A DNA stretch of 64,000 bases from NCBI RefSeq assembly GCF_003312875.1, contig NZ_CP015163.1:4836001-4900000 (forward strand). The letters are read 5' to 3'. This DNA is from Amycolatopsis albispora. Lineage in GTDB: Bacteria; Actinomycetota; Actinomycetes; Mycobacteriales; Pseudonocardiaceae. Shown here one piece after another: positions 1-64,000 of the stretch. A program made the translations under genes and the position numbers. The stretch's first letter is position 1, and each line of letters opens with the position of its first letter. The notes beneath the pieces are model-generated. The model worked only from the letters and a program-made list of their open reading frames with translations, searched no databases and was not told the DNA's origin.

Positions 1-82
1 TCACAGCGGGTTGACGATCCCGCCGGGCGGGAAACCCCGGTTGGGGGGTTGGGCGGGCCGGGCCGGCGTCGTAACGTCGGCC

Positions 83-132
83 GTGAGCTTAGGCTCACCT
101 CTATTGCACTCATGCGCATGTCACTATATATT
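83..132 (+). promoter_or_regulatory. Promoter and operator-like palindromes before the CDF exporter
   Basis: A -35 box TTGCAC (104-109) and a -10 box TATATT (127-132) are separated by exactly 17 bases. Inside the spacer lies a perfect 10-bp palindrome CATGCGCATG (111-120), where a metal-sensing repressor could sit. Just upstream is a second inverted repeat, GTGAGC-ttag-GCTCAC (83-98). Positions and symmetry are read from the sequence; that these are metalloregulator sites is inferred from the exporter downstream. Bases 1-82 hold no gene I can support. Confidence 0.6.
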
Positions 133-160
133 CCCGGGCAGTCGATACGGGAGGCAGCGA

Positions 161-1078
161 ATGGGCCACGGGCACGGCCACGGCCAGGTCCCCTCAGCGG
201 GCGCGTCCGGCAGGTACGTCAAGGCGCTGACCGCCGCGCTGCTGATCGGTGCCGTCTTCATGGTGCTGGAGTTCGCCGTCGGGTTCGCGACCTCGTCGCT
301 GGCGATGATCTCCGACGCCGCCCACATGTTCACCGACGTGCTCGGCGTCGGCATGGCGCTCACCGCGATCCTGCTGGCCCGCCGCAGCGGTCCCACCTTC
401 AGCCGGACCTTCGGCCTCTACCGCGCCGAGGTGCTCGCCGCGCTCGCCAACGCCGTGCTGCTCTTCGGCGTCGCCGGGTACGTGGTCTACGAGGCCGTCA
501 CGCGCATCACCGACCCGCCCGAGGTGCCCGGCCTGCCGGTGATGATCGTCGCGGCGATCGGGCTGGGGGCCAACGTGGTGTCCTTCCTGCTCCTGCGCGG
601 CGGCGCCAAGGAGAGCATCAACGTCCGCGGTGCCTATCTCGAGGTCATGGCGGACATGATCGGCTCGTTCGGCGTGCTGCTCAGCGGGCTCATCACGCTG
701 ACCACCGGCTGGCGCTACGCCGACCCGATCATCGGTGTCGCCATCGGCCTGTTTGTGCTCCCCCGCACCTGGACGCTGGCCCGCCGCGCGCTGCGGATCC
801 TGTTCCAGCACGCGCCCCACGGCGTGGACGTCGGCCGCATCAGCGAGGAACTGGCCGCCCTGCCCGGGGTCACCGACGTGCACGACCTGCACGTCTGGAC
901 GCTCACCTCCGGCATGGAGGTCGCCTCCGCCCACCTCACCGTCGAGCCCGCCGCCGAGCACTCCGACGTGCTGGTCGGGGCGCAGAACCTGCTCGCCGGC
1001 AACTACGGCATCGAGCACGCCACGCTGCAGGTCGAGCCGAGCGAGTCGGCCCGACGCTGCAGCGAGCTCTCCTGGTAG
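161..1078 (+). CDS. Cation diffusion facilitator (CDF) family metal exporter
   Basis: This 305-residue inner-membrane protein should export a divalent metal, probably zinc, in exchange for protons. It starts with a His-rich MGHGHGHG tail, has about six membrane helices and ends in a cytoplasmic ferredoxin-like domain (about residues 215-295). The TM2 metal motif is HxxxD (H55, D59). In TM5 the usual HxxxD reads E161-V-M-A-D165, so Glu replaces the His of E. coli ZitB. The ATG at 161 is preferred over longer in-frame starts because it follows GGGAGG and gives the typical His-rich start and normal length. The gene converges on the sugar importer operon with only 3 bases between stops. A strong promoter with palindromes lies upstream, so metal-responsive control is likely. 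Zinc is the best guess for the substrate. Confidence 0.9.
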   Translation: MGHGHGHGQVPSAGASGRYVKALTAALLIGAVFMVLEFAVGFATSSLAMISDAAHMFTDVLGVGMALTAILLARRSGPTFSRTFGLYRAEVLAALANAVLLFGVAGYVVYEAVTRITDPPEVPGLPVMIVAAIGLGANVVSFLLLRGGAKESINVRGAYLEVMADMIGSFGVLLSGLITLTTGWRYADPIIGVAIGLFVLPRTWTLARRALRILFQHAPHGVDVGRISEELAALPGVTDVHDLHVWTLTSGMEVASAHLTVEPAAEHSDVLVGAQNLLAGNYGIEHATLQVEPSESARRCSELSW

Positions 1079-1081
1079 CCC

Positions 1082-2050
1082 CTACTTCACCTGGCGGGAC
1101 AGCCACCGCTGCAGGGTGACCACGATCAGCAGGATCGTGCCGCTGACCACCGCCTGCCAGTTCGAGTTCAGCGAGCCGACCTGGTTGATCACGTTCTTGA
1201 TCACCTGGAGCAGCAGCACCCCGACCAGCGTGCCGAGAATGGTGCCGGCACCGCCGGTGAGCAGCGTGCCGCCGAGCACCACCGCCGAGATCACCTCCAG
1301 CTCCATGCCGACGCCGAGCACGGTCACCCCGGACGAGGTGTACGACGCGATCAGCAGCCCGCCGAACCCGGCCAGCAGCCCGGACGCCAGATAGGTGACC
1401 ACCTTCGCCCGCGCCACCGGCAGGCCCATCAGGTCGGCGGCGTCCTCCTGCCCGCCGATCGCCAGCACGGTCGAGCCGTAGGTGGTCCGGTGCAGCACCA
1501 GCGCCCCGGCGCCGAAGGCGACCACCACGATCCAGATCGGGTAGCCGATGCCCAGCAGGCTGCCCTGCGCCAGCTCGCGGAACGCCGAATCCGGCGGCAC
1601 CTTGTACGTGGTCGCGCCTTCGTCGCTGATCAGCAGCAGCACCCCGCGGGCGAACAGCAGGCCGGCCAGCGTCACGATGAACGGCGGCAGCCCGCCGCGC
1701 GCGATGATCAGCCCCTGCACCAGCCCGATCGCCCCGCACACCAGCAGCGGCAGCAGGATCGCCACCCAGGTGCCGTACTGCGCACCCCACGCGGCCAGCA
1801 CCCCGCCGAGCGCGAACACCGAGCCCACCGACAGGTCGATGCCGCCGGTCATGATCACGAAGGTCATGCCGAGCGCGACCACCGCGAGGAACGAGGCCTG
1901 CAACGCGATGTTGGTCAGGTTGCCGGTGGTGCCGAAGGAATCGAAGGCGAAGGTGGACGCGACCACCGCGACCACCAGGATCACCAGCGCGCCCTGCCGC
2001 TGCACCGAACGCGCCACCCTGGCGCGGGTGGCCGTTGGCGTGGTTGTCAC
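1082..2050 (-). CDS. yjfF: Sugar ABC transporter permease, YjfF-like (galactofuranose type)
   Basis: This 322-residue permease of the BPD_transp_2 (RbsC-like) family forms one half of the membrane channel of the importer. It carries the family block GMTFVIxxGGIDLSVGSVFA near residues 70-90 and roughly eight to ten membrane helices. Segments such as FIVTLAGLLFARG and VISAVVLGGTLLTGG resemble E. coli YjfF more than YtfT. The GTG start at 2050 overlaps the stop of the upstream permease as GTGA, so the two are translationally coupled. It is the last gene of the operon GH2, binding protein, ATPase, permease, permease. Galactofuranose as substrate is inferred from family resemblance; another pentose or hexose is possible. 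Confidence 0.85.
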   Translation of the reverse strand: MTTTPTATRARVARSVQRQGALVILVVAVVASTFAFDSFGTTGNLTNIALQASFLAVVALGMTFVIMTGGIDLSVGSVFALGGVLAAWGAQYGTWVAILLPLLVCGAIGLVQGLIIARGGLPPFIVTLAGLLFARGVLLLISDEGATTYKVPPDSAFRELAQGSLLGIGYPIWIVVVAFGAGALVLHRTTYGSTVLAIGGQEDAADLMGLPVARAKVVTYLASGLLAGFGGLLIASYTSSGVTVLGVGMELEVISAVVLGGTLLTGGAGTILGTLVGVLLLQVIKNVINQVGSLNSNWQAVVSGTILLIVVTLQRWLSRQVK

Positions 2051-2997
2051 GTCGTCACCTTCTTCTTCCGCGCCGTCTTCCGGCCGAGCTGCACGTAGAC
2101 CGCGGCGACCACGATCACCGCCTGCACCACCTGCGCGGTGGAGTCGGGGATGTCGTGGAAGATCAGCGTCGCGGTGATCAGCTGCATCAGCAGCGCACCG
2201 GCGATCGTGCCCGCGATGCGCACCTGCCCGCCGGACAGCGGCGTGCCGCCGATCACCACCGCGGTGATCGCGGACAGCTCCACCAGCAGGCCGAGCTTGG
2301 TCGGGTCGCTGGCCTGCGACCGCGCCGCCATCAGCACCCCGGCCAGCGCGGCGAGCAGCCCGCACAGCACGTAGGTGGTGATCAGCACCCGCTTCACCGG
2401 CAGCCCGGCGAGTTCCGCGGCCCGCTTGTTGCCGCCGATCGCCACCAGCTGGCGCCCGTAGGTGGACCGCCGCACCAGGAAGTAGGCCAGCCCGGCGACC
2501 ACGGCCGCGATCAGCACCACGTACGGGATGCCGAGCACGTCACCCGAGCCCAGTTCGACCATGCCCTGGTCGCGGATGCTCTTGATCTCGCCGCCGAACA
2601 CGTTCGCCAGCCCGCGCCCGGCGACCATGATGCCGAGCGTGGCGATGATCGGCTGCACGCCGACCTTCGCCACCAGCACCCCGGCCAGCAACCCGGTCAC
2701 CGCGCCCGCCGCCACCGAGATCAGCAGCGCGACCACCGTGCCGTACCCGATGTAGAGCGGGACCAGTGCCGCCGCGATCGCCATCACCGCGCCGACCGAC
2801 AGGTCGATGCCCTCGGTGCCGATCACCAGCGCCATGCCCAGCGCCACCAGCAGCACCGGTGCCACCTGGATCAGCTGCAGCCGCAGCGTGCCGGCGCTGA
2901 GGAAGTTGTCGGTGAGCACGATGTTCACCAGCAGCAGCAACACCAGCGCCACGTAGACGCCGTTGCGCCGCACCCAGTCCTTGTCGAACCGGCTCAT
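2047..2997 (-). CDS. ytfT: Sugar ABC transporter permease, YtfT-like (galactofuranose type)
   Basis: This 316-residue membrane protein is the second, non-identical permease of the importer. It has the GMALVIGTEGIDLSVGAVMAI block near residues 55-75 and the stretch ATLGIMVAGRGLAN that matches YtfT closely. It begins with ATG overlapping the ATPase stop (ATGA) and ends overlapping the YjfF-like start (GTGA), so all three genes are tightly coupled. Having two different permeases in one importer is the arrangement of the YtfQRT-YjfF system; ribose-type importers usually use one. The C-terminus is rich in Lys and Arg (RKTARKKK), as expected for a cytoplasmic tail. Confidence 0.85.
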   Translation of the reverse strand: MSRFDKDWVRRNGVYVALVLLLLVNIVLTDNFLSAGTLRLQLIQVAPVLLVALGMALVIGTEGIDLSVGAVMAIAAALVPLYIGYGTVVALLISVAAGAVTGLLAGVLVAKVGVQPIIATLGIMVAGRGLANVFGGEIKSIRDQGMVELGSGDVLGIPYVVLIAAVVAGLAYFLVRRSTYGRQLVAIGGNKRAAELAGLPVKRVLITTYVLCGLLAALAGVLMAARSQASDPTKLGLLVELSAITAVVIGGTPLSGGQVRIAGTIAGALLMQLITATLIFHDIPDSTAQVVQAVIVVAAVYVQLGRKTARKKKVTT

Positions 2998-4514
2998 GCG
3001 CCGTCCTCCCCCGCCAGCGCGGCCAGCAGCTCCGCGCCGGTGACCCGCTCCCCGGTCAGCTCGCGGTTCACCGTTCCGTTGTGCAGCACCACGATCCGGT
3101 CGGCGCCCTCCACCAGCTCCTCCATCTCACTGGAGATCAGCACCACCGCGAGCCCCTGGTCGGCCAGCTCGTCGATCAGGGCCTGCACCTCCAGCTTCGC
3201 GCCGACGTCGATGCCGCGGGTCGGCTCGTCGAGCAGGAACACCTTCGGCTCGGTGCACAGCCACCGCGCCATCAGCACCTTCTGCTGGTTGCCGCCGGAC
3301 AGCTCGCGCACCTTCTGCGCCGGGCTGGACGCCTTGATGTGCAACCGTTTCATGAAGGTCTCGACCAGCGCGTCGATGCGGGACTCCGAGACCAGCCCGG
3401 CCTTCGACAGCCGCGGCAGCACGGCCAGCGCGATGTTGTCGCGGACCGACAGGTCCGGGATGATGCCCTCGGCCTTGCGGTCCTCGGACAGCAGGGCGAT
3501 GCCCGCGCGCAACGCGTGCCGCACGGAGTTCGCCCGCACCTTCTTTCCCCGCACCGCGACCGAACCGGACTGCGCGGGCAGTGCGCCGTAGACCGCCTTG
3601 ACCGTCTCGCTGCGCCCGGACCCCAGCAGTCCGCCGAGGCCGACCACCTCACCGGGACGCACCGTCAGCCCGACCCCGGACAGCCGGTGCCGGACGTCCA
3701 AACCGGACACTTCCAGCACCGGTTCTTCCCGCCGGGTGTGGTCTTCGCCGAATTCCGTCGCGCCCTCGCGCTCCACCTGCTCGATGTCGCGGCCGAGCAT
3801 GCGCGCCACCAGCGTGACGCGGTCCAGCTCGGCCATCGGGCCGGTGTGCACCTGCTGACCGTCCCGGAGCACGGTCACCCGGTCGCACAGGTCCCACAGC
3901 TCGTCGAGCCGGTGCGAGACGAAGATCAGGCCGACGCCGCGGTCCCGCAGCCCGCGTGCCACCTCGAAGAGCGTGGCCACCTCACGGGTTTCCAGCGAAG
4001 ACGTGGGTTCGTCCATGATCACCACGCGGCTGTCCACCGACATCGCCCGCGCCAGCGCGACCATCTGCTGCACACCGAGGCCGAGCCTGCCGAGTTCGGC
4101 GGTGACGTCGATGTCCAGGCCGAGCGAGCGGGTCAGCTCGGCGGCGTGGCGGTTCATCGCCGCCACGTCGATCAGCTTCCACCGGTTGCGCGGCTCGCGG
4201 CCGAGAAAGATGTTGCGCGCCACCGAAAGCAGTGGCACCAGGTTGATCTCCTGGTAGATCGTGGAGATCCCGGCTTCCTGCGCGGCGGCGGGCCGGTGGA
4301 AGTCCACCGGCTGCCCGCCGAACCGCACTTCGCCGCCGTCGGGCCGGTACACCCCGGTCAGCACCTTGATCAGGGTGGACTTGCCGGCGCCGTTCTCCCC
4401 GACGAGGGCGTGGATCTCCCCCTCCGCGAGGGAGAAATCCACGCCCCGCAGGGCGTGCACACCACCGAAGGACTTGGTGACCCCGGTGGTTTCGAGAACG
4501 GTCCTAGAAGGCAT
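2994..4514 (-). CDS. ytfR: Sugar ABC transporter ATP-binding protein, YtfR/RbsA-like
   Basis: This 506-residue protein has two fused ATPase domains, as in RbsA, MglA and YtfR, and drives sugar import. Domain 1 has a canonical Walker [10 protein letters not shown] (residues 39-47) and a Walker B ending VVIMDEPTSSL, but its signature loop reads LGVQQ where LSGGQQ is usual. Domain 2 has a degenerate Walker A (GLLGSGRSE) with an intact signature LSGGNQQK and Walker [12 protein letters not shown]. This asymmetry is typical of the family, where one ATP site is impaired. The start overlaps the end of the binding-protein gene by 11 bases. It works with the two permeases encoded downstream. Confidence 0.92.
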   Translation of the reverse strand: MPSRTVLETTGVTKSFGGVHALRGVDFSLAEGEIHALVGENGAGKSTLIKVLTGVYRPDGGEVRFGGQPVDFHRPAAAQEAGISTIYQEINLVPLLSVARNIFLGREPRNRWKLIDVAAMNRHAAELTRSLGLDIDVTAELGRLGLGVQQMVALARAMSVDSRVVIMDEPTSSLETREVATLFEVARGLRDRGVGLIFVSHRLDELWDLCDRVTVLRDGQQVHTGPMAELDRVTLVARMLGRDIEQVEREGATEFGEDHTRREEPVLEVSGLDVRHRLSGVGLTVRPGEVVGLGGLLGSGRSETVKAVYGALPAQSGSVAVRGKKVRANSVRHALRAGIALLSEDRKAEGIIPDLSVRDNIALAVLPRLSKAGLVSESRIDALVETFMKRLHIKASSPAQKVRELSGGNQQKVLMARWLCTEPKVFLLDEPTRGIDVGAKLEVQALIDELADQGLAVVLISSEMEELVEGADRIVVLHNGTVNRELTGERVTGAELLAALAGEDGA

Positions 4515-5583
4515 TGCCGAGGTTCTGGGCGGCGTTGTCCTTGTTGTACTCGTCGTCCTCGATGATGACGTTCTCGGGAATGGCCTCCCCGTTGTAGAAC
4601 TTCTGCGCGGTCTCGAAGGCCAGCGGGCCGAACCGCGGGTTCGACTCGATCACCGCGTTGATCTGACCGTCCACAATGGCCTGGACGGCGTTGCGGGTGC
4701 CGTCGATCGAGACGATCTTGACGTCCTCACCCGGCTTCTTGCCGGTCGCGGTCACCGCGGTCACCGCACCGAGGCCCATCTCGTCGTTGTGCGCGTAGAT
4801 CGCGGTGATCTCCGAGTTGGCCTGGAGCAGCTGCTCGGCCACCTGCTGGCCCTTCTCCCGCGCGAAGTTGCCGGTCTGCTCGGCCACGATCTGCAGGCCG
4901 GGGTACTGCTTGAGCTGGTCCTTGAACCCGGCGTTGCGGTTGTCGGTGACGTTGTTGCCCGACGACCCGAGCAGGATGGCCACCTTGCCGGTGCCGCCGG
5001 TCGCCTTGTTCATCGCGTCGGCGGCGCGCTTGCCCTGCTCGTAGAAGTCCGAGCCGAGGAAGGCCACGTAGTCGGTGCACGGGGTGTTGGTGACCTTGCG
5101 GTCGATGGTCAGCACCGGCACGCCCTTGGCCTTCGCCGCGGCCAGCGCCGGGTCGAGCCCGTCGGAGTTCACCGGCGCCACGATCAGGAACTGCGCGCCC
5201 TGGTTGAGCAGGTCCTGGATGTCGGCGATCTGCTTGGGCAGCTCGTTGTTCGCGTTGGTCACCAGCAGCTGCTTGACGCCCAGCTGCTCGGCGGCCTGCT
5301 TGATGGACGCGGTTTCGGCGGCCCGGAAGGCCGCGGTGTCGGGTTCGGACTGCGAGAACCCGACCACCGCGGTCTTCAGGTCCAGCTTCTGCGCCCCGTT
5401 CTTCTCCAGGGTGCAGCCCTCCCCCGCCCCGGGGGCCTGGCTCTTCACCACCTGGCCGTCACCGCCCGTGGTGCCCGTGGGCGCCGCGGAACTGCCTGAA
5501 TCTCCCGGATTGGTGCACGCGGTGAGGACCAGGCCGGCGGCCGCCAGCAACGTGACGGTGAGCCGGACTCTTCTGCTGTTCAT
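4504..5583 (-). CDS. ytfQ: Sugar-binding lipoprotein of the YtfQ-like importer
   Basis: This 359-residue substrate-binding protein (Peripla_BP_4 fold) captures sugar outside the membrane. A lipoprotein signal is plain: MNSRRVRLTV, a hydrophobic stretch, then lipobox LTAC with Cys23, followed by a Ser/Gly/Pro linker. Elements shared with E. coli YtfQ include VGFSQ, FRAAET, a TIDRKV strand, YAHNDEMGLGA and SIDGTRNAVQAIVDG. These contacts support galactofuranose or a similar furanose as ligand, though specificity cannot be fixed by reading. The gene sits 37 bases downstream of the GH2 glycosidase and overlaps the ATPase gene, so hydrolysis and uptake are probably co-transcribed. Confidence 0.88.
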   Translation of the reverse strand: MNSRRVRLTVTLLAAAGLVLTACTNPGDSGSSAAPTGTTGGDGQVVKSQAPGAGEGCTLEKNGAQKLDLKTAVVGFSQSEPDTAAFRAAETASIKQAAEQLGVKQLLVTNANNELPKQIADIQDLLNQGAQFLIVAPVNSDGLDPALAAAKAKGVPVLTIDRKVTNTPCTDYVAFLGSDFYEQGKRAADAMNKATGGTGKVAILLGSSGNNVTDNRNAGFKDQLKQYPGLQIVAEQTGNFAREKGQQVAEQLLQANSEITAIYAHNDEMGLGAVTAVTATGKKPGEDVKIVSIDGTRNAVQAIVDGQINAVIESNPRFGPLAFETAQKFYNGEAIPENVIIEDDEYNKDNAAQNLGNAF

Positions 5584-5620
5584 CGTTGAACTCCTCGTGG
5601 GGGCGGGGAAAGGGGTGGAA

Positions 5621-8134
5621 CTACGGGCGAGTCGCCAGCGAGGCGATCTCCTGGTCGGTCAGCGCCCGGTCGAACAGGCGGACGTCGTCCACGTCACCGC
5701 GGAGGAAGTCGACCTGGTTGCCGCCGTACTGGCCGCGGCCGATCACCGTGGGCCCGGCGGACTCCGGCGCGAGGCAGGCGCTCTGCGCGGCGACCTTCTT
5801 GCCGTCGACGTAGAGCGAGACGGTGCCCGCCTTCGCGTCACGCACGCCGGTCAGGTGGTACCAGCGGCCGACCTCGGGCTTCTCCGGCGACAGCGCACGC
5901 AGGCCGACGAAGCTCATCGCCCAGCGCTGGTCCTGGCCCGAGTACTGCAGGAAGAACGCGCTGTTGCTGCCGGTGTCCTGGCTGACCACGGTCTGGAACG
6001 CGCCGTCGGCCACGTCCAGCTTCACCCACGCCGAGGCGGAGTAGCTGCTCGCGGAGTTCACCAGCGCGCTGCCGGTGTCGGCGAAACCGTTGCCGTTGAA
6101 GGAAACCGCGTTGCCCTGCACACCGGGCGCCCACTCGGCGCCGGTGAGCGTGGCGTCCGCGTCACCGACCGCGTCGGCGGCGGTGGTGCCGGTGCCCTCG
6201 TCGAACTTGTAGGCGTGCACACCGTCGGTGCCCGGGGTGCCGGGACCGGGGTCGGGTGCGCCCGTGCCGCTGCCGTCGGACTCGCGGATGATCTGCTCGT
6301 TGATCGCCTTGACCTGCGCGAAGTCCATCTTCTTCACCTGCCGGTCGTAGGTGAAGAAGCCGTTGACCTCGTGCTCGACGTCGGTGATCTGGGTGTAGAT
6401 CGCACCGCCGATGCCGCAGCGCTGCGCGGCCTTGAGCACGTCGGTCTGGTTCTCCACGTACCGGCGGGTCAGCGTGGCCTGGTCCGGGGTCATCTCGTAC
6501 GCGTGGCCCTCGCCGAACCACATGTGGCCGTCGATCTCCAGGCCGAAACCGCCGTGCTCACCGTCCATCGAGGCGCGGTTCTCGTCGGGCACCGGCGTGC
6601 CGGGGCCGACGTAGGCGTGCCAGTCGAGCACGTCGCCCTTGCCGGAGTCACCGAGCGAGTCGCAGCAGTTGACCCCGCTGTGCGCGTTGACCAGCCGGGC
6701 CGGGTCCTGCGCCTTGACCTCGTCGGCGATGCGGCCGGTGGCCTCGCGGTTCCACTCGCCCCAGCCCTCGTTGAACGGCACCCAGCCGATCACCGAGGTC
6801 CAGTTCTTCTTCTCCTCGACGATCTCGTGCAGTTCCGTTTCGAACTGCTGCTGGGCGTCCACCGGCGGGCGGCCGCCGGTGCGCATGGCCGGCATGTCCT
6901 GCCAGACCAGCAGGCCGAGGCGGTCGGCGTGGTAGTACCAGCGGTCGGGCTCGGTCTTGATGTGCTTGCGCACGGTGTTGAAGCCGAGTTCCTTGTGCTG
7001 TTCGAGGTCGAAGGCCAGCGCGGCGTCGGTCGGCGCGGTGTAGATGCCGTCCGGCCAGTAGCCCTGGTCCAAAGTGGACATCTGGAACAGGATCTTGCCG
7101 TTCAGCGTCATCCGCAGCTTGCCGTCGGCGCCCTCGACCTTGCCGATCTCCCGCATGCCGAAGTACGACGAAACCCGGTCGACCGGGCGGTCGCTCGCAT
7201 CACGCAGGACGACGTCGAGGTCGTACAGGAACGGGTTGTCCGGCGACCACAGCTTCGCCTGCGGCACGTCCACCTTGATCTCGCCGCCGGCCGGGCTGCG
7301 CTTGCGGCTGACCACGGCACCGCCGTCACGCACGATCACCTCGGCGGTCAGCTTGCTCGCGTCACCGCTGGTCTGCACGGTCAGGCCGAGGGTGTTGGTG
7401 TCGATGTCGGGCACCATGCCCAGGTTCTCCACGTGCGCGGCGGCCACCGGCTCCATCCACACCGTCTGCCAGATGCCGGACGCGCCTTCGTAGAAGATGC
7501 CGCGGTCGGGCACGATGCGCTGCTTGCCGACCGGCTGCCAGGTCTTGTCGGCGCGGTCCTCGACGCCGACCACGATCTCCTGCTGGGCGCCGGGCTTGAG
7601 CGCGTCGGTGATGTCGGCGGAGAAGGCGCCGTAGCCGCCCTTGTGCTCGGCGACCTTCTTGCCGTTGACGTAGACGGACGCGAGGTAGTCCACCGCGCCG
7701 AAGTTCAGCTTGAGCCGGTTGCGGCTGCCGACCTGCCAGTCGGCTGGCACGGACACCGTCCGGCGGTACCACATGTAGTCCTCGTGCCGCTCGATGCCGG
7801 ACAGCGCCGATTCGGCCGGGTACGGGACCAGGATGCGCTCACCGAGCGTCTTGCCGAACGGCGGCGCTTCACCCGCCTTGGCACCGGCGAACTCCCACAC
7901 TCCGTTGAGGTTCTGCCAGTCCTTGCGGGTCAGCTGCGGACGCGGGTACTCCGGCAGCGCGTTGTCGGGGCTGACCAGGTGGGTCCAGGGGGTCGGCAGC
8001 TTGGGCGTGCCCATCTCCCAGCTCGGCTGGGCGGTCGCCGGCGGGGCGACCACGGTGAGCGCCGCGACGATCGAGGCGAGCGCGGCCGCGGCCCACGGAC
8101 GTCTGATCTTTTGGCGTCGGCTAACTCGTGACAT
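5621..8134 (-). CDS. Secreted GH2 glycosidase with C-terminal LamG domain
   Basis: This 837-residue exported enzyme has a Sec-type signal (Arg-rich start, hydrophobic core, cut near ATA-QP at about residue 35). The GH2 sugar-binding, Ig-like and TIM-barrel domains span about residues 40-620. The GH2 acid/base motif FNEGWGEW puts the catalytic Glu near residue 456. After a Gly/Pro linker, residues about 640-837 form a concanavalin-like LamG domain (AYKFDEGTGTTAAD, then GRGQYGGNQVDFLRGDVDDVRLFDRAL) that probably binds polysaccharide. Likely activities are beta-galactosidase, beta-glucuronidase or beta-galactofuranosidase. Its position before a YtfQ-type importer favours the last, because GH2 galactofuranosidases are known from Streptomyces. 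The start at 8134 was chosen because it immediately precedes the signal peptide; the frame stays open to 8236. Confidence 0.85.
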   Translation of the reverse strand: MSRVSRRQKIRRPWAAAALASIVAALTVVAPPATAQPSWEMGTPKLPTPWTHLVSPDNALPEYPRPQLTRKDWQNLNGVWEFAGAKAGEAPPFGKTLGERILVPYPAESALSGIERHEDYMWYRRTVSVPADWQVGSRNRLKLNFGAVDYLASVYVNGKKVAEHKGGYGAFSADITDALKPGAQQEIVVGVEDRADKTWQPVGKQRIVPDRGIFYEGASGIWQTVWMEPVAAAHVENLGMVPDIDTNTLGLTVQTSGDASKLTAEVIVRDGGAVVSRKRSPAGGEIKVDVPQAKLWSPDNPFLYDLDVVLRDASDRPVDRVSSYFGMREIGKVEGADGKLRMTLNGKILFQMSTLDQGYWPDGIYTAPTDAALAFDLEQHKELGFNTVRKHIKTEPDRWYYHADRLGLLVWQDMPAMRTGGRPPVDAQQQFETELHEIVEEKKNWTSVIGWVPFNEGWGEWNREATGRIADEVKAQDPARLVNAHSGVNCCDSLGDSGKGDVLDWHAYVGPGTPVPDENRASMDGEHGGFGLEIDGHMWFGEGHAYEMTPDQATLTRRYVENQTDVLKAAQRCGIGGAIYTQITDVEHEVNGFFTYDRQVKKMDFAQVKAINEQIIRESDGSGTGAPDPGPGTPGTDGVHAYKFDEGTGTTAADAVGDADATLTGAEWAPGVQGNAVSFNGNGFADTGSALVNSASSYSASAWVKLDVADGAFQTVVSQDTGSNSAFFLQYSGQDQRWAMSFVGLRALSPEKPEVGRWYHLTGVRDAKAGTVSLYVDGKKVAAQSACLAPESAGPTVIGRGQYGGNQVDFLRGDVDDVRLFDRALTDQEIASLATRP

Positions 8135-8354
8135 CGTTGTCGTACACCCTTCAGGTGAGGTCCTGGTGAACCAGCGGCTGCTGGCGCCGGGAAACGGGTC
8201 CGCGTGTGCCGGCACGAGATGGACCCGTCGTGACACATTTCACGCGGGAACTCAACAGATGTCAACACATCCGACCATACTTACTCAGCTCTCAACATTT
8301 GCGCGCGCACCGGCCCTGCCCAGGGGATGTCCGTTTTGGTTACGGACAGAACAA

Positions 8355-8386
8355 GATCCCCGGTGCGGTAGGCCGCACCGGGGATC
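8355..8386 (-). terminator. Intrinsic terminator after the rhamnose operon
   Basis: A perfect 14-bp stem (8355-8368 with 8373-8386) closes a 4-base loop; the arm reads GATCCCCGGTGCGG. On the minus strand it is followed by TTGTTCT, and on the plus strand by TGTTGATTCTTGT, so it could work in both directions. It lies 57 bases past the stop of the small HTH gene and ends the rhaTPQS-rhaI transcript. The rest of the 309-base gap (8135-8443) must hold the GH2 promoter; I see no convincing -35/-10 pair there, only the AT-richer stretch 8258-8300. Confidence 0.85.
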
Positions 8387-8443
8387 TGTTGATTCTTGTC
8401 TCTTTGGGGTGGTCCTGCCGGGCGGCCCGGCAGAGATCCGATC

Positions 8444-8647
8444 TCAGAGCAGACCGCGGCGGACCGCCCAGACCACCGCCTCGATCTGCGTGCGCACGCC
8501 CAGCTGATCGCAGATCGCCCGGGTGCGGCGGCGGATGGTCCGGCCGGACAGGCCGAGCCGCCTGGCCACCGCGTCCGCGGGCAGGCCGGAAGCGAGGAGC
8601 CGGAGCAGTTCCAGGTCGTCTTGGCGCAGCCGGTCCTTGGTGAGCAT
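8444..8647 (-). CDS. Stand-alone LuxR-type HTH domain protein (67 aa)
   Basis: This 67-residue protein is little more than a LuxR C-terminal DNA-binding domain. About residues 10-65 fit the family pattern: DLELLRLLASGLPADAVARR, then LSGRTIRRRTRAICDQLGV and a final AVVWAVRRGLL. No receiver, ATPase or ligand-binding domain is present. Its ATG shares a base with the rhaI stop (TGATG), so translation should be coupled to the isomerase. It is the last gene before a strong terminator. A GerE-like small regulator of the rhamnose genes or of an unlinked target is plausible but inferred. The LacI-like sites before rhaT do not look like LuxR-type boxes. Confidence 0.75.
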   Translation of the reverse strand: MLTKDRLRQDDLELLRLLASGLPADAVARRLGLSGRTIRRRTRAICDQLGVRTQIEAVVWAVRRGLL

Positions 8648-9813
8648 CAGGCCCCCCATCCCATGGCGGCACCGCCGGTCCGCTCGGCTTCGATGCGTTC
8701 CTGGTAGCCGCTGCGGTGGTAGGCGGCGATCGGATCCGGGTCCAGGCCCATGTCCTCGCGCAGTTCGGCCAGCCGCGGCCGGACGTCGGTGTTGAACGCG
8801 TCCATCACCACCGCGTTCGCGCCCAGCACGTCACCTTCGGCCTGCGCCCGCGCCAGCGCGCCGGCGTCGACCAGCAGTGCCTTCGCCGTCGCCTCCTGGA
8901 CGTTGAGCACCGAGCGGATCATCGCCGGCACCTTCGGCTCCAGGTTGTGGCACTGGTCGAGCATGAAGGCCACGTTCGCGGCCGGGTCCAGCCCGCCCGC
9001 GCTGACCAGCTCGTGCATGATCCGGAACAGCTGGAACGGGTCCGCCGCACCGACGATCAGGTCGTCGTCGGCGTAGTTGCGGCTGTTGAAGTGGAACCCG
9101 CCGAGCCTGCCCTCCCGCAGCAGCACCGCGACGATGAACTCGATGTTCGTGCCCGGCGCGTGGTGCCCGGTGTCCACCAGCACCTGCGCGCGCTCGCCGA
9201 GCCGCAGGCACTGCGCGAACGACGTGCCCCAGTCCGGCACGTCCATGGTGTAGAAGTGCGGCTCGAAGAACTTGTATTCGAGCAGCAGGCGCATGTTCTC
9301 CGGCATCCGGTCGTACGCCTCGCGAAGCCCCTCGTGCAGCCGGTCCTGGCGGGCGCGGATGTTGTCCTGCCCGGCGTAGTTGGTGCCGTCGGCCATCCAC
9401 ACCGACAGCACGCCCGAGCCGGTGACCCGCCCGATCTCCACGCACTCCAGCAGGTGGTCTACGGCCTTGCGGCGCACCCCCGGATCGGGGTTGCACAGGC
9501 TGCCGAGCCGGTAGTCGTCCTCCTGGAACACGTTCGGATTGATCGCGCCCAGCTCGATCCCGCGGTCGGCGGCGTACCGGCCGAGCGCGCCGAAGTCCTC
9601 GACGCGGTCCCACGGGATGTGCAGCGCGATGCTCGGCGCCACGCCGGTCAGCTCGTGCACCTTGGCCGCGTCATCGATCTTCTCGTACGGGTCACGCGGG
9701 ATCCCCCGCTGCGCGAACACCTTGAACCGGGTGCCCGAATTCCCGTACGCCCACGACGGCGTCTCGATCCGCTGTGCACGCAGCACCTCGGCGGCTGCTG
9801 CCCACGAACTCAT
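8647..9813 (-). CDS. rhaI: L-rhamnose isomerase (RhaI, Gram-positive/Pseudomonas type)
   Basis: This 388-residue TIM-barrel enzyme converts L-rhamnose to L-rhamnulose in the cytoplasm. It fits the RhaI type known from Pseudomonas stutzeri and actinobacteria, distinct from E. coli RhaA. Likely metal and substrate residues include LLEYKFFEPHFYTMDVPDW (about residues 178-196), LVDTGHHAPGTN with its His pair, FHFNSRNYADDDL and FMLDQCHN. It starts 12 bases after the binding-protein gene and is coupled to the small HTH gene by TGATG. Kinase and aldolase or dehydrogenase genes needed to finish rhamnose breakdown are not in this window. Confidence 0.88.
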   Translation of the reverse strand: MSSWAAAAEVLRAQRIETPSWAYGNSGTRFKVFAQRGIPRDPYEKIDDAAKVHELTGVAPSIALHIPWDRVEDFGALGRYAADRGIELGAINPNVFQEDDYRLGSLCNPDPGVRRKAVDHLLECVEIGRVTGSGVLSVWMADGTNYAGQDNIRARQDRLHEGLREAYDRMPENMRLLLEYKFFEPHFYTMDVPDWGTSFAQCLRLGERAQVLVDTGHHAPGTNIEFIVAVLLREGRLGGFHFNSRNYADDDLIVGAADPFQLFRIMHELVSAGGLDPAANVAFMLDQCHNLEPKVPAMIRSVLNVQEATAKALLVDAGALARAQAEGDVLGANAVVMDAFNTDVRPRLAELREDMGLDPDPIAAYHRSGYQERIEAERTGGAAMGWGA

Positions 9814-9825
9814 GCGGTACCCCTC

Positions 9826-10893
9826 TCAGAAGTCGAACCGGTCGATGTTGGCCGCGTCGAACACGGTCGGCGGGCCGAGCACGACCTCTCCCTCCGCGCC
9901 GATGGTGTACTCCCCCAGTTCCCCGGCGGTGAACTTCTCACCCGGCGCGCCGGTGATCCGGCCGGACGCCAGCGCGGTCGCCGCCTGCACGCCGAGGTAG
10001 CCGAGCTTGTTCGGCTCCCACAGCGCGAACGAGCCGACCGTGCCGTCCTTGACGTAGGCCCGCATCTGGTTCGGCGTGCCGAGCCCGGTCAGCGCGACCT
10101 TCCCCTTGTACTCGGAGGAACTGAGGTAGCGCCCGGCCGCGGCCAGGCCGACGGTGGTCGGCGAGACGATGCCCTTGAGCTGCGGGTGCGCCTGCAGCAG
10201 GCCCTGCGTTTTCTGGAAGGACACCTGGTCGTCGTCGTTGCCGTAGGCGATTTCGACCAGCTTCAGCCCGGCGTGCTCCGGCTTGGCCAGTTCCTGCTTC
10301 ATGATCTCGATCCAGGTGTTCTGGTTGGTCGCGTTCGCGGTCGCCGAGAGGATCGCGATCTCCCCGCTGCCGCCGACCGCCTGCGAGATCAGCTCGACCT
10401 GCTTCACCGCGATGTCGCGGGAATCGGCCTGGTTGATGAACACGTCGCGGGCGTCGGTGGCCACGTCGGAGTCGAGCGTGACCACCTTCATGCCTTGCTG
10501 CCGCGCGGTTTTCAGCGCCGGGGCCACCGCGTTCTCGTCGTTGGCCGCCATGATCAGCGCGTCCTGGCGCTGCTGTGCGGCGGTGTTGATGTAGGTGACC
10601 TGCGAGGACGCGCTGGCGTCGGACGGGCCGGTCGCCTTGAACTCGGCCTGCAGCTCACCCGCCGCCTTCTCGCCGCCCTGCTGCACCACGGTGAAGTACG
10701 GATTGTTCACCTGTTTGGGCAGGAAGGTCATCTTCAACCCGGTTTTCACCGGTGCCGCGGGATTGGCCGCACCGGTGGCCTGTGGCGCCGGGCCCTGTCC
10801 CGCACTGTCCTTTGTGGTCCCGCTGCAGGAGGCGAGCAGCAGGGCCATGCCGAGTACCGCGACACCTCGTCGTGTGACGGTGGAGGCGTTCAT
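9826..10893 (-). CDS. rhaS: Rhamnose ABC importer, substrate-binding lipoprotein
   Basis: This 355-residue binding lipoprotein has a Peripla_BP_4 fold. The signal runs MNASTVTRRGVAVLGMALLL and ends in lipobox LASC with Cys23. The mature part opens with KMTFLPKQVNNPYF and contains TLDSDV and INQADSRDIAVKQVELI, as in RhaS/AI-2-binding proteins of this family. The true start at 10893 shares a base with the stop of the upstream permease (TGATG). Linkage to a rhamnose isomerase downstream and a rhamnosidase upstream makes rhamnose the likely ligand. Autoinducer-2-type LsrB proteins are related, but no lsr genes are present. Confidence 0.87.
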   Translation of the reverse strand: MNASTVTRRGVAVLGMALLLASCSGTTKDSAGQGPAPQATGAANPAAPVKTGLKMTFLPKQVNNPYFTVVQQGGEKAAGELQAEFKATGPSDASASSQVTYINTAAQQRQDALIMAANDENAVAPALKTARQQGMKVVTLDSDVATDARDVFINQADSRDIAVKQVELISQAVGGSGEIAILSATANATNQNTWIEIMKQELAKPEHAGLKLVEIAYGNDDDQVSFQKTQGLLQAHPQLKGIVSPTTVGLAAAGRYLSSSEYKGKVALTGLGTPNQMRAYVKDGTVGSFALWEPNKLGYLGVQAATALASGRITGAPGEKFTAGELGEYTIGAEGEVVLGPPTVFDAANIDRFDF

Positions 10894-11852
10894 CAGGTTT
10901 TCCTTCCTGCTGGGAAATACCGGCTGCCGAGCAAGCGCGGGATGAGCACACCGGCGAGCAGCAGCGCGCCGGTGACCACGGTCAGCACCTCGGTCGAAAC
11001 GTCGTCGAGGATCAACAGGTTGCGCAGGCCGCCGAGCAGCAGCACCCCGGCGATGACGCCGCCGAGCGTGCCCTTGCCGCCGAAGATCGACACCCCGCCG
11101 AGCAGCACCGCGGCGACCACGGCCAGTTCGAGCCCGTTGCCGTTGTCCGCGCGGGCGCTGGAGAAGCGGAGGGTGTAGACGATTCCGGCGACCGCGGCGA
11201 CCGCGCCGGTCAGCACGAAGAGGATCAGCTTGACGCGCTTGACCCGGATCCCGGAGAACCACGCCGCCTCCGGGTTCGCGCCGATGGCGAAGGTGGACCG
11301 GCCGAACGAGCTGTGGTGCAGCAGCACGGCGAACCCGACGGCCAGCAGCGCGAACAGCAGGATCGGGTACGGGATCCGCGTGCCGGGGATCGGCGTGTTG
11401 CCGAACTGGGTGAAGCTGGCCGGGAAGTCGGCGACCGCGGTGTCACCGAGCAGCACCAGCGCGAGTCCGCGGTACAACGCCAGCGTGCCGATGGTGACGG
11501 CGAGCGACGGCAGGCCGAGCCGGGTGACGAGCAGTCCGTTGAGCGCCCCGCACAGGGCCCCGGCCAGCACGGCCACCGGCAGGATCAGCTCCAGCGCCCA
11601 TCCCGCGTTCCACAGCGTGCCGACCAGCGCGCTGGACAGCCCGAGCACCGACGCCACCGACAGGTCGATCTCGCCGGAGACCACCACCAGCGTCAGCGGC
11701 AACGCGATCAGGGCGATTTCGGCGATGTCCAGGCCGAGGTAGAACAGGTTGCCGCCGGAGAGAAAGGTGCCGCCGGTGCGGACGCTGCCCACCACGGCGA
11801 CTGCCACGAGCAGCAGGACCAGCACCGACTCCCAGCGCAGCAGGCGGGCCAT
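10893..11852 (-). CDS. rhaQ: Rhamnose ABC importer permease (second permease)
   Basis: This 319-residue RbsC-type permease has the family block LPLTLVVVSGEIDLSVASVLGLSSA near residues 50-75 and about nine membrane helices. The importer uses two dissimilar permeases, as the rhaSTPQ system of rhizobia does. The start [15 protein letters not shown] at 11852 overlaps the preceding permease stop (TGATG), and its own stop overlaps the rhaS start in the same way. No N-terminal extension is present here, in contrast to its partner. Confidence 0.86.
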   Translation of the reverse strand: MARLLRWESVLVLLLVAVAVVGSVRTGGTFLSGGNLFYLGLDIAEIALIALPLTLVVVSGEIDLSVASVLGLSSALVGTLWNAGWALELILPVAVLAGALCGALNGLLVTRLGLPSLAVTIGTLALYRGLALVLLGDTAVADFPASFTQFGNTPIPGTRIPYPILLFALLAVGFAVLLHHSSFGRSTFAIGANPEAAWFSGIRVKRVKLILFVLTGAVAAVAGIVYTLRFSSARADNGNGLELAVVAAVLLGGVSIFGGKGTLGGVIAGVLLLGGLRNLLILDDVSTEVLTVVTGALLLAGVLIPRLLGSRYFPAGRKT

Positions 11853-13291
11853 CACGCGCCTCCGTTCCTGGTGCGTCGCAGTGCGGCCGCGAGGCGCAAC
11901 GCCACCAGCCGGTCGATCGAGATGGCGGCGAGCAGCAACGCGCCGGTGATGGCCTGCTGCCAGAACGCGGGCACCCCGACCACCACCAGCGAGCCAGCGA
12001 TGGTGCTGAGCAGCAGCGCGCCCAGTGCCGCGCCGAGCACCGTGCCGGAGCCGCCGAAGATGGCCACGCCGCCGACCACCACGGCCGCGACCACCTGCAG
12101 TTCGAGCCCGGTGCCCGCAGCCGCGTCGACCGTGCCGTACCGCGCGGCCCACAACGCGCCGGCGAGGCCCGCGATCGCCCCGGACACGGCGAACGCGGTG
12201 AAGGTGCGGCGGGGCACCGGAATCCCGGCGAGGACGGCGGCGTCGGGATTGGAGCCCATCGCGTACAACTGCCTGCCGGAGCGGTAGGAGCGCAGGTAGA
12301 ACCACGCGGCGAGCACCACGATCAGGGTTATCAGCACCAGGTTCGGCACGCCGAGCAGTCGGCCGCTGCCCAGGGCGAGCAGGCTGCCGGGCAGGTCGGC
12401 GGCGTTGATCTGCTGCCCGGAGGCGAGCGCGAAGTCGAGGCCGCGGAAGACGTAGAGCGTGCCGAGGGTGACCACCAGGCTCGGCACCCGCCCGAGCGCG
12501 ACGACCAGTCCGTTCGCCGCCCCGCAGGCCAACCCGATCACCACGCCGAAGCCGACCCCGACGGCCACCGGCAGCTCGTGGTTGGCGGCGAAGGCATCGG
12601 CGGTGAGAAAGGCAGCCAGTCCGAGGACGGAGCCGACGGACAGGTCCACGTTGCGCGTGATCACCACGATGGTCTGGCCGACCGCGAGCAGCGCCACGAT
12701 GGAGGCATTGAGCAGGAGGTCGCGTACGCTCTGCGCCTCGATGAACCGGGGATTGCTGAACGCCGTGCCAGCGACGACGAGGAGCAGGGCGAGCAGGATG
12801 CCCAGTTCGCGGACCTTGCCCGCGCGGTCGGCGAGCCTGCGGGCACCCGCTCCGCGCTCTGAGGCCACTCGCTCCACTGTGGACATAGTGGCCCGAGGGG
12901 GCTTTGCGGCCTTTGCGGGCTCGATCGCCTTGCTGGCCCCGGCGGATCCGGTGGCCCCGGCGGATCCGGCAGACCCGGTTGGCCCGGCTGACTCGACCGA
13001 TCCGGCGGACCTGGCGCGCCCGCCAGACTCGGCAGGCTGCGCGGGCCCGGCGGACCCGCTAGCCCCGGTGTGCTCGGCGGCCCCGGCAACCCCGGCAGAC
13101 CCGGCGGGCGCAGTGGGCTCGGGCCCGGTGGGGGACCCGGTGGCCTCGGCGGGTTCGGCGGACCCGGCGGACCCGGCGGGTTCAGTGGGCTCGGTGGCGC
13201 TGGTCGGTGCCGTGAGCCCACTGGAATCCGTGGGCCCCGCCGGCTCCGTGGGGTCGGTGGGCCGTGGGGGCTCAGTCGAAGCGGCGTTCAT
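11852..13291 (-). CDS. rhaP: Rhamnose ABC importer permease with long low-complexity N-terminus
   Basis: This 479-residue protein is a normal RbsC-type permease from about residue 136 on. That part has the block [27 protein letters not shown] and ends at a typical family position. The first 135 residues are unlike family members: almost only Ala, Gly, Ser, Pro, Thr and Glu, in repeats such as [13 protein letters not shown] and [18 protein letters not shown], with hardly any hydrophobic residue. The start at 13291 overlaps the ATPase stop as ATGA, which argues for the long form. A shorter start, [12 protein letters not shown] at 12886, is possible and would give a permease of usual length. The segment would face the cytoplasm if translated. 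Confidence 0.8.
12887..13285 (-). repeat. Low-complexity repeat coding for the RhaP N-terminal extension
   Basis: About 400 bases of degenerate 6- and 9-base units built from GGCGGATCC and CCGGCGGAC-like words on the plus strand (for example 12940-13000 and 13060-13180). On the minus strand they read in frame as Ala-Gly-Ser-Ala-Gly or Glu-Pro-Thr-Glu-Pro blocks. The frame stays open for the whole length, but the composition is typical of slippage-driven expansion, so copy number may vary between strains. Confidence 0.75.
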
Positions 13292-14766
13292 GCTCGCCCC
13301 GCCGCCGCGAGGGCGACCGACTCCTCGGTGGCAGCGGCCCGGTCTAGCTCCGCGGCGAGGTTGCCCTCGTGCATTACCAGGACCCGGTCGGCCATGCCGA
13401 GCACCTCGGGCAGTTCCGACGAGATCATCAGCACCGCCACCCCCTCCCCGGCCAGTTCCGAAAGCAGCCGGTGCACCTCCGCCTTGGTGCCGACGTCGAT
13501 GCCGCGGGTCGGCTCGTCCACGATCAGGACGGCCGGGCGTCGCGCCAGCCACTTCGCCAGCACGACCTTCTGCTGGTTGCCGCCAGAGAGGACTCCGACC
13601 GGGTCACTCAGGCGGGCGAACTTGAGGCTTAACCGGATGGCCCAATCCTTGGCGAGCGTGCGCTCGTCACGACGGCGGATCAGTCCACCGCGGCTGAGCG
13701 TGCCGAGCGAAGCCAGCGCCGCGTTCCGCTCGATGGAAGCGTCCATCACCAGGCCCTGTTGCCGCCGGTCCTCAGGCACAAAGCCGATTCCGGCCGCCAT
13801 CGCGGCCGTCGGTGAGCCCGGTTTCAGCGGTTTGCCCTGGCACCGCACGGTTCCGGCGTCCGGCCGGTCGATGCCGAAGATCGCCCGCGCCACCTCGCTG
13901 CGGCCGGCGCCGACGAGCCCGGCGAGCGCGACGATCTCGCCCGCGCGCAGCTCGAAGGACACGTCGGTGAACACGCCTTCCCTGGTCAGGCGACTCACCT
14001 CGAGCGCGACCTCACCGAGCGTGGTGTCCTGCTTGGGGAAGAGCGTGGACAGCTCGCGGCCGACCATGCGGCGCACCAGGTCTTCGGGGGTGTGCCCGGC
14101 CAGTTCGCCGGTCCAGACGTGCTCGCCGTCGCGCAGCACGGTCGCGCGGGTGCACAATTCGAAGACCTCGTCGAGCCGGTGCGAGACAAAAAGCACCGCG
14201 ACCTGCGCTTCGAGCAGGGCCCTGACCACACCGAACAGGCGGCGAACCTCCACTTCGGACAGTGCGGCGGTCGGCTCGTCCATCACCACCACCCGCGCGT
14301 CGAAGGAGAGCGCCTTGGCGATCTCGACCACCTGCTGGTCGGCGATCGACAGCCCGCGGGCGGGCCGCGCCGGGTCGAGCGCGACGCCGAGCCGCCCGAA
14401 CAGCTCCCGCACGGCCTCGTGCATGGCGCGCGTGTCGATCCGCCACCCGGACCGCAGGGGCTGGCGGCCCATGAACACGTTCTCCGCCACCGAGAGGTCC
14501 CCGAACAGCGTGGGCTCCTGGTAGATCACCGCGATCCCGGCGTCCCTCGCGTCGGCGGGACCGCCGAACCGGACGGGCTCACCGTCGACGAGCACGCTGC
14601 CCTCGTCCGGCCGGTGGACCCCGGCGAGCACCTTGATCAGCGTGGACTTGCCGGCGCCGTTCTCGCCGAGCAGGGCGTGGGCCTCGCCCGGCCGCAGGTC
14701 GATGGACACCCCGGAGAGCGCCCGCACCGCACCGAAGGACTTGCTCACCTCGCGCAGCTCGGTCAC
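13288..14766 (-). CDS. rhaT: Rhamnose ABC importer, ATP-binding protein
   Basis: This 492-residue tandem ATPase opens the rhamnose import operon. Domain 1 has Walker [10 protein letters not shown] (about residues 34-42) and Walker [11 protein letters not shown]. Domain 2 has a degenerate Walker A (LVGAGRSEV) but an intact LSGGNQQKV and [11 protein letters not shown]. The GTG start at 14766 follows a strong ribosome site (GGGAGG, 6 bases upstream). The gene order ATPase, permease, permease, binding protein, isomerase matches rhamnose transport loci. It is preceded by a TTGACA box and LacI-type operators, so sugar-responsive repression is likely. Confidence 0.88.
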
Positions 14767-14787
14767 CGGTCTCCCTCCCGTGAATAA

Positions 14788-14947
14788 ATCGTTTCAATCC
14801 ACGGCTGAGGCGAGCGTGCTGCGCGAGTGTGAGCCATGTCAAGTTTTTGGCGGCCAAACTCCCGGAATTGACGCGTCCCGACACAGTAAGAACGCAGACA
14901 ACTACGGACAGCTATACCGCCGCCAACACGGATTAGAACGTTTCAAG
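14788..14947 (-). promoter_or_regulatory. Promoter region of the rhamnose operon with two LacI-type operators
   Basis: On the minus strand a perfect -35 box TTGACA lies at 14842-14837; the -10 is weak (CACGCT or similar, about 17-18 bases on). Two copies of TTGAAACG occur on the minus strand. The distal one, TTGAAACGTTCTAA (about 14946-14933), nearly matches the palindrome TTGAAACGTTTCAA. The proximal one, TTGAAACGATTTAT (about 14800-14787), lies between the promoter and the ribosome site. The central CG and TTGAAAC half-sites are typical of LacI-family operators. No LacI gene is in the window, so the regulator must be elsewhere. Confidence 0.55.
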
Positions 14948-14954
14948 CCACCCA

Positions 14955-17900
14955 TCAGGCCGTACGCGTGACAAACCGCCACTGCCCGTGGCCGAGCCGG
15001 TGAACAGCGCAGCCGCGGTCCATCCGCACGTACTCCGCGGCCGGAACCGAGGTCACCTCGCCAGCGACCCCAGCGGGCACATGGACCTCGGCGGTGCAGC
15101 CCACCGGCACCTCCACGGTCAGCCGCAGGCCGCCGCCGACCTTGGCCCAGTGCACACCGACGCGGCCCCGGACGGTCTCCACCGTGCTGCCCGCCCAGTG
15201 CACCCCGGCCCGCGCGTCCGGCCGCACGGTGAACGTCCGGTACCCGTTGTCCCCCGGCCGCAGCCCGGCGACGTTCTCGTACAGCCACTGCGTCACGGTC
15301 CCCTGGAAGTAGTGGTCCCGCGACCGTGAGTCCAGCTGCCACATCTCCCACATCGTGTCGGCGCCGTTGTCGAACCAGTAACCCCAGCTCGGATAGGTCC
15401 GCTGCGTCGCGATGGCGTGCGCGACGTCGGCGTGCCCGTGCGCGGTGAGCACCCGCAGCAGCACGCTGGTGCCGAGCGCACCGGTGTTCAGGTGGTCGCC
15501 CCTGGCCCTGATGTCCGCCACCAGACTGTCCACAACGGACTTCTCCGCGCCCGCCGGTACCAGGCCGAAGGCGAGCGGGATGGCGTTCGAGGTCTGCCGG
15601 TAGTCCGGGTCCTTCGCTGTGCGGTAGTGCCCGTCCGGCCCGAGGAAGGCCGCGTTGAACGCCTCGCGCAACCCGTCCGCCACCGACCGGTACCGCGCGG
15701 CATCGTCCCCGCGCCCCAGCAGCTCACCGAGTTCCGCCGTGCCGACCAGTGCGCGGTGCAGGTACGCCGTCGCGGTCAGCCGGGTGTCCTCCGGCGGCAC
15801 CCCGCCGTACCCGGGCGGCAGGTAGTCGCCCAGCGCGGTGACCGCCAGCCCGTTCTCCAGCCTGCCGATCTCCCAGTCCAGGTACTTGGTCAACGGCTGC
15901 CAGTGCTCCGCGGCCACCCGGTCGTCGCCGTACCACCGGTACATTTCCCTGACCAGGAAAGGATAAACCGTCGTCCACTCCGGAGCGGGCGCCAGCTCCT
16001 GGTAACCCCAGCCGCCGCTCGGCACGATCACCGGCAGCTGACCGGGTTCGTTCTGGCTGTCCGCGAGGTCCCCGATCCACTTGGTGAGGAACCGCGGCAC
16101 GGCGAAGGCATGCGCCAGGCTGGGCGCGCCGACCTGCGCGTCACCGGTCCAGCCGTTCTTCTCGTACATCGGGGTGTCGGTGGGAATGCCGTGCAGGTTG
16201 TTCAGCAGCGTCCGGCGCATCGCGCGGTCGAGCTGCTCGAAGAACGGCTCGGAGCACCGGAAAGTGGCGACCTCGCGGACCTTCGTGTGCACCACGCGGC
16301 CGAGCAGCTTCGGCGGTGACGGCAGCCCGTGCACCTCGACGTACCGGAAGCCCTTGTACGAGAACTTCGGCTCCCAGGTTTCCTCACCGGTGCCCGCGCA
16401 GGTGTAGAAGTCCTTCTGGTGCCTGCCGGGCACGTGCCCGTTCTCCCAGATCACGCTGCCGTCGTCGCGCAGCCGCTCGCCGTGCCGCAGTTCGACGGTG
16501 GTTCCGGCGGGCGCGCGCACGGTCAGCTGCGTCCACCCCGCCATCATGCGCCCCATGTCGGCGACAAAAACGCCGGGCCGCAAGGTGGTCACCGACACCG
16601 GCGTCACGGTTTCCACTGCCTCGATCGGCTCGTGCTGCTGGGCGCGCACCACGCCCTTCGGCGCCGCGTGCTCGACCGGCGACCGCCAGGCGCTGTCGTC
16701 GAAACCGGCCGACGACCAGCCCGGCTGTACCAAGCGCGCGTCGTAGGATTCGCCCGCGTACAAGGAATCCGAGACGGTCGGGCCGTCGGCCAGCCGCCAC
16801 GAGGTGTCCGACCCGATCGTGGTCCGGCTGCCGTCGGGATGCGTGATCTCCAGCCGCGCCAGCAGTTTCGGTTCCCCGCGCCAGTCCGGCTTCTCCCAGC
16901 GCCAGACGTTCGGGGTGGTCATGCCGTAGAAGCCGCGCCCGAGCGTCACGCCGATCGCGTTCGCGCCTCCGGTGAGCAGGCCGGTGACGTCATGCGTGGT
17001 GTATAGCACGGTCCGGTCGTAGTCGGTGAACCCGGGATCGAGCACCTGCGTGCCGACGCGCTTCCCGTTGAGCTCGGCTTCGTAGTACGCCAATCCGCTG
17101 ATGTACAACCGCGCGCTCGCCACCGGTTTGTCCACAGTGAACTCACGCCGCAGCAGTGGTGCCGGGATCTGCGGTGGCTGCACGGAAACGCCGCTGCCCC
17201 ACGGGCCCTGGCCGTACGGCGCCAGCACCACCGCCTCGGCCCAGCCGCTGTCGTCGAAGTCCGGCTGCTCCCAGCCGCTCTGCTCGGACTCCGCGACACG
17301 CCAGCCGGCGCCGGTGACCAGCTCGGTTGTCCCGGCGCGGAACCGGACCAGCAACCCGCCCGGGTTGACCGAAACCGAGCCGCGGTTCGTGGCCAGCGCG
17401 CCGAGCACCACCCGCCCGCCGGCGACGGGGACCTTGGTGTGCCGCGCGGTCCGCCAGCCGTCGACCTGCTCCGGCGCGTGGAGCACCTGCTGCCCGTTGA
17501 GGAACAGCGTGAAGTCGTCGTCCGCGGTGGCGACGACCTCCGCCTCGGTGACATCGCCGGGCAGGTCGACCGCGGCGCGGAACCAGCGCGGCCCGGCCGG
17601 CGCGTTGCCGGTGGTGCTGCCCGGCGACCAGATCCACGACGCGCCGGTGAAGTCGAGCGGCGCCGCCGGGGCGGGCGCGCCGATCCACGCCGCCGTCCAC
17701 GCGGTACCGAGGAAGCCGGTCTCCCACCAGCTCCACGCGCTCCAGTCCGACGGCTGCCCGTGCTGGTCCCAGATCCGGACACGCCACTCGTACCGCGTGC
17801 GCGGGCTCAGCGGCGGCCCGTCGTAGGCGATGGCGGTCGAGCGGTCGGACTCGACGCGCCCCGAATCCCAGCCGCCCGCGACCTCGATCTGGTAGGCCGT

Positions 17901-18131
17901 CTGCCGTGCGTGGTGCCCGGCGGCGACCGGCACCCACGACAGCAGCGGCCGGGCGACATCGGTGCCCAGCAAGGTTTCCGCGTACTCGACGGTCAGCCGT
18001 TCGGCGCGGAGCACACCCGCCTTCCCTTCCGCCCCTGCCGCCGCGGCGGTCGCCGTGGCGGGCAGCGCGAGCGCGCCCGCGCCCAACGCGGAGGTCTGCA
18101 GGAAGCTACGCCGGTTCAGTCCACCAGTCAT
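14955..18131 (-). CDS. Exported GH78 alpha-L-rhamnosidase
   Basis: This 1058-residue enzyme removes terminal alpha-L-rhamnose from glycosides or polysaccharides outside the cell. A Tat signal is clear: LNRRSFLQTSALGAGALALPATATAAAAG just after the start, so it is exported folded. Then come beta-sandwich domains (about 45-560), an (alpha/alpha)6 catalytic barrel (about 560-920) and a C-terminal beta domain. Catalytic-type segments are MYEKNGWTGDAQVGA, GGWGYQELAPAPEW and GADTMWEMWQLDS. The start at 18131 gives the cleanest Tat signal; 12 more residues could be added upstream. It sits directly before the rhamnose importer operon in the same orientation, consistent with release and uptake of rhamnose, though rhaT has its own promoter region. 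Confidence 0.9.
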   Translation of the reverse strand: MTGGLNRRSFLQTSALGAGALALPATATAAAAGAEGKAGVLRAERLTVEYAETLLGTDVARPLLSWVPVAAGHHARQTAYQIEVAGGWDSGRVESDRSTAIAYDGPPLSPRTRYEWRVRIWDQHGQPSDWSAWSWWETGFLGTAWTAAWIGAPAPAAPLDFTGASWIWSPGSTTGNAPAGPRWFRAAVDLPGDVTEAEVVATADDDFTLFLNGQQVLHAPEQVDGWRTARHTKVPVAGGRVVLGALATNRGSVSVNPGGLLVRFRAGTTELVTGAGWRVAESEQSGWEQPDFDDSGWAEAVVLAPYGQGPWGSGVSVQPPQIPAPLLRREFTVDKPVASARLYISGLAYYEAELNGKRVGTQVLDPGFTDYDRTVLYTTHDVTGLLTGGANAIGVTLGRGFYGMTTPNVWRWEKPDWRGEPKLLARLEITHPDGSRTTIGSDTSWRLADGPTVSDSLYAGESYDARLVQPGWSSAGFDDSAWRSPVEHAAPKGVVRAQQHEPIEAVETVTPVSVTTLRPGVFVADMGRMMAGWTQLTVRAPAGTTVELRHGERLRDDGSVIWENGHVPGRHQKDFYTCAGTGEETWEPKFSYKGFRYVEVHGLPSPPKLLGRVVHTKVREVATFRCSEPFFEQLDRAMRRTLLNNLHGIPTDTPMYEKNGWTGDAQVGAPSLAHAFAVPRFLTKWIGDLADSQNEPGQLPVIVPSGGWGYQELAPAPEWTTVYPFLVREMYRWYGDDRVAAEHWQPLTKYLDWEIGRLENGLAVTALGDYLPPGYGGVPPEDTRLTATAYLHRALVGTAELGELLGRGDDAARYRSVADGLREAFNAAFLGPDGHYRTAKDPDYRQTSNAIPLAFGLVPAGAEKSVVDSLVADIRARGDHLNTGALGTSVLLRVLTAHGHADVAHAIATQRTYPSWGYWFDNGADTMWEMWQLDSRSRDHYFQGTVTQWLYENVAGLRPGDNGYRTFTVRPDARAGVHWAGSTVETVRGRVGVHWAKVGGGLRLTVEVPVGCTAEVHVPAGVAGEVTSVPAAEYVRMDRGCAVHRLGHGQWRFVTRTA

Positions 18132-18191
18132 CACCGGAAAGTACGAACGCGCTCGCGCGGGCGGCAACGCCGCTGTCCGGTTTCGGCCGCT

Positions 18192-19190
18192 TCACCACCC
18201 GGTTGCCCCCGGGCGGCCGGGGTTGAGCACGGTGGCGCTCTTGAGCGTCCGCACCACGGGCGCGGTCTCGATCTGCCGGACGCCGGGCAGCACCGCCAGC
18301 CGTCGCGTCAGGTAGCCGTACAGGTCCTTCACACTGGTACAGACCACTCCGGCGACCAGGTTCGTCCGGCCGGTGGTCGCCGCGACGTAGGCGACCTCGG
18401 GGTGTTCCTCGGCCATCAGCGTGCCCGCCATCTCCAGGTCGGCGGGCTCGACGGACAACCACAGCAGCACGTGCACCCCGTAGCCGAGCAGCCGGTGGTC
18501 GAAGTCCACGACGAACCGCAGCAGGCCACCGGCCCGCAGCTCGGCCAGCCGCCGCCGGACCGTGGTCTGCGACCAGCCGGTGGCCGCGGCCAGCTCGGCG
18601 ATCTGGGTGCGGCCGTCGGTGCGCAGCAGCGCGAGCATCGCGCAGTCCTGCTCGGACATCTCGTGCCGGGGCGTGGCGTCGGTGGTCCAGCTCAGCGCCT
18701 CGACCTCGGCGGCGGTGAGCACGCGGGCCTTGCGCAGCAAGCCCTCGCCACCACCGAGGAACACGTTCAGCACGCACTGCGCGGTCACGTCCAGCACGCG
18801 CGGCGTGTGCGGGAGTTGCTGCAGCAGCGGCGTGTTCTCGTCGCTGTTGCCGCCGGGCACCCTGGTCACGCAGACGATCTCGGTCCCGCCCGAGGTCAGG
18901 TGCACCCAGGCGGTGTCGTCGCGGCGGGCGATCGCGCCCGCCACCGCACCGGCCGCGTCCGGCGTGCAGCGCACCCTGGTCAGCCACAGCACTTCGCCGA
19001 GCAGGTCCGGATCGCTCAGCCCGATCACCTTGATCATGCCGTGCGACCGCAGCGCGGTGTAGTGCCGGGCGACGGTCTGCCCGGACACCCCGAGCACCTC
19101 GCCGATCCGGCTGAACGAGGCCCGGCCGTCGAGCTGGAGGGCGTGGAGCAAACGGCGATCGAGAGCGTCGAACGCGTGCGAAGTCACCAT
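18192..19190 (-). CDS. Double-module Lrp/AsnC-family regulator
   Basis: This 332-residue cytoplasmic regulator contains two Lrp-like units in tandem. The first HTH (FDALDRRLLHALQLDGRASFSRIGEVLGVSGQTVARHYTAL) is at about residues 6-50 and the second (MSEQDCAMLALLRTDGRTQIAELAAATGWSQTTVRRRLAEL) at about 175-217. Each is followed by a RAM-type ligand-sensing region. Ordinary Lrp proteins have one unit of about 150 residues; tandem forms are common in actinobacteria. It is divergent from the NmrA-like gene with 81 bases between starts, which makes that gene a candidate target. The ligand is unknown. Confidence 0.85.
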   Translation of the reverse strand: MVTSHAFDALDRRLLHALQLDGRASFSRIGEVLGVSGQTVARHYTALRSHGMIKVIGLSDPDLLGEVLWLTRVRCTPDAAGAVAGAIARRDDTAWVHLTSGGTEIVCVTRVPGGNSDENTPLLQQLPHTPRVLDVTAQCVLNVFLGGGEGLLRKARVLTAAEVEALSWTTDATPRHEMSEQDCAMLALLRTDGRTQIAELAAATGWSQTTVRRRLAELRAGGLLRFVVDFDHRLLGYGVHVLLWLSVEPADLEMAGTLMAEEHPEVAYVAATTGRTNLVAGVVCTSVKDLYGYLTRRLAVLPGVRQIETAPVVRTLKSATVLNPGRPGATGW

Positions 19191-19271
19191 CTGAGGCTAG
19201 GTCGCGGAGGATCCCGCCGACAGTCACGCGTTCACTGGATCGCTCATGTTGTCCGCGCAGACCATCGGTCC

Positions 19272-20042
19272 ATGACCATTCTTGTCACCGGGGCACGGGG
19301 TTCCGTCGCCCGCGCGCTCATCGACCAGTTGCTCGCCGAAGGGGAGAAGGTGCGGGCGTCGAGCAGTTCACCCGATGCCGTGGTGCCCGACGGCGTGGAA
19401 CTCGTGCCGGGCTTCGACCTCACCGGCGTCACGAAGGTGTTCCTCTACGCCAAGCCCGAGGTGATCCCGGAGTTCCTGGCGGCGGCGAGCGGCGTCGAGC
19501 ACATCGTGCTGCTGTCCTCGCTGGCCTCGGCCGAGCCGGAGATGGCGCCCGGGATCGCCGAATGGCACCTGGCGGCGGAACGGCCGATCGAGGCGTCCGG
19601 CATTCCGTGGACCTTCCTCCGGCCCGGTGCCTTCGCCACGAACACGCTCGCCTGGGCACCCGGCATCCGCGAACACGGTGTCGCCAGGGAGGCGTTCCCC
19701 GAAATGCACATGAACTCGGTGCACGAGCAGGACATCGCGCAGCTCGCCCGCCACGCGCTGACCCGGCCGGGGCACGCGGGCAAGGCCTACTCGCTGACCG
19801 GGCCGGAGTCGCTTTCGGTGCGGCAGCACGTGGACCTCATCGGCGCGGCGATCGGCCGTTCCCTCAAGGTGGAGAAATTGCCGCGCGAGCAAGCCACCCA
19901 CCTGCCCGACGCGGCGCTCGACGCGATGGAGGCGGCGGGCACCACCCCGCAGCCGGTCGGCCCGACGCTGGAAGACCACATCGGCGAACCGGCGCGGACC
20001 TTCGCCACCTGGGCCGCCGACCACGCCGACGACTTCCGCTGA
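19272..20042 (+). CDS. NmrA-like NAD(P)-binding protein (atypical SDR)
   Basis: This 256-residue Rossmann-fold protein starts with ILVTGARGSVARALIDQLL, the NAD(P)-binding loop of atypical short-chain dehydrogenases. It lacks the YxxxK catalytic pair of classical enzymes and resembles NmrA or NAD(P)H-sensing quinone-reductase-like proteins. The middle HIVLLSSLASAEPE and IPWTFLRPGAFATNTLAW segments are typical of the family. It is divergent from the Lrp-type regulator, suggesting shared control. Its substrate or partner cannot be told from sequence. Confidence 0.82.
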   Translation: MTILVTGARGSVARALIDQLLAEGEKVRASSSSPDAVVPDGVELVPGFDLTGVTKVFLYAKPEVIPEFLAAASGVEHIVLLSSLASAEPEMAPGIAEWHLAAERPIEASGIPWTFLRPGAFATNTLAWAPGIREHGVAREAFPEMHMNSVHEQDIAQLARHALTRPGHAGKAYSLTGPESLSVRQHVDLIGAAIGRSLKVEKLPREQATHLPDAALDAMEAAGTTPQPVGPTLEDHIGEPARTFATWAADHADDFR

Positions 20043-20053
20043 TCTTCCGCTGC

Positions 20054-20980
20054 TCAGCGGAACCGGTCGACGGCTTCGAGCAGGGCCTCGCCCATCGCGC
20101 CCTCGGCGAAGTGGCCGGCGTCGCGGATCACCTTGAGCTCGGCGTCCGGCCAGGCCTTCGCCATCTCCCACGCGGTGACCAGCGGTGCGCTCAGGTCGAG
20201 CCTGCCGTGCACCATCACGCCCGGGATTCCGGCCAGCTTGCCCGCCTCGCGCAGCAGCACGCCGTCCTCCAGCCAGGCGTGGTGGTGGAAGTAGTGCGCG
20301 GCGGTCCGGGCGAAGACCATGCGGAACTCCGGGTCCGCCCAGCGTGGATCCGGGTCCGCGGGGTCCTCGTCCACCGCCGCCGCTTCCCAGGCACACCAGT
20401 CGCGCGCGGCCTTCTCGCGGACCGCCGGATCGGGGTCGTTGAGCAGCCGGTGGTAGCCACCGACCACGTCGTCTTCTCGCCCGGCTCCCTCGTGGAACCG
20501 GTCCCACGCCTCGGGGAACAACGCGCCGAGCCCGCGGTAGAGCCAGTCGGTCTCCGACGGGCGGGTGTTCGTGATCGCCACCAGCACCAGTTCGGTGACG
20601 CGCTCGGGGAACCGTTCCGCGTAGGCGAAGGCCAGCGTCGCGCCCCACGAACCGCCGAACACCAGCCAGCGCTCGATGCCGAGGTGCTCGCGCAACCGCT
20701 CCATGTCGGACAGCAGGTGATGGGTGGTGTTGACGCTGAGATCGGTCTCGTACTCGGCGATCGACGGCGTGCTCAGCCCGACGCCGCGCTGGTGGAACTG
20801 CACCACGCGGTAGGCGTCCGGATCGAAGTAGCGGCGCCCGCCGGGCGAGACGACCCCCGGACCGCCGTGCAGCAGCACGGCGGGCTTGCCAGCCGGATTC
20901 CCGGAGACGTCCCAGTAGACGTGGTTGCCGTCGCCGACGTCGAGCAGGCCTTGGTCGTGGGGATCGGTGTGCGTGTACAT
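20054..20980 (-). CDS. pip: Proline iminopeptidase, alpha/beta hydrolase
   Basis: This 308-residue enzyme should release N-terminal proline from peptides. The oxyanion motif HGGPG is at residues 38-42 and the nucleophile elbow GGSWG places Ser111. The family stretch FHQRGVGLSTP lies between, and the catalytic His lies near RDAGHFAEG at the C-terminus. Length and motifs match the S33 family. It is divergent from a MarR regulator, with only 51 bases between the starts, and that gap holds a direct repeat likely to be the operator. Other S33 hydrolases share this layout, so prolyl specificity is probable, not certain. Confidence 0.88.
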   Translation of the reverse strand: MYTHTDPHDQGLLDVGDGNHVYWDVSGNPAGKPAVLLHGGPGVVSPGGRRYFDPDAYRVVQFHQRGVGLSTPSIAEYETDLSVNTTHHLLSDMERLREHLGIERWLVFGGSWGATLAFAYAERFPERVTELVLVAITNTRPSETDWLYRGLGALFPEAWDRFHEGAGREDDVVGGYHRLLNDPDPAVREKAARDWCAWEAAAVDEDPADPDPRWADPEFRMVFARTAAHYFHHHAWLEDGVLLREAGKLAGIPGVMVHGRLDLSAPLVTAWEMAKAWPDAELKVIRDAGHFAEGAMGEALLEAVDRFR

Positions 20981-20997
20981 GGCCCTCCAGATGTATC

Positions 20998-21021
20998 AGC
21001 GCTGTTATATTAGCACTGTTA
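20998..21021. promoter_or_regulatory. Direct repeat between pip and marR
   Basis: Two near-identical decamers, AGCGCTGTTA (20998-21007) and AGCACTGTTA (21012-21021), stand 14 bases apart in the divergent promoter. TTATAT (21005-21010) could be a -10 box. The MarR-type protein next door is the natural candidate to bind here; that is inference. Confidence 0.5.
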
Positions 21022-21031
21022 CACTGCGCCC

Positions 21032-21496
21032 GTGACCTCCGCGCAGCTCGGTACCCGCCTCCGACACCTGCTCGAACTGCTCGACGGCGACGTCGCCCGC
21101 GTCTACGCCGATCTGGGTCTGCCCGGGTTCCGGCCGCGCTTCACCCCGGTGGTGCGCACGCTGGCCGAGCGCGGGCCGCTGCCGATCCGGGCGTTGGCCG
21201 AGGCGCTGGGCGTGACGCATTCCGCCGCCAGCCAGACCGTCACGCAGATGCGCAAGCTCGACTTCGCCGAGCTGCACCCCGGCACCGACGCCCGCGAGCG
21301 CATCGTGCACCTGACCGCGAAAACCCGCGAGCTGCTGCCCGTGCTCGACGCCGAATGGACGGCAACCGAGGCGGCGCTGGCCGAGTTCGAAGCCGAGTTG
21401 CCCGGGTCGCTGTCCGAGCTGGTCGCGGCCGCCACCCGCGCGCTGGAGGCACGCCCCTTCCACGAACGCGTCAGCGCGCGGCTCAGAACAACTTGA
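21032..21496 (+). CDS. MarR-family transcriptional regulator
   Basis: This 154-residue winged-helix regulator has its recognition region at about residues 50-85: LPIRALAEALGVTHSAASQTVTQMRKLDF, followed by the wing HPGTDARERIVHLTAKTREL. N- and C-terminal helices would form the dimer. It starts with GTG at 21032. It is divergent from the proline iminopeptidase and probably represses it and itself through the adjacent direct repeat. Its end overlaps the convergent small gene by 14 bases. The inducing ligand is unknown. Confidence 0.85.
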   Translation: MTSAQLGTRLRHLLELLDGDVARVYADLGLPGFRPRFTPVVRTLAERGPLPIRALAEALGVTHSAASQTVTQMRKLDFAELHPGTDARERIVHLTAKTRELLPVLDAEWTATEAALAEFEAELPGSLSELVAAATRALEARPFHERVSARLRTT

Positions 21497-21788
21497 GCTG
21501 ACCCGTGTGCACCTCCTTCAGGTGCACGTCGGCGCACCGGCGGCAGCTCACCGGCTCCTCGGTCGGCGCCAGGCCGCGCAACGGGTCCCAGGTGTTCAGC
21601 CCGGCACCGCACACCGGCAGCCAGGCGTCGTTGACCAGGTGCACGGTGCCCGACGGCGTCCGCCCGCGGGCTCCGTCGAGCGCGGGCGGCAACGGGATCC
21701 GGTGGTGCGGTTGACGGCGGAGGAAGGCCTGCAGCGGCTCGCGGCCGGCCAGCGGCTCGGCGACCTCGGGGGTGTCGGCAGGTTCCAT
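21483..21788 (-). CDS. Hypothetical 101-aa protein with Cys pairs
   Basis: I do not recognise this protein. It is 101 residues, Pro-rich and hydrophilic at the start, and contains VHLVNDAWLPVCGAG followed 23 residues later by SCRRCADVHLKE. The Cys residues (one in VCGAG, two in SCRRC) and nearby His could bind a metal ion, as in small actinobacterial proteins that report HxxxC/CxxC motifs. No signal peptide or membrane helix is visible. It overlaps the MarR gene tail-to-tail by 14 bases. Codon use fits its neighbours, which supports a real gene. Confidence 0.65.
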   Translation of the reverse strand: MEPADTPEVAEPLAGREPLQAFLRRQPHHRIPLPPALDGARGRTPSGTVHLVNDAWLPVCGAGLNTWDPLRGLAPTEEPVSCRRCADVHLKEVHTGQLKLF

Positions 21789-21895
21789 GAGCCGATCCTC
21801 GCACGGACCACCGACAGTCCAGGCGGGGCAAAGTCCCAGGCAGGCGCCCCGGTAGATTGACCGGCGACCCCGACCCCGTTGCGTGAGGACCTGGT

Positions 21896-23551
21896 GTGGT
21901 TGCGCTCATCTGCGGCTGGCTGCTGCTGGCCGTTTTCGTTCTCGGCGGATGGACCCGCATCTCCACCAGCCGGGCATGGCGCGTCGCCGCACTGACGCTC
22001 GCGGTCGCCTACTCGCTCGGCCACCAGGCGCTGTTCTCCACCGTCGCCGAGGACGCGTTCATCACCTTCCGCTACTCGGAGAACCTCGCCGACGGCAACG
22101 GCCCGGTGTTCAACATGGGCGAGCGGGTCGAGGGCTACTCGAACTTCCTGTGGATGGTCCTGATCGCCGTGCCGAAGGCGTTGTTCGGCAAGGGCATCGT
22201 GGTCGGCGCGGCGGTGCTCGGGGTGGTCTGCACCGTCGCGTGCGTGGTGCTTTCGTACTTCCTGGTCAACCGGCTGGTGAGCAAGGACGCCGACAAGGCG
22301 CTCGGCGTGCTCGCCGCGGTGCTCACCGCCGGGGCCAGCGGGCTGGCCGCCTACGGGCCGTCCGGCCTGGAAACGCCGCTGTTCCTGCTGCTCGTGCTCG
22401 GTGTCTTGTACGCGCTGGCGGCGAAGCGGCCGCTGATCGCTGGGCTGCTGGTCGCGCTGGCCGGGATGACCCGGCCGGACGGGCTGCTGATCGCCGTGCT
22501 GGCCGGGCTCTACCTGCTGGTGCGCGCGATCCGGAAGCGGACGAACTGGCGGCCGGTGCTGGAATACGCCGCCGGGCTGCTGGTGCTGGCGCTGCCGTGG
22601 ACCATCTGGCGGGTCGTCTACTACGGGCACCTGCTGCCCAACGCGGTCGCGGCGAAGTCGGGTGGCTCGTTCGGCTGGCAGCTCGCGCAGGGCGGCGAGT
22701 ACCTCGGCGGCTTTGCCTTGGCGTCACTGGGCTTCCTGGTGCTCGCGGTGCTGGCGATGGCCGGGCTGGTGTGGTTCAAGGCCGACGGCGGGGCCGAGCA
22801 GCGATCGCTGGTCTGGCTGATCTTCGGCACGGCGTTCGCCTACCTCGCGTTCATCACCTACGCCGGCGGTGACTGGATGCCCGCGTACCGGCTGCTCGCG
22901 CCGGTGCCGCCGCTGCTCGGCGTCGCCTCGGTCGCCGCGTACGGCCTGCTGGACACCGAGCGCCTGCGGACGCGCGTGGCCGGACTGCGCCTGATGCCGC
23001 TGGCCGCCGCCGCGATCTGCGGGCTGTCGCTGCTGGTGTCGATCACCGATCCGAAGATGCTCGACCTGATGCACCAGTGGCGCGCGAAGATCGCCGAGAT
23101 GGAGGAGTTCGGCTCGCTGCTCGGGCAGAACCTGCCGCCGGGCACGCTGATCAGCACCTACGCCAACGGCGCGCTGTCCTACCGCGCGGGGCCGCGGGTG
23201 CCGGTGGTCGACGTGCTCGGGCTGACCGACGAGCACATCGCGCGCAACGGCCTGCGCACCGAGGAAAGCGGTCCGATCGGGCACATCGCGCACGACTACG
23301 ACTACGTGGTCAACGTGCGCCGGCCCGCGCTGGGCATCGTCACCGGCAACGGGTTCGCCGTCCGTCCACAGTGCACGGACGACGCGATCTACCGCGGCAG
23401 CTACCAGGTGGCGAACTTCCGGCGCGAGGGCACGCAGCTCTACGCCGTGGTGTTCCCGCGCAAGGACCAGGCCGCGACGCTGATCGCCGCGCTGGACGCG
23501 GACCCGCGGTTCGTCTACGAGCCGTGCCCGGCTAGCGCACCAACGCCCTGA
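21896..23551 (+). CDS. GT-C family membrane glycosyltransferase, AftB-like
   Basis: This 551-residue polytopic protein has about ten membrane helices and a soluble C-terminal domain (about residues 380-551). The first loop reads [38 protein letters not shown] (about residues 50-85), the acidic motif of GT-C enzymes that use polyprenyl-phosphate sugars. It resembles the arabinofuranosyltransferase AftB of mycobacteria, which caps arabinogalactan. Another conserved stretch is [16 protein letters not shown] cell-envelope role is likely in a mycolate-lineage relative with an arabinogalactan wall. The GTG at 21896 is chosen; another GTG at 21893 is out of frame. It converges with the TetR gene, overlapping by 20 bases. 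Confidence 0.75.
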
Positions 23552-24092
23552 CCGAAAGCAGCAGCTGCGCGCGGACGGCCTCCGGCTCCTCCAGGTAACC
23601 GCCGACCATCGCGCCGTCACGCAGGAACACCAGCGTCCCGGACAGCTCGGCCGGAATGCCGGACGCGACGGCCAGTTCGGAAAGCGCCCCGGCGAACCAG
23701 TCGCGGTGCGCGCGCACGGCCTGGCGGACGGGATGCGCCGGATCGGGGTACTCGACGGCGGCGTTGATGAACGGGCAGCCGCGGAACCCGGCCCCGCAGA
23801 TCTGGTCGCCCAGTCCGCTGACCAGGCCTTCCAGCACCTCACGAGGATTGTCGAAGCGTTCGGCGGCGGCCGCGACGTTCGCGCGGATCGCGTGGTCCTC
23901 GGCTTCCAGATAGGCGCGGACGAGTTCGTCCTTCGACGGGAAGTGCCGGTAGAAGGTGGCCCGGCTGACGTCGGCCTCCTCGATCACGCGGTCCACGCCG
24001 ATCGCGTGGATGCCCTCGGCGTAGAAGATGCGTGCGGCCGCCTCCAGCAGCCGGGTCCTGGCCGCCGAACGGCGGGCTGGTGACTTCTCCAT
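23532..24092 (-). CDS. TetR-family repressor of the adjacent hydrolases
   Basis: This 186-residue regulator has an N-terminal HTH at about residues 10-55: [48 protein letters not shown]. The C-terminal ligand domain contains [17 protein letters not shown], common in TetR_C subgroups that control hydrolases and oxidoreductases. It is divergent from two alpha/beta hydrolase genes, and the gap contains two matching operators, one overlapping each transcription start region. It therefore very likely represses itself and the hydrolases. Confidence 0.88.
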
Positions 24093-24104
24093 GAGACGAC
24101 TGTA

Positions 24105-24192
24105 ACAGAACGTTCTGTCTCATTTTGCTTGACGACGCCTGCTCGGCGGGCTAACTTCGGTCTCACCAGAACGAGACAGAACGTTCTCCCTC
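24105..24192. promoter_or_regulatory. Divergent promoter with paired TetR operators
   Basis: Operator 1 is the perfect palindrome ACAGAACGTTCTGT (24105-24118). Operator 2, AGAACGTTCT (24178-24187), lies within GAGACAGAACGTTCT; the same 15-mer appears inverted at operator 1, ending at 24121. Between them, on the plus strand, -35 TTGACG (24129-24134) and -10 TAACTT (24152-24157) are 17 bases apart. Two operators flanking a plus-strand promoter, next to a divergent tetR gene, is the textbook self-repressing layout. Confidence 0.85.
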
Positions 24193-24206
24193 ATTTAGGA
24201 GCAGTG

Positions 24207-25004
24207 ATGAACCGCCCCGACACCATCGTCCTGATCCACGGCCTGTGGATGACCCCGCTGAGCTGGCAAAACTGGTTGGAGCGCTACGAGAAGGCGGGTT
24301 ACACCGTGCTCGCGCCGGCGTGGCCGGGTGCCGAGGGCGACATCGAGGACGTGCGCCGCGACCCGTCGAAGCTGAACGGGCTCGGGGTCACCGAAGTCGC
24401 CGACCACTACGAGAGACTCATCCGGCAGCTGGACCGGCCGCCGATCCTGGTCGGGCATTCGTTCGGCGGCACGATCGTGCAGGTCCTGCTCAGCCGCGGC
24501 CTCGGCGCCGCCGGGGTGGCGCTCGACCCGGCGCCGATCAAGGGCGTGCTGCGGCTGCCGGTCTCCTCGATCCGGAGCAGCCTGCCGGTGCTGAAGAACC
24601 CGGCGAACCGCGGGCGCACGGTCGGCCTGACGCCGGAGCAGTTCCACTACGGCTTCGCGAACACGCTGAACGCCGCGGATTCACGTCAGGCATGGGAAAG
24701 GTTCCACATCCCGGCGCCGGGGCGTCCGCTGTTCCAGGCCGCCTTCGCCAACTTCAACCCGAACGCCGCCACGAAGGTCGACCTGCGCAAGCCGGACCGC
24801 GCGCCGCTGCTGCTGGTCGCCGGTGGTTCGGACCGCATCGTGCCGCCTTCGCTGGTGCGGGAGGCACACCACCGCTACCGCCGGTCCCCGGCCGTCACCG
24901 AGTACGTGGAGTTCGCCGGGCGCAGCCACTTCATCGCCGGAGAGCCCGGCTGGGAAGAGGTCGCCGACCACGTCCTCGACTGGGCCGTTCGCCAGACCGC
25001 TTGA
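24207..25004 (+). CDS. Alpha/beta hydrolase (TetR-regulated)
   Basis: This 265-residue cytoplasmic hydrolase has oxyanion motif HGLWMTP (about residues 12-18), nucleophile elbow GHSFGG (Ser about 85), catalytic Asp near AGGSDRIVPP and His in GRSHFIAGE. It belongs to the esterase/lipase-like group that includes many proteins of unknown substrate. ATG at 24207 follows AGGAG at a good distance. It is the first gene of a two-gene operon with a second hydrolase of different fold subgroup 27 bases downstream, both under the divergent TetR. Confidence 0.85.
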   Translation: MNRPDTIVLIHGLWMTPLSWQNWLERYEKAGYTVLAPAWPGAEGDIEDVRRDPSKLNGLGVTEVADHYERLIRQLDRPPILVGHSFGGTIVQVLLSRGLGAAGVALDPAPIKGVLRLPVSSIRSSLPVLKNPANRGRTVGLTPEQFHYGFANTLNAADSRQAWERFHIPAPGRPLFQAAFANFNPNAATKVDLRKPDRAPLLLVAGGSDRIVPPSLVREAHHRYRRSPAVTEYVEFAGRSHFIAGEPGWEEVADHVLDWAVRQTA

Positions 25005-25031
25005 GATTTTCCGAAAAGGAGAGGAAGAACC

Positions 25032-25979
25032 ATGACCACCAACCCGCACGACCTGCCGCTCGAACCGGCCGCACAGGCCTTCGCCGAAGCCACCTCGCAG
25101 CCGCCGTTCCTGTTCGACCTGCCGCCCGCCGAGGGCCGCAAGGCGGTGGACGAGGTGCAGTCCGGGGAGATCGAGAAGCCGGACGCGGAGATCGAGGACC
25201 TGACCATTCCCGGTGACGTCCGGATCCGGATCATCCGCCCGGCCGGGCTCACCGGCCCGCTGCCGGTGATCGTGTACATCCACGGCGCCGGCTGGGTTTT
25301 CGGCAACGCGCACACGCACGACCGGCTCGTCCGCGAACTGGCCACCGGTGCCGGAGCGGCCGTGGTTTTCCCGGAGTACAGCCTTTCGCCGGAAGCGAGA
25401 TACCCGGTCGCGATCGAGCAGAACTACACGGCCGCGAAGTGGGTTGCCGAGCACGGCGGCGAGCACGGCCTGGACCCCGCGCGGATCGCCATCGCCGGGG
25501 ATTCGGTCGGCGGCAACATGACCGCCGCGGTGACGCTGCTCGCGAAGCGGCGTGGCGGGGTTTCGTTCCGGCAGCAGGTGCTGTTCTACCCGGTGACCGA
25601 CGCGAACTTCGACACCGAGTCGTACCGGTTGTTCGCCGAGGGCTACTTCCTGCGGCGTGACGGCATGCAGTGGTTCTGGGACCAGTACACGACGGATCCG
25701 GCGCAGCGCGCGGAAAGCACGGCTTCGCCGTTGCGGGCGGAGCTTGCGGAACTGGCCGGGCTGCCGCCCGCGCTGGTGATCACCGCCGAGGCGGACGTCC
25801 TGCGAGACGAGGGTGAGGCCTACGCGAACAAGCTGCGGCAGGCCGGCGTCCCGGTGACCGCGGTGCGGTACCAGGGCGTGATCCACGACTTCGTCATGCT
25901 GAACGCGCTGCGGGAAACCCCGGCGGCGGGCGCCGCCATCGCGCAGGCCGCGGCCACCCTGCGAGCCGCGCTGGCGTAG
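25032..25979 (+). CDS. HSL-family alpha/beta hydrolase (esterase)
   Basis: This 315-residue enzyme belongs to the hormone-sensitive-lipase group. Its oxyanion motif is HGAGW (about residues 84-88) where HGGGW is usual, and its elbow is GDSVGGN (Ser about 158). Asp lies in AEADVLRDEG and His in VIHDFVMLNAL. It should hydrolyse short acyl esters or amides. AGGAGAGG lies a few bases before the ATG. Coupled with the preceding hydrolase under TetR control, it may act on an exogenous ester or lactone that is also the TetR inducer; this is inference. Confidence 0.87.
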   Translation: MTTNPHDLPLEPAAQAFAEATSQPPFLFDLPPAEGRKAVDEVQSGEIEKPDAEIEDLTIPGDVRIRIIRPAGLTGPLPVIVYIHGAGWVFGNAHTHDRLVRELATGAGAAVVFPEYSLSPEARYPVAIEQNYTAAKWVAEHGGEHGLDPARIAIAGDSVGGNMTAAVTLLAKRRGGVSFRQQVLFYPVTDANFDTESYRLFAEGYFLRRDGMQWFWDQYTTDPAQRAESTASPLRAELAELAGLPPALVITAEADVLRDEGEAYANKLRQAGVPVTAVRYQGVIHDFVMLNALRETPAAGAAIAQAAATLRAALA

Positions 25980-26081
25980 TGCGCGGATCGGGCTTCGGCT
26001 CGGTGGCAGGACCGGCGTCACGGGCTGTACACGCGTAACCCGCCTCTGGCAGGATTTCCGGGTGAGGGGGTTCCGCGAACA

Positions 26082-28484
26082 GTGATGCCGGTTCGTCGCC
26101 GGCCGGAGTTCGAGCCGGCCGAGCTGCCGAAGGCGCGGATGATCCGCTGGTGGGTCTTCAGCGGGGTGGCCGCGCTGCTGGCGGTCGCCTTCCTCCTGCT
26201 CCCCTACTGGATCACCATTCCGGCCGAGGCACCCGTGGGCGCCTCCGTCACGATGACCGTGGCGTTGTTCACCGGACTGGTGGTCTCGCTCCTGTTCACC
26301 CTGTACGGCATCGGCCGCGCCCGCCTGGAAATCGCGGCCTACAACGCCAACGAGGTCGACATCGAGCTGTTCGAGGTCGACGGCGACTCCTCGCCCGCCG
26401 AGGTCACCGCCCTGTTCAAGAACAAGCTCAACGAATCACGCATGTACACCCCGGCCGTGGTCCCCGGGGTTTCGCGGTCCTACGACTTCATCCAGATCGT
26501 CGAAACCGCGGGCGAGGCGGCGACGGGCTGGTGGCGCGTGGCGTCCCGGCTGATCAAGCTCGCCCGCCCGCCCCACGCGATCCGGATCAGCGGCCGCCTG
26601 CGCGCCGAGCCCTCCGGGCAGCACCAGCTGGTGCTCGACGTGGTGCGCCAGCCCGGTTTCGCGGCCAGCCCGCTGCTGCTCGCCGACGACGACGAGCAGC
26701 GCCTGCTCGGCCGCGCCGCGAACGCGGTCGCCGCGCTGGTCATCCCGCGCAGCAAGTACTGCCGCAACCAGCAGTGGGCCCGCTGGCGTGGCGCGAAGAT
26801 CCCCGGCGCGCTGTTCGACGCCTACGAGCGCGCCAACCAGTACAAGGCCGAGCGCCGCTACGACGAAGCGCTCGCCGAGTACCACCGCGCGATCGAGCTG
26901 GACCCGGCCAACGTGCACATCCGCGTGGAAATCGGCAACCTCCAGGAGCGCCTCGACCTGCACCTCGCCGCCCTGGTCACCTACGACGACGTGGTGACCC
27001 TGTGCGAAAACCGGAACTACGGCCCCGCCACGCCGGAGGCCGCCGCGTTGCTGCTCGCCCGCTACCGCCGCGCGCTGGTGCTCGGCCGCGGTGACTGGCT
27101 CGCCTACGACTGGTGGCTTTCCGACGGCAAAACGCGGATCCGCCAGACCAGGATGCGGGAGTCGATTCGCCTGCGGTTCGACCGCTACCGCGACACCGTG
27201 CCCGTGCCGTCCGGTCTGCTCGACGAGCCCAACGGTTCCGCCAACGAGGAGAAGGCCGCGCGGCTGCGCGCGTACTTTTGCGAAGTCGCCCAGTACGAAC
27301 TGGAACGGCTGATCGCCGAGCCGCGGCCGAGGCGCCTGCGCGAACTGCTCTCCGACAACTGCCTCCGGCTCGGCCTGCTCGCGGTGTACCTGCGCCGCTC
27401 GATGGCCAACGCCGAAATGGGCAAGCCGTTGCGGGGGTACGCGGCGGTCAAGGGCACACCGGTGAGCGGGTTCGAAAAGCTGGCGGAAGACCGGTCGTGG
27501 CCGCCGTCGGCCGACGCGCTGACCGACACCGTCACCGAGCAGCTCGCCCCGCGCGGCCCGTCGTCGATCTGGCACGAGCACTACAACGCCGCCTGCGTGT
27601 ACGCCGTCGCGCTGCTGCCCTCAGGCATGCGCGGAGAACCCAGCGCCACCAAGGAAACCGTGCGCGTGCTCGACGCGGCCGAGAAAAAAACCCTGATCAC
27701 CAAGGCGATCGCGCAGCTGGACAACGCGGCCGCCTCCCGGCATTCCGGCTACCTCGCGCAGCGGCGGCCGTGGGTGATGTCGGAGGACCCGGACCTGTCG
27801 ACCCTGCGTGGCCAGCCGGAGTTCCGCGCCTTCGAGATGATCACCTACTCCCCCGACCGCCCGACCCCGCTGCGCCCGCGCCGCGTGCACGCCTGGGAAC
27901 TGGCCACCTACACCTCGACGCTGGTCCACCACATCGCGTCGTGCCTGGCGCACGCCTGGCGGCGGCACAGCCCGCCACCCCGTGCCTTCGTCGACGAGGC
28001 CGCCGCGGAAACCTGGCACCGCGCGGAAAAGGATGCCTGGGAGACGATTTCCCAGCTGGCGTCGGGAAACCAGGAGTGGCAGACGCGGTACCAGGCGATC
28101 AAGGCGCTGCAGCGCTGGTCGCATGCCTCCGGGTACGCCTGCGACGACCTCCGCTTCCCGGCCTACTCGGAGCACGAGCTGTTCACCAGGGCCGCCGCGC
28201 TCACCGACGATCCGGACCTGCGCACGGAGTGGCAGCTGCCGCAGGGTGAGGAAACCATCAACAAGGAAACCGAGCTCTACCTCGGCCGCTGCGCGGAACG
28301 GCTGGTGACGCTGTCACACCTGCTGCGTGCCCCCGGCGATCGCGGCACCGCGCCCCGCGGCCGCAAGGAGTTCCAGCAGCTCGCCGAAACCTGGGCCGCG
28401 CTGGCCGACTGGTTTGCCGACGGTGACGCGCTGAGCCCGGTGTCCACGCGCCAGCTCCGCTTCGAGCGCGCGTTCCGCCGGTAG
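26082..28484 (+). CDS. Large TPR-containing membrane protein of unknown function
   Basis: I cannot assign a function. The 800-residue protein has two membrane helices near its N-terminus (about 22-42 and 55-76), then a long cytoplasmic part. A clear TPR unit pair lies at about 243-310 (ALFDAYERANQYKAERRYDEALAEYHRAIELDPANVHIRVEIGNL). Residues 330-800 are helical, rich in Arg and Ala, and contain repeated-looking HEHYNAACVYAVALL and RHSGYLAQRRPWVMSEDPDLSTL segments typical of solenoid repeats. It starts with GTG directly followed by ATG, so either may be used. It stands alone, with no operon partner, 102 bases after the esterase. Codon use matches the chromosome. Confidence 0.75.
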   Translation: MMPVRRRPEFEPAELPKARMIRWWVFSGVAALLAVAFLLLPYWITIPAEAPVGASVTMTVALFTGLVVSLLFTLYGIGRARLEIAAYNANEVDIELFEVDGDSSPAEVTALFKNKLNESRMYTPAVVPGVSRSYDFIQIVETAGEAATGWWRVASRLIKLARPPHAIRISGRLRAEPSGQHQLVLDVVRQPGFAASPLLLADDDEQRLLGRAANAVAALVIPRSKYCRNQQWARWRGAKIPGALFDAYERANQYKAERRYDEALAEYHRAIELDPANVHIRVEIGNLQERLDLHLAALVTYDDVVTLCENRNYGPATPEAAALLLARYRRALVLGRGDWLAYDWWLSDGKTRIRQTRMRESIRLRFDRYRDTVPVPSGLLDEPNGSANEEKAARLRAYFCEVAQYELERLIAEPRPRRLRELLSDNCLRLGLLAVYLRRSMANAEMGKPLRGYAAVKGTPVSGFEKLAEDRSWPPSADALTDTVTEQLAPRGPSSIWHEHYNAACVYAVALLPSGMRGEPSATKETVRVLDAAEKKTLITKAIAQLDNAAASRHSGYLAQRRPWVMSEDPDLSTLRGQPEFRAFEMITYSPDRPTPLRPRRVHAWELATYTSTLVHHIASCLAHAWRRHSPPPRAFVDEAAAETWHRAEKDAWETISQLASGNQEWQTRYQAIKALQRWSHASGYACDDLRFPAYSEHELFTRAAALTDDPDLRTEWQLPQGEETINKETELYLGRCAERLVTLSHLLRAPGDRGTAPRGRKEFQQLAETWAALADWFADGDALSPVSTRQLRFERAFRR

Positions 28485-28559
28485 GTAGGGCCAGCACCAC
28501 CACGGATCCGGGTAGCAACTCCCTGTGTCCGGGCGCGCGCCGGCAATAACTTTTTCCTC

Positions 28560-29696
28560 ATGCGAGGAACACGAATCAGCACAGCAGCCGTCATCACCGC
28601 GCTCACCGTCACCGCCGCCGCACCGGCACTGGCGGCCACGCCCGGCTACCACCGGGCCGAGCTGCAGAAGAGCCTCGACGCCATCCGCGACGCCGGGGTC
28701 GTCGGCGTGCAGGCACAGGCCGACACCGGTCACCGGAGGCTGACCGCGCGCTCCGGGGTGGCCGAGGTGGGCACCTCGAAACCGGTCCCGCGCGACGGCC
28801 GGTTCCGGATGGGCAGCAACACCAAGACCTTCGTCGCGGTGGTGGTGCTCCAGCTGGTCGGCGAGGGCAGGCTCTCGCTGGAGGACAAGGTCGCCGACCT
28901 GCTGCCCGGCGTGGTGACCAGCCCCGGCGGTGACCAGATCACCGTGCGCCAGCTGCTCCAGCACACCAGCGGCCTGCACAACTACACCGCCGACCTGCCG
29001 GTGGCCACCGAGCAGGACTTCCTCGAGCACCGGTTCGAAGAAGCGGACCCAGCGCAGCTGGTGAAGGACGCCATGGCGAAGCCGCCGGAGTTCGCGCCCG
29101 GCACCAGCTGGAACTACTCGAACACCAACTACCTGCTGGCCGGGATGGTGATCGAGAAGCTGACCGGCAATCCGTGGGCGGCAGAGGTCCGCTCGCGCAT
29201 CCTGGTCCCGCTGGGCCTGCGCGACACCTACTCCCCCGGCGCCCGGACCGGGCTGGCGCACCCGCATGCCCACGGTTACACCGTCTGGCCGGGCACCACG
29301 AAGGTGGTCGACACCACGGAGCTGAGCCCGACCTGGGCGGGCGCGGCGGGCGACATGATCACCACCACCGACGACCTCAGCCGGTTCTGGCGGGCCCTGC
29401 TCGGCGGCAAGCTGCTGCGGCCGGCCGAATTCGCCGAAATGCGCAGGACCGTGCCCGCCAAGACCTGGCAGGAGACCGATCCGGGCAGCGCGTACGGCCT
29501 CGGGATCAGCAGCACGCCGCTGAGCTGCGGGGAGCTGTCGTGGTCGCACGGTGGTGACATCCACGGTTTCGCCACGCGCAACGGCTACAGCGGTGACGGC
29601 CGCCGCGGGGTTGTGGTGTCGATGTCCACCCAGGACTTCGGCGGCCCGGGCAACCAGGTCGCCAAGGACCTCGTCGACGACGTCATCTGCGACTAG
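28560..29696 (+). CDS. Secreted serine hydrolase, class C beta-lactamase/DD-peptidase fold
   Basis: This 378-residue exported protein has a Sec signal cut near ALA-ATP (about residue 26). Active-site motifs are S86-N-T-K89 (SxxK), YSN in SWNYSNTNYLL (about residue 183) and HGG in SWSHGGDIHG near the C-terminus in place of KTG. This is the pattern of D-alanyl-D-alanine carboxypeptidases of the Streptomyces R61 type and related esterases. It probably acts on cell-wall peptides, though a beta-lactamase-like role is possible. It is followed by an IclR regulator in the same orientation, 49 bases on. Confidence 0.87.
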   Translation: MRGTRISTAAVITALTVTAAAPALAATPGYHRAELQKSLDAIRDAGVVGVQAQADTGHRRLTARSGVAEVGTSKPVPRDGRFRMGSNTKTFVAVVVLQLVGEGRLSLEDKVADLLPGVVTSPGGDQITVRQLLQHTSGLHNYTADLPVATEQDFLEHRFEEADPAQLVKDAMAKPPEFAPGTSWNYSNTNYLLAGMVIEKLTGNPWAAEVRSRILVPLGLRDTYSPGARTGLAHPHAHGYTVWPGTTKVVDTTELSPTWAGAAGDMITTTDDLSRFWRALLGGKLLRPAEFAEMRRTVPAKTWQETDPGSAYGLGISSTPLSCGELSWSHGGDIHGFATRNGYSGDGRRGVVVSMSTQDFGGPGNQVAKDLVDDVICD

Positions 29697-29745
29697 CGAC
29701 GATCAGCCGGTTGCGGCCGTCCGGAAGTTGATCAACTATGGGGCG

Positions 29746-30492
29746 ATGACCGCCAAGCGGACACCGGGGGCGAGCAGTTCCCGCAAGGTGCTGCAGTTGC
29801 TGCTGGCGTTCTCCGAGCGACGGCCGGAGGCCACCGTGGCCGAACTGGCCGCGCTGGCGGGCACCCCGATCGCGACCACCTACCGGTACGTGGCCCTGCT
29901 CAAGGAACTCCAGCTGCTCGAGGAGGGCCGGGCTGGCCGCTACCACGTCACCTCGCAGGTGATGCCGCTGGCGCGGGCCGCGCAGGTGGCGAACGACCTG
30001 GCCAGGCTGGCCCGGCCGGTGATGGAGGAGGCGGCCCGCGAACTGCGGGAGACCGTGCTGCTGTTCCAGCACTTCGGGGACGCGGCGGTCTGCGCGGAAC
30101 GCGTCGAATGCGACCAGGCCATGCGGTTCACCTTCCAGCCGGGCCATTCGGTCCCGCTGGGGGTCAGTTCCTCGGGCAAGATGCTGCTGGCCAGCCTGCC
30201 GGAGCCGGAGCGCAGCCGGCGGCTCGCCGAGGTGGTCGCCCGTCGTGGCAGCAGCCTGCGCGAGGAGCTGAAGCGCGCCGAGCAGAACCGGTACGCGGTC
30301 AGCTGGGGCGAGGTCGACGAGGGCGTTTGGTCGTGCTCCGTGCCGGTGCGGGTGCCGGGTCAGCGCGCCACGGTACTGACCGTGGCTGGCCCGGCCGCTC
30401 GCATCGGCGACGAAGCCAAGCGCACCGCGATCACCGTGCTCCAGTCGCACGCGCAGCGCATCCAGGACGCCTACACCCAGTTCACGCTGTAA
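29746..30492 (+). CDS. IclR-family transcriptional regulator
   Basis: This 248-residue regulator has an N-terminal winged HTH (about 14-65: RKVLQLLLAFSERRPEATVAELAALAGTPIATTYRYVALLKEL) and a C-terminal effector domain (about 80-245) with the IclR block VPLGVSSSGKMLLASLPEPE. The start at 29746 was picked for family length. No metabolic gene is directly divergent, so its target is unclear; catabolic genes further along the window are possible but unlinked. The upstream spacing of 49 bases is short for a separate promoter, so some read-through from the serine hydrolase gene is likely. Confidence 0.85.
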   Translation: MTAKRTPGASSSRKVLQLLLAFSERRPEATVAELAALAGTPIATTYRYVALLKELQLLEEGRAGRYHVTSQVMPLARAAQVANDLARLARPVMEEAARELRETVLLFQHFGDAAVCAERVECDQAMRFTFQPGHSVPLGVSSSGKMLLASLPEPERSRRLAEVVARRGSSLREELKRAEQNRYAVSWGEVDEGVWSCSVPVRVPGQRATVLTVAGPAARIGDEAKRTAITVLQSHAQRIQDAYTQFTL

Positions 30493-30608
30493 CCAGTGGT
30501 CAACGTTCTTGCCCCGCACCGGGTTCCGTGGCTCTTGTCATGGTCGGGCCGACGGAACCGGCGGGGCGGTCGCACGTCGTATCCAGTATCCGGGAGCGAG
30601 GAGTGCCG

Positions 30609-30890
30609 ATGAGCGCAAACAGGCTGGGGCAGGCCGCCGCGATGATGGAGGACGCCGCGGAAACGGGCCGGTTCGCCGCGGGCGTGATCGAGCTGGGCCG
30701 CGAGGAACCGGATCCGCTGACCGGCGGACCGCCCTTCGGCATCTCCGCGCAGGCGCGGCGGCTCGCGGAGACGTGGAACGCCGCGCTGCGCACCCGTGCC
30801 GCCGAAATGCGCGCGCTGGCCGAGCTCACCGAGCGGGAGGCGGACGAAGTGCGCGACGCCGCCGACGGCCGCGTGCTGCGTTACGCCTGA
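30609..30890 (+). CDS. Small helical protein, first of a pair (possible ESX-like partner)
   Basis: I do not recognise this 93-residue protein. It is almost all helix-forming, with two Ala/Glu/Arg-rich stretches around a Pro/Gly-rich turn (EEPDPLTGGPPFG, about residues 32-44). There is no signal peptide or membrane segment, and no strict WxG motif; the only Trp is in RRLAETWNAAL. Size, helical hairpin shape and its pairing with the next gene recall ESX/WXG100 partners of actinobacteria. The ATG at 30609 follows GAGCGAGGAG. The pair is 10 bases apart and surely co-transcribed. Confidence 0.65.
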   Translation: MSANRLGQAAAMMEDAAETGRFAAGVIELGREEPDPLTGGPPFGISAQARRLAETWNAALRTRAAEMRALAELTEREADEVRDAADGRVLRYA

Positions 30891-30900
30891 GCGAGCCCCG

Positions 30901-31422
30901 ATGGTTTTCATGCACCCCGAGTTGCGGGCCGCGGCCGGGCACCTGGTCCGGCTGCGGGCCGCGGCGGAGGTGCTGCACGCGCCCGATCCGCTGGACGCGC
31001 TGCGGTACACCGACTGCGCACCCGCCGCCTTGCGTGGCATGGTCGAGCGGGCCCGCATCGCGCAGAAACCGCTGGCGGAGGCCAACGCCGACTACGGCGA
31101 GGCACGCATCCGCGCCGGGTTCGGCGAGCGCGGCACGCTCGCCGGCGCCTACCGGGACGAACGGGAGGCGATCGAGCGGACCGTGCTGGCCGGGCTGCGG
31201 GTCGCCGACCAGCTCGACCTGCTCGCCCGCGCGGCGGCCCGGTACGCGGTGGAGGTCGCCGTCCAGGCCGATCCCGCGTGCGTGCTGGTGCTCGACGGCG
31301 ACCTCACCCCGGAACCGGCCGAGGTGGTGCACGAGGCCTGCGCCGCGATCGTGCGCACGGCCGAGGAACACCTGGTCTCCATCGACGCCCTTACGTCCGA
31401 ATTGGACGGTCTCATCCGGTGA
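30901..31422 (+). CDS. Helical protein, second of a pair, unknown function
   Basis: This 173-residue protein is unknown to me. It is Ala- and Arg-rich and predicted largely helical, with coiled-coil-like stretches at about 8-45 and 80-130 (ERTVLAGLRVADQLDLLARAAARYAVEVAVQ). It lacks signal peptide and membrane helices. It follows the 93-residue helical protein by 10 bases. Together they look like a heteromeric pair, possibly substrates or chaperones for a type VII system; no ESX core gene is in the window. The ATG at 30901 could be replaced by that at 30910. It converges on the CoA transferase gene, overlapping by 11 bases. Confidence 0.65.
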   Translation: MVFMHPELRAAAGHLVRLRAAAEVLHAPDPLDALRYTDCAPAALRGMVERARIAQKPLAEANADYGEARIRAGFGERGTLAGAYRDEREAIERTVLAGLRVADQLDLLARAAARYAVEVAVQADPACVLVLDGDLTPEPAEVVHEACAAIVRTAEEHLVSIDALTSELDGLIR

Positions 31423-32581
31423 AGTCGGCGATTTCCGCTTCGCTGTACCCGAGTTCGGCCAGCACCTCGGCGGTGTGCTGGCCCAGAAGCGGTGGCGCGG
31501 AACTGGGCGCCGCCGGGGTTTCCGAGGCCTTCACCGGGAATCCCGTGCCGTAGTAGGTGCCCACGCTCGGGTGCGGCAGCCGGACGATCTGCTCGCGTTC
31601 CTCCGCCCACGGGTCCTCGTACACCTCGTCGATGGTGTTGATCGGACCGGCCGGAATGGAGGTCTCGTCGAACTTCTTCAGCCATTCCGCGCTCGGGCGC
31701 GTGCGCATCACCGCGGTGATCCGCTCGTTCAGCTCGTCCCGGTGCTCGGCCCGCAGCGCGTTCGTGGCGAAGCGCGGATCGTCGGCGAGGCCGAGCAGTT
31801 CGCGGAAGGCACGCCACAGCTTTTCACTGCCCACGGCGACGTTCAGCCAGCCGTCGGCGGTCGGGTATGCCTGGTACGGCACGATGCTCGGATGCGCCGA
31901 GCCCATCCGCTCCGGCCGCTTCTTGTCGTAGAAATACGCGCCCGCCGCGTAGATGTGCCAGGCGAGCTGAGCGTCCATCAGGGACACGTCGAGGTACTGC
32001 CCGCGGCCGGTGGAATGCCTGGCCTGCAAGGCCATCAGCACGCCGATGATTGCCCAGGTGCCCGCGTTCAGGTCGGCCACCGGCAGGCCGACCTTCGCCG
32101 GCGGGCCGTCGGGCTCGCCGGTCAGCCCCATCACGCCGCCCATGCCCTGCGCGATCAGGTCGTAACCGGGCCGGTCCCGGTAGGGGCCGGTCTGGCCGAA
32201 ACCGGTGATGGACACGTGGATCAACCGGGGGTTCAGCTCGGACAGGGTGTCGTAGCCGAGCCCCCAGCGCTCCAGCGTGCCGGGGCGGAAGTTCTCCACC
32301 AGCACGTCCGCCCGCGCCACCAGCCGCCGGACGGCCTCCTGGCCGCGCTCGCTCTTGAGGTCGAGCACGATGCCGCGCTTGTTCCGGTTCGCCGCGAGGA
32401 AGTAGACCGCCTCGTCACTGGCGCCGACAAAGGGCGGACCCCAGTTCCGGGTGTCGTCCCCGTGTCCCGGTGGTTCGACCTTGATCACCTCGGCCCCCAT
32501 CTCGCCGAGGTACTGCGTGCAGTACGGCCCGGCGAGAATGCGGGACAGATCGACCACGCGGAGGCCGTCCAGCGGCCGCAT
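31412..32581 (-). CDS. Family III CoA transferase (CaiB/BaiF type)
   Basis: This 389-residue enzyme should move CoA between carboxylic acids in the cytoplasm. It opens with PLDGLRVVDLSRILAGPYCTQYLGEMGAEVIKVEPPGHGD, the hallmark of the family, and contains VADLNAGTWAIIGVLMAL around the catalytic Asp (about residue 168). The ATG shares one base with the stop of the aldehyde dehydrogenase upstream (TGATG), so the pair is a two-gene operon. Together they suggest oxidation of an aldehyde to an acid and its activation with CoA. The acid is unknown; formyl-, succinyl- and carnitine-type substrates all occur in this family. Confidence 0.88.
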   Translation of the reverse strand: MRPLDGLRVVDLSRILAGPYCTQYLGEMGAEVIKVEPPGHGDDTRNWGPPFVGASDEAVYFLAANRNKRGIVLDLKSERGQEAVRRLVARADVLVENFRPGTLERWGLGYDTLSELNPRLIHVSITGFGQTGPYRDRPGYDLIAQGMGGVMGLTGEPDGPPAKVGLPVADLNAGTWAIIGVLMALQARHSTGRGQYLDVSLMDAQLAWHIYAAGAYFYDKKRPERMGSAHPSIVPYQAYPTADGWLNVAVGSEKLWRAFRELLGLADDPRFATNALRAEHRDELNERITAVMRTRPSAEWLKKFDETSIPAGPINTIDEVYEDPWAEEREQIVRLPHPSVGTYYGTGFPVKASETPAAPSSAPPLLGQHTAEVLAELGYSEAEIADFTG

Positions 32582-33993
32582 CAGCGCTGGATCGCCTTGG
32601 TCTCGAGGAACTCCTCCAGCCCGAACCGGCCCAGCTCGCGTCCGTTGCCGGACTGCTTGTACCCGCCGAAGGGCGCCATCGGGTTGAACGCGCCGCCGTT
32701 CACCTCGACCTGCCCGGCGCGGATGCGCCTGGCGACCGCGGTGGCGTGCTCGGCGTCCCCGGCCCAGACCGCGGCGGCCAGGCCGTACTGGGTGTTGTTC
32801 GCGATGGCCACCGCCTCGTCCTCGGTCTCGTAGGTCAGCACCGAGAGCACCGGCCCGAAGATCTCCTCCTGCGCGATGGTCATCTCCGGGGTGACGTCGG
32901 CGAACACGGTCGGCCGCACATAGTAGCCCTTGTCCAGGCCCTCCGGCGCGTCCGGGCCACCGGCGACCAGCGTCGCGCCCTCCTCGATGCCCTGCCGGAT
33001 GTAACCGCGCACGCGGTCGCGCTGGGCGGCGGAGACCAGCGGCCCGAGCTTGGTGGCCGCGTCGGACGGGTCGCCGACGGAGAACTTCGCCACCCCGTCC
33101 GCGAGCAGGCCGACCACCTCGTCACGCTGGTCGCGGTGCACGATCATCCTGGTCAGCGCGGTGCAGGTCTGCCCGCTGTTGAGGTAGACGTTGCTCAGCC
33201 CGGCCTTGACCGCGGTGGGCAGGTCGGCGTCGGGCAGGATCACGTTCGGCGACTTGCCGCCCAGTTCCAGCGCGACCCGCTTGACCGTCTGCGCGGCGAC
33301 CTCGGAGACCCGCGAGCCGGCCCGGGTGGACCCGGTGAAGGTGACCATGTCGATGTCCGGGTGTGCCGCGATGGCCTCGCCGACCACCGGCCCGGTGCCG
33401 CTGACCAGGTTGAACACCCCGGGCGGCAGGCCGATCTCGTCGAAGATCTCGGTGAGCAGGTAGGCCGCGAGCGGCGCCACCTCGCTCGGCTTCAGCACCA
33501 CCGTGCAACCGGCCGCGAGCGCGGGTGCGACCTTCGCCACAATCTGGTGCAGCGGGTAGTTCCACGGCGTGATCGCACCGACCACGCCGATCGGCTCACG
33601 CACGATCAGGGAGTTGCCGACCTCCTCACCGCGCTCCGGCACGATCGCCGGGTCGGCGTAGCTGCCCGCCACCACCGCGGGCAGCCCGGCCTGCACCTTC
33701 TGCGCGATCTTGACCGGCGCGCCCATGTCCGCGGTGATCGTCTCGGCGATCACCTGGTTGCGTTCCTTCAGCTTGGCCGCGAGCCGGCCGAGGTACCCGC
33801 ACCGCTGCTCAGCGGGGGTGGCGGCCCAGCTCTCGAACGCCCGGCGCGCGGCCGCGACGGCGGCGTCCACGTCGGCCGCGGTCCCCTCGGGCACCCGGTC
33901 GATGACCTCTTCGGTCGCCGGGTTGACCACGTCGATGGTCGCCGAACCGGCCGAAGCAACCCACTTGCCGTCGACATAGATCACGTCACGCAT
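32581..33993 (-). CDS. Aldehyde dehydrogenase family protein
   Basis: This 470-residue NAD(P)-dependent enzyme oxidises an aldehyde to an acid. It has [10 protein letters not shown] (cofactor), a general-base Glu in [12 protein letters not shown] (about residue 242) and the nucleophile Cys in [11 protein letters not shown] (about residue 276). It is similar in length to DhaS/BetB-like enzymes. It is translationally coupled to the CoA transferase downstream. The promoter lies in 33994-34085, immediately before a long hairpin that closes the neighbouring operon. Substrate unknown. Confidence 0.9.
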
Positions 33994-34085
33994 CGAGCGA
34001 ACTCCCTTGTCTGTCCGGTGCCTGCGCTTCGCACCCTAACCCCGCCGGCTCGCGCCGCCGCAGGTTCTCGGCGGGATACCTGCCC

Positions 34086-34142
34086 ATGTCACGAATGTGG
34101 CTTTCGAGACGCGAGAGGTCTCGAAAGCCACATTCGTGACAT
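34086..34142 (-). terminator. Long perfect hairpin, member of a dispersed family (copy 1)
   Basis: Two perfectly complementary 25-base arms (34086-34110 and 34118-34142) enclose a 7-base loop GCGAGAG. The arm contains the core AATGTGGCTTTC shared with copies at 50723-50779 and 57513-57565. It begins 4 bases past the stop of the ornithine cyclodeaminase-like gene, so it would terminate or stabilise that operon's mRNA. There is no T-run, which is common for actinobacterial terminators. Conservation of the arm sequence beyond what pairing requires suggests a repeat family. Confidence 0.8.
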
Positions 34143-34145
34143 CCG

Positions 34146-35090
34146 CTAACCCCGGTCGCGATCGAGGACGGCCCACGCGGCTGCGGCGTCCTGGACACCG
34201 ACCCCGGTGCTGTTGTAATAGACCAGGTCCGCCGGGCTCCGCCGTCCCGGTGCGGTGCCGACCAGTACCTCGCCGAGTTCCTGCAGTTCCGGCTCGGCCA
34301 GTGGCGCGTCCACGATCGGCCCGGCGTGCGACCGCGCGGTCTCGCGGTGGTCGACCACCACGGCCGCGGCCGCCTCCACCACGTCCCGGCCGACCTCCCG
34401 CCGGTGCGGTTCGAAGGACCCGATGCTGAGCACCGTGCAGCCCTCGGCCAGCCACTCCCGCCGGATCACCGGTTCGGTGCTGACCGTGCACAACGCCACG
34501 ATCCCGGCCCCGCGCACCGCGCTCTCCGCGTCCTCCGCCGCGACCACCGGCAGGCCGAGTTCCGCGGACAGCTCACGCGCCGCCCTCGTCCGGTGTTCCT
34601 CGCCCGGGCTGTACATCCGCACTGTCCTCAGTGGACGCACAGCGGCGATCGCGCGGACGTGCGCCACGCCCTGCACCCCGGTGCCCAGCACGGCCAGCTC
34701 GGTGACATCCGGGTTCGCCAGCAGGTCGGCCGCGACCGCGCTGGCCGCCGAGGTGCGGATGGTGGTCACCGCCGCACCGTCCAGCACCGCCACCGGCACC
34801 CCGGTTTCCGGGTCCAGCACGGTGATCACGCCGTGGATGCTGGGCAGCCCGTGTTCGGCGTTGCCGGGGTTGAAGCTGAGGAACTTGCACACCGGGCCGG
34901 TGTCCGGCGACAACCGGCACGGATAGGCCAGCGCCAGCGCGCCACCGGGCCCGGGCACATGGGTTTTCGGCGGCAGCACGGCGGTTTTCTCGCCCAGCGC
35001 GCGGAAGGCGCGCCGCTGCGACTCGATCGCCGCGTCGATCCCGAGCAGCGCGCCGATCTCGGCGGCGTCGAAGAACCGAGGTGCGGTCAT
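34146..35090 (-). CDS. Ornithine cyclodeaminase/mu-crystallin family protein
   Basis: This 314-residue NAD(P)-binding protein has the family core (KFLSFNPGNAEHGLPSIHGVITVLDPETGVPVAVLDG, about residues 68-105) and a Rossmann loop LGTGVQGVAHVRAI (about 134-147). Members deaminate ornithine, reduce cyclic imino acids, dehydrogenate opines or act on ketimines, so the reaction is open. It is the last gene of a six-gene operon; its ATG overlaps the GntR gene stop (ATGA). In this context, with hydantoinase-like and TPP enzymes, reduction of a cyclic imine or ketimine is a reasonable guess. A long hairpin follows. Confidence 0.85.
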   Translation of the reverse strand: MTAPRFFDAAEIGALLGIDAAIESQRRAFRALGEKTAVLPPKTHVPGPGGALALAYPCRLSPDTGPVCKFLSFNPGNAEHGLPSIHGVITVLDPETGVPVAVLDGAAVTTIRTSAASAVAADLLANPDVTELAVLGTGVQGVAHVRAIAAVRPLRTVRMYSPGEEHRTRAARELSAELGLPVVAAEDAESAVRGAGIVALCTVSTEPVIRREWLAEGCTVLSIGSFEPHRREVGRDVVEAAAAVVVDHRETARSHAGPIVDAPLAEPELQELGEVLVGTAPGRRSPADLVYYNSTGVGVQDAAAAWAVLDRDRG

Positions 35091-35785
35091 CGGGTCTCCC
35101 TTCGGTGGTACGCGGCGAGCAGCTGGCGCTCGGCGTCGCGGAGGTAGCGTTCCAGTGCCTGCTCGGCCAGGTCGAACCGGCGTCGCCGGAGGTGGCCGAT
35201 GATCTTCTCGTGCCGCGCCAGGTACGGCTCGAAGAACGCCTGTGTGCTTTCGGTCAGCACGAAGAACAAACGCGTTTCGGCCAGCACCTGCCGCATGGTG
35301 CCCGCGACGCGGTCGCTGCCGGACAGCTCGCAGAGCGCCTGGTGCCAGCGGATGCTCGCGGTGCCGACGGCCCGCCAGTCCTCGTCGAGCGCGGCCTGCT
35401 TGCCTTCGGCGAGCGCGGCCTCCAGCCCGGTGAGCACCAGGTCCTCGCGATCGGCTGCCTCACGCACGGCCGCGCACTCGACCATGCGCCGGATCCGGTA
35501 CAGGTCCTCGATGTCCGGCGCGGTCAGCACGCTGACGAACACGCCGCGATTCAGCTCCCGCACGGCCAGCCGCTCGTGCGCCAGCAACTGGAACGCCTCG
35601 CGCAGCGTGTTCCGCGAAACACCGAGCGCGCCGCTGATCGCGGGCTCGGAAAGCCGTGTCCCCGGCAGGAAAACGCCCTCGGTGATGCGCTGACGCAGGA
35701 TCTGGGCCACCCGTTCGGCGGTGCCCGCCCTGGCGAGCGTGCCGCGGTCGCCCGCGAGCACCGCCGACGGATCACCGCTGGTCAT
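35087..35785 (-). CDS. GntR-family regulator, FCD subgroup (operon-internal)
   Basis: This 232-residue regulator has an N-terminal winged HTH (about 22-80: RVAQILRQRITEGVFLPGTRLSEPAISGALGVSRNTLREAFQLLAHERL) and a C-terminal FCD helical bundle that binds a carboxylate with a metal. Metal-ligand-type residues appear in the helices around RWHQAL and RHEKIIGHL. It lies inside the operon, overlapping genes on both sides by 4 bases. FCD regulators usually bind short palindromes; ATCGTTCAACGAT before the first gene of this operon (41965) fits such a site. Autoregulation is inferred. Confidence 0.87.
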   Translation of the reverse strand: MTSGDPSAVLAGDRGTLARAGTAERVAQILRQRITEGVFLPGTRLSEPAISGALGVSRNTLREAFQLLAHERLAVRELNRGVFVSVLTAPDIEDLYRIRRMVECAAVREAADREDLVLTGLEAALAEGKQAALDEDWRAVGTASIRWHQALCELSGSDRVAGTMRQVLAETRLFFVLTESTQAFFEPYLARHEKIIGHLRRRRFDLAEQALERYLRDAERQLLAAYHRRETR

Positions 35786-36573
35786 CGGACGCCCAGCTCG
35801 AAATCGAGCGAGTACCGGTTGCCGGGCATGGCCCCGGCCGCCTTCGCGCCGTCCACCGGGAGCACGGCACCGTTGACGAACCGCGATTCGTCGCTGGCCA
35901 GGAACAGCACCGCCTTCGCCACCTCCCACGCCTCCCCGACCCGCGCGGCCGGCGTGCTCGCGGTCAGCGCGTGCTGCTTGGCCTCGAACTCGTCGGGCGA
36001 CGCCAGCGTGCTGCGCAGCATGTCGGTGTCGATCGCGCCGGGATTGACGGTGTTGACCCGGATGCCGAGGTGCGCGTGTGCCACCGCGAGCGACTTCGCC
36101 AGCCCGACCAGCGCGTGCTTGGTGGCGTTGTAGACCGGATCCGCCGGGCGGCCCATCATGCCGCCGTTCGACGAGGTGAGCACGATGCTGCCCGCCTTGG
36201 CGGCGATCATGTGCGGCAGCACCGCGCGGGCGGCCAGGAAGGCGGTGCGCACGTTGACCGCGAAGATGTGGTCGAACTCGGCGAGCGTGGTTTCCGGCAG
36301 CGGCTTGCCGAGGTGGATGCCGACGTTGCTGAACAACACGTCGATCCGGCCGTGCTCGCCGAGCACCTGCTCCACAAAGGACTGCACGGCGCTCTCGTCG
36401 GTGGCGTCGACTTCGGTGTGCGTGAAGTTCTCGTGCCCGAGGTCTTCGGCCGGTTCGCGGATGTCGCTCGACCGCACGACCGCGCCCTCGGCGAGGAACT
36501 CCTTCACCGTGGCCAGGCCGATCCCGCGTGCCCCGCCGAAGACCACCACGACCTTGTTGTCCATGCGCCCCAT
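35782..36573 (-). CDS. Short-chain dehydrogenase/reductase
   Basis: This 263-residue classical SDR has cofactor loop GGARGIG (about residues 13-19), SNVG at about 84, catalytic Ser in VLTSSNGG and Y-x-x-x-K in YNATKHAL. It should interconvert a hydroxyl and a keto group using NAD(P). It starts one base after the stop of hyuB (TGACATG) and its own stop overlaps the GntR gene. The same stretch is open upstream in another reading frame belonging to hyuB and was not used. A 2-hydroxyacid or ring-opened intermediate of the pathway is a plausible substrate. Confidence 0.88.
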   Translation of the reverse strand: MGRMDNKVVVVFGGARGIGLATVKEFLAEGAVVRSSDIREPAEDLGHENFTHTEVDATDESAVQSFVEQVLGEHGRIDVLFSNVGIHLGKPLPETTLAEFDHIFAVNVRTAFLAARAVLPHMIAAKAGSIVLTSSNGGMMGRPADPVYNATKHALVGLAKSLAVAHAHLGIRVNTVNPGAIDTDMLRSTLASPDEFEAKQHALTASTPAARVGEAWEVAKAVLFLASDESRFVNGAVLPVDGAKAAGAMPGNRYSLDFELGVR

Positions 36574-36574
36574 G

Positions 36575-38266
36575 TCAGTCCCTTTCCACGATCTGGTAGT
36601 CGGCGGGCAGCCGGACCAGCGCGTCCGGCCTGCCGGTGTAACGGATTTCCACCCCGTAGACCTCGCGGGCTGCTTCGATCGACACGTACCCGTCGACCAC
36701 GTCCGCCAGCACGCGTTCCGGGTCGCGTTCGCGTGGGTCGCCGTAACCACCGGCGCCCGGCAGCACCACGTCCACCTCCGCTTCGGGCGCCAGCTGCACG
36801 CGGCGCTTGCCGGGCAGGGCCGTGCCGTCGGCGAGACCGAACCGGCCGGGCGCTCCGTCGTGTCCACAGTGGACACCCGTCGCCGGTGCGGTGGTCCGGT
36901 CCACGTTTCCGTTGACGCTCCAGGAAATGTTCCCGCGGGCCACCACCGTGGTGGACTGGCCGAGACCACCGCGGTAGGTGCCCGCGCCACCGGAGTCGGT
37001 GCGCAGCACCCGGCGGGTCTGGACCAGTGGCGCCATGGTCTCGATCACCTCGGTCGGCGTGGCGCGCAGGCCGCTGGGGAAGCCCGTGGTGTTCAGCCCG
37101 TCCTTGGTGGTCCTGGCCCCGATGCCGCCGGTCTGGAAGACGTTCAGCATGAACTCGCGACCGTCCGGTTCGGACCGTCCACGCCAGATGGTCATCCACA
37201 GCGCGTCCGCGCTGTGCGCCATCCGCCCGTCCAGCGCGCCGATCAGCAGCGACGGCAGGAAGTGGCCGATCAGGTGCCGCGAGGCGACCGGCGCGGGCGG
37301 CAGGCAGTTCAGCACCGAACCGGCGGGCGCGGTCACGTGCACCGGCCGGAACGAGCCCGCGTTGTGCGGCACCTCCGGCGCGATCGCCGCCTTCACCGCG
37401 AAGGAGGCGTACGCCCTGGTGTAGTTGAGCACCACGTTGATGCCGTGCCTGCTCTGCGGCGACGAACCGGCGAAGTCGATGTCGATGTCCTCACCGCGCA
37501 CGGTCAGCGCGACCTTGAGCCGTACCTCCTCGTCACCGAAGCCGTCGGTGCGCAGCTCACTGCGGAAGGTGCCGTCCGGCAGCGCGGCGATGGCGTCGCG
37601 CAGCGCCCGTTCGGACCGGTTCATGATCTCCGCGGCGATCTCGTCGATCGAGTCCAGGCCGTACTCCTCCGCCAGGCGCACCAGGCTCGCCGCCCCGACC
37701 TCGTTGCCCGCGACCTGCGCGTACAGGTCGCCGATGGTTTCCTCCGGCGTGCGCACGTTGGCGCGGATGATCGCCTCCAGCTCGGCGTTCACCTCGCCGG
37801 CGCGGAGGAACTTCATGATCGGCAGCCGGAGGCCCTCTTCGAACACCTCGTTCGCCTCGGCCGAAACCAGCCGACCGCCGATGTCCGGCGCGTGGCAGCA
37901 CGAAGCAAACCAGGCGATCACCCGGCCGCGGTGGAACACCGGGGTGGCCACGGTGATGTCGTTGATCTGGCCCGCCGTCTGCCACGGGTCGTTGGTGAGC
38001 AGCACGTCGCCCGGTTCGAGCCGCTCCGGCGGGAAGGCGGCGACGAAGTGGTGCATCCCGGTGGCCATCGCGTTGATGTGACCGGGCGTGCCGCCGACCG
38101 ACTGCCCGATCATCTCGCCGCGGGAGTCGAACACCGCGCACGCCAGGTCGAGCGATTCACGGACCACCGCCGAAAAGGCCGTGTTGACCAGTGCGTTCTG
38201 CTGCTCGGCGAGGATCGAGTGCAGCCGGTTGCCGATCACGCCGACGAGGATCGGGTCCACGCTCAC
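36575..38266 (-). CDS. hyuB: Hydantoinase B/oxoprolinase family protein
   Basis: This 563-residue protein is the B subunit of a HyuAB-type ATP-dependent ring-opening or carboxylating enzyme. It has the family opening DPILVGVIGNRLHSILAEQQNALVNTAFS, GGTPGHINAMATGMHHF, LTNDPW, SCCHAPDIGG and the C-terminal LPGAGGYGDPRERDP block. The GTG start at 38266 overlaps the hyuA stop as GTGA. Family members include N-methylhydantoinase, 5-oxoprolinase and acetone/acetophenone carboxylases, so the substrate cannot be named from sequence alone. Confidence 0.9.
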   Translation of the reverse strand: MSVDPILVGVIGNRLHSILAEQQNALVNTAFSAVVRESLDLACAVFDSRGEMIGQSVGGTPGHINAMATGMHHFVAAFPPERLEPGDVLLTNDPWQTAGQINDITVATPVFHRGRVIAWFASCCHAPDIGGRLVSAEANEVFEEGLRLPIMKFLRAGEVNAELEAIIRANVRTPEETIGDLYAQVAGNEVGAASLVRLAEEYGLDSIDEIAAEIMNRSERALRDAIAALPDGTFRSELRTDGFGDEEVRLKVALTVRGEDIDIDFAGSSPQSRHGINVVLNYTRAYASFAVKAAIAPEVPHNAGSFRPVHVTAPAGSVLNCLPPAPVASRHLIGHFLPSLLIGALDGRMAHSADALWMTIWRGRSEPDGREFMLNVFQTGGIGARTTKDGLNTTGFPSGLRATPTEVIETMAPLVQTRRVLRTDSGGAGTYRGGLGQSTTVVARGNISWSVNGNVDRTTAPATGVHCGHDGAPGRFGLADGTALPGKRRVQLAPEAEVDVVLPGAGGYGDPRERDPERVLADVVDGYVSIEAAREVYGVEIRYTGRPDALVRLPADYQIVERD

Positions 38267-40296
38267 GGGGTCACCACCAGGCTCGCGTCGGCGCGCACGG
38301 TACAGCTCGCGCCTGGCGGTATGACCAAAGTGGACTCGCGTTCCTCGATGATCGCCGGGCCGTCGATCCGGTCGCCGGACTTCAGCAGGTAGCGGTCGTA
38401 CACGGCGGTGTCGACAAATCCACCCGGGAAGTACGCCTGCCTGCTGCCCTTGCGGGCTTCGCCCTCGCCCGGTTCGACGTTCAGCCGGAGGTTCACCCGC
38501 GGCACCGGCCCCGACGAGACCACCCGCCAGTTGAGCACCTCGACGCCGACGTCCGGCCCGGTGCGCCGGTACAGCTCGCGGTAGGTCTCGGTGAAGTCGT
38601 TCACCAGCGAGGCGGGCCACTCCCCCCGGCGCACCGGCACCCGGATCTCGTACCCCTGGCCCTGGTACCGCATCTCGGCGATCCGGCTGTGCGTCACTAT
38701 GTCCACTCCGGACGCTTTCAGCAGTTCCTCGCCCTCGCGCTCCATTTCGGCGAACAGGGCGTCCACTTCGGACCAGCTCAGCTCGTCCACCCCGGCGCGC
38801 GAGGTCCGCACGAAGTCGAAGGCCAGTGGCGCGGTGAGGAAACCGACCGCGCTCATCACGCCCGCGGCCGGTGGGGCCACCACCTGGCGCGCGCCCAGCG
38901 CCCGCGCGACACCCACGCCGTGCACCGGCCCGGCACCGCCGAAGGTGAACATCGGCAGCCGCGCCGGGTCCTTGCCGCGTTCCACCGCGTGCGCCCGCGC
39001 GGCGTTGGCCATGTCCTCGTTGACGTGCGCGTGAATGCCGTAGGCCGCCTCGGCCAGGCCGACGCCCAGCGGTCCGGCGATCTTCTCGCGGATGACCGCG
39101 CGAGCCGCCTCCAGGTCGAGCGCCATCTCCCCGCCGAGGAAGTAACCCGGGTCCAGGTAACCGAGGACCAGGTCGGCGTCGGTGACCGTGGGCTCGGTGC
39201 CACCACGGCCGTAACAGACCGGTCCCGGCTCGGAACCCGCCGAATCGGGGCCGACGGTGAGCAGACCGAGCGCGTTGATGCGGGCGATCGAGCCGCCGCC
39301 GACGCCGATCTCGATCATGTCGGTCACCGGCACCTTCACCGGCAGCCCGGAGCCCGGCAGCAGCCGGTACACCCTGTCCACTTCGAACTCGTGCGTGACC
39401 AGCGGCGCGCCACCGGAGATCATGCACAGCTTCGCCGTGGTGCCGCCCATGTCGAAGGCGAGCAGGTCCGCCTCACCGGCGGCGGCCCCGAACGCCGAGG
39501 CCGCCAGCGCCCCGCCGGCCGGGCCGGATTCGAGGATGCGGATGGGGTACCGCGCGGCCGTGTCCACTGTGGCTATTCCGCCGTTGGACAGCATGATGTG
39601 CGGTGCCGGGCCGATGCCGGCGCGGTGCACCCGCTGCTCCAGGTCACGCAGGTAGCGCTCGGTCAGGTCCTGCACGTACACGTTCGCGGCGGTGGTCGAG
39701 GCGCGCTCGAACTCGCGGATCTCGGGCACCACCTCCGACGACAGCGCGACTCGCAGCCCCGGCGCCACCTCGGCCAGCACGTCCCGCGCGCGGCGTTCGT
39801 GCTCGGGATTGGTGAAGGAGTGCAGGAAGCAGATGGCCACCGCTTCGATACCGCGCTCGGCCAGCTCGGTGCCGAGCCGCGCGACGTGGTCCTCGTCGAG
39901 CGGGGTGCGCACGCTGCCGTCGGCCAGGATCCGTTCCGGCACGTCGAACCGGAGGTGCCGCGGCACCAGCGGCTCGGGCAGTTCGATTTCCAGGTCGTAC
40001 AGCTCGTAGCGGTGTTCGCGGCGCATCTCCAGCACGTCGCGGAACCCCTCGGTGGCCAGCAGCGCCAGCTTCGCGCCCTTGCGCTCGATCAGCGCGTTGG
40101 TGACCAGCGTGGTGCCGTGCACCAGTTTGTCCACTTGGGACGGCTGGGTCAGCGTCGCGGTCAGCAGCTCACCGACCGCGCGGGCGGGTTCGTCGTGGGT
40201 GGTCAGCGTTTTGCCGATGGCCACCACCCCGGAGTCGTCCAGCACGCACAGATCGGTGAACGTGCCACCGATGTCCACGCCAACCCGCAGTGCCAT
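38263..40296 (-). CDS. hyuA: Hydantoinase A/oxoprolinase family protein
   Basis: This 677-residue protein is the ATP-binding A subunit that pairs with the HyuB protein downstream. It starts with the actin/hexokinase phosphate loop RVGVDIGGTFTDLCVLDDSG, then TLVTNALIERKGAKLALLATEGFRD, and has GGIATVDTAARYPIRILESGPAGG and LLAFDMGGTTAKLC in the middle. Length is normal for HyuA. ATG at 40296 shares a base with the TPP-enzyme stop (TGATG); a GTG one codon earlier is equally possible. Together with HyuB it could open a hydantoin or lactam ring with ATP. Confidence 0.9.
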   Translation of the reverse strand: MALRVGVDIGGTFTDLCVLDDSGVVAIGKTLTTHDEPARAVGELLTATLTQPSQVDKLVHGTTLVTNALIERKGAKLALLATEGFRDVLEMRREHRYELYDLEIELPEPLVPRHLRFDVPERILADGSVRTPLDEDHVARLGTELAERGIEAVAICFLHSFTNPEHERRARDVLAEVAPGLRVALSSEVVPEIREFERASTTAANVYVQDLTERYLRDLEQRVHRAGIGPAPHIMLSNGGIATVDTAARYPIRILESGPAGGALAASAFGAAAGEADLLAFDMGGTTAKLCMISGGAPLVTHEFEVDRVYRLLPGSGLPVKVPVTDMIEIGVGGGSIARINALGLLTVGPDSAGSEPGPVCYGRGGTEPTVTDADLVLGYLDPGYFLGGEMALDLEAARAVIREKIAGPLGVGLAEAAYGIHAHVNEDMANAARAHAVERGKDPARLPMFTFGGAGPVHGVGVARALGARQVVAPPAAGVMSAVGFLTAPLAFDFVRTSRAGVDELSWSEVDALFAEMEREGEELLKASGVDIVTHSRIAEMRYQGQGYEIRVPVRRGEWPASLVNDFTETYRELYRRTGPDVGVEVLNWRVVSSGPVPRVNLRLNVEPGEGEARKGSRQAYFPGGFVDTAVYDRYLLKSGDRIDGPAIIEERESTLVIPPGASCTVRADASLVVTP

Positions 40297-41954
40297 CACC
40301 GCTCCTTCCGGTACCAGCGTGGTGAGGTGTTCAGCGGGGGTCGCATGGCCGCCTCGACCACCATTAGGTTCGGTTCGTCGGCCTGGATGAACGCGCCCAG
40401 CTTCCGCCGGAAGGCGCGGCCGAAGCCCTTGACCCGCTCGGCGCGGATCCCGAACGACTTGCCCAGCGCGACGAAGTCGGGACCGACCAGGTCCACCCCG
40501 CGGTGCGGCAGGCCGCTGTGCGTCTGGTCGTACCGCAGCATGCCGTACCCGCCGTCCTCCACCACGACCACGGTGACCGGCAGGTTCTCCTGCGCGGCGG
40601 TGGCCAGATCACCGCAGCCGTAAAGGAAACCGCCGTCGCCGGTGATGCACACCGCGCGGCCCGCGCCCGCCGCCGCACTGCCGATCGCGGCCGGGAAGCC
40701 GAAGCCGAGCGTGCCCCAGCCCATCGGGTAGGCCAGCTTGCGTGGCGCCGGAATGCGGTGGAAACCGCCGATCCAGTACCCCGCGATGCACATGTCCGAG
40801 ACCAGGATCGTGTCCTCCGGCAGCACTTCCTCCAGTGTGCCGAGGAAGTCGGCGGCCTGCGGCTCGTCCTCGCGGATGCGGCGGCGCACGGCCGCGCTCA
40901 TCCGCCGCAGGCGCGCGGTGAGCTTGTCCAGGCCTTCCTTGGGCGGCAGCTCGCCGAGCAGCGCGGTGACCACCGTGCGGGCGTCCCCGACCAGGTTCAG
41001 GTCCGGCTGGTAGTTCTTCGCCGCGTCCGCCGCGTCGACGTTGACCGTGACCAGCGTCGGCGGTTGCGGCATCAGCCAGTTCTGCGTCATCAGCCCGTCG
41101 AAGTCGGTGCCGACGCCGAGCACCAGGTCGGCCTCGTCCCAGAGCGCGCCGACCTCCGGGGCGTGCACCGAATTCGGGGCCAGGCAAGGATGTTCGGGCG
41201 GGAGCAGGCCACGCGCGGCGAAGGTGGTGAGCACCGGCGCGGCGAGTTTCTCCGCCAGCTCACCGATGACCGCCCCGGCACCCGCGCGCAACGCGCCACC
41301 ACCGGCCCAGATCAGCGGCCGCTCGGCGCGCTCGAACAACTCCCGCGCGCGCCCCAGGTCGAGCGGCTCGGCGACGGGCGTGCGGTCCGGCGTATCGGGA
41401 ACGCGCTGGGCGGTGGCGGACAGGAAGTCGGTCGGAATGCCCAGGTAGACCGGGCCGCTCTGCGGCCGCAGCGCCAGCCGGGCCGCGGTGAGCGCGGTGC
41501 CGGCGATCTCCCCCGTGCCGCCGGCGGTGTACTGCGCCTTGGTCAGCGGCGCGAACAACGCGGCCTGGTCACTGGTCTCGTGCAGCACCCCGCGCACCAT
41601 GCCGGGACGGCGCAGCGTGGACGGGATGTCGGTGGCGACGACCAGCACCGGCGAGCCGGAGGCCTGCGCCTCGCCGACCGCGGCCAGCGTGTTCGCCGCG
41701 CCGGGCCCGGTGGTCACGATCGCCACGCCGAGCTTGCCGGTGGCGCGGGCGTACCCGTCGGCGGCGTACGCGGCGGTCTGCTCGTGGCGGACGCCGATCA
41801 GCTGGATCCCGGTGTCCGCCAGTGCTTCCCAGATCGGCAGGTTGTGCACCCCCGGCAGGCCGAAGGCGACCTGAACGCCCAGTTCCCCCAGTGCGTCGGC
41901 GAGCCGGTCGGCCCCGGACTTCGGCTTGGCATGGCTGACTACCGGCACCGGCAC
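40296..41954 (-). CDS. Thiamine-pyrophosphate enzyme, acetolactate synthase-like
   Basis: This 552-residue enzyme has the three domains of the acetolactate synthase/benzoylformate decarboxylase family: a pyrimidine-binding N-domain with the cofactor Glu in VRHEQTAAYAADGYARATG (about residue 57), a middle domain, and a PP-domain with the GDG motif ITGDGGFLYG (about residue 433). It probably decarboxylates or ligates a 2-oxo acid. It is the first gene of the six-gene operon, with a GTG start at 41954 and palindromes just upstream. In the pathway it may act on a 2-oxo acid made by the flavoenzyme or SDR; the exact reaction is unknown. Confidence 0.87.
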   Translation of the reverse strand: MPVPVVSHAKPKSGADRLADALGELGVQVAFGLPGVHNLPIWEALADTGIQLIGVRHEQTAAYAADGYARATGKLGVAIVTTGPGAANTLAAVGEAQASGSPVLVVATDIPSTLRRPGMVRGVLHETSDQAALFAPLTKAQYTAGGTGEIAGTALTAARLALRPQSGPVYLGIPTDFLSATAQRVPDTPDRTPVAEPLDLGRARELFERAERPLIWAGGGALRAGAGAVIGELAEKLAAPVLTTFAARGLLPPEHPCLAPNSVHAPEVGALWDEADLVLGVGTDFDGLMTQNWLMPQPPTLVTVNVDAADAAKNYQPDLNLVGDARTVVTALLGELPPKEGLDKLTARLRRMSAAVRRRIREDEPQAADFLGTLEEVLPEDTILVSDMCIAGYWIGGFHRIPAPRKLAYPMGWGTLGFGFPAAIGSAAAGAGRAVCITGDGGFLYGCGDLATAAQENLPVTVVVVEDGGYGMLRYDQTHSGLPHRGVDLVGPDFVALGKSFGIRAERVKGFGRAFRRKLGAFIQADEPNLMVVEAAMRPPLNTSPRWYRKER

Positions 41955-41964
41955 AGCCTACGAG

Positions 41965-41982
41965 ATCGTTCAACGATTGAAC
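41965..41982 (-). promoter_or_regulatory. Overlapping palindromes before the hyuAB operon
   Basis: Two perfect palindromes overlap in the 35-base gap before the TPP-enzyme gene: ATCGTTCAACGAT (41965-41977) and GTTCAACGATTGAAC (41968-41982). The site ends 10 bases from the GTG start. Short GntR-FCD operators look like this, and an FCD regulator is encoded in the operon. The link between regulator and site is inference. Confidence 0.6.
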
Positions 41983-41989
41983 ACCCCAG

Positions 41990-43144
41990 CTAGACGATGT
42001 TGTGCTCCCCGCCGCCGGTTCCGCCGCCGTCGAAGCGGCGCACGTCCAGCGTGGAGACGTCGATCGACGGCGCCCGTCCCAGGTAGAGGTCCCGCATCAC
42101 CTCGCCCACCGCCGGGCCCATCTGGAACCCGTGGCCGGAAAACCCGGTGGCGTACAGGAATCGCGACACCCCGGCCGCCTCGCCGACCACCTGGTTCCGG
42201 TCCGGCGTCATCTCGTACAACCCCGCCCAGGCCGCGCGGATGCCCGCGTCCAGCACCGACGGCGCCCGCCGCTCGACCAGTTCGGCCAGCGCCGGCAGCC
42301 ACTCCCCCGGCTCGTACCGCGTGTCGAAGTCCGCCTCCGGCGTGCCGGGGAACGACAAGGCCAGCCCGTCGCCCTCGGGGTGGAGGTAGAACGCCGAGGG
42401 CATTTCCACCGTCAGCGGCACCGAATCCGGCCGCCCCGGCACGGGACCGGTGAACACCACCTGCCGTCGTTCCGGCCGGACCGGCAGCGGGCAGCCCGCC
42501 AGCGCACCGATGCGCGCCGACCAGGCCCCGGCCGCACACAGCACCACCCCGGTCCGGACCACTCCCGCGGTGGTCCGGACCGCGCGGATCCGGTCGCCGT
42601 CGCGCTCGATCCCGTCCACCTCCACGCCGGTGCACAACGTCGCGCCGAGCGCACGCGCCGCCCGCGCGTACCCCTGCACCACCGCGTCCGGCGTCGCGCG
42701 CCCGTCACCCGGCGACCACACCGCCGCGTGCACACCGTCGACCGAGATCAGCGGGTTGTGCTGCTTCGCCTCCGCCGGTTCGACCACGCGGCTCGCCACG
42801 CCGAACGAGTTCTGCAACGCCACGCCCGCTTCGAACCGCGGCAGGTCGGCCGGGTCGGTGATCAGGTAGAGGTAACCGTCGCGCCGGAAGTCGATCTCCT
42901 GGCCGAACCGCGCGGGGAACCGCTCGAATTCGGCCAGCCCGCGCAGGCCCAGCTCGATGTTGACCCGGCTGGTGAACGAGGACCGCACCCCGCCCGCCGC
43001 CTTCGCCGTCGAGCCGGCGCCCAGCGCGCCGCGTTCCAGCAGCAGCACGTCCACCCCGGCCTCGGCCAGGTGGAACGCGCAGCTCGTCCCGATCACCCCG
43101 CCGCCGACGACCACCACGCCGGCCTCTTCGGGCAGCTTCGCCAT
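41990..43144 (-). CDS. FAD-dependent oxidoreductase, DAO (sarcosine oxidase-like) family
   Basis: This 384-residue flavoenzyme has the dinucleotide-binding loop VVVVGGGVIGTSCAFHLAEAGVDVLLLERG at about residues 10-38 and a C-terminal block YATGFSGHGFQMGPAVGE typical of the DAO fold. Members oxidise amines or imino acids such as sarcosine, glycine, proline or D-amino acids. The start at 43144 places the flavin loop at the usual distance; a GTG at 43183 would add 13 residues. It ends 35 bases before the TPP-enzyme operon and probably feeds the same pathway, for example by oxidising a secondary amine released by HyuAB. Confidence 0.87.
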   Translation of the reverse strand: MAKLPEEAGVVVVGGGVIGTSCAFHLAEAGVDVLLLERGALGAGSTAKAAGGVRSSFTSRVNIELGLRGLAEFERFPARFGQEIDFRRDGYLYLITDPADLPRFEAGVALQNSFGVASRVVEPAEAKQHNPLISVDGVHAAVWSPGDGRATPDAVVQGYARAARALGATLCTGVEVDGIERDGDRIRAVRTTAGVVRTGVVLCAAGAWSARIGALAGCPLPVRPERRQVVFTGPVPGRPDSVPLTVEMPSAFYLHPEGDGLALSFPGTPEADFDTRYEPGEWLPALAELVERRAPSVLDAGIRAAWAGLYEMTPDRNQVVGEAAGVSRFLYATGFSGHGFQMGPAVGEVMRDLYLGRAPSIDVSTLDVRRFDGGGTGGGEHNIV

Positions 43145-43254
43145 GTACGCAGGGTAGATCCCTTCGTTGAGGGCTTTCCTCACGGCGAACCGTGCGTAGA
43201 CTCGGCCCTCCGGTGGAACCCACCCCGTGGGTGCTCGACGAAAGGGGGCCGGAA

Positions 43255-44625
43255 ATGCCGCTGATGCCCATCACCGACTCGATGTTCCTGATGGTGGAAT
43301 CCCGCGAGCACCCGATGCACGTCGGCGGCCTCCAGCTGTTCCGCAAACCCGAAGACGCCGGGCCGGACTACCTCAGCGAAATCCGGCGCAGGCTGCTCGA
43401 CCGCTCCGAGGTCCGCCGCGCCTTCCGCCGCCGTCCCGCCCGCCCGGTGAACACCATGGGTTACGCCGCCTGGGCCGAGGACGTCGAACTCGAACTCGAC
43501 TACCACTTCCGGCATTCCGCGCTGCCGCAGCCGGGCCGCATCCGCGAGCTGCTCGAACTGACCGGCCGCTGGCACAGCACGCTGCTCGACCGGCACCGTC
43601 CACTGTGGGAAGTCCACCTGGTGGAGGGCTTGCGGGACGACCGGTTCGCGATGTACAGCAAGGTGCACCACGCGTTGATGGACGGGGTTTCCGCGCTCCG
43701 CCAGATGCAGGCGACGCTCAGCGAGAGCCCGGACGAGCGTGACTCTCCGCCGCCGTGGGGCGGGCCGGCAGCGACAAAGGGCGTGCGACGCAGCCGCCGC
43801 GACCCGGTCTCGCTGCTCACCGGCGCGCGCCAGTCGCTCAGCCAGCTGGCGAAGCTGCCGGGGGCCGCGGTGAAGGTGGCCACCGAAGCCTTCCGCGAGC
43901 ACAGCCTGACCCTGCCGACGCAGGCCCCGAAGACCATGCTCAACGTGCCGATCGGTGGTGCGCGGCGGTTCGCCGCGCAGTCGTGGTCGCTCGACCGCGT
44001 GCGCCAGGTGGCCACCGCGGCCGGTGTCTCCCGCAACGACGTGGTGCTGGCGATGTGCTCCGGCGCCCTGCGTGACTACCTCATCGAGCAGCGGGCGCTG
44101 CCGGACACCGCGATGGTCGCGATGGTGCCGGTGTCCATGCGCAAACCGGTCGAAACCGGCGCCAGCTCGGGCAACGCGGTCGGCGCGCTGCTGTGCAACC
44201 TGGCCACCGACCGCAGCGATCCGGCCGAGCGGCTCAAGCTGATCCACCAGTCCATGCGGAACGCCAAGCGGATCTTCAAAGACCTCACCCCGGTGCAGGC
44301 GCTCATCCTGTCCGGCATCAACGTGGCCCCGCTGGGCGCGTCCACCATCCCCGGCTTCGTCAACAACACGCGCCCGCCGTTCAACCTGGTGATCTCGAAC
44401 GTGCCCGGCCCGCGCAAGACCATGTACTGGAACGGCGCGCAGCTCGACGGGGTCTACCCGGCCTCGGTACTGCTCGACGGGCAGGCCCTGAACATCACGC
44501 TGACCAGCAACGGCGACAACCTCGACTTCGGCATCACCGGCTGCCGCCGCAGCGTGCCGCACCTGCAGCGCATCCTCACCCACCTGGACACCGCGCTGGC
44601 CGAACTGGAGAGCGCGGTCGCCTGA
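43255..44625 (+). CDS. Wax ester synthase/diacylglycerol acyltransferase (WS/DGAT)
   Basis: This 456-residue enzyme should transfer an acyl group from acyl-CoA to diacylglycerol or a fatty alcohol, making storage lipid. It has the opening PLMPITDSMFLMVESREHPMHVGGLQLF, the catalytic motif HHALMDG (HHxxxDG, about residues 139-145) and the C-terminal NLVISNVPGPR block. Actinobacteria usually have many copies. ATG at 43255 follows AAAGGGGG. It is divergent from the flavoenzyme and lies before the PQQ operon in the same orientation, separated by 169 bases, so it is probably not part of it. Confidence 0.9.
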   Translation: MPLMPITDSMFLMVESREHPMHVGGLQLFRKPEDAGPDYLSEIRRRLLDRSEVRRAFRRRPARPVNTMGYAAWAEDVELELDYHFRHSALPQPGRIRELLELTGRWHSTLLDRHRPLWEVHLVEGLRDDRFAMYSKVHHALMDGVSALRQMQATLSESPDERDSPPPWGGPAATKGVRRSRRDPVSLLTGARQSLSQLAKLPGAAVKVATEAFREHSLTLPTQAPKTMLNVPIGGARRFAAQSWSLDRVRQVATAAGVSRNDVVLAMCSGALRDYLIEQRALPDTAMVAMVPVSMRKPVETGASSGNAVGALLCNLATDRSDPAERLKLIHQSMRNAKRIFKDLTPVQALILSGINVAPLGASTIPGFVNNTRPPFNLVISNVPGPRKTMYWNGAQLDGVYPASVLLDGQALNITLTSNGDNLDFGITGCRRSVPHLQRILTHLDTALAELESAVA

Positions 44626-44643
44626 GTCGTCGGATCATTTCTT

Positions 44644-44757
44644 CTCACCCTGGGTGAGGACAGCGCGGCTTTACTACTCCATCAGCGGGACGATGGCTTG
44701 GGGCAAGTCAGAAATTAGCCGACTTCCCTAGATTTCCGTCGGGCGGCGCTTCTAGGG
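44644..44757 (+). promoter_or_regulatory. Inverted repeats in the pqqA upstream region
   Basis: Two symmetrical elements stand in the 169-base gap before pqqA. CTCACCCTGGGTGAG (44644-44658) is a perfect palindrome about one central base, close behind the DGAT stop. CCCTAGA (44726-44732) pairs with TCTAGGG (44751-44757) across an 18-base loop, 38 bases before the pqqA start. Either could be an operator or an mRNA structure controlling PQQ synthesis. I cannot point to a convincing -35/-10 pair. Confidence 0.4.
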
Positions 44758-44794
44758 TCGTCTTGCCCGGTCGTCAGTGATCCGAGGAGTCAGC

Positions 44795-44890
44795 ATGATC
44801 GAAACCGCTACCGAGGTCTGGACCACTCCGGACTTCGTGGAGTACGAGACCCCGATGGAAGTCACGGCCTACGCGGCCCGGATGGAATAA
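44795..44890 (+). CDS. pqqA: PqqA, 31-residue precursor peptide of pyrroloquinoline quinone
   Basis: This tiny gene encodes the ribosomal peptide from which PQQ is carved. The 31-residue peptide starts MIETATEVWTTPDFVEYE and contains the diagnostic ExxxY core as E22-V-T-A-Y26; the E. coli-relative Klebsiella peptide reads EVTLY at the same place. PqqE crosslinks this Glu and Tyr before the rest of the peptide is removed. GAGGAG lies 7 bases before the ATG. pqqC follows 70 bases later. The peptide is slightly longer than proteobacterial PqqA (23-29 residues), mainly at the N-terminus. Confidence 0.93.
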   Translation: MIETATEVWTTPDFVEYETPMEVTAYAARME

Positions 44891-44960
44891 GCACGGGCGG
44901 GCGGGGGCCCGCGCGGCCCCCGTCCGGTTCGCCAGCGCCTCGACGACCAGGAGGTCCGCC

Positions 44961-45653
44961 ATGAGCGCGCCGCTCAGCCACGAAGAGTTCGCCGCCGCCC
45001 TGCGTGGACTGTCCCACCGGTACTGGGGCACCCACCCGTTCCACCACCGGATGCACGCCGGTGAGCTGTCCGAGCGCGAACTGCGGATCTGGGCCGCGAA
45101 CCGCTGGTACTACCAGCGCATGATCCCGCAGAAGGACGCGGCGATCATCAGCAACTGCCCGCTGCCCGAGGTACGCAGGCAGTGGCTCCCCCGGCTGGTC
45201 TACCACGACGGCGCCACCGCGGGTGAGGGCGGTATCGAGCGCTGGCTGCGGTTGTGCGAGGCGGTCGGTCTCAGCCGCGAGGAAGTGCTGGACGAGCGGC
45301 ACGTCGCGCCCGGTGTGCGATTCGCCGTGGACGCCTATGTCACTTTCGCCAGGACAAAACCGTGGGTGGAAGCGGTGGCCTCCGGCCTGACCGAGATGTT
45401 CTCCGGTCATCTGATGAAACGCCGCGTGGCCGACATGCTGGCGAACTACGCCTGGATCAACCGCACCGACCTGGCCTACTTCACCAACCGCATCGACGCC
45501 GTCTCCGGCGAGGGACAGGCCACTGTGGACCTGGTGCTGCGCCACTGCGAGACCCGCGCCCAGCAGGAGGCCGCGATCGCCGCGCTCTCCTTCAAGTGCG
45601 ACGTGCTGTGGTCCATCTTGGACGCCATCGAACGCGCCGCGGCCAAGGAGTGA
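44961..45653 (+). CDS. pqqC: PqqC, cofactor-free oxidase of the last PQQ step
   Basis: This 230-residue all-helical protein catalyses ring closure and eight-electron oxidation of the AHQQ intermediate to PQQ without metal or cofactor. Conserved segments include YWGTHPFHHRMHAGEL, ANRWYYQRMIPQKDAAIISN, HDGATAGEGGIERWL and FSGHLMKRRVADML. Length equals that of standalone PqqC proteins. It is not fused to PqqD, in contrast to the PqqCD fusion of Methylobacterium. A ribosome site AAGGAG at its very end serves the next gene. Confidence 0.95.
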   Translation: MSAPLSHEEFAAALRGLSHRYWGTHPFHHRMHAGELSERELRIWAANRWYYQRMIPQKDAAIISNCPLPEVRRQWLPRLVYHDGATAGEGGIERWLRLCEAVGLSREEVLDERHVAPGVRFAVDAYVTFARTKPWVEAVASGLTEMFSGHLMKRRVADMLANYAWINRTDLAYFTNRIDAVSGEGQATVDLVLRHCETRAQQEAAIAALSFKCDVLWSILDAIERAAAKE

Positions 45654-45655
45654 GC

Positions 45656-45907
45656 GTGAAACCCCGTCTGCGCCGCGGTGTCCGGCTCACCTACGACAAG
45701 GTTCGCGAGACGCACGTGCTGCTCTACCCGGAAGGTGTGCTGGTGCCGAACAAAACCGCCGCCGCCGTGCTCGAGCTGTGCGACGGCGAAAGCACGGTCG
45801 CCGACATCACCGCGGCGCTCGGCAAGCACTACCGCGGGGTGCAGGAGGCGGACGTGAACGGTGTGCTGTCACGCCTGGTGGAACGGCGGGTGGTCGAATG
45901 GCTGTGA
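45656..45907 (+). CDS. pqqD: PqqD, peptide chaperone for PqqA
   Basis: This 83-residue winged-helix-like protein (RiPP recognition element) binds PqqA and presents it to PqqE. Typical segments are PRLRRGVRLTYDKVRETHVLLYPEGVLVPNKTAAAVLELCDGESTVADI. The GTG at 45656 was chosen because AAGGAG ends 5 bases before it; a GTG at 45650 overlapping the pqqC stop would add two residues. The gene overlaps pqqE by 10 bases, in line with the physical complex of PqqD and PqqE. Confidence 0.93.
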   Translation: MKPRLRRGVRLTYDKVRETHVLLYPEGVLVPNKTAAAVLELCDGESTVADITAALGKHYRGVQEADVNGVLSRLVERRVVEWL

Positions 45908-46989
45908 AGCCCGCGGAGCCACCACTGGGCATGCTGGCCGAGCTGACCCACCGCTGCCCGCTGCACTGCTCGTACTGCTCCAACCCGATCGAGCTGGTCA
46001 CCAGGGAGCGCGAACTCGACACCGGCCAGTGGCTTTCCGTGCTGTCACAGGCACGCGAGCTGGGCGTGCTGCAGGTGCACCTGTCCGGCGGTGAGCCGCT
46101 GGCGCGGCCCGACCTGCCGGAACTCGTCTCGCACGCCAGCGAACTCGGCTGCTACGTCAACCTGGTGACCAGCGGTCTCGGGCTGACCGAAAAGCGGCTC
46201 GACGACCTCGCCGACCGCGGCCTGGCCCACATCCAGCTGTCCGTGCAGGGCGCGGACGCCGAGCGCGCGGACCGGCTCGCGGGCACCAGGGCACACGAGC
46301 ACAAGCTCACCGCCGCCGCGCTGATCAAGCGCGCCGGGCTGCCGCTGAGCGTGAACGTGGTGCTGCACAAGCAAAACCACGACCAGCTCGCCGGGATCAT
46401 CGCACTCGCCGAACGCATGGGCGCCGACCGGCTCGAACTGGCGAACACGCAGTACTACGGCTGGGCGCTGAAGAACCGGACCGCCTTGATGCCGACGCGT
46501 GAGCAACTCGCGGCCGCCGAACCGGTCGTGCGCGCCGCCACCGAGCGCCTGCGTGGCGCGATGGAGGTCATCTACGTGGTCGCGGACTACTACGAGCCGT
46601 ACCCGAAACCGTGCATGTACGGCTGGGGCGCGCGGCAGCTGACCGTGGCGCCCGACGGTGACGTGCTGCCGTGCCCGGCGGCGACCGCGATCACCACGCT
46701 CGAACTGGACAACGTCACCCGGAAACCGTTGCACGACATCTGGTACCGCTCGAGTTCGTTCAACGCCTACCGCGGTGAGGACTGGATGAGCGAGACCTGC
46801 CGCTCGTGCGACCGGCGCGGCGCCGACCACGGCGGCTGCCGCTGCCAGGCCTTCCTGCTGACCGGGGACGCGGCGGCCACCGATCCGGTCTGCTCGCGCT
46901 CGCCGGACCGCGAGCTGGTCGACCTCATCCTGGCCGCGCCACCACCGGCGGTCGAGCCGGAGCTGGTCATGCGGCGGGTGGCACGATGA
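45898..46989 (+). CDS. pqqE: PqqE, radical SAM enzyme that crosslinks PqqA
   Basis: This 363-residue radical S-adenosylmethionine enzyme forms the carbon-carbon bond between Glu and Tyr of PqqA. The cluster motif CxxxCxxC is C20-C24-C27 (RCPLHCSYC), followed by SGGEPL for SAM binding. The C-terminal SPASM domain has the extra cluster cysteines in KPCMYGWG, LPCPAA and ETCRSCDRRGADHGGCRCQAF. The ATG at 45898 lies inside the end of pqqD. Its stop overlaps the pqqB start (ATGA). Confidence 0.95.
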   Translation: MAVKPAEPPLGMLAELTHRCPLHCSYCSNPIELVTRERELDTGQWLSVLSQARELGVLQVHLSGGEPLARPDLPELVSHASELGCYVNLVTSGLGLTEKRLDDLADRGLAHIQLSVQGADAERADRLAGTRAHEHKLTAAALIKRAGLPLSVNVVLHKQNHDQLAGIIALAERMGADRLELANTQYYGWALKNRTALMPTREQLAAAEPVVRAATERLRGAMEVIYVVADYYEPYPKPCMYGWGARQLTVAPDGDVLPCPAATAITTLELDNVTRKPLHDIWYRSSSFNAYRGEDWMSETCRSCDRRGADHGGCRCQAFLLTGDAAATDPVCSRSPDRELVDLILAAPPPAVEPELVMRRVAR

Positions 46990-47849
46990 AGGTCCTGCTG
47001 CTCGGCACCGCCGCCGGAGGCGGTTTCCCGCAATGGAACTGCGCATGCTCGTTGTGCACTTCGGACGCTCCACATCGGACGCAGGACTGCGTGGCGATCA
47101 GCGCGGACGGGCGCGGCTGGTACCTGCTCAACGCGTCGCCGGACATCCGCGCGCAAATCCTCGGCTCGCCCGTGTTGCGAGCCGGGCCAGGGCCACGCGA
47201 GACACCGTTGCGTGGTGCGCTGATCACCGACGCCGAGCTGGACCACACGCTCGGGCTGGTCATGCTGCGCGAAGCGCCGTCGTTCGGCGTCTGGGGACCG
47301 GACGCCGCGCTGCACGCGATGCGCGGCGCGTTACCCGTTGGCCGCTACGGGGATTGGCGGTTTTCCCCGGTGGCACCGGAAATCGGCGGCCTGCGGGTGT
47401 CGGCGCTGCCGGTCAGCGACAAGAAGCCGAAGTACGCGCGTGATTCCACTATGGACGGCCCTTGGGTGGTCGCCTACCGGATCGAGGACCCGGCCACCGG
47501 TGGTGTGTTCGTCTACGCGCCCTGCCTGGCGGCCTGGCCGCCCGGCTTCGACGAGTTCACCGACGGTGCCGACTACGTGCTGCTCGACGGCACCTTCTAC
47601 GGCGCCGACGAGATGTCCGGGGCGACCCGCGCCGGAGTCGGCACCCAGGCGCAGCGCGCCATGGGGCACGTACCGATCTCCGGCGCGGACGGCAGCCTCG
47701 CCCGCATCCGCGACCGCCCGGGACCACGCTGGGCCTACACGCACCTCAACAACACGAATCCCGCGCTCGCCCCGGATTCCCCGGAACACAAGGAAATCCT
47801 GGCCGCCGGCGCCGAACTGCCGCTCGACGGCACACTGCTGGACCTCTAG
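46986..47849 (+). CDS. pqqB: PqqB, metallo-hydrolase-fold protein of PQQ synthesis
   Basis: This 287-residue metallo-beta-lactamase-fold protein is thought to hydroxylate the Tyr of the crosslinked di-amino-acid intermediate. It begins MKVLLLGTAAGGGFPQWNCAC, with the zinc-binding CxCxxC (NCACSLC, about residues 18-24) typical of PqqB, then ITDAELDHTLGL and YTHLNNTNPAL. It is the last gene of the operon (order A-C-D-E-B; proteobacteria usually have A-B-C-D-E). Its end overlaps the convergent aldo/keto reductase by 4 bases. The PqqF/PqqG peptidase is not in the window. Confidence 0.94.
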   Translation: MKVLLLGTAAGGGFPQWNCACSLCTSDAPHRTQDCVAISADGRGWYLLNASPDIRAQILGSPVLRAGPGPRETPLRGALITDAELDHTLGLVMLREAPSFGVWGPDAALHAMRGALPVGRYGDWRFSPVAPEIGGLRVSALPVSDKKPKYARDSTMDGPWVVAYRIEDPATGGVFVYAPCLAAWPPGFDEFTDGADYVLLDGTFYGADEMSGATRAGVGTQAQRAMGHVPISGADGSLARIRDRPGPRWAYTHLNNTNPALAPDSPEHKEILAAGAELPLDGTLLDL

Positions 47850-48820
47850 GCGACGCCCTCCGGATTGGCGCCTTCGACCTGCACGGCGCCGGCGGTGAGG
47901 CGCTCGATCTCGGCCAGGTCCGCGGCGCTCAGGTCGACGTCCGCGGCGGCCAGGCTCTCGGAGATGTTCTTCGGCTTGCGGGCACCGACGATCGCCACGT
48001 GCACACCGGGTTGCGCGAGCACCCAGGCGATCGCCAGCTGGCTGACCGTGATGTTCTTGGTGGCCGCGAACTCCTTGAGCCGGTCCACCACTTCCAGGTT
48101 GCGCCGCAGGTTCTCGCCCTGGAACGCGGACGACTTGGAACGCCAGTCGTCGCTGTCGAAGGTGCTGTCCGGCGTGAGCGCACCGGTGAGCAGGCCGCTG
48201 CCGAGCGCGCTGTAGGCGAGCACGCCGATGTTGTGCTCGCGCGCGTACGGCATCGGATCCTGCTCGATCGCGCGGCGGAACAGGTGGTACGGCGGCTGGA
48301 GCGTCTCGACCGGCCGCGTCGCGTCGAAGGCGGCCAGCTGCCGAGTGTCGTAATTGGACACTCCGGCGTGCCGGATCTTGCCCTCGTCCACCAGTTCCTG
48401 GAGCGCCGACGCGGTTTCCTCCGCGGGGGTGTCGGCATCGGGCCAGTGCACCTGGTACAGGTCGATGTGGTCCAGCCCGAGGTGTCGCAGGCTTTCCTCA
48501 ACGCCGCTGCGCAGCGACTTCCGTCCGGCGTCACGCGAGCGCTGCTCGCCCGGGTAGATCCCGCCCTTGGTGGCGATCACCAGACTGTCGCGGTCACGGG
48601 TCAGCTCCTCGCGCAACGCCTTGCCCAGCAAGGCTTCCGACTTGCCGAAGCCGTAACCCTGTGCGGTGTCGAAGAAGTTGACGCCGAGTTCGCGCGCGTG
48701 CCGGATGGCCTCGATCGCGGTGTCCTCGTCGAACGCGCCCCAGTCCCCACCGAGCTGCCAGGTCCCGAACGCGATCCGGGAAACCTCCAGCCCGCTCCTG
48801 CCCAAAGTCGTCGTACGCAT
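47846..48820 (-). CDS. Aldo/keto reductase
   Basis: This 324-residue TIM-barrel reductase uses NADPH. Catalytic tetrad residues are visible: Asp and Tyr in NFFDTAQGYGFGKSE (about 48-60), Lys in VIATKGG (about 85) and His in LYQVHWPDAD (about 124). The C-terminal cofactor segment is HVAIVGARKPKNISESL. ATG at 48820 gives normal family length. It is divergent from an ArsR regulator with 93 bases between them, so shared control is likely. Its overlap with pqqB is tail-to-tail and does not imply a link with PQQ. Confidence 0.9.
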   Translation of the reverse strand: MRTTTLGRSGLEVSRIAFGTWQLGGDWGAFDEDTAIEAIRHARELGVNFFDTAQGYGFGKSEALLGKALREELTRDRDSLVIATKGGIYPGEQRSRDAGRKSLRSGVEESLRHLGLDHIDLYQVHWPDADTPAEETASALQELVDEGKIRHAGVSNYDTRQLAAFDATRPVETLQPPYHLFRRAIEQDPMPYAREHNIGVLAYSALGSGLLTGALTPDSTFDSDDWRSKSSAFQGENLRRNLEVVDRLKEFAATKNITVSQLAIAWVLAQPGVHVAIVGARKPKNISESLAAADVDLSAADLAEIERLTAGAVQVEGANPEGVA

Positions 48821-48913
48821 GCGCCCAGCGAAACACAGGCGGGGCGCACCCGCATGCCGCAACCCCCAAAGAAGTGTTTGACAGCTGGCGGTCGCCGCCC
48901 GACACTCGGTCGC

Positions 48914-49432
48914 ATGCCGGAGAAGGCCCCGCTGCTGGAGCTGCGCGTGCTCGCCCACCCGCTGCGCCTGCGCATCCTGTCGCTGCTCACCGGGACCGCG
49001 ATGAGCGCCGCCGAAGCCGCTCGTGAACTGAACGAGACGCAGGCCAACGTGAGCTACCACCTGCGGCGGCTGCACGAGGCGGGGCTGCTCGAAGTCGCCG
49101 AGGAGGTCCGCATCCACGGCGGGCTGGCGAAGCGCTACCGGCACGTCCCCGGCCGCGGACCCGCCTGGGACCACGGTGATCGCGAGGGCGAGCAGCTGTT
49201 CGCCGAGGCGCTGGCCGGCGAGTTGCGGCGGCGCACCGAGCACCGCTTGCCGTCCGGCCGATCCGCCATCACGGACGCCGAAGTCTGGCTGAGCCCCGAC
49301 GACTGGGCACGCGCCGTGCGATTGGCGCACGAACTCGGCGAACTGCTGCACGACGCCGCCCGCCCACCACGCACGCCGGAAACCCAACGGGTCAGCGCCA
49401 CCATCGCCCTGTTCGAGATGACCGCGTCATGA
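48914..49432 (+). CDS. ArsR-like winged-helix regulator
   Basis: This 172-residue regulator has an HTH_20/ArsR-type domain at about residues 5-65: LLELRVLAHPLRLRILSLLTGTAMSAAEAARELNETQANVSYHLRRLHEAGLL. The C-terminal half is helical and lacks the metal-binding Cys of ArsR sensors, so it probably senses an organic ligand. It overlaps the MFS transporter gene as ATGA, forming a regulator-exporter pair that typically responds to a drug or toxic compound. Confidence 0.85.
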   Translation: MPEKAPLLELRVLAHPLRLRILSLLTGTAMSAAEAARELNETQANVSYHLRRLHEAGLLEVAEEVRIHGGLAKRYRHVPGRGPAWDHGDREGEQLFAEALAGELRRRTEHRLPSGRSAITDAEVWLSPDDWARAVRLAHELGELLHDAARPPRTPETQRVSATIALFEMTAS

Positions 49433-50688
49433 GCCTGCGCGAACCGTTGCGGCACCGCAGTTTCCGCTGGCTGCTGGCCGGGCGGACCGGCGCCGAACTG
49501 GCCAACGCGATCGCACCGGTGGCGCTGGCGTTCGCGGTGCTGGACCTGACCGGCTCGGTGGTCGACCTCGGCCTGGTGGTCGGCGTGCGGTCGCTGGCGA
49601 ACGTGATCCTGCTGCTGTTCGGCGGGGTGCTGGCCGACCGGCTGCCGCGGGCGGTGATCCTGCAGGGCACCGGGGTGGCCGCCGCGCTCACCCAGGGCCT
49701 GATCGCGGCGAGCGTGCTCGGCGGTTTCGCGTCGATCCCGCTGTTGCTGGGGCTGAGCGCGCTCAACGGCGCGGTGAGCGCGATGTCACTGCCGGCCGCG
49801 GCTTCACTGACCCCGCAGACCGTGCCCGCGACGCTGCTCACGCCGGCGAACGCGCTGGCGCGCATGGGCGCGAACACCGGGCGCATCATCGGCGCCGCAC
49901 TGGGCGGGGTGCTGGCGGCCGGGGTCGGTGCGGGGTGGGCCATCGCGGTGAACGCGGTGGTGTTCCTGTTGTCGGCGGCGGGTTATCGCGGGGTCCGGAT
50001 CGTGCGGCGGGTGCGCGAGGAGCGGTCGAACCCGCTGAAGGACCTGGCCGAAGGCTGGCGGGAGTTCACCGCGCGGTCGTGGGTGTGGGTGGTGGTGGCG
50101 CAGTTCACCGTGGTCAACGCGGTGATCATGGGGAGCCACGCGGTGCTCGGCCCGAAGGTCGCCGACGACACGGTGGGGCGCGCGGGATGGGGTTTTGTGC
50201 TGGCGGCGGAAACACTGGGGGCGTTCGTCGGCGGGGTGCTGGCCGCGAGGTGGCAACCGCGGCGGGCGCTGCTGATCGGGGTGGCGGTGATCAGCGTCGA
50301 GGCGGTGCCGCTGGTGGTGCTGGCGGAGCTGCCGTCGCTGGTGCCCTTGCTGGCGGCGATGTTCCTGGCGGGGATCGCGATCGAGCAGTTCGTGGTGGCT
50401 TGGGATGTTTCCCTGCAGGAGAACATTCCGGAGGACAAACTGGCGCGGGTCTACTCGTACGACATGCTGGGCTCGTTCATCGCCATGCCGGTCGGCGAAA
50501 TCGCCGCGGGGCCGCTGGCCGCGCGCTTCGGCGCGGACGTGACTTTGCTGGCCGGAGCACTGCTCGTGTTGGTGAGCACCGCTCTCGCTTTGTGCAGTGC
50601 GCAGATCCGATCGCTGACGAGAAAGGCCGCGCAACCCGCCTCCGTCACCGGCCCGATCCCTTCGACCGACCACACCCCGACCCCGTAG
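49429..50688 (+). CDS. MFS transporter, probable drug exporter
   Basis: This 419-residue inner-membrane protein has twelve membrane helices and the MFS pattern, including LFGGVLADRLPRAVIL after TM2 (about residues 63-79, a variant of GxLaDrxGrrxxl). It most resembles the MFS_3/EntS-like group of exporters. It is translationally coupled to the ArsR-like regulator. The C-terminal tail (about 400-419) is Pro/Thr-rich and cytoplasmic. The substrate is unknown. A long hairpin of the dispersed family follows 35 bases after the stop. Confidence 0.88.
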   Translation: MSLREPLRHRSFRWLLAGRTGAELANAIAPVALAFAVLDLTGSVVDLGLVVGVRSLANVILLLFGGVLADRLPRAVILQGTGVAAALTQGLIAASVLGGFASIPLLLGLSALNGAVSAMSLPAAASLTPQTVPATLLTPANALARMGANTGRIIGAALGGVLAAGVGAGWAIAVNAVVFLLSAAGYRGVRIVRRVREERSNPLKDLAEGWREFTARSWVWVVVAQFTVVNAVIMGSHAVLGPKVADDTVGRAGWGFVLAAETLGAFVGGVLAARWQPRRALLIGVAVISVEAVPLVVLAELPSLVPLLAAMFLAGIAIEQFVVAWDVSLQENIPEDKLARVYSYDMLGSFIAMPVGEIAAGPLAARFGADVTLLAGALLVLVSTALALCSAQIRSLTRKAAQPASVTGPIPSTDHTPTP

Positions 50689-50722
50689 CCACTCTCCGCT
50701 CATCCCGGGGGCGGACTAGGCG

Positions 50723-50779
50723 GTGTCACGAATGTGGCTTTCGAGACGTTTGGCGTCCCGAAAGCCACATTCGTGACAC
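50723..50779 (+). terminator. Long hairpin, dispersed family (copy 2), after the MFS gene
   Basis: Arms of 26 bases (50723-50748 and 50754-50779) pair with a single mismatch (A50744 opposite C50758) around loop TTTGG. The arms contain AATGTGGCTTTCGAGAC, identical over 17 bases to copy 1 at 34086. It starts 35 bases after the MFS stop and is the probable terminator of the ArsR-MFS operon. It is also the far 3' end of the stretch behind the amidase on the other strand. Confidence 0.78.
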
Positions 50780-50861
50780 TGGCGCCGCCCTGGCGCTGCT
50801 GGCTCGCGCTCGTCGGCGGAGACTTTCGCGAAGCCCGATCTCGTATCTGACGCGTGATCCG

Positions 50862-50899
50862 AAAAGAGAGCGATGCTCACCGAAGTGAGCACCGCTCTC
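50862..50899 (-). terminator. Intrinsic terminator with UUCG tetraloop for the amidase operon
   Basis: On the minus strand GAGAGCG and GCTCAC pair with GTGAGC and CGCTCTC across a 2x2 mismatch, closed by a TTCG loop (bases 50866-50899), followed at once by TTTT (50865-50862). This is one of the few classic T-tailed terminators in the window. It lies 395 bases past the amidase stop, so the amidase transcript would carry the whole minisatellite in its 3' end. Confidence 0.82.
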
Positions 50900-50900
50900 G

Positions 50901-51265
50901 AAGCCGCCAAGCGCCCACTCCGCCAGAGCCTCCGCGAAAGCCTCGCCGCCAATGGGCCGCCACAAAGACTCACCGCGAAAGACTTGCCGCGGAAGGGACG
51001 GCAGAAGGCCGCCGTGCAAGGCCCGCTGTAGAAGGCCTGCCGCGAAGGCCGCCGCAGAGGCCCGCCGCGAAAAGGGTCGCCACAGAAGGCCCGCCGCGGG
51101 AGGGGCGCCGCAGAAGGTCCCCGCGGAAGGCCCGCTGCGAAAGGGCGCCGCAAAAGACTCAGCGCGAAAGACTCGCCGCGAAAGGGGCGCCGTGGAAGGT
51201 CCGCCGCGGGAGGGGCACCGCGGGAGGCTCGCCGCGAAAAGGCCCGAAGGTCAGCCACCAAAGGG
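50901..51265. repeat. Degenerate ~14-bp minisatellite (GCCGCGAAAGGCC-like units)
   Basis: About 23 imperfect head-to-tail units of 12-16 bases fill this gap; the plus-strand consensus is roughly CGCCGCGAAAGGCC, with variants GCCGCGGAAGG, GCCACAGAAGG and GCCGCGGGAGG. Unit lengths vary by non-multiples of three and no ribosome site or signature codon pattern is seen, so I judge the 605-base gap 50689-51293 non-coding even though open frames run through it. Flanks are the dispersed hairpin and terminator on the left and the amidase stop on the right. Confidence 0.75.
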
Positions 51266-51293
51266 GCACCCGCCGAGCCCTACAGCGGAAACG

Positions 51294-52703
51294 TCACCGG
51301 CGCGGCGCCGCTGGCCGATCCGTAGTCCGCGGAATGACCTCTTCCACCAGCTTCGCGACCGCCAGTACCAAATCGTCCGAATGCCGCGGCCCGACGATCT
51401 GCAACCCCACCGGCAAACCCGCCGCCGTAAACCCGATCGGCACGCTGATCGCCGGCTGCTGCGTCAGGTTGAACGGGTACGTGAACCGCGTCCACTCCGG
51501 CCAGGTCTGGTACGAACTCCCCGGCGGCACATCGTGCCCCGCCTCGAACGGCGAGATCGGCATCATCGGCGTGATCAGCACATCGTGCCGCAGGTGGAAC
51601 TCGCCCATGTGAATGCCCAGCGCGGCCCGCACCGCGCTCGCCTCCAGGTAGTCGCCCGCGGAGAACGTGTGCCCGTGCTCCCAGACCCGCCGCAGCCCCT
51701 GGTCGATCAGCTCCGCCGACCCCTCGGGGAACGTGTCCAGCCACTTCGCCGCCCCCGTCGACCACAGCACGTCGAACGCGTCCAGCGGGTCCGCGAACCC
51801 CGGGTCCGTCTCCTCGATCCGCAACCCCGCCTCGTTCACCGCGGCCACCGCCGCCAGGGTGATCCGCGCGATCTCCGGGTCCACGTCCACATACCCGAGG
51901 TTCGCCGAGTACGCCGCGTTCACCCCGCGCACATCCCGCCGCACCGCCTCGCGGTACGAACTCACCGGCGGCGCCAGCGCCGACGGATCGCGGTGATCCG
52001 GCAACGCCAGCACATCGAGCAGCAACGCCACGTCATCGACCGAGCGCGCCATCGGACCGGCGTGCCCCAGCGGCCCGAACGGGCTCGCCGGATACAGGGG
52101 AATCCGCCCGTGCGTCGGCTTGAAGCCGACGATGCCGCAGAACGACGCCGGAATCCGCACCGAGCCACCGCCGTCGGTGCCCACCGACAGCTCACCCATG
52201 CCCGCCGCGACCGCCGCCGCGCTGCCGCCGCTCGAACCGCCCGCGGTGAGCGCCGGATCCCACGGGTTGCGGGTGATGCCGTTCAACGTGTTGTCGGTGA
52301 CGGCCTTCCAGCCCAGTTCGGGCGTGGTCGTCTTGCCGAGCAGGACCAGCCCGTGCTCGCGCAGCCGCGCGGTGACCGGGCTGTCGACCTCCCACGGGCC
52401 GGCCGGGTCGATGCACCGCGAACCGCGCTGCGTCGGCCAGCCCTGGGTGAGGAACATGTCCTTGATCGAGGTCGGCACCCCGTCCAGCCAGCCGATCGGA
52501 TTGCCCTCGCGCCACCGCTGCTCGGCCAGTTTTGCCTGTTCCAGCGCGGAATCGGCGTCGACAAGGCAGTACGCGTTGAGCTCACCGTCCCGCTCGGCGA
52601 TCGCATCGAGGGAGGCCTGGGTCGCCTCCACCGGCGACAGCTCCCCGGACCCGTAGGCCGCGACGAGCTCACTGGCCGTCAGCAGGGTCCCCGACTCGTT
52701 CAT
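51294..52703 (-). CDS. Amidase signature family hydrolase
   Basis: This 469-residue amidase has the Ser-cisSer-Lys triad: Lys in GVPTSIKDMF (about residue 81), then GGSSGGSAAAVAAGMGELSVGTDGGGS with the two Ser (about 157 and 181). It should hydrolyse a carboxamide to acid and ammonia. ATG at 52703 sits 8 bases after the 2-hydroxyacid dehydrogenase stop, so both are one operon read leftward from the GATTGTCAACAATC operator at 53720. Its mRNA appears to end at the T-tailed hairpin 50862-50899. The amide is unknown; dicarboxylic mono-amides would fit the neighbours. Confidence 0.9.
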   Translation of the reverse strand: MNESGTLLTASELVAAYGSGELSPVEATQASLDAIAERDGELNAYCLVDADSALEQAKLAEQRWREGNPIGWLDGVPTSIKDMFLTQGWPTQRGSRCIDPAGPWEVDSPVTARLREHGLVLLGKTTTPELGWKAVTDNTLNGITRNPWDPALTAGGSSGGSAAAVAAGMGELSVGTDGGGSVRIPASFCGIVGFKPTHGRIPLYPASPFGPLGHAGPMARSVDDVALLLDVLALPDHRDPSALAPPVSSYREAVRRDVRGVNAAYSANLGYVDVDPEIARITLAAVAAVNEAGLRIEETDPGFADPLDAFDVLWSTGAAKWLDTFPEGSAELIDQGLRRVWEHGHTFSAGDYLEASAVRAALGIHMGEFHLRHDVLITPMMPISPFEAGHDVPPGSSYQTWPEWTRFTYPFNLTQQPAISVPIGFTAAGLPVGLQIVGPRHSDDLVLAVAKLVEEVIPRTTDRPAAPRR

Positions 52704-52711
52704 GGTCCTCC

Positions 52712-53701
52712 TCAGTTGCTGCCTGACGGCACGTAGCCCAAACGCTTGTCCACGACATTACGAAGCGGCTGCCCGGTGCGCCACCGCTCGAAGTTGGCGG
52801 CGAACACCTCGACCAGCGTGTTGCGCCAGCCGATGAAGTCCCCGGACATGTGCGGGGAGATCAACACGTTCTCCATGGTCCACAGTGGACTGTCCGAGGG
52901 CAGCGGCTCGGTGTCGAACACGTCCAGCGCGGCCCCGGCCGGACGGCCGTCGCGCAGCGCGCCGATCAGGTCCTCGGTGACCACCAGCTCGCCCCGCCCC
53001 ACGTTGACGAACCGCGCGCCGGGCTTCATCGCGGCGAAGGCCCGCGCGTCGAACATGCCCTTGGTCTGCTCGGTCAGCGGCGCCACCGCGATCACGTAGT
53101 CGTAGTCGCCGAGGTGCGTGGTCAGTTCCGCGGACGCGTGCACCACGCCGAAGTCCGGATCGGACTCGCGGGCCGTGCGCCCGGCACCGGCCACGGACAG
53201 CCCGGCGGCACGCAGCAGGCGGGCGATCGACCGGCCGATCGGCCCGGTGCCGACCACCAGCGCGCGCCTGCCGGAGATCCGCTCGGTCTCGCGGTGCAGC
53301 CAGGTCCGCTCCTGCTGGAGCTGCCGCGACCGCGCGAAGTCCTTGGCGAAGGCGAGCACCACACCCAGCACGTACTCGGCGATGGCGTCGTCGAACACGC
53401 CTCGCGAGTTCGTCAGCACCACGTCGCTCTCGCGCAGGCCGGGGAACAGCACGGGATCCACGCCGGCGCTCGCGATGTGCAGCCAGCGCAGCTTGTCCGC
53501 GGCCTCCCACGCGCCGGGCACGGCGGTGGACAGGAAGTCGTAGACGAAGAGGATGTCAGCGCCGTGTAACGCCTTCTTTAAACCCGCCTCGTCGGTGTAA
53601 CGCACCGCGGCCGCGTGCTCGATGCTGTCCATGTCCGGGGGGTGCTGGTCGCCGCACAGCACCGCCAACACCGGGGATTGGGTGCCGATCACCGTTGACA
53701 C
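52712..53701 (-). CDS. D-2-hydroxyacid dehydrogenase family protein
   Basis: This 329-residue NAD(P)-dependent enzyme interconverts a 2-oxo acid and its D-2-hydroxy acid. The Rossmann loop is VVGTGPIGRSIARLL (about residues 145-159). Catalytic residues are Arg in FVNVGRGELV, Glu in DVFDTEPLP and His in LISPHMSGD. The start is uncertain: GTG at 53701 is used, the frame continues to a TTG at 53731 that lies inside the operator, and GTGs at 53692 and 53671 also exist; none has a good ribosome site. It is divergent from the isomerase genes and shares the operator at 53720. Confidence 0.85.
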   Translation of the reverse strand: MSTVIGTQSPVLAVLCGDQHPPDMDSIEHAAAVRYTDEAGLKKALHGADILFVYDFLSTAVPGAWEAADKLRWLHIASAGVDPVLFPGLRESDVVLTNSRGVFDDAIAEYVLGVVLAFAKDFARSRQLQQERTWLHRETERISGRRALVVGTGPIGRSIARLLRAAGLSVAGAGRTARESDPDFGVVHASAELTTHLGDYDYVIAVAPLTEQTKGMFDARAFAAMKPGARFVNVGRGELVVTEDLIGALRDGRPAGAALDVFDTEPLPSDSPLWTMENVLISPHMSGDFIGWRNTLVEVFAANFERWRTGQPLRNVVDKRLGYVPSGSN

Positions 53702-53733
53702 GGTATGAGCCGGTCGTATGATTGTCAACAATC
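53695..53733 (+). promoter_or_regulatory. Promoter overlapped by GntR-type operator 1 (GATTGTCAACAATC)
   Basis: -35 TTGACA (53695-53700) and -10 TATGAT (53717-53722) are 16 bases apart, a near-consensus promoter for the isomerase operon. The operator GATTGT-CA-ACAATC (53720-53733) overlaps the -10 and the start point, so a bound regulator would block initiation. The same palindrome occurs at 54547 and 60146. The FCD-type GntR protein encoded at 55294 is the obvious candidate. Confidence 0.8.
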
Positions 53734-53792
53734 CGAGGAGCCACCCCGGAGGCTCTCTGCATTCCTGAAGACGTCACCGCGGAGGCTTGGCC

Positions 53793-54533
53793 TTGGATTT
53801 CGAAATGCCCGTGTTCGACGGCCCGCTCGCGCAGCGGGGCATCGGGGTGATCGCCCCGTTCGACCTCGCGCTGGAGCGCGAGCTCTGGCGCTGGGTGCCG
53901 ATGGAGGTCTCCCTCCACCTGGCCCGCACGCCGTACGAACCCGTGCCGGTGAGCATGGAGATGGCGCAACTAGTCAGCGACAGCAAGCACCTCGCGGCCG
54001 CCACGCGTGACGTGCTTCACGTGGAACCAGAGGTGGTCGCCTACCTCTGCACGTCCGGCAGCTTCGTCAACGGCATCGACTACGAGCGCTCGCTGTGCAA
54101 GGCGATCTGCGACGCCGGGGCGCCGGACGCGGTCACCACCTCCGGCGCGCTCGCCGAGGTGCTGCACCGCCTGGACCTGCACAAAGTCTCCGTGCTGACG
54201 CCGTACGACGAGGACCTGACCGGCAAGCTGCACGACTTCCTGGCCGAACTGGACGTGAAAACGGTGTCCAGTGACCACCTCGGCCTCGGCGGCGGCATTT
54301 GGAAGGTGAGCTACCGGACCATCGCCGAGCGCATCCTCGCCGCCGACCACTCCGAGGCCGAAGCGGTGTTCGTCAGCTGCACGAACCTGCCCACCTTCGA
54401 CCTGATCGAGCCGCTGGAGGCGGCGCTCGGCAAACCGGTGCTGACCGCGAACCAGCTCACCATGTGGGCCTGCCTGATGCGGATGGGCCTGCCGATCGTC
54501 GGCCCCGGGAAGTGGTTGCGTGACGTTTCGTAG
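53793..54533 (+). CDS. Maleate isomerase-like Asp/Glu racemase superfamily protein (two-Cys)
   Basis: This 246-residue protein belongs to the maleate isomerase/arylmalonate decarboxylase branch of the Asp/Glu racemase fold. Both catalytic positions are Cys: C86 in YLCTSGSF and C196 in FVSCTNLPTF, as in maleate cis-trans isomerase. The gene starts with TTG at 53793, chosen because GGAGG ends 7 bases before it; a TTG two codons earlier is too close. It is followed after 45 bases by a paralogue. A role in isomerising or racemising an unsaturated or amino dicarboxylate fits the surrounding malate/tartrate and semialdehyde dehydrogenases. Confidence 0.83.
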   Translation: MDFEMPVFDGPLAQRGIGVIAPFDLALERELWRWVPMEVSLHLARTPYEPVPVSMEMAQLVSDSKHLAAATRDVLHVEPEVVAYLCTSGSFVNGIDYERSLCKAICDAGAPDAVTTSGALAEVLHRLDLHKVSVLTPYDEDLTGKLHDFLAELDVKTVSSDHLGLGGGIWKVSYRTIAERILAADHSEAEAVFVSCTNLPTFDLIEPLEAALGKPVLTANQLTMWACLMRMGLPIVGPGKWLRDVS

Positions 54534-54546
54534 CGTGGTTCGTTAG

Positions 54547-54560
54547 GATTGTCGACAATC
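54547..54560 (+). promoter_or_regulatory. GntR-type operator 2 (GATTGTCGACAATC)
   Basis: A fully symmetrical 14-bp palindrome lies between the two isomerase-like genes, 18 bases before the second start and just ahead of its AGGAGG ribosome site. It differs from operator 1 in one base at the centre. A possible -10 TAGGAT (54544-54549) overlaps it. Its presence inside what could be one operon suggests separate control of the second isomerase and the regulator gene. Confidence 0.75.
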
Positions 54561-54578
54561 TGCAGGAGGTGCTCGAGC

Positions 54579-55292
54579 TTGACCACGATCGGCTTCATCT
54601 ACCCGGACCACGCGGCCGAGGACGACTACCCGCTGGCCGAGCGCCTTCTCGGACAGCGGTTCCCGGTCGAGCACATCTACGGCACGGACCTCCACGCCGT
54701 GCCGGAGCTGCTCGATCTCGGCAGCCCGGAGCGCCTGAAGGAAGGCGCCGGACTGCTGGCCAAGCACGAGCCGGACGCCGTGGTGTGGGCGTGCACGAGC
54801 GGCAGCTTCGTCTACGGCTGGGAGGGCGCGCGCAAGCAGGCCGACCAGCTCGCCGAGGTCGCCGGGGTGCCGTCCACCAGCACTTCCTTCGCGTTCGTCG
54901 AAGCGGCCAAGGCGCTCGGGGTGCGGAAGGTGGCCGTCGCCGCCAGCTATCCCGACGACGTCGCGCGGCTGTTCGTCGAGTTCCTCGGCGCGGGCGGGGT
55001 CGAGGTGCTCAGCATGTCCAGCGCGGGCATCGACACCGCGGCCGAGGTCGGCGAGCTGAGCCCGGAGGCGGTGGTCGAGCTGGCGGTCGCGCACGACCAC
55101 CCGGAGGCCGACGCCGTGCTCGTGCCGGACACCGCGATGCGCACGCTCGGCGTGCTCGGCGCCATCGAGGACCGGCTCGGAAAGCCGGTTCTCACCGCGA
55201 ACCAGGTGACCATCTGGGAAGGTCTTCGCCAGGCCGGCGCCCCGGTGGCGTCCGCCGAGCTGGGAGCTCTGTTCCGGGACAAGGGAAACTGA
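54579..55292 (+). CDS. Maleate isomerase-like paralogue with only one catalytic Cys
   Basis: This 237-residue protein is a paralogue of the preceding gene: both share CTSGSF and GKPVLTANQ. It retains the first Cys (C72 in WACTSGSF), but the second position reads VPDTAMRTL with Asp184, where the partner has SCTNLPTF. Racemases need two Cys; arylmalonate decarboxylase keeps only the second. Keeping only the first is unusual and points to another chemistry, such as decarboxylation or one-sided proton transfer, or to a heteromer with the first protein. It starts with TTG at 54579, 9 bases after AGGAGG. The GntR gene follows after 1 base. Confidence 0.8.
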   Translation: MTTIGFIYPDHAAEDDYPLAERLLGQRFPVEHIYGTDLHAVPELLDLGSPERLKEGAGLLAKHEPDAVVWACTSGSFVYGWEGARKQADQLAEVAGVPSTSTSFAFVEAAKALGVRKVAVAASYPDDVARLFVEFLGAGGVEVLSMSSAGIDTAAEVGELSPEAVVELAVAHDHPEADAVLVPDTAMRTLGVLGAIEDRLGKPVLTANQVTIWEGLRQAGAPVASAELGALFRDKGN

Positions 55293-55293
55293 C

Positions 55294-55962
55294 ATGCCGC
55301 TGGCCGACATCGAACCGGTGAACCGGGAGTCCACCGCGGGCATCATCGCGCGGCAGCTCCGCGACGCGATCATGAACGGCGCGCTGCCGCCCGGCACGCA
55401 GCTGGGCGAGACGGAGCTGGCCTCGCGGTTCCAGGTTTCGCGTGGCCCGCTGCGCGAGGCGATGCAGCGGCTGGTCTCCGAGGGGCTGCTGCGCAGCGAA
55501 CGGCACCGCGGGCTGTTCGTGATCGATCTCGAGCCGGACGACGTGTACGACATCTACGTCGCGCGGGCGGCGATCGAGCGGGCGGCGGCGCTGCGGATCA
55601 TGCGCGGTGACCGGGAAAAGGCCGCCGCCGCGCTCGACGAGATCGTGCGTGAAATGGCCGCGGCCGCCGACGAGGACGACCCGACCGCGCTGTCCGACGC
55701 CGATCTGCGCTTCCACGAGGTGCTGGTCGCCGAATCCGGCAGCCGCCGGCTGATGCGGATGACGCAGACGCTGCTGATCGAGACCCGCATGTGCCTTTCG
55801 ATGCTGCAGCAGACCTACCAGCGGGTCGAGGAACGCGTGGACGAGCACAACCAGCTGATCGACGCCATCCGCGCCGGTGACGAGGAAACCGTGCTGAAGC
55901 TGCTGGAAGCCCACATGGAGGACGCCGTGCAGCGGCTGCTGCCGGGCACCACGCTGCACTGA
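55294..55962 (+). CDS. GntR-family FCD regulator, probable master of the GATTGTCRACAATC regulon
   Basis: This 222-residue regulator has an N-terminal winged HTH (about 10-70: STAGIIARQLRDAIMNGALPPGTQLGETELASRFQVSRGPLREAMQRLV) and an FCD domain (about 85-215) with metal/ligand-type residues in DLRFHEVLV and EHNQLIDAI. FCD proteins sense carboxylic acids and bind short palindromes resembling the three sites here. It is co-transcribed with the isomerase genes, 1 base after the second. A GAAA-loop hairpin follows its stop. Control of the genes at 51.3-55.9 and 57.6-62.0 kb is inferred from the shared operator. Confidence 0.87.
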   Translation: MPLADIEPVNRESTAGIIARQLRDAIMNGALPPGTQLGETELASRFQVSRGPLREAMQRLVSEGLLRSERHRGLFVIDLEPDDVYDIYVARAAIERAAALRIMRGDREKAAAALDEIVREMAAAADEDDPTALSDADLRFHEVLVAESGSRRLMRMTQTLLIETRMCLSMLQQTYQRVEERVDEHNQLIDAIRAGDEETVLKLLEAHMEDAVQRLLPGTTLH

Positions 55963-55965
55963 AAT

Positions 55966-55983
55966 CCCTGACGAAAGTCAGGG
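55966..55983 (+). terminator. Hairpin after the GntR gene
   Basis: A 7-bp perfect stem (CCCTGAC with GTCAGGG) closes a GAAA tetraloop 3 bases past the stop. There is no T-run, but a stable tetraloop hairpin this close to a stop is a likely actinobacterial terminator of the isomerase-GntR operon. Confidence 0.65.
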
Positions 55984-56040
55984 CCGGGCGGCGACGGTCG
56001 GCCGCTGTGCCGCCCCCGTCCCGGTTCGTAGCGTCACCCG

Positions 56041-57510
56041 GTGACCAAAACGAAGCTGCTCTGGTGGTCCGGCGTCGCCCTGCTCGCGCTGACCGTGCAC
56101 ACCAACTGGGCCAGTCCGCTCGCGGCCTGGCTGTTCGCCATCCCACTGCTCCTGTTCACCTTCGCCGCGCGCCGCGGGCTGCTCAAGGTGCTCGGCGCGC
56201 TCGCCATCGGCACGCTCGTCTGGCTGGCGGCGACCACGTTGTTGTTCGTGCCCGCCGCGCTGCTCGCCTTCGCCGTGCTCACGTTGCTGCAGTGGCTGGC
56301 CTTCGTCGCGCACCGGCTGCTCACGCCGCGCCTGCCCGGTTTCCTGGGCACGCTGGTCTTCCCGGTCACGCTCGCCGGTGCCGAGTACCTGTTCCCGCTG
56401 GTGGTCCGGTTCGGTGACTACGGTGCGCTCGGGTCCACTCAGCACGCCAACCTGCCGCTGCTGCAGCTGGCCTCGGTCACCGGCGTGTACGGCATCACGT
56501 TCCTGATGGGCTGGTTTGCCTCGACCGCGGTCTGGGCCTGGGAAACCCGCAACGCGCGCCGGTTCGTGGTCTACGGCTTGGTGCTGGCCGCGGTGTTCGC
56601 CGGGGGCGCCGCCCGGCTCGCCTTCTTCGCGCCCGCGGACACTTCGGTGCGCGTCGCCGCGGTGAGCCCGACCCGCGCGGCCGACGAGCGCACCGCGAGC
56701 GCACTGTCCACAATGGAGGTTGAATACTGGCGGGCGGGCGCGGTGGTGGCCGCGGATCCCGGTGGCGTCCGCGCGGCCTTCGCGCCGGTCACCGACGACC
56801 TGCTCGAGCAGACCCGCCGCCAGGCCGTGGCGGGCGCGAAGATCGTGCTCTGGCCGGAAACCCACGCCCGCGTCCTGGAGGGGGACCAGCGTGAACTGCT
56901 CGACCGCGCGACCGTGATCGCGCGGGAAACCGGCGCCTACGTCAACCTGGCGTACGCGATGTACACGGCCGAAGCGCCGAACATCCGCAACCTCAGCACC
57001 ATGATCACGCCGTCCGGTGAGATCGCCTGGACCTACGACAAGAGCCAGCCGACGCCCATGGAGCCGATGACACCCGGGCCGGGTGTGGTGCCCACTGTGG
57101 ACACTCCGTACGGCCGGATCGCCGGGGTCATCTGCTACGACGCCGACTTCCCGCACCTCATGCGCCAGGCCGCCGACAAGGGCGCGGACCTGCTGCTGGT
57201 GCCCGCCAACGACTGGGCCGAGTTCTCCGAGCTGCACGCGGAAAAGGCGGTCTTCCGCAACGTCGAATACGGCTATTCGATGCTGCGCGACTCCGCACAC
57301 GGGTTGTCCACAGCTGTGGACGCGCAGGGCCGGGTGCTCGCCAGCACGGACTGGTTCCGGACGGACCAGCAGACCCTGGTCGCCAACCTGTCGGTGCAGG
57401 CTCGTACCGCCACCGTCTACAGCACCGTCGGGGACGCCTTCGCGTGGCTCTGCCTGGCGGGCGCCGGTGCCCTCACCCTCGCCGCCCTACGCCGCCGTCC
57501 GGGGCTGTGA
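56041..57510 (+). CDS. Apolipoprotein N-acyltransferase-like membrane protein
   Basis: This 489-residue protein has six or so N-terminal membrane helices (residues 1-195), a nitrilase-fold extracytoplasmic domain (about 205-455) and a last membrane helix (about 462-482), the layout of Lnt. The nitrilase triad is present: E273 in LWPETHA, K334 in TYDKSQPTP and C365 in GVICYDADFP. Lnt adds the third acyl chain to lipoproteins. In mycobacteria it is linked to the polyprenol-phosphate-mannose synthase Ppm1; here no such gene is adjacent. It sits between two halves of a catabolic regulon without an operator of its own. It starts with GTG at 56041. A paralogue with another acyl-transfer role is possible. 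Confidence 0.8.
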   Translation: MTKTKLLWWSGVALLALTVHTNWASPLAAWLFAIPLLLFTFAARRGLLKVLGALAIGTLVWLAATTLLFVPAALLAFAVLTLLQWLAFVAHRLLTPRLPGFLGTLVFPVTLAGAEYLFPLVVRFGDYGALGSTQHANLPLLQLASVTGVYGITFLMGWFASTAVWAWETRNARRFVVYGLVLAAVFAGGAARLAFFAPADTSVRVAAVSPTRAADERTASALSTMEVEYWRAGAVVAADPGGVRAAFAPVTDDLLEQTRRQAVAGAKIVLWPETHARVLEGDQRELLDRATVIARETGAYVNLAYAMYTAEAPNIRNLSTMITPSGEIAWTYDKSQPTPMEPMTPGPGVVPTVDTPYGRIAGVICYDADFPHLMRQAADKGADLLLVPANDWAEFSELHAEKAVFRNVEYGYSMLRDSAHGLSTAVDAQGRVLASTDWFRTDQQTLVANLSVQARTATVYSTVGDAFAWLCLAGAGALTLAALRRRPGL

Positions 57511-57512
57511 AC

Positions 57513-57565
57513 GCAATGAATGTGGCTTTCATAGCGTCAGGCGCAATGAAAGCCACATTCATTGC
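57513..57565. terminator. Long hairpin, dispersed family (copy 3), between convergent genes
   Basis: Perfect 20-base arms (57513-57532 and 57546-57565) surround a 13-base loop, directly after the Lnt-like stop and 6 bases before the stop of the convergent dehydrogenase, so it can serve both. The arm shares AATGTGGCTTTC with copies 1 and 2, but the outer part reads GCAATG in place of TCACG, showing two subtypes of the repeat. Confidence 0.8.
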
Positions 57566-57571
57566 ACGGGC

Positions 57572-58630
57572 TCAGGTGAGGGCGTCCGCGATCGCGCTGC
57601 CCAGGTCGGTGGTGGTGGCGCTGCCGCCCAGGTCCGGCGTCGCCACCGAGCCGTCGGCCAGCACCTTTTCCACCGCCGAGTTGATCGCGCGGGCGGCCGC
57701 CGCCTCGCCGAGGTGGTCGAGCATCATCGCGCCCGCGAGCACCTGGGCCACCGGGTTCGCGATGCCCTGCCCGGCGATGTCCGGCGCGCTGCCGTGCACC
57801 GCTTCGAACATCGACGGGTGCTCCCCCGGCGGATTGATGTTGCCCGACGGCGCCATGCCGAGCCCGCCGGTCACCGCCGCCGCCAGGTCGCTCAGGATGT
57901 CCCCGAACAGGTTCGACGCCACCACCACGTCCAGCCGCTCCGGGTGCTGCACCATGCGCGCCGCCAAGGCGTCCACATGGCACTGTTCACTGTGGACATC
58001 CGGGTATTCGGCGGCGATCTCGGCGAAGATCTCGTCCCAGTACGGCATCGAGTGGATCAGCCCGTTCGACTTGGTCGCCGAGCACACCCGGCCGGTCCGC
58101 GTCTTCGCCAGCTCGAAGGCGTACCGGATGATCCGCTCCACGCCGACCCTGGTGAACACCGACTCCTGCAGCACGAACTCACCGGGCTGCCCGGTGTTGT
58201 GCCGCCCGCCGAGCTGGGAGTACTCGCCCTCGGAGTTCTCACGGACGATCACCATCTCCAGCTCCTCGGCCGACCGCCCGGCCAGCACCGAAGTGGTGCC
58301 GGGCAGCAACCGCACCGGCCGCAGGTTCACGTACTGCGCGAACGCGCGCCGCAGCGGGATCAGCAGGCCCCACAGCGAAACGTGGTCCGGCACGCCGGGA
58401 AAGCCGACCGCGCCGAGGAAGATGCCGTCGAACGCGGCCAGCTGCGCGACCCCGTCCTCCGGCATCATCCGCCCGGTTTCGGTGTACCGCTCGCAGCTCC
58501 AGTCGAACTCGGTCCACCGCAACGAAAACCCGTGCAGCCCGGCCGCGCGGTCGAGCACCTTGCGGGCCTCGATGGTGACGTCGACGCCGATGCCGTCGCC
58601 GGGAATGCTCGCGATCTGGTACTCGGTCAC
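57572..58630 (-). CDS. Tartrate/D-malate dehydrogenase (isocitrate-isopropylmalate family)
   Basis: This 352-residue enzyme belongs to the beta-decarboxylating dehydrogenases and most resembles tartrate/D-malate dehydrogenase. Marks are IPGDGIGVDVTIEA at the start, LRPVRLLPG with substrate Arg, VIVRENSEGEYSQLGGR, and the metal-binding Asp region in VVASNLFGDILSDLAAAVTGGLGMAPSGNINP. It would turn D-malate, tartrate or a related 2-hydroxy diacid into a 2-oxo acid and CO2. GTG at 58630 overlaps the aldehyde dehydrogenase stop as GTGA, so the two are coupled. Isopropylmalate dehydrogenase is less likely given the context. Confidence 0.87.
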   Translation of the reverse strand: MTEYQIASIPGDGIGVDVTIEARKVLDRAAGLHGFSLRWTEFDWSCERYTETGRMMPEDGVAQLAAFDGIFLGAVGFPGVPDHVSLWGLLIPLRRAFAQYVNLRPVRLLPGTTSVLAGRSAEELEMVIVRENSEGEYSQLGGRHNTGQPGEFVLQESVFTRVGVERIIRYAFELAKTRTGRVCSATKSNGLIHSMPYWDEIFAEIAAEYPDVHSEQCHVDALAARMVQHPERLDVVVASNLFGDILSDLAAAVTGGLGMAPSGNINPPGEHPSMFEAVHGSAPDIAGQGIANPVAQVLAGAMMLDHLGEAAAARAINSAVEKVLADGSVATPDLGGSATTTDLGSAIADALT

Positions 58631-60090
58631 AGGTTCACCGCGATGTACTTGGTCTCGAGGAACTCGTCGATGCCGAACTTGCCGCCTTCGCGGCCCAGCC
58701 CGGAGGCCTTGATGCCGCCGAACGGCGCCGCCGGATTGGACACCAGGCCCTGGTTCAGCCCGACCATGCCGGACTCCAGCCGCTCGGAAACCCTCAGCGC
58801 GCGCTTGATGTCGCTGGTGTAGAGGTAGCTGACCAGGCCGTATTCGGTGTCGTTGGCCGCAGCGAGCACCTCCTCCTCGGTGTCGAAGATATAGATCGGC
58901 GCCACCGGGCCAAAGATCTCCTCGGTGGCCATGTCGGCGTCGAGCGGGACCTCGGTCAGCACGGTGGCCTGGTAGAAGTTGCCCGGACCGTCCACAGTGG
59001 CCCCACCGGTGAGCACCTTGGCGCCGCGCTCCACCGCGTCGCGCACCAGGCCGCTGACCTTGTCCACCGCGGCCTGGTCGATCAGCGGGCCGACCACCAC
59101 GCCGTCCTCGGTGCCGCGGCCCATCGGCAGCGCGGCCATCTTCTCGGTGAGCCTGCGGCCGAACTCGGCGGCCACGCCCTTCTGCACGTAGATCCGGTTG
59201 GCCGCGGTGCACGCCTCGCCGATGTTGCGCATCTTCGCCAGCATCGCGCCCTCGAGCGCGGCGTCCAGGTCGGCGTCGTCGAACACGATGAACGGCGCGT
59301 TGCCGCCCAGTTCCATCGAGGTCCGCAGCACCTTGTCGGCGCACTGCTCCAGCAACTTCCGGCCGACCGCGGTCGAGCCGGTGAAGGACAGCTTGCGCGC
59401 GCGGCCGTCGCGGATCAGCGGCTCCATCACCCCACCGGAGTCGCTGGTGGTCAGCACGTTGAGCACGCCTTCCGGCAACCCGGCCTCGGCCAGGATCTCG
59501 GCCAGCGCCAGCATCGACAGCGGGGTCTGCGCGGCCGGCTTGATGATCATCGTGCAACCCGCCGCCACCGCCGGGCCGATCTTGCGGGTGCCCATCGCCA
59601 TCGGGAAGTTCCACGGGGTGATCAGCAGCGACACCCCGACCGGCTGCTTGGCCACCAGGAACCGGCCGGACCCGTTCGGCGCCACCGAGTAGTCACCGCC
59701 GATGCGCACCGCCTCCTCGGCGAACCACCGGAAGAACTCCGCCGCGTAGGCGATCTCGCCACGCGACTCGGCCAGCGGCTTGCCCATCTCCAGCGTCATC
59801 AGCAGCGCGAGTTCCTCGGTGCGGTCCACCAAGGACTGGTAGGCGCGCCGCAGGATCTCGCCGCGCTCACGCGGCGCCGTCCGCGCCCAGTCCGCCTGCG
59901 CCGCCACCGCCGCGTCGAGCGCCGCCATGCCGTCCGCCGGGGACGCGTCGGCCACCTGGCACAGCGCTTCACCGGTGGACGGGTCGAGCACCGGGAAGGT
60001 CCGGCCACCTTCCGCGGCGGTCCACTTCCCGCCGATGAAAAGTTCCTTCGCGACCGTGTCGACGACCCCGGCCTCGCTGATCTCGCCCAT
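58627..60090 (-). CDS. Succinate-semialdehyde dehydrogenase family enzyme
   Basis: This 487-residue NAD(P)-dependent aldehyde dehydrogenase resembles GabD. It has LITPWNFPMAMGTRKIGPA, the base Glu in MELGGNAPFIVFDDADLD (about residue 253), the nucleophile Cys in NIGEACTAANRIYV (about residue 287) and the C-terminal PFGGIKASGLGREGGKFGIDEFLETKYI. The ATG at 60090 is preferred because GGAG lies 8 bases upstream; an ATG at 60111 would add seven residues. It is divergent from an aminotransferase, which would make the semialdehyde this enzyme oxidises. Operator 3 lies between them. Confidence 0.9.
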   Translation of the reverse strand: MGEISEAGVVDTVAKELFIGGKWTAAEGGRTFPVLDPSTGEALCQVADASPADGMAALDAAVAAQADWARTAPRERGEILRRAYQSLVDRTEELALLMTLEMGKPLAESRGEIAYAAEFFRWFAEEAVRIGGDYSVAPNGSGRFLVAKQPVGVSLLITPWNFPMAMGTRKIGPAVAAGCTMIIKPAAQTPLSMLALAEILAEAGLPEGVLNVLTTSDSGGVMEPLIRDGRARKLSFTGSTAVGRKLLEQCADKVLRTSMELGGNAPFIVFDDADLDAALEGAMLAKMRNIGEACTAANRIYVQKGVAAEFGRRLTEKMAALPMGRGTEDGVVVGPLIDQAAVDKVSGLVRDAVERGAKVLTGGATVDGPGNFYQATVLTEVPLDADMATEEIFGPVAPIYIFDTEEEVLAAANDTEYGLVSYLYTSDIKRALRVSERLESGMVGLNQGLVSNPAAPFGGIKASGLGREGGKFGIDEFLETKYIAVNL

Positions 60091-60145
60091 CACTACCGCT
60101 CCTGTCCGCATTCATTGCGCCCGGTCCGATGGCCATGCTATGCAT

Positions 60146-60157
60146 ATTGTCAACAAT
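60146..60157. promoter_or_regulatory. GntR-type operator 3 (ATTGTCAACAAT)
   Basis: ATTGT-CA-ACAAT lies in the 102-base divergent gap, 36 bases before the aminotransferase start and 56 before the semialdehyde dehydrogenase start. It extends to ATTGTCAACAATC on the right but lacks the left G of operators 1 and 2. On the minus strand its TTGACA could be a -35 box. Position between divergent genes suggests joint control. Confidence 0.75.
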
Positions 60158-60192
60158 CGACAAGAGACCCCGTCCGAAGGAGCACCGCTGCC

Positions 60193-61449
60193 ATGGCCCA
60201 GCTCTCCCCCCTGCTCAAGCAGGCCACCCCGGTCGTCGTGGACCACGGCGAGGGCACCTATCTGTTCGACAGCGAAGGCAGGCGGCACCTCGACTTCACC
60301 GCCGGCATCGGCGTCACCAGCACCGGGCACTGCCACCCGAAGGTGGTCGCCGCCGCCCAGGAGCAGATCGGCAAGCTGATCCACGGGCAGTACACCACCG
60401 TGATGCACAAGCCGCTGCTCGAACTGACCGAGCGCCTCGGCGGCGTGCTGCCGCCCGGGCTGGACTCGCTGTTCTTCTCCAACTCCGGCAGCGAGGCGGT
60501 GGAGGCGGCCCTGCGGCTGTCGCGCCAGGCGACCGGCAGGCCGAACGTGATCGTGTTCCAAGGCGGGTTCCACGGCCGGACCGTCGCCGCCGCGTCGATG
60601 ACCACCTCGGGCACCCGGTTCAGCGCCGGCTTCTCGCCGCTGATGTCGGGCGTGCACGTGGCGCCGTTCCCCTACGCCTACCACTACGGCTGGGACGAGA
60701 AGACCGCGACGAAGTTCGCGCTGCGCGAGCTGGACTACCTGTTCGCCACGCTCACCGCGCCGAACGAGGTGGCCGCGTTCTTCGTCGAGCCGGTGCTCGG
60801 GGAGGGCGGTTACGTGCCGGCCAACACCGAGTTCATGGCCGGGCTGCGCGAGCGCGCCGACAAACACGGCATCCTGCTGGTGCTCGACGAGGTGCAGACC
60901 GGCTTCGGCCGCACCGGCAAGTTCTGGGGCCACGACCACTTCGACGTGCGGCCGGACATCGTGCTCATCGCGAAGGGCCTGGCCAGCGGCTTCCCGCTGT
61001 CCGGCATCGCCGCGTCGCAGGAGCTGATGTCGAAGGCGTGGCCGGGTTCGCAGGGCGGCACCTACGGCGGCAACGCGGTTTCGTGCGCCGCCGCCTGCGC
61101 CACGCTCGACGTGATCGCCGAAGAGGGCCTGGTCGCCAACGCCGCCGAGCGCGGCACGCAGCTGCTCGACGGTGCCCGCCTGATCGGCGACAAGAACGCC
61201 GCCATCGGTGACGTGCGCGGGCTCGGGCTGCTGGTCGGCTCGGAGTTCACCACCGCCGACGGCGAACCGGACACGGTCACCGCGCAGGCCGCGCAGAAGG
61301 CCGCCGCCGAGCGCGGGCTGCTGCTGCTCACCTGCGGTGCCTGGATGAACGTGGTCCGGATGATCCCGCCGCTGGTGGTCACCGCCGAGCAGGTCGACGA
61401 GGCGCTGGGCATCTGGGCCGAGGTCGTCGACACCGTCACCAAGAGCTAG
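60193..61449 (+). CDS. Class III aminotransferase (GABA/omega-amino acid type)
   Basis: This 418-residue PLP enzyme moves an amino group, probably from an omega-amino acid, to 2-oxoglutarate or pyruvate and yields a semialdehyde. Key blocks are LDFTAGIGVTSTGHCHP, FFSNSGSEAVEAALRLSRQATGR, the Asp in LLVLDEVQTGFGRTGKFWG and the PLP Lys in IVLIAKGLASGFPLSG (about residue 261). It pairs functionally with the divergent semialdehyde dehydrogenase. ATG at 60193 has AAGGAG 11 bases upstream. The DUF3830 gene follows after 13 bases. Confidence 0.9.
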   Translation: MAQLSPLLKQATPVVVDHGEGTYLFDSEGRRHLDFTAGIGVTSTGHCHPKVVAAAQEQIGKLIHGQYTTVMHKPLLELTERLGGVLPPGLDSLFFSNSGSEAVEAALRLSRQATGRPNVIVFQGGFHGRTVAAASMTTSGTRFSAGFSPLMSGVHVAPFPYAYHYGWDEKTATKFALRELDYLFATLTAPNEVAAFFVEPVLGEGGYVPANTEFMAGLRERADKHGILLVLDEVQTGFGRTGKFWGHDHFDVRPDIVLIAKGLASGFPLSGIAASQELMSKAWPGSQGGTYGGNAVSCAAACATLDVIAEEGLVANAAERGTQLLDGARLIGDKNAAIGDVRGLGLLVGSEFTTADGEPDTVTAQAAQKAAAERGLLLLTCGAWMNVVRMIPPLVVTAEQVDEALGIWAEVVDTVTKS

Positions 61450-61462
61450 AAGGAGCACTGGG

Positions 61463-61966
61463 TTGGCCCGCTACATCACCATCACGCTCGACAAGCGCGG
61501 CGTTTCCTGCCGCGCGCGGCTGCTCGACGCCGAAGCCCCGCGCACCTGCGAGGCGGTGTGGAACGCGCTGCCGCAGAGCGGCTCGGCCTACCACGCGAAG
61601 TACGCGCGCAACGAGATCTACACGCTCGTGCCGCCGTTCGCCCAGCCCAAGCCGGGGCGGGAGAACCCGACCGTCACGCCGATCCCCGGTGACGTCGTCT
61701 ACTTCGGCTTCGAGGCGTGGGAGATCGGCAATCCCGCGTACGGCTACGACGAGGGCAGCGAAGCCCACAGCGACCAGGGCGCGACCGATCTCGCGCTCTT
61801 CTACGGCCGCAACAACCTGCTGATCAACGGGGACGCGGGCTGGGTGCCCGGCAACGTGTTCGCCACGATCGAGGAGGGCCTGTCCGAGATCGCCGCGGCG
61901 GCGCAGGATCTGTGGCTCCGCGGCGTCGAGGGCGAGACGCTTTCCTTCGCCCGCGCCGAAAACTGA
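61463..61966 (+). CDS. DUF3830 family protein (cyclophilin-like fold)
   Basis: This 167-residue protein matches what I know of the DUF3830 family, small cyclophilin-like proteins of unknown function often placed in catabolic operons. Visible stretches are CEAVWNALPQSGSAYHAKYARNEIY (about 29-53), PGDVVYFGF and DLALFYGRNNLLINGDAGWVPGNVFATI. No signal or membrane helix is seen. It starts with TTG at 61463 with AGGAG 7 bases before it, the third TTG start in this regulon. Being co-transcribed with the aminotransferase, it may be an accessory or unrecognised enzyme of the pathway. Confidence 0.78.
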   Translation: MARYITITLDKRGVSCRARLLDAEAPRTCEAVWNALPQSGSAYHAKYARNEIYTLVPPFAQPKPGRENPTVTPIPGDVVYFGFEAWEIGNPAYGYDEGSEAHSDQGATDLALFYGRNNLLINGDAGWVPGNVFATIEEGLSEIAAAAQDLWLRGVEGETLSFARAEN

Positions 61967-61973
61967 GCCCGGC

Positions 61974-62003
61974 GGGTGGGCGCGGCCGGGTCCGCGCCCA
62001 CCC
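61974..62003 (+). terminator. GC-rich hairpin after the DUF3830 gene
   Basis: A perfect 12-bp stem (GGGTGGGCGCGG with CCGCGCCCACCC) with loop CCGGGT begins 7 bases past the stop. A small palindrome GATCAGGTGATC follows at 62004-62015. No T-run, but stability and position mark it as the operon's terminator. Confidence 0.75.
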
Positions 62004-62171
62004 GATCAGGTGATCTCCCGGCATTTACTTTGCGCAAGAATTCGATCACCCGTCCGGGCAGGCTCACTCCACCAATGCCGCATTCAGGTGGCCATCACGC
62101 ACAGTGAGCACAACTACCCCGGGTAACACGCGCCCGTCGAGGGACCCCGCCGTCAAACCCGAAGGACTTAC

Positions 62172-62237
62172 GTGTTTAGCCTGAGGGGTTGCTTGCAGAG
62201 CCGAAGCAACCACCCCGGCACCCGGGCGGCTTTTTGA
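62172..62237 (+). CDS. Possible 21-aa leader peptide before the GlcD-like gene
   Basis: GTG at 62172, with GAAGGA 5 bases upstream, opens a 22-codon frame ending in TGA at 62235-62237 (MFSLRGCLQSRSNHPGTRAA, then F). The frame runs through the strong hairpin 62187-62211 and ends right at a T-run, the geometry of a transcription-attenuation leader. It has no run of one amino acid. Translation is not proven; the case rests on layout only. The rest of the 559-base stretch 61967-62525 holds the terminator before it, a second small ORF at 62325 and the promoter of the oxidase. Confidence 0.35.
   Translation: MFSLRGCLQSRSNHPGTRAAF
62187..62235 (+). promoter_or_regulatory. Attenuator-like hairpin plus T-run
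   Basis: GGTTGCTT (62187-62194) pairs with AAGCAACC (62204-62211) around a 9-base loop, and the stem can extend by two more G-C pairs past a bulged A. It is followed by CCCGG-CAC-CCGGG (62214-62226) and then CGGC and TTTTT (62231-62235), a small intrinsic terminator. The two structures share two bases, so they may compete. A leader frame overlaps both. Confidence 0.5.
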
Positions 62238-62324
62238 CAGCACGCCAATCCGGCTGCGAATCTCGGAATCGCTTTCGAAAGCAATTCACGTTCGAAATCA
62301 ACCTTTTCCGAGGAGTTCCCACCC

Positions 62325-62417
62325 ATGCAGATTTTCGCCGCCCACGCCCACCACGCCGACGACATCATCACCAGCGCGCTGGCGTGCCTGGCACACCTCG
62401 TGGGCTGGCTCGTCTGA
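62325..62417 (+). CDS. Possible 30-aa small protein
   Basis: An ATG at 62325, 9 bases after GAGGAG, opens a 31-codon frame: MQIFAAHAHHADDIITSALA, then ten mostly hydrophobic residues ending GWLV. The second half could form a short amphipathic or membrane-seeking helix; the first half is His-rich. It may be a small peptide or a second leader for the FAD oxidase 108 bases downstream. I recognise no family. The good ribosome site is the main support. Confidence 0.4.
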   Translation: MQIFAAHAHHADDIITSALACLAHLVGWLV

Positions 62418-62525
62418 GTCGCTCCGGCAGAACATGAAAGGTCTTCATAGCGGGATTCGTCCGGCCCGTACTACCCTGCGGTAACCAGGTCTCGGCGCAG
62501 AGGTGAGAGGACGGTCGACACCGCC

Positions 62526-63926
62526 ATGAACGACAGCGGTTCCGGGGGTTTCGAACAACGCCTCGCCGACATCGTCGGCCAGGCCAACCTGCTCACCGGC
62601 GAGGCCGTGGGCGAGGACTACGCCCACGACGAATGCCTCACCGTGGAGCCGGCGAAACCCCGCTACGTGGCCAAACCGGCGACCGCCGAAGAAACCGCGG
62701 AACTGCTCAAGGCCGCGGGCGAGCACCGGGTTCCGGTGACCGCCCGCGGCTCGGGCAGCGGCCTGTCCGGCGCGGCCAGGCCGCGGCCCGACGGCCTGCT
62801 CATCTCCTTCGAGCGGATGAACCAGGTGCTCGAAGTCGACGCCGACAACCACGTCGCCGTGGTGCAGCCCGGCGTCACCCTGGCCGAACTGGACGAGAAG
62901 ACCGCCGCGGCCGGGTTGTCCTACACCGTCTACCCCGGTGAGCTGAGCGCGAGCGTCGGCGGCAACGTCGGCACCAACGCGGGCGGCATGCGCGCGGTGA
63001 AGTACGGCGTCACCCGGCACAACGTGCTCGGCCTCCAGGCCGCGCTGCCCAGCGGTGAGCTGATCCGCACCGGCGGCAAGACCACCAAGACCTCCACCGG
63101 GTACGACCTCACCCAGCTGATCATCGGCTCCGAGGGCACGCTCGCGCTGGCCACCGAGGTGATCGTGCGGCTGCACCCGCGCCTGCCGCACGGCGCCACC
63201 GTGCTCGCCCCGTTCGGTGATCTCGACCAGGTGGTGCGCGCGGTGCCGAAGATCATCGCCAGCGGGCTGGACCCGCACATCCTGGAGTACATCGACAACC
63301 TGACCATGGCCGCGATCGTCTACAAGGAACAGTTGTCGCTCGGCGTGCCGGACGAGGTCAGGGACGCGTCGCAGGCCTATCTGGTGGTGTCGCTGGAAAA
63401 CCGCGACAACGACCGGCTGCACGCCGACGTGGAGATCCTCGGCGAACTGCTCGGCGCGCTGGGCGCCGCCGACGTGTACGTGCTGGAAGGACCGGCCGCC
63501 CGCAAGCTGATCGAGGCGCGGGAGAAGGCGTTCTGGACGGCGAAGTCGGTCGGCGCGGACGACGTGATCGACGTGGTCATCCCGCGCGCGGAGATGCCCG
63601 CCTTCCTGGCCAAGGTGCGGGAGCTGGCCACCGCCAGCGAGTCGGGCGCGGTCGGCTGCGGGCACGCCGGGGACGGCAATGTCCACTTGGGAATCTTCCA
63701 GAAGGACCCGGCCAAGCGGCGCGCGCTGCTGCACGAGATCTTCGCGGCGGGCATGGCCGCCGGTGGTTCGATCTCCGGTGAGCACGGCATCGGCCACGCC
63801 AAGAAGGAGCACTTCCTCGAACTGGAGGACCCGGCGAAGATCGAGCTGATGCGCCGGATCAAGCAGTCCTTCGACCCGCTCGGCATCCTCAACCCGGGCG
63901 TTCTCTTCGACCAGGAGTCACAGTGA
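62526..63926 (+). CDS. FAD-linked oxidase, glycolate/D-lactate dehydrogenase (GlcD) type
   Basis: This 466-residue flavoprotein has an N-terminal FAD_binding_4 domain with [29 protein letters not shown] (about 72-100) and [26 protein letters not shown] (about 138-163), and a C-terminal FAD-oxidase domain with [14 protein letters not shown] and [11 protein letters not shown] holding metal and catalytic His residues. It should oxidise a 2-hydroxy acid such as glycolate, D-lactate or D-2-hydroxyglutarate to the 2-oxo acid. Its stop overlaps the next gene (GTGA), a TPP enzyme that could use the 2-oxo acid. An unusual leader region lies upstream. Confidence 0.9.
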
Positions 63927-64000
63927 GCATGAACGGCGCGCAGTCCCTCATCCGCACCCTCGTCGAGGCGGGGGTGGACGTGTGCTTCGCCAACCCGGGC
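63923..64000 (+). CDS. TPP-dependent enzyme, acetolactate synthase-like (5' end only)
   Basis: Only the first 26 codons are in the window: GTG at 63923, then [20 protein letters not shown] and [28 protein letters not shown] is the N-terminal pattern of acetolactate synthase/benzoylformate decarboxylase-like enzymes (compare GxxxLxxxLxxxGVxxVFGxPG). The GTG is chosen because AGGAG ends 5 bases before it and it overlaps the oxidase stop; an ATG at 63929 is the alternative. Coupled to the GlcD-like oxidase, it probably acts on the resulting 2-oxo acid. Confidence 0.75.

Follow-up and report, generated by a model that had tools for sequence, protein, structure and literature searches.

A conserved three-operator gene set of Amycolatopsis albispora that probably breaks down ectoine with enzymes unlike those of the textbook pathway

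Ectoines are major microbial osmolytes, and the closest described systems for their catabolism are the eutABCDE-ssd-atf and doeABCD pathways of Sinorhizobium, Ruegeria, and Halomonas. Putative ectoine clusters of Gram-positive bacteria, identified through EutD and EutB, are described in the text of a 2026 report (PMC13188858). A regulatory parallel lies elsewhere: the FCD protein PrpR of Pseudomonas aeruginosa, the prp operon repressor, controls methylcitrate genes and is reported to use the operator ATTGTCGACAAT (text of PMC9765439). Here we describe a gene set from a 64,000-nucleotide stretch of the Amycolatopsis albispora genome (the window, to which all positions refer) that is retained, with its three operators, in many relatives of the species. 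Judged from genome context, the set probably breaks down ectoine, by inferred reactions and with enzymes unlike those of the textbook pathway.

The 12-base operator core, ATTGTCRACAAT, has three exact copies in the 9.12-Mb genome, all within one 6.4-kb stretch, while a reversed control pattern has none in an exact search of the same genome. A 14-base form is exact at the first two sites and has one mismatch at the third. Operator 1 (GATTGTCAACAATC, 53720..53733) lies between the divergent genes for a D-2-hydroxyacid dehydrogenase (hydDH) and a EutA-like protein (iso1); operator 2 (GATTGTCGACAATC, 54547..54560), a perfect palindrome, lies in the gap between iso1 and a second EutA-like gene (iso2); and operator 3 (TATTGTCAACAATC, 60145..60158, with the core at 60146-60157) lies between the divergent genes for a succinate-semialdehyde dehydrogenase-like (SSADH-like) protein and an aminotransferase. 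The original prediction had placed palindromes at these three sites, and the exact core occurs only at these genes, with no unlinked scatter across the genome. Scanning the window with up to three mismatches was uninformative (six strand-matches against a shuffle mean of 3.84); because a shuffle statistic at this stringency cannot discriminate, we relied instead on the exact whole-genome count. Weak look-alikes, mostly with three mismatches, number 174 matches per strand genome-wide, compared to 67 for the control pattern.

Operator 1 overlaps an iso1 promoter (TTGACA-N16-TATGAT, 53695..53722, + strand) that matches the consensus at 11 of 12 positions and is the only promoter-like match in 53600-60250 (shuffle mean 0.2). 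The overlapped promoter, which the original prediction had also noted, is conserved in a footprint of 63 sequences. Conservation extends to the whole arrangement. Among 80 named loci, fetched via the regulator and therefore all containing its gene by selection, each of 204 operator sites lies at most 300 bp upstream of a cluster gene. All 80 genus genomes have an operator match, and of the 28 with places among the matches listed, all except G004 have two or more sites within roughly 12 kb. In 18 distant genomes, a hand count puts 30 of 36 operator-like sites at cluster genes, the other six lying away from clusters (two in G471; one each in G404, G240, G207, and G413). Genome-wide uniqueness and phylogenetic footprinting thus lend strong support to the idea of one FCD regulator serving two gene blocks through three operators; given the placement of all 204 sites upstream of the set's genes and the conserved promoter overlap, we regard it as very probable that the set forms a genuine FCD-GntR regulon.

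The regulator gene itself (55294..55962, + strand) matches Pfam GntR (65 bits) and FCD (86 bits), both over cut-off, and its residues D137, H141, H185, and H207, which we take to be the Asp/His/His/His metal ligands of the FCD domain, are all four present in each of 93 aligned relatives (98 loci supplied). Gene counts that follow refer to the 80 named loci and leave out homologues under set identity floors (45-60%). The leftward operon begins with hydDH (52712..53695, - strand; start provisional), found in 78 loci with an operator at most 300 bp upstream in every one, and continues with an amidase-signature amidase (51294..52703, - strand; NCBIfam PRK06169; 73 loci). An MFS-type gene at 49429, convergent with the amidase gene and without an operator, recurs in 31 loci. 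Two genes were considered as members and dropped: an Lnt-like gene at 56041, between the blocks, with an lnt match at a single locus (L053), and a glcD-like gene at 62526, without an operator and with a homologue of at least 60% identity in 28 loci. The second block comprises the SSADH-like gene (58627..60111, - strand), with an operator upstream in 69 of 74 loci; an optional gene of tartrate/D-malate dehydrogenase type (ttuC, 57572..58630, - strand); a class III aminotransferase gene (60193..61449, + strand), with an operator upstream in 71 of 72; and, directly 3' of the latter on the same strand, a DUF3830 gene (61463..61966, + strand; 219 bits), present in 66 loci. Pfam and NCBIfam assign the SSADH-like protein and the aminotransferase, for which we propose Ssd/DoeC-like and Atf/DoeD-like roles; the former is 46% identical to Ssd from a canonical ectoine cluster, the latter only 34% to its counterpart there, which speaks against the ectoine reading. 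The nearest solved structure to the DUF3830 protein is 3kop, whose entry name is uncharacterized, and our literature search found no paper under the name DUF3830.

The gene identities proposed originally largely stand by Pfam and NCBIfam, and the two isomerase-like proteins belong to the arylmalonate decarboxylase/EutA superfamily. Iso1 (53787..54533, + strand), of the EutA/Asp-Glu racemase superfamily, has two cysteines of catalytic type, C88 (87/87) and C198 (87/88; 88 of 98 loci aligned). Iso2 (54579..55292, + strand), of the EutA/arylmalonate decarboxylase superfamily, has C72 (Cys in 90, Ser in 4) and, in place of the second cysteine, Asp184 (96/96; 96 of 98 loci aligned). Two-cysteine isomerases require the second catalytic cysteine. 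By the standard of two-cysteine Asp/Glu racemases and maleate isomerases, iso1 has both residues, and iso2, with Cys and Asp, falls outside. The best NCBIfam match of both proteins is EutA (TIGR02990), at 97 bits for iso1 and 111 bits for iso2, far under the cut-off of 318, a point against the ectoine reading.

In relatives, the set is accompanied by importers of ectoine/hydroxyectoine, by other osmolyte carriers, and by genes for ectoine synthesis; it was distant genomes that gave the clue to the substrate. EhuABCD all exceed their NCBIfam equivalog cut-offs in L143, where they adjoin the gene set, and in L187, where an operator lies 42 bp 5' of the ehuB frame and the ehu block also holds the gntR, iso1, and iso2 genes. 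Ehu genes are likewise linked in L134/L188, where EhuB and EhuA exceed their cut-offs and EhuC does not, and L191 has genes that are Ehu-like. Operators precede BCCT or ProP-like carriers in L139, L145, L146, and L187; such carriers are not specific for ectoine. Ten EhuB regions fetched from genus g8, six of them picked by EhuB rather than by DUF3830, contain iso2 in every case and hydDH in eight; in six g8 genomes, iso2 (with or without hydDH) still stands beside Ehu, with neither the amidase nor DUF3830 found in the stretch. Since these Ehu-linked g8 clusters have no adjoining operator and no GntR of the 55294 type, the regulator and Ehu linkage coincide in some lineages only. Among plasmids, iso2 finds its best match within an Ehu-transaminase-aldehyde dehydrogenase cluster of Sinorhizobium.

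Co-occurrence across the phylum points the same way, with counts that take related genomes as independent. Among the 43 genomes with DUF3830 over the family cut-off, we take as long-type the 19 whose match is above 180 bits; ectoine synthase is present in 13 of 19 versus 29 of 377 others, and EhuB in 11 of 19 versus 20 of 377. The absence of ectoine synthase from six of the 19 speaks against the ectoine reading. The remaining 24 DUF3830 genomes have weaker, mostly shorter forms and stand outside this count; 11 of their loci (L122-L132, 2.4-3.4 kb each) contain none of the set's genes. Where long DUF3830 and EhuB occur together (11 genomes), EhuB is at most 10 kb from DUF3830 in five (G413, G207, G240, G250, and G305), inside a second operator-bearing block in G087, on the contig that holds iso1 in G284, and elsewhere than DUF3830 in G129, G153, G314, and G363. 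Also against the ectoine reading, of 18 EhuB regions fetched together, nine contained none of the set's enzymes and two contained canonical Eut genes. According to the text of PMC5884947, ehuABCD of Nocardiopsis gilva lies downstream of ectD and is upregulated at high salt; an Ehu system is thus no sure sign of catabolism.

In profile searches of the host, all four of ectABCD exceed their cut-offs, and no EhuB does, the latter a point against the ectoine reading. EutD/DoeA (TIGR02993) reaches at best 70 of 613 bits in the host and exceeds the cut-off in none of 18 relatives (best 416, in G087); EutE/DoeB (TIGR02994) has no match in the host and none over cut-off in 19 genomes; and EutB (TIGR02991) is over cut-off in none of 19 genomes, with a host best of 272 of 413 bits, sub-cut-off EutB matches being found also in all 14 control genomes. 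Searching 13 window-derived proteins and 10 neighbor proteins of relatives by blastp against one canonical EutC gave no match at E<=1e-3.

Because of the linkage to importers, carriers, and ectoine synthesis, together with the best match to EutA (under cut-off), we have replaced the original proposal, in which the substrate of a new route may be a dicarboxylic amino acid or amide, by a more specific one. We think it likely that an FCD repressor here governs a variant regulon for (hydroxy)ectoine catabolism, with the amidase, the 2-hydroxyacid dehydrogenase, the DUF3830 protein, and the pair of EutA-like enzymes in the place of EutB, EutD, and EutE. The 55294 FCD-type GntR repressor would act on three GATTGTCRACAATC-type operators and so on four transcription directions, which would jointly encode the variant breakdown of ectoine and/or 5-hydroxyectoine. 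At site 1 it would occupy the iso1 promoter, and a carboxylated pathway compound at the FCD-domain metal may release it. The ring, as well as the hydroxyl of hydroxyectoine, would be handled by the EutA-like pair together with the 2-hydroxyacid dehydrogenase, in EutA/EutC-like roles; the amidase may remove the acetyl group (EutE-like) or open the amidine, and DUF3830 is a candidate for opening the ring or for a dehydration. A diaminobutyrate-type product would then pass, by way of the aminotransferase and the SSADH-like enzyme, towards aspartate (Atf/Ssd-like). Since the host has ectoine and hydroxyectoine synthesis genes and its operators adjoin no importer, the probable role of the regulon is to recycle the host's own solute once salt stress ends.

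The strongest competing explanation, which we consider unlikely, is that the regulon degrades some other small osmolyte or a cyclic or N-acyl amino acid that is likewise a cargo of Ehu-, ProP-, and BCCT-type transporters; a betaine-type solute, ADPC, and a pyrrolidine/pyrimidine carboxylate are examples. The operators at BCCT and ProP-like carriers in several lineages would fit it, as would the match of iso1, iso2, and the aminotransferase to EutA and the canonical aminotransferase below orthologue level, and a glycine-cleavage/serine-dehydratase-like block across an operator in L136 (judged by eye from sequence starts only). Set against this are the several genomes in which EhuABCD exceed their equivalog cut-offs, one of them having an operator 5' of ehuB; the co-occurrence with ectoine synthase and EhuB; and the six g8 genomes where iso2 stays with Ehu when the amidase and DUF3830 are not found in the stretch.

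Much less probable is a dicarboxylate or amide pathway of maleamate/maleate, tartrate, or GABA type, built from the amidase, cis-trans isomerases, and semialdehyde and malate/tartrate dehydrogenases. The Pfam and NCBIfam names fit it, ttuC exceeds the TTC equivalog cut-off (514 bits; cut-off 470), and a plasmid relative has its aminotransferase and SSADH genes, along with operators, near an annotated aspartate ammonia-lyase and tartrate dehydrogenase. Yet ttuC is present in just 50 of the 80 loci, iso2 no longer has the second catalytic cysteine, and such a pathway does not explain why Ehu and osmolyte carriers are linked, on which ground we set aside the nicotinate/maleamate reading too. That the operator is that of an FCD regulator resembling PrpR, which would here reach genes without a common substrate through cross-talk, is hardly credible despite the identical 12-mer in the PrpR report (PMC9765439), given a regulator gene inside the cluster in 80 of 80 loci (by selection), an exact 12-mer found nowhere else in the host genome, and genes and operators conserved as one unit.

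Returning to the variant ectoine regulon, we lean, with modest confidence, towards a broader proposal: that the amidase, 2-hydroxyacid dehydrogenase, DUF3830, EutA-like pair (one of Cys/Asp type), and FCD repressor make up a second, EutD/EutE-independent (hydroxy)ectoine route, ancestral in actinobacteria, with which producers recycle their own ectoines rather than scavenge. If true, actinobacteria have a regulated and widely conserved pathway whose enzymes have new functions; the DUF3830 family, for which a structure has been solved, would gain a role; and, for industry, genes would be named whose deletion might stop ectoine loss in an actinomycete producer.

With PrpR the regulator shares the FCD-GntR family and, as far as the text of PMC9765439 shows, the 12-bp operator consensus. 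The 12-mer is therefore not unique to the 55294 regulator; the families in its gene set include no methylcitrate-cycle enzymes. The main text of PMC13188858 contains no word starting with gntr, amidase, racemase, or duf; its clusters, as described there, share with ours the proposal of ectoine catabolism in Actinomycetota, an amidohydrolase and an aldehyde dehydrogenase, and varied transporters (MSF as printed, BCCT, Ueh, and Ehu), and differ in being based on EutD and EutB, neither of which is over cut-off in the host. In common with the eut/doe systems are a EutA-superfamily protein, a class III aminotransferase, an SSADH-like dehydrogenase, and, in relatives, the EhuABCD linkage. Unlike those systems, the host is without EutB, EutD, and EutE over cut-off, and the regulator is an FCD protein instead of EnuR (MocR type) and AsnC; additional here are the amidase, the D-2-hydroxyacid dehydrogenase, DUF3830, and a second EutA-like protein of Cys/Asp type.

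The palindrome that the original prediction used to define a regulon occurs at all three of its positions: exact 14-mers start at 53720, between the divergent genes for a D-2-hydroxyacid dehydrogenase family protein (hydDH) and iso1 (53787..54533, + strand), and at 54547, between iso1 and iso2 (54579..55292, + strand), and the third site, at 60145 between the divergent ssadh and class III aminotransferase genes, has one mismatch and an exact 12-mer core. The regulon also stood up to a genome scan: in a whole-genome exact search (one contig, 9.12 Mb), ATTGTCRACAAT was confined to these three sites, and its reversed control pattern had 0 occurrences over the same 9.12 Mb. Copies carrying up to 3 mismatches are dispersed across the host genome. 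The predicted TTGACA-16-TATGAT promoter at 53695–53722 is indeed overlapped by site 1, and is the sole promoter-like match within 53600–60250. Because operator overlaps promoter, repression at site 1 would act through promoter occlusion.

Of at least 467 loci matching the regulator protein, the 80 best, all named, were retrieved (1.58 Mb). Most are from Amycolatopsis or another genus of Pseudonocardiaceae; the rest are Glycomyces, some Nocardiopsaceae and a few metagenome-assembled actinobacteria. All exact sites in them (204/204) lie within 300 bp upstream of gene-set members; selection by regulator biases the sample toward the cluster, but the zero count of stray sites is not a consequence of that choice. 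An exact site precedes every hydDH gene (78/78, present in 78 of the 80 loci) and most genes for the aminotransferase (71/72), SSADH-like protein (69/74), iso1 (63/70) and iso2 (60/79), the denominators again being the loci with the gene, some of them cut by contig ends; for DUF3830 the count is 6/66. None precedes the amidase (73 loci), the regulator gntR (80, by selection) or the tartrate dehydrogenase ttuC (50), which are second or later genes behind operators. The surroundings of site 1, promoter included, are conserved nearly base for base across 63 loci. The looser ATTGTCNACAAT matches in 80/80 genomes of the genus, clustered in 27 of the 28 with places listed.

By NCBIfam and Pfam, hydDH belongs to the D-2-hydroxyacid dehydrogenase family and the regulator is GntR-FCD. 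Cut-offs are exceeded by the amidase (PRK06169, 764 versus 506 bits), the tartrate dehydrogenase (514 versus 470) and the DUF3830 protein (219 versus 26), but not by the SSADH-like protein (579 versus 828) or the aminotransferase (476 versus 574). The best NCBIfam match of iso1 and iso2 is EutA, at 97 and 111 bits, below the cut-off of 318, and both match the Pfam arylmalonate decarboxylase family. Iso1 retains both superfamily cysteines, as does the one canonical EutA compared, whereas iso2 has Cys at the first position, where 94 aligned sequences divide into 90 with Cys and 4 with Ser, and Asp at the second, without exception (96/96); Cys/Cys versus Cys/Asp suggests that the two are probably different catalysts. 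Four regulator residues, which we take to be the FCD metal ligands, are identical in 93/93 aligned, and their retention suggests a carboxylate ligand.

Elsewhere in the window, inverted-repeat pairs with arms like GAATGTGGCTTTCAT share a 43-base layout at 57518–57560, 50730–50772 and 34093–34135 (one exact, two with 2 mismatches per arm; mean 0.00 in shuffles) and are probably a dispersed intergenic palindromic element. A degenerate array of G+C-rich units of about 14, 28 and 82 bases lies between an MFS gene and the amidase (50986–51246), where ORF calls are unreliable. By eye, ORF translations resemble pqqC, radical-SAM pqqE and pqqB in consecutive genes (45000–47850), and an apparent thiamine-diphosphate enzyme, hydantoinase A/B-like subunits, an SDR and an FAD oxidoreductase (35900–43200); a possible 31-residue small ORF (62324–62417) has, also by eye, a G+C-rich inverted repeat upstream, at about 62190–62240. 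Scanned against Rfam, the window gave no family match at or above the gathering score.

We consider the gene set likely to be a (hydroxy)ectoine-catabolic regulon. Among 396 genomes of the phylum, DUF3830 exceeds its cut-off in 43, with 19 above 180 bits; larger stretches around it hold the same genes, several distant families share the GATTGTC(A/G)ACAATC operators too, and ectoine genes are interspersed. One locus (L143) encodes all four proteins of the importer Ehu over equivalog cut-offs (EhuB 277/190.9, EhuC 223/197, EhuD 279/205, EhuA 357/345 bits), and by similarity to it three others (L138, L141 and L144) group these genes likewise. In L187 (genome G087), EhuBCDA all exceed their cut-offs (267, 264, 264 and 376 bits), an operator lies 42 bp upstream of the ehuB frame, and the block also holds a ProP-like carrier and the genes for the regulator and for iso1 and iso2; in another genome (G305) EhuB (205) and EhuA (364) exceed their cut-offs and EhuC (161) falls below. 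Operators precede ProP-like or BCCT carriers at three loci (L139, L145 and L146). L136 and L139 also encode M24 proteins whose nearest family is ectoine hydrolase: they score 416 and 174 bits against TIGR02993, which has a cut-off of 613, and the L139 protein scores 220 bits against DoeA_2 (cut-off 575). Adjoining the Ehu genes of L187, a Rid-family-like protein (10957–11412; 29 bits to TIGR00004, cut-off 106) directly follows the operator variant GATTGTCTACAATG. A Rhodococcus jostii RHA1 pRHL1 locus has exact operators, AT (69% identical to the window's), SSADH (64%) and a partial FCD regulator (47%), with no isomerase or amidase match in the 25 kb fetched; it is perhaps a reduced version of the system in a model strain.

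EhuB exceeds its cut-off in 31/396 genomes (11/19 with long DUF3830 versus 20/377 others) and ectoine synthase in 42/396 (13/19 versus 29/377); the Fisher values (5e-9 and 6e-10) ignore shared ancestry and are descriptive. Of the 11 genomes where long DUF3830 and EhuB coincide, 5 have ehuB no more than 10 kb from DUF3830; in G087 it is part of a second block with operators, in G284 it shares a contig with iso1, and in the other 4 it lies elsewhere. In the reverse direction, 18 regions around EhuB matches (one, from G395, below cut-off) have iso2 beside ehu in 6, 4 of these also with hydDH, iso1 in 1, and canonical EutB/EutC in 2, one with DoeA; the other 9 lack all of these enzymes, and a single region among them (L212) has a 40% identical GntR adjoining ehuB. 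In one genus (g8), iso2 is in 10/10 fetched EhuB regions. Among plasmids iso2 matched 496 records. The best of the 20 listed matches (36.7%) sits in an Ehu–amidohydrolase–aldehyde dehydrogenase–diaminobutyrate transaminase cluster; 16 of the 20 carry the annotation EutA, and 3 belong to unannotated records.

Ehu alone is no proof of catabolism, since in Nocardiopsis gilva ehuABCD lies downstream of ectD and is raised at high salt, according to the available text (PMC5884947). That report makes ectoine catabolism slightly less credible and slightly strengthens an alternative that we still think improbable, namely that the regulon degrades another small osmolyte, or a cyclic or N-acyl amino acid, carried by Ehu-, ProP- and BCCT-type transporters. 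The host has complete ectA, ectB, ectC and ectD, all over cut-offs, elsewhere in its genome, where EhuB (best 62 versus 190.9 bits), EutD (70 versus 613) and EutB (272 versus 413) stay below cut-off and EutE has no match. Since genes for both ectoines are present and none of the 3 host operators is at a transporter, the natural reading is that the regulon would recycle the host's own solute.

The canonical route, as given in available parts of PMC5924519, runs from EutD ring opening through EutE deacetylation and Atf transamination and ends with oxidation to aspartate by Ssd; for hydroxyectoine, EutABC have been proposed. Most of this scheme was there called biochemically unevaluated in 2018. 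By family, the aminotransferase may play an Atf-like role (weak identity, 34% to canonical) and the SSADH-like protein an Ssd-like one (46%); by superfamily, iso1 and iso2 may act like EutA. Candidate steps for the amidase, hydDH and DUF3830 are deacetylation or ring opening, reduction, and one step otherwise missing; we infer all these assignments, which may be permuted.

The 12-mer itself has been reported for Pseudomonas aeruginosa PrpR (PMC9765439, available part). A literature search, subscription papers lying outside it, found no paper on DUF3830 or ATTGTCAACAAT, none combining hydroxyectoine, aspartate racemase and GntR and, in the text portions it covered, no description of the system under ectoine with GntR-FCD or amidase/Pseudonocardia. 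A 2026 paper, in its accessible part, describes putative EutD/EutB-based clusters, whose presence in Gram-positives it calls unexpected (PMC13188858). Unlike the GntR-FCD protein here, the ectoine regulators named in available portions of the literature are EnuR/EutR, of MocR type, and AsnC/DoeX (PMC5924519, PMC5320631). Because the enzymes that define the Eut/Doe cluster were searched for with the negative outcome described for the host genome, we place the system outside that cluster and class it as a novel form of ectoine-catabolic regulon.
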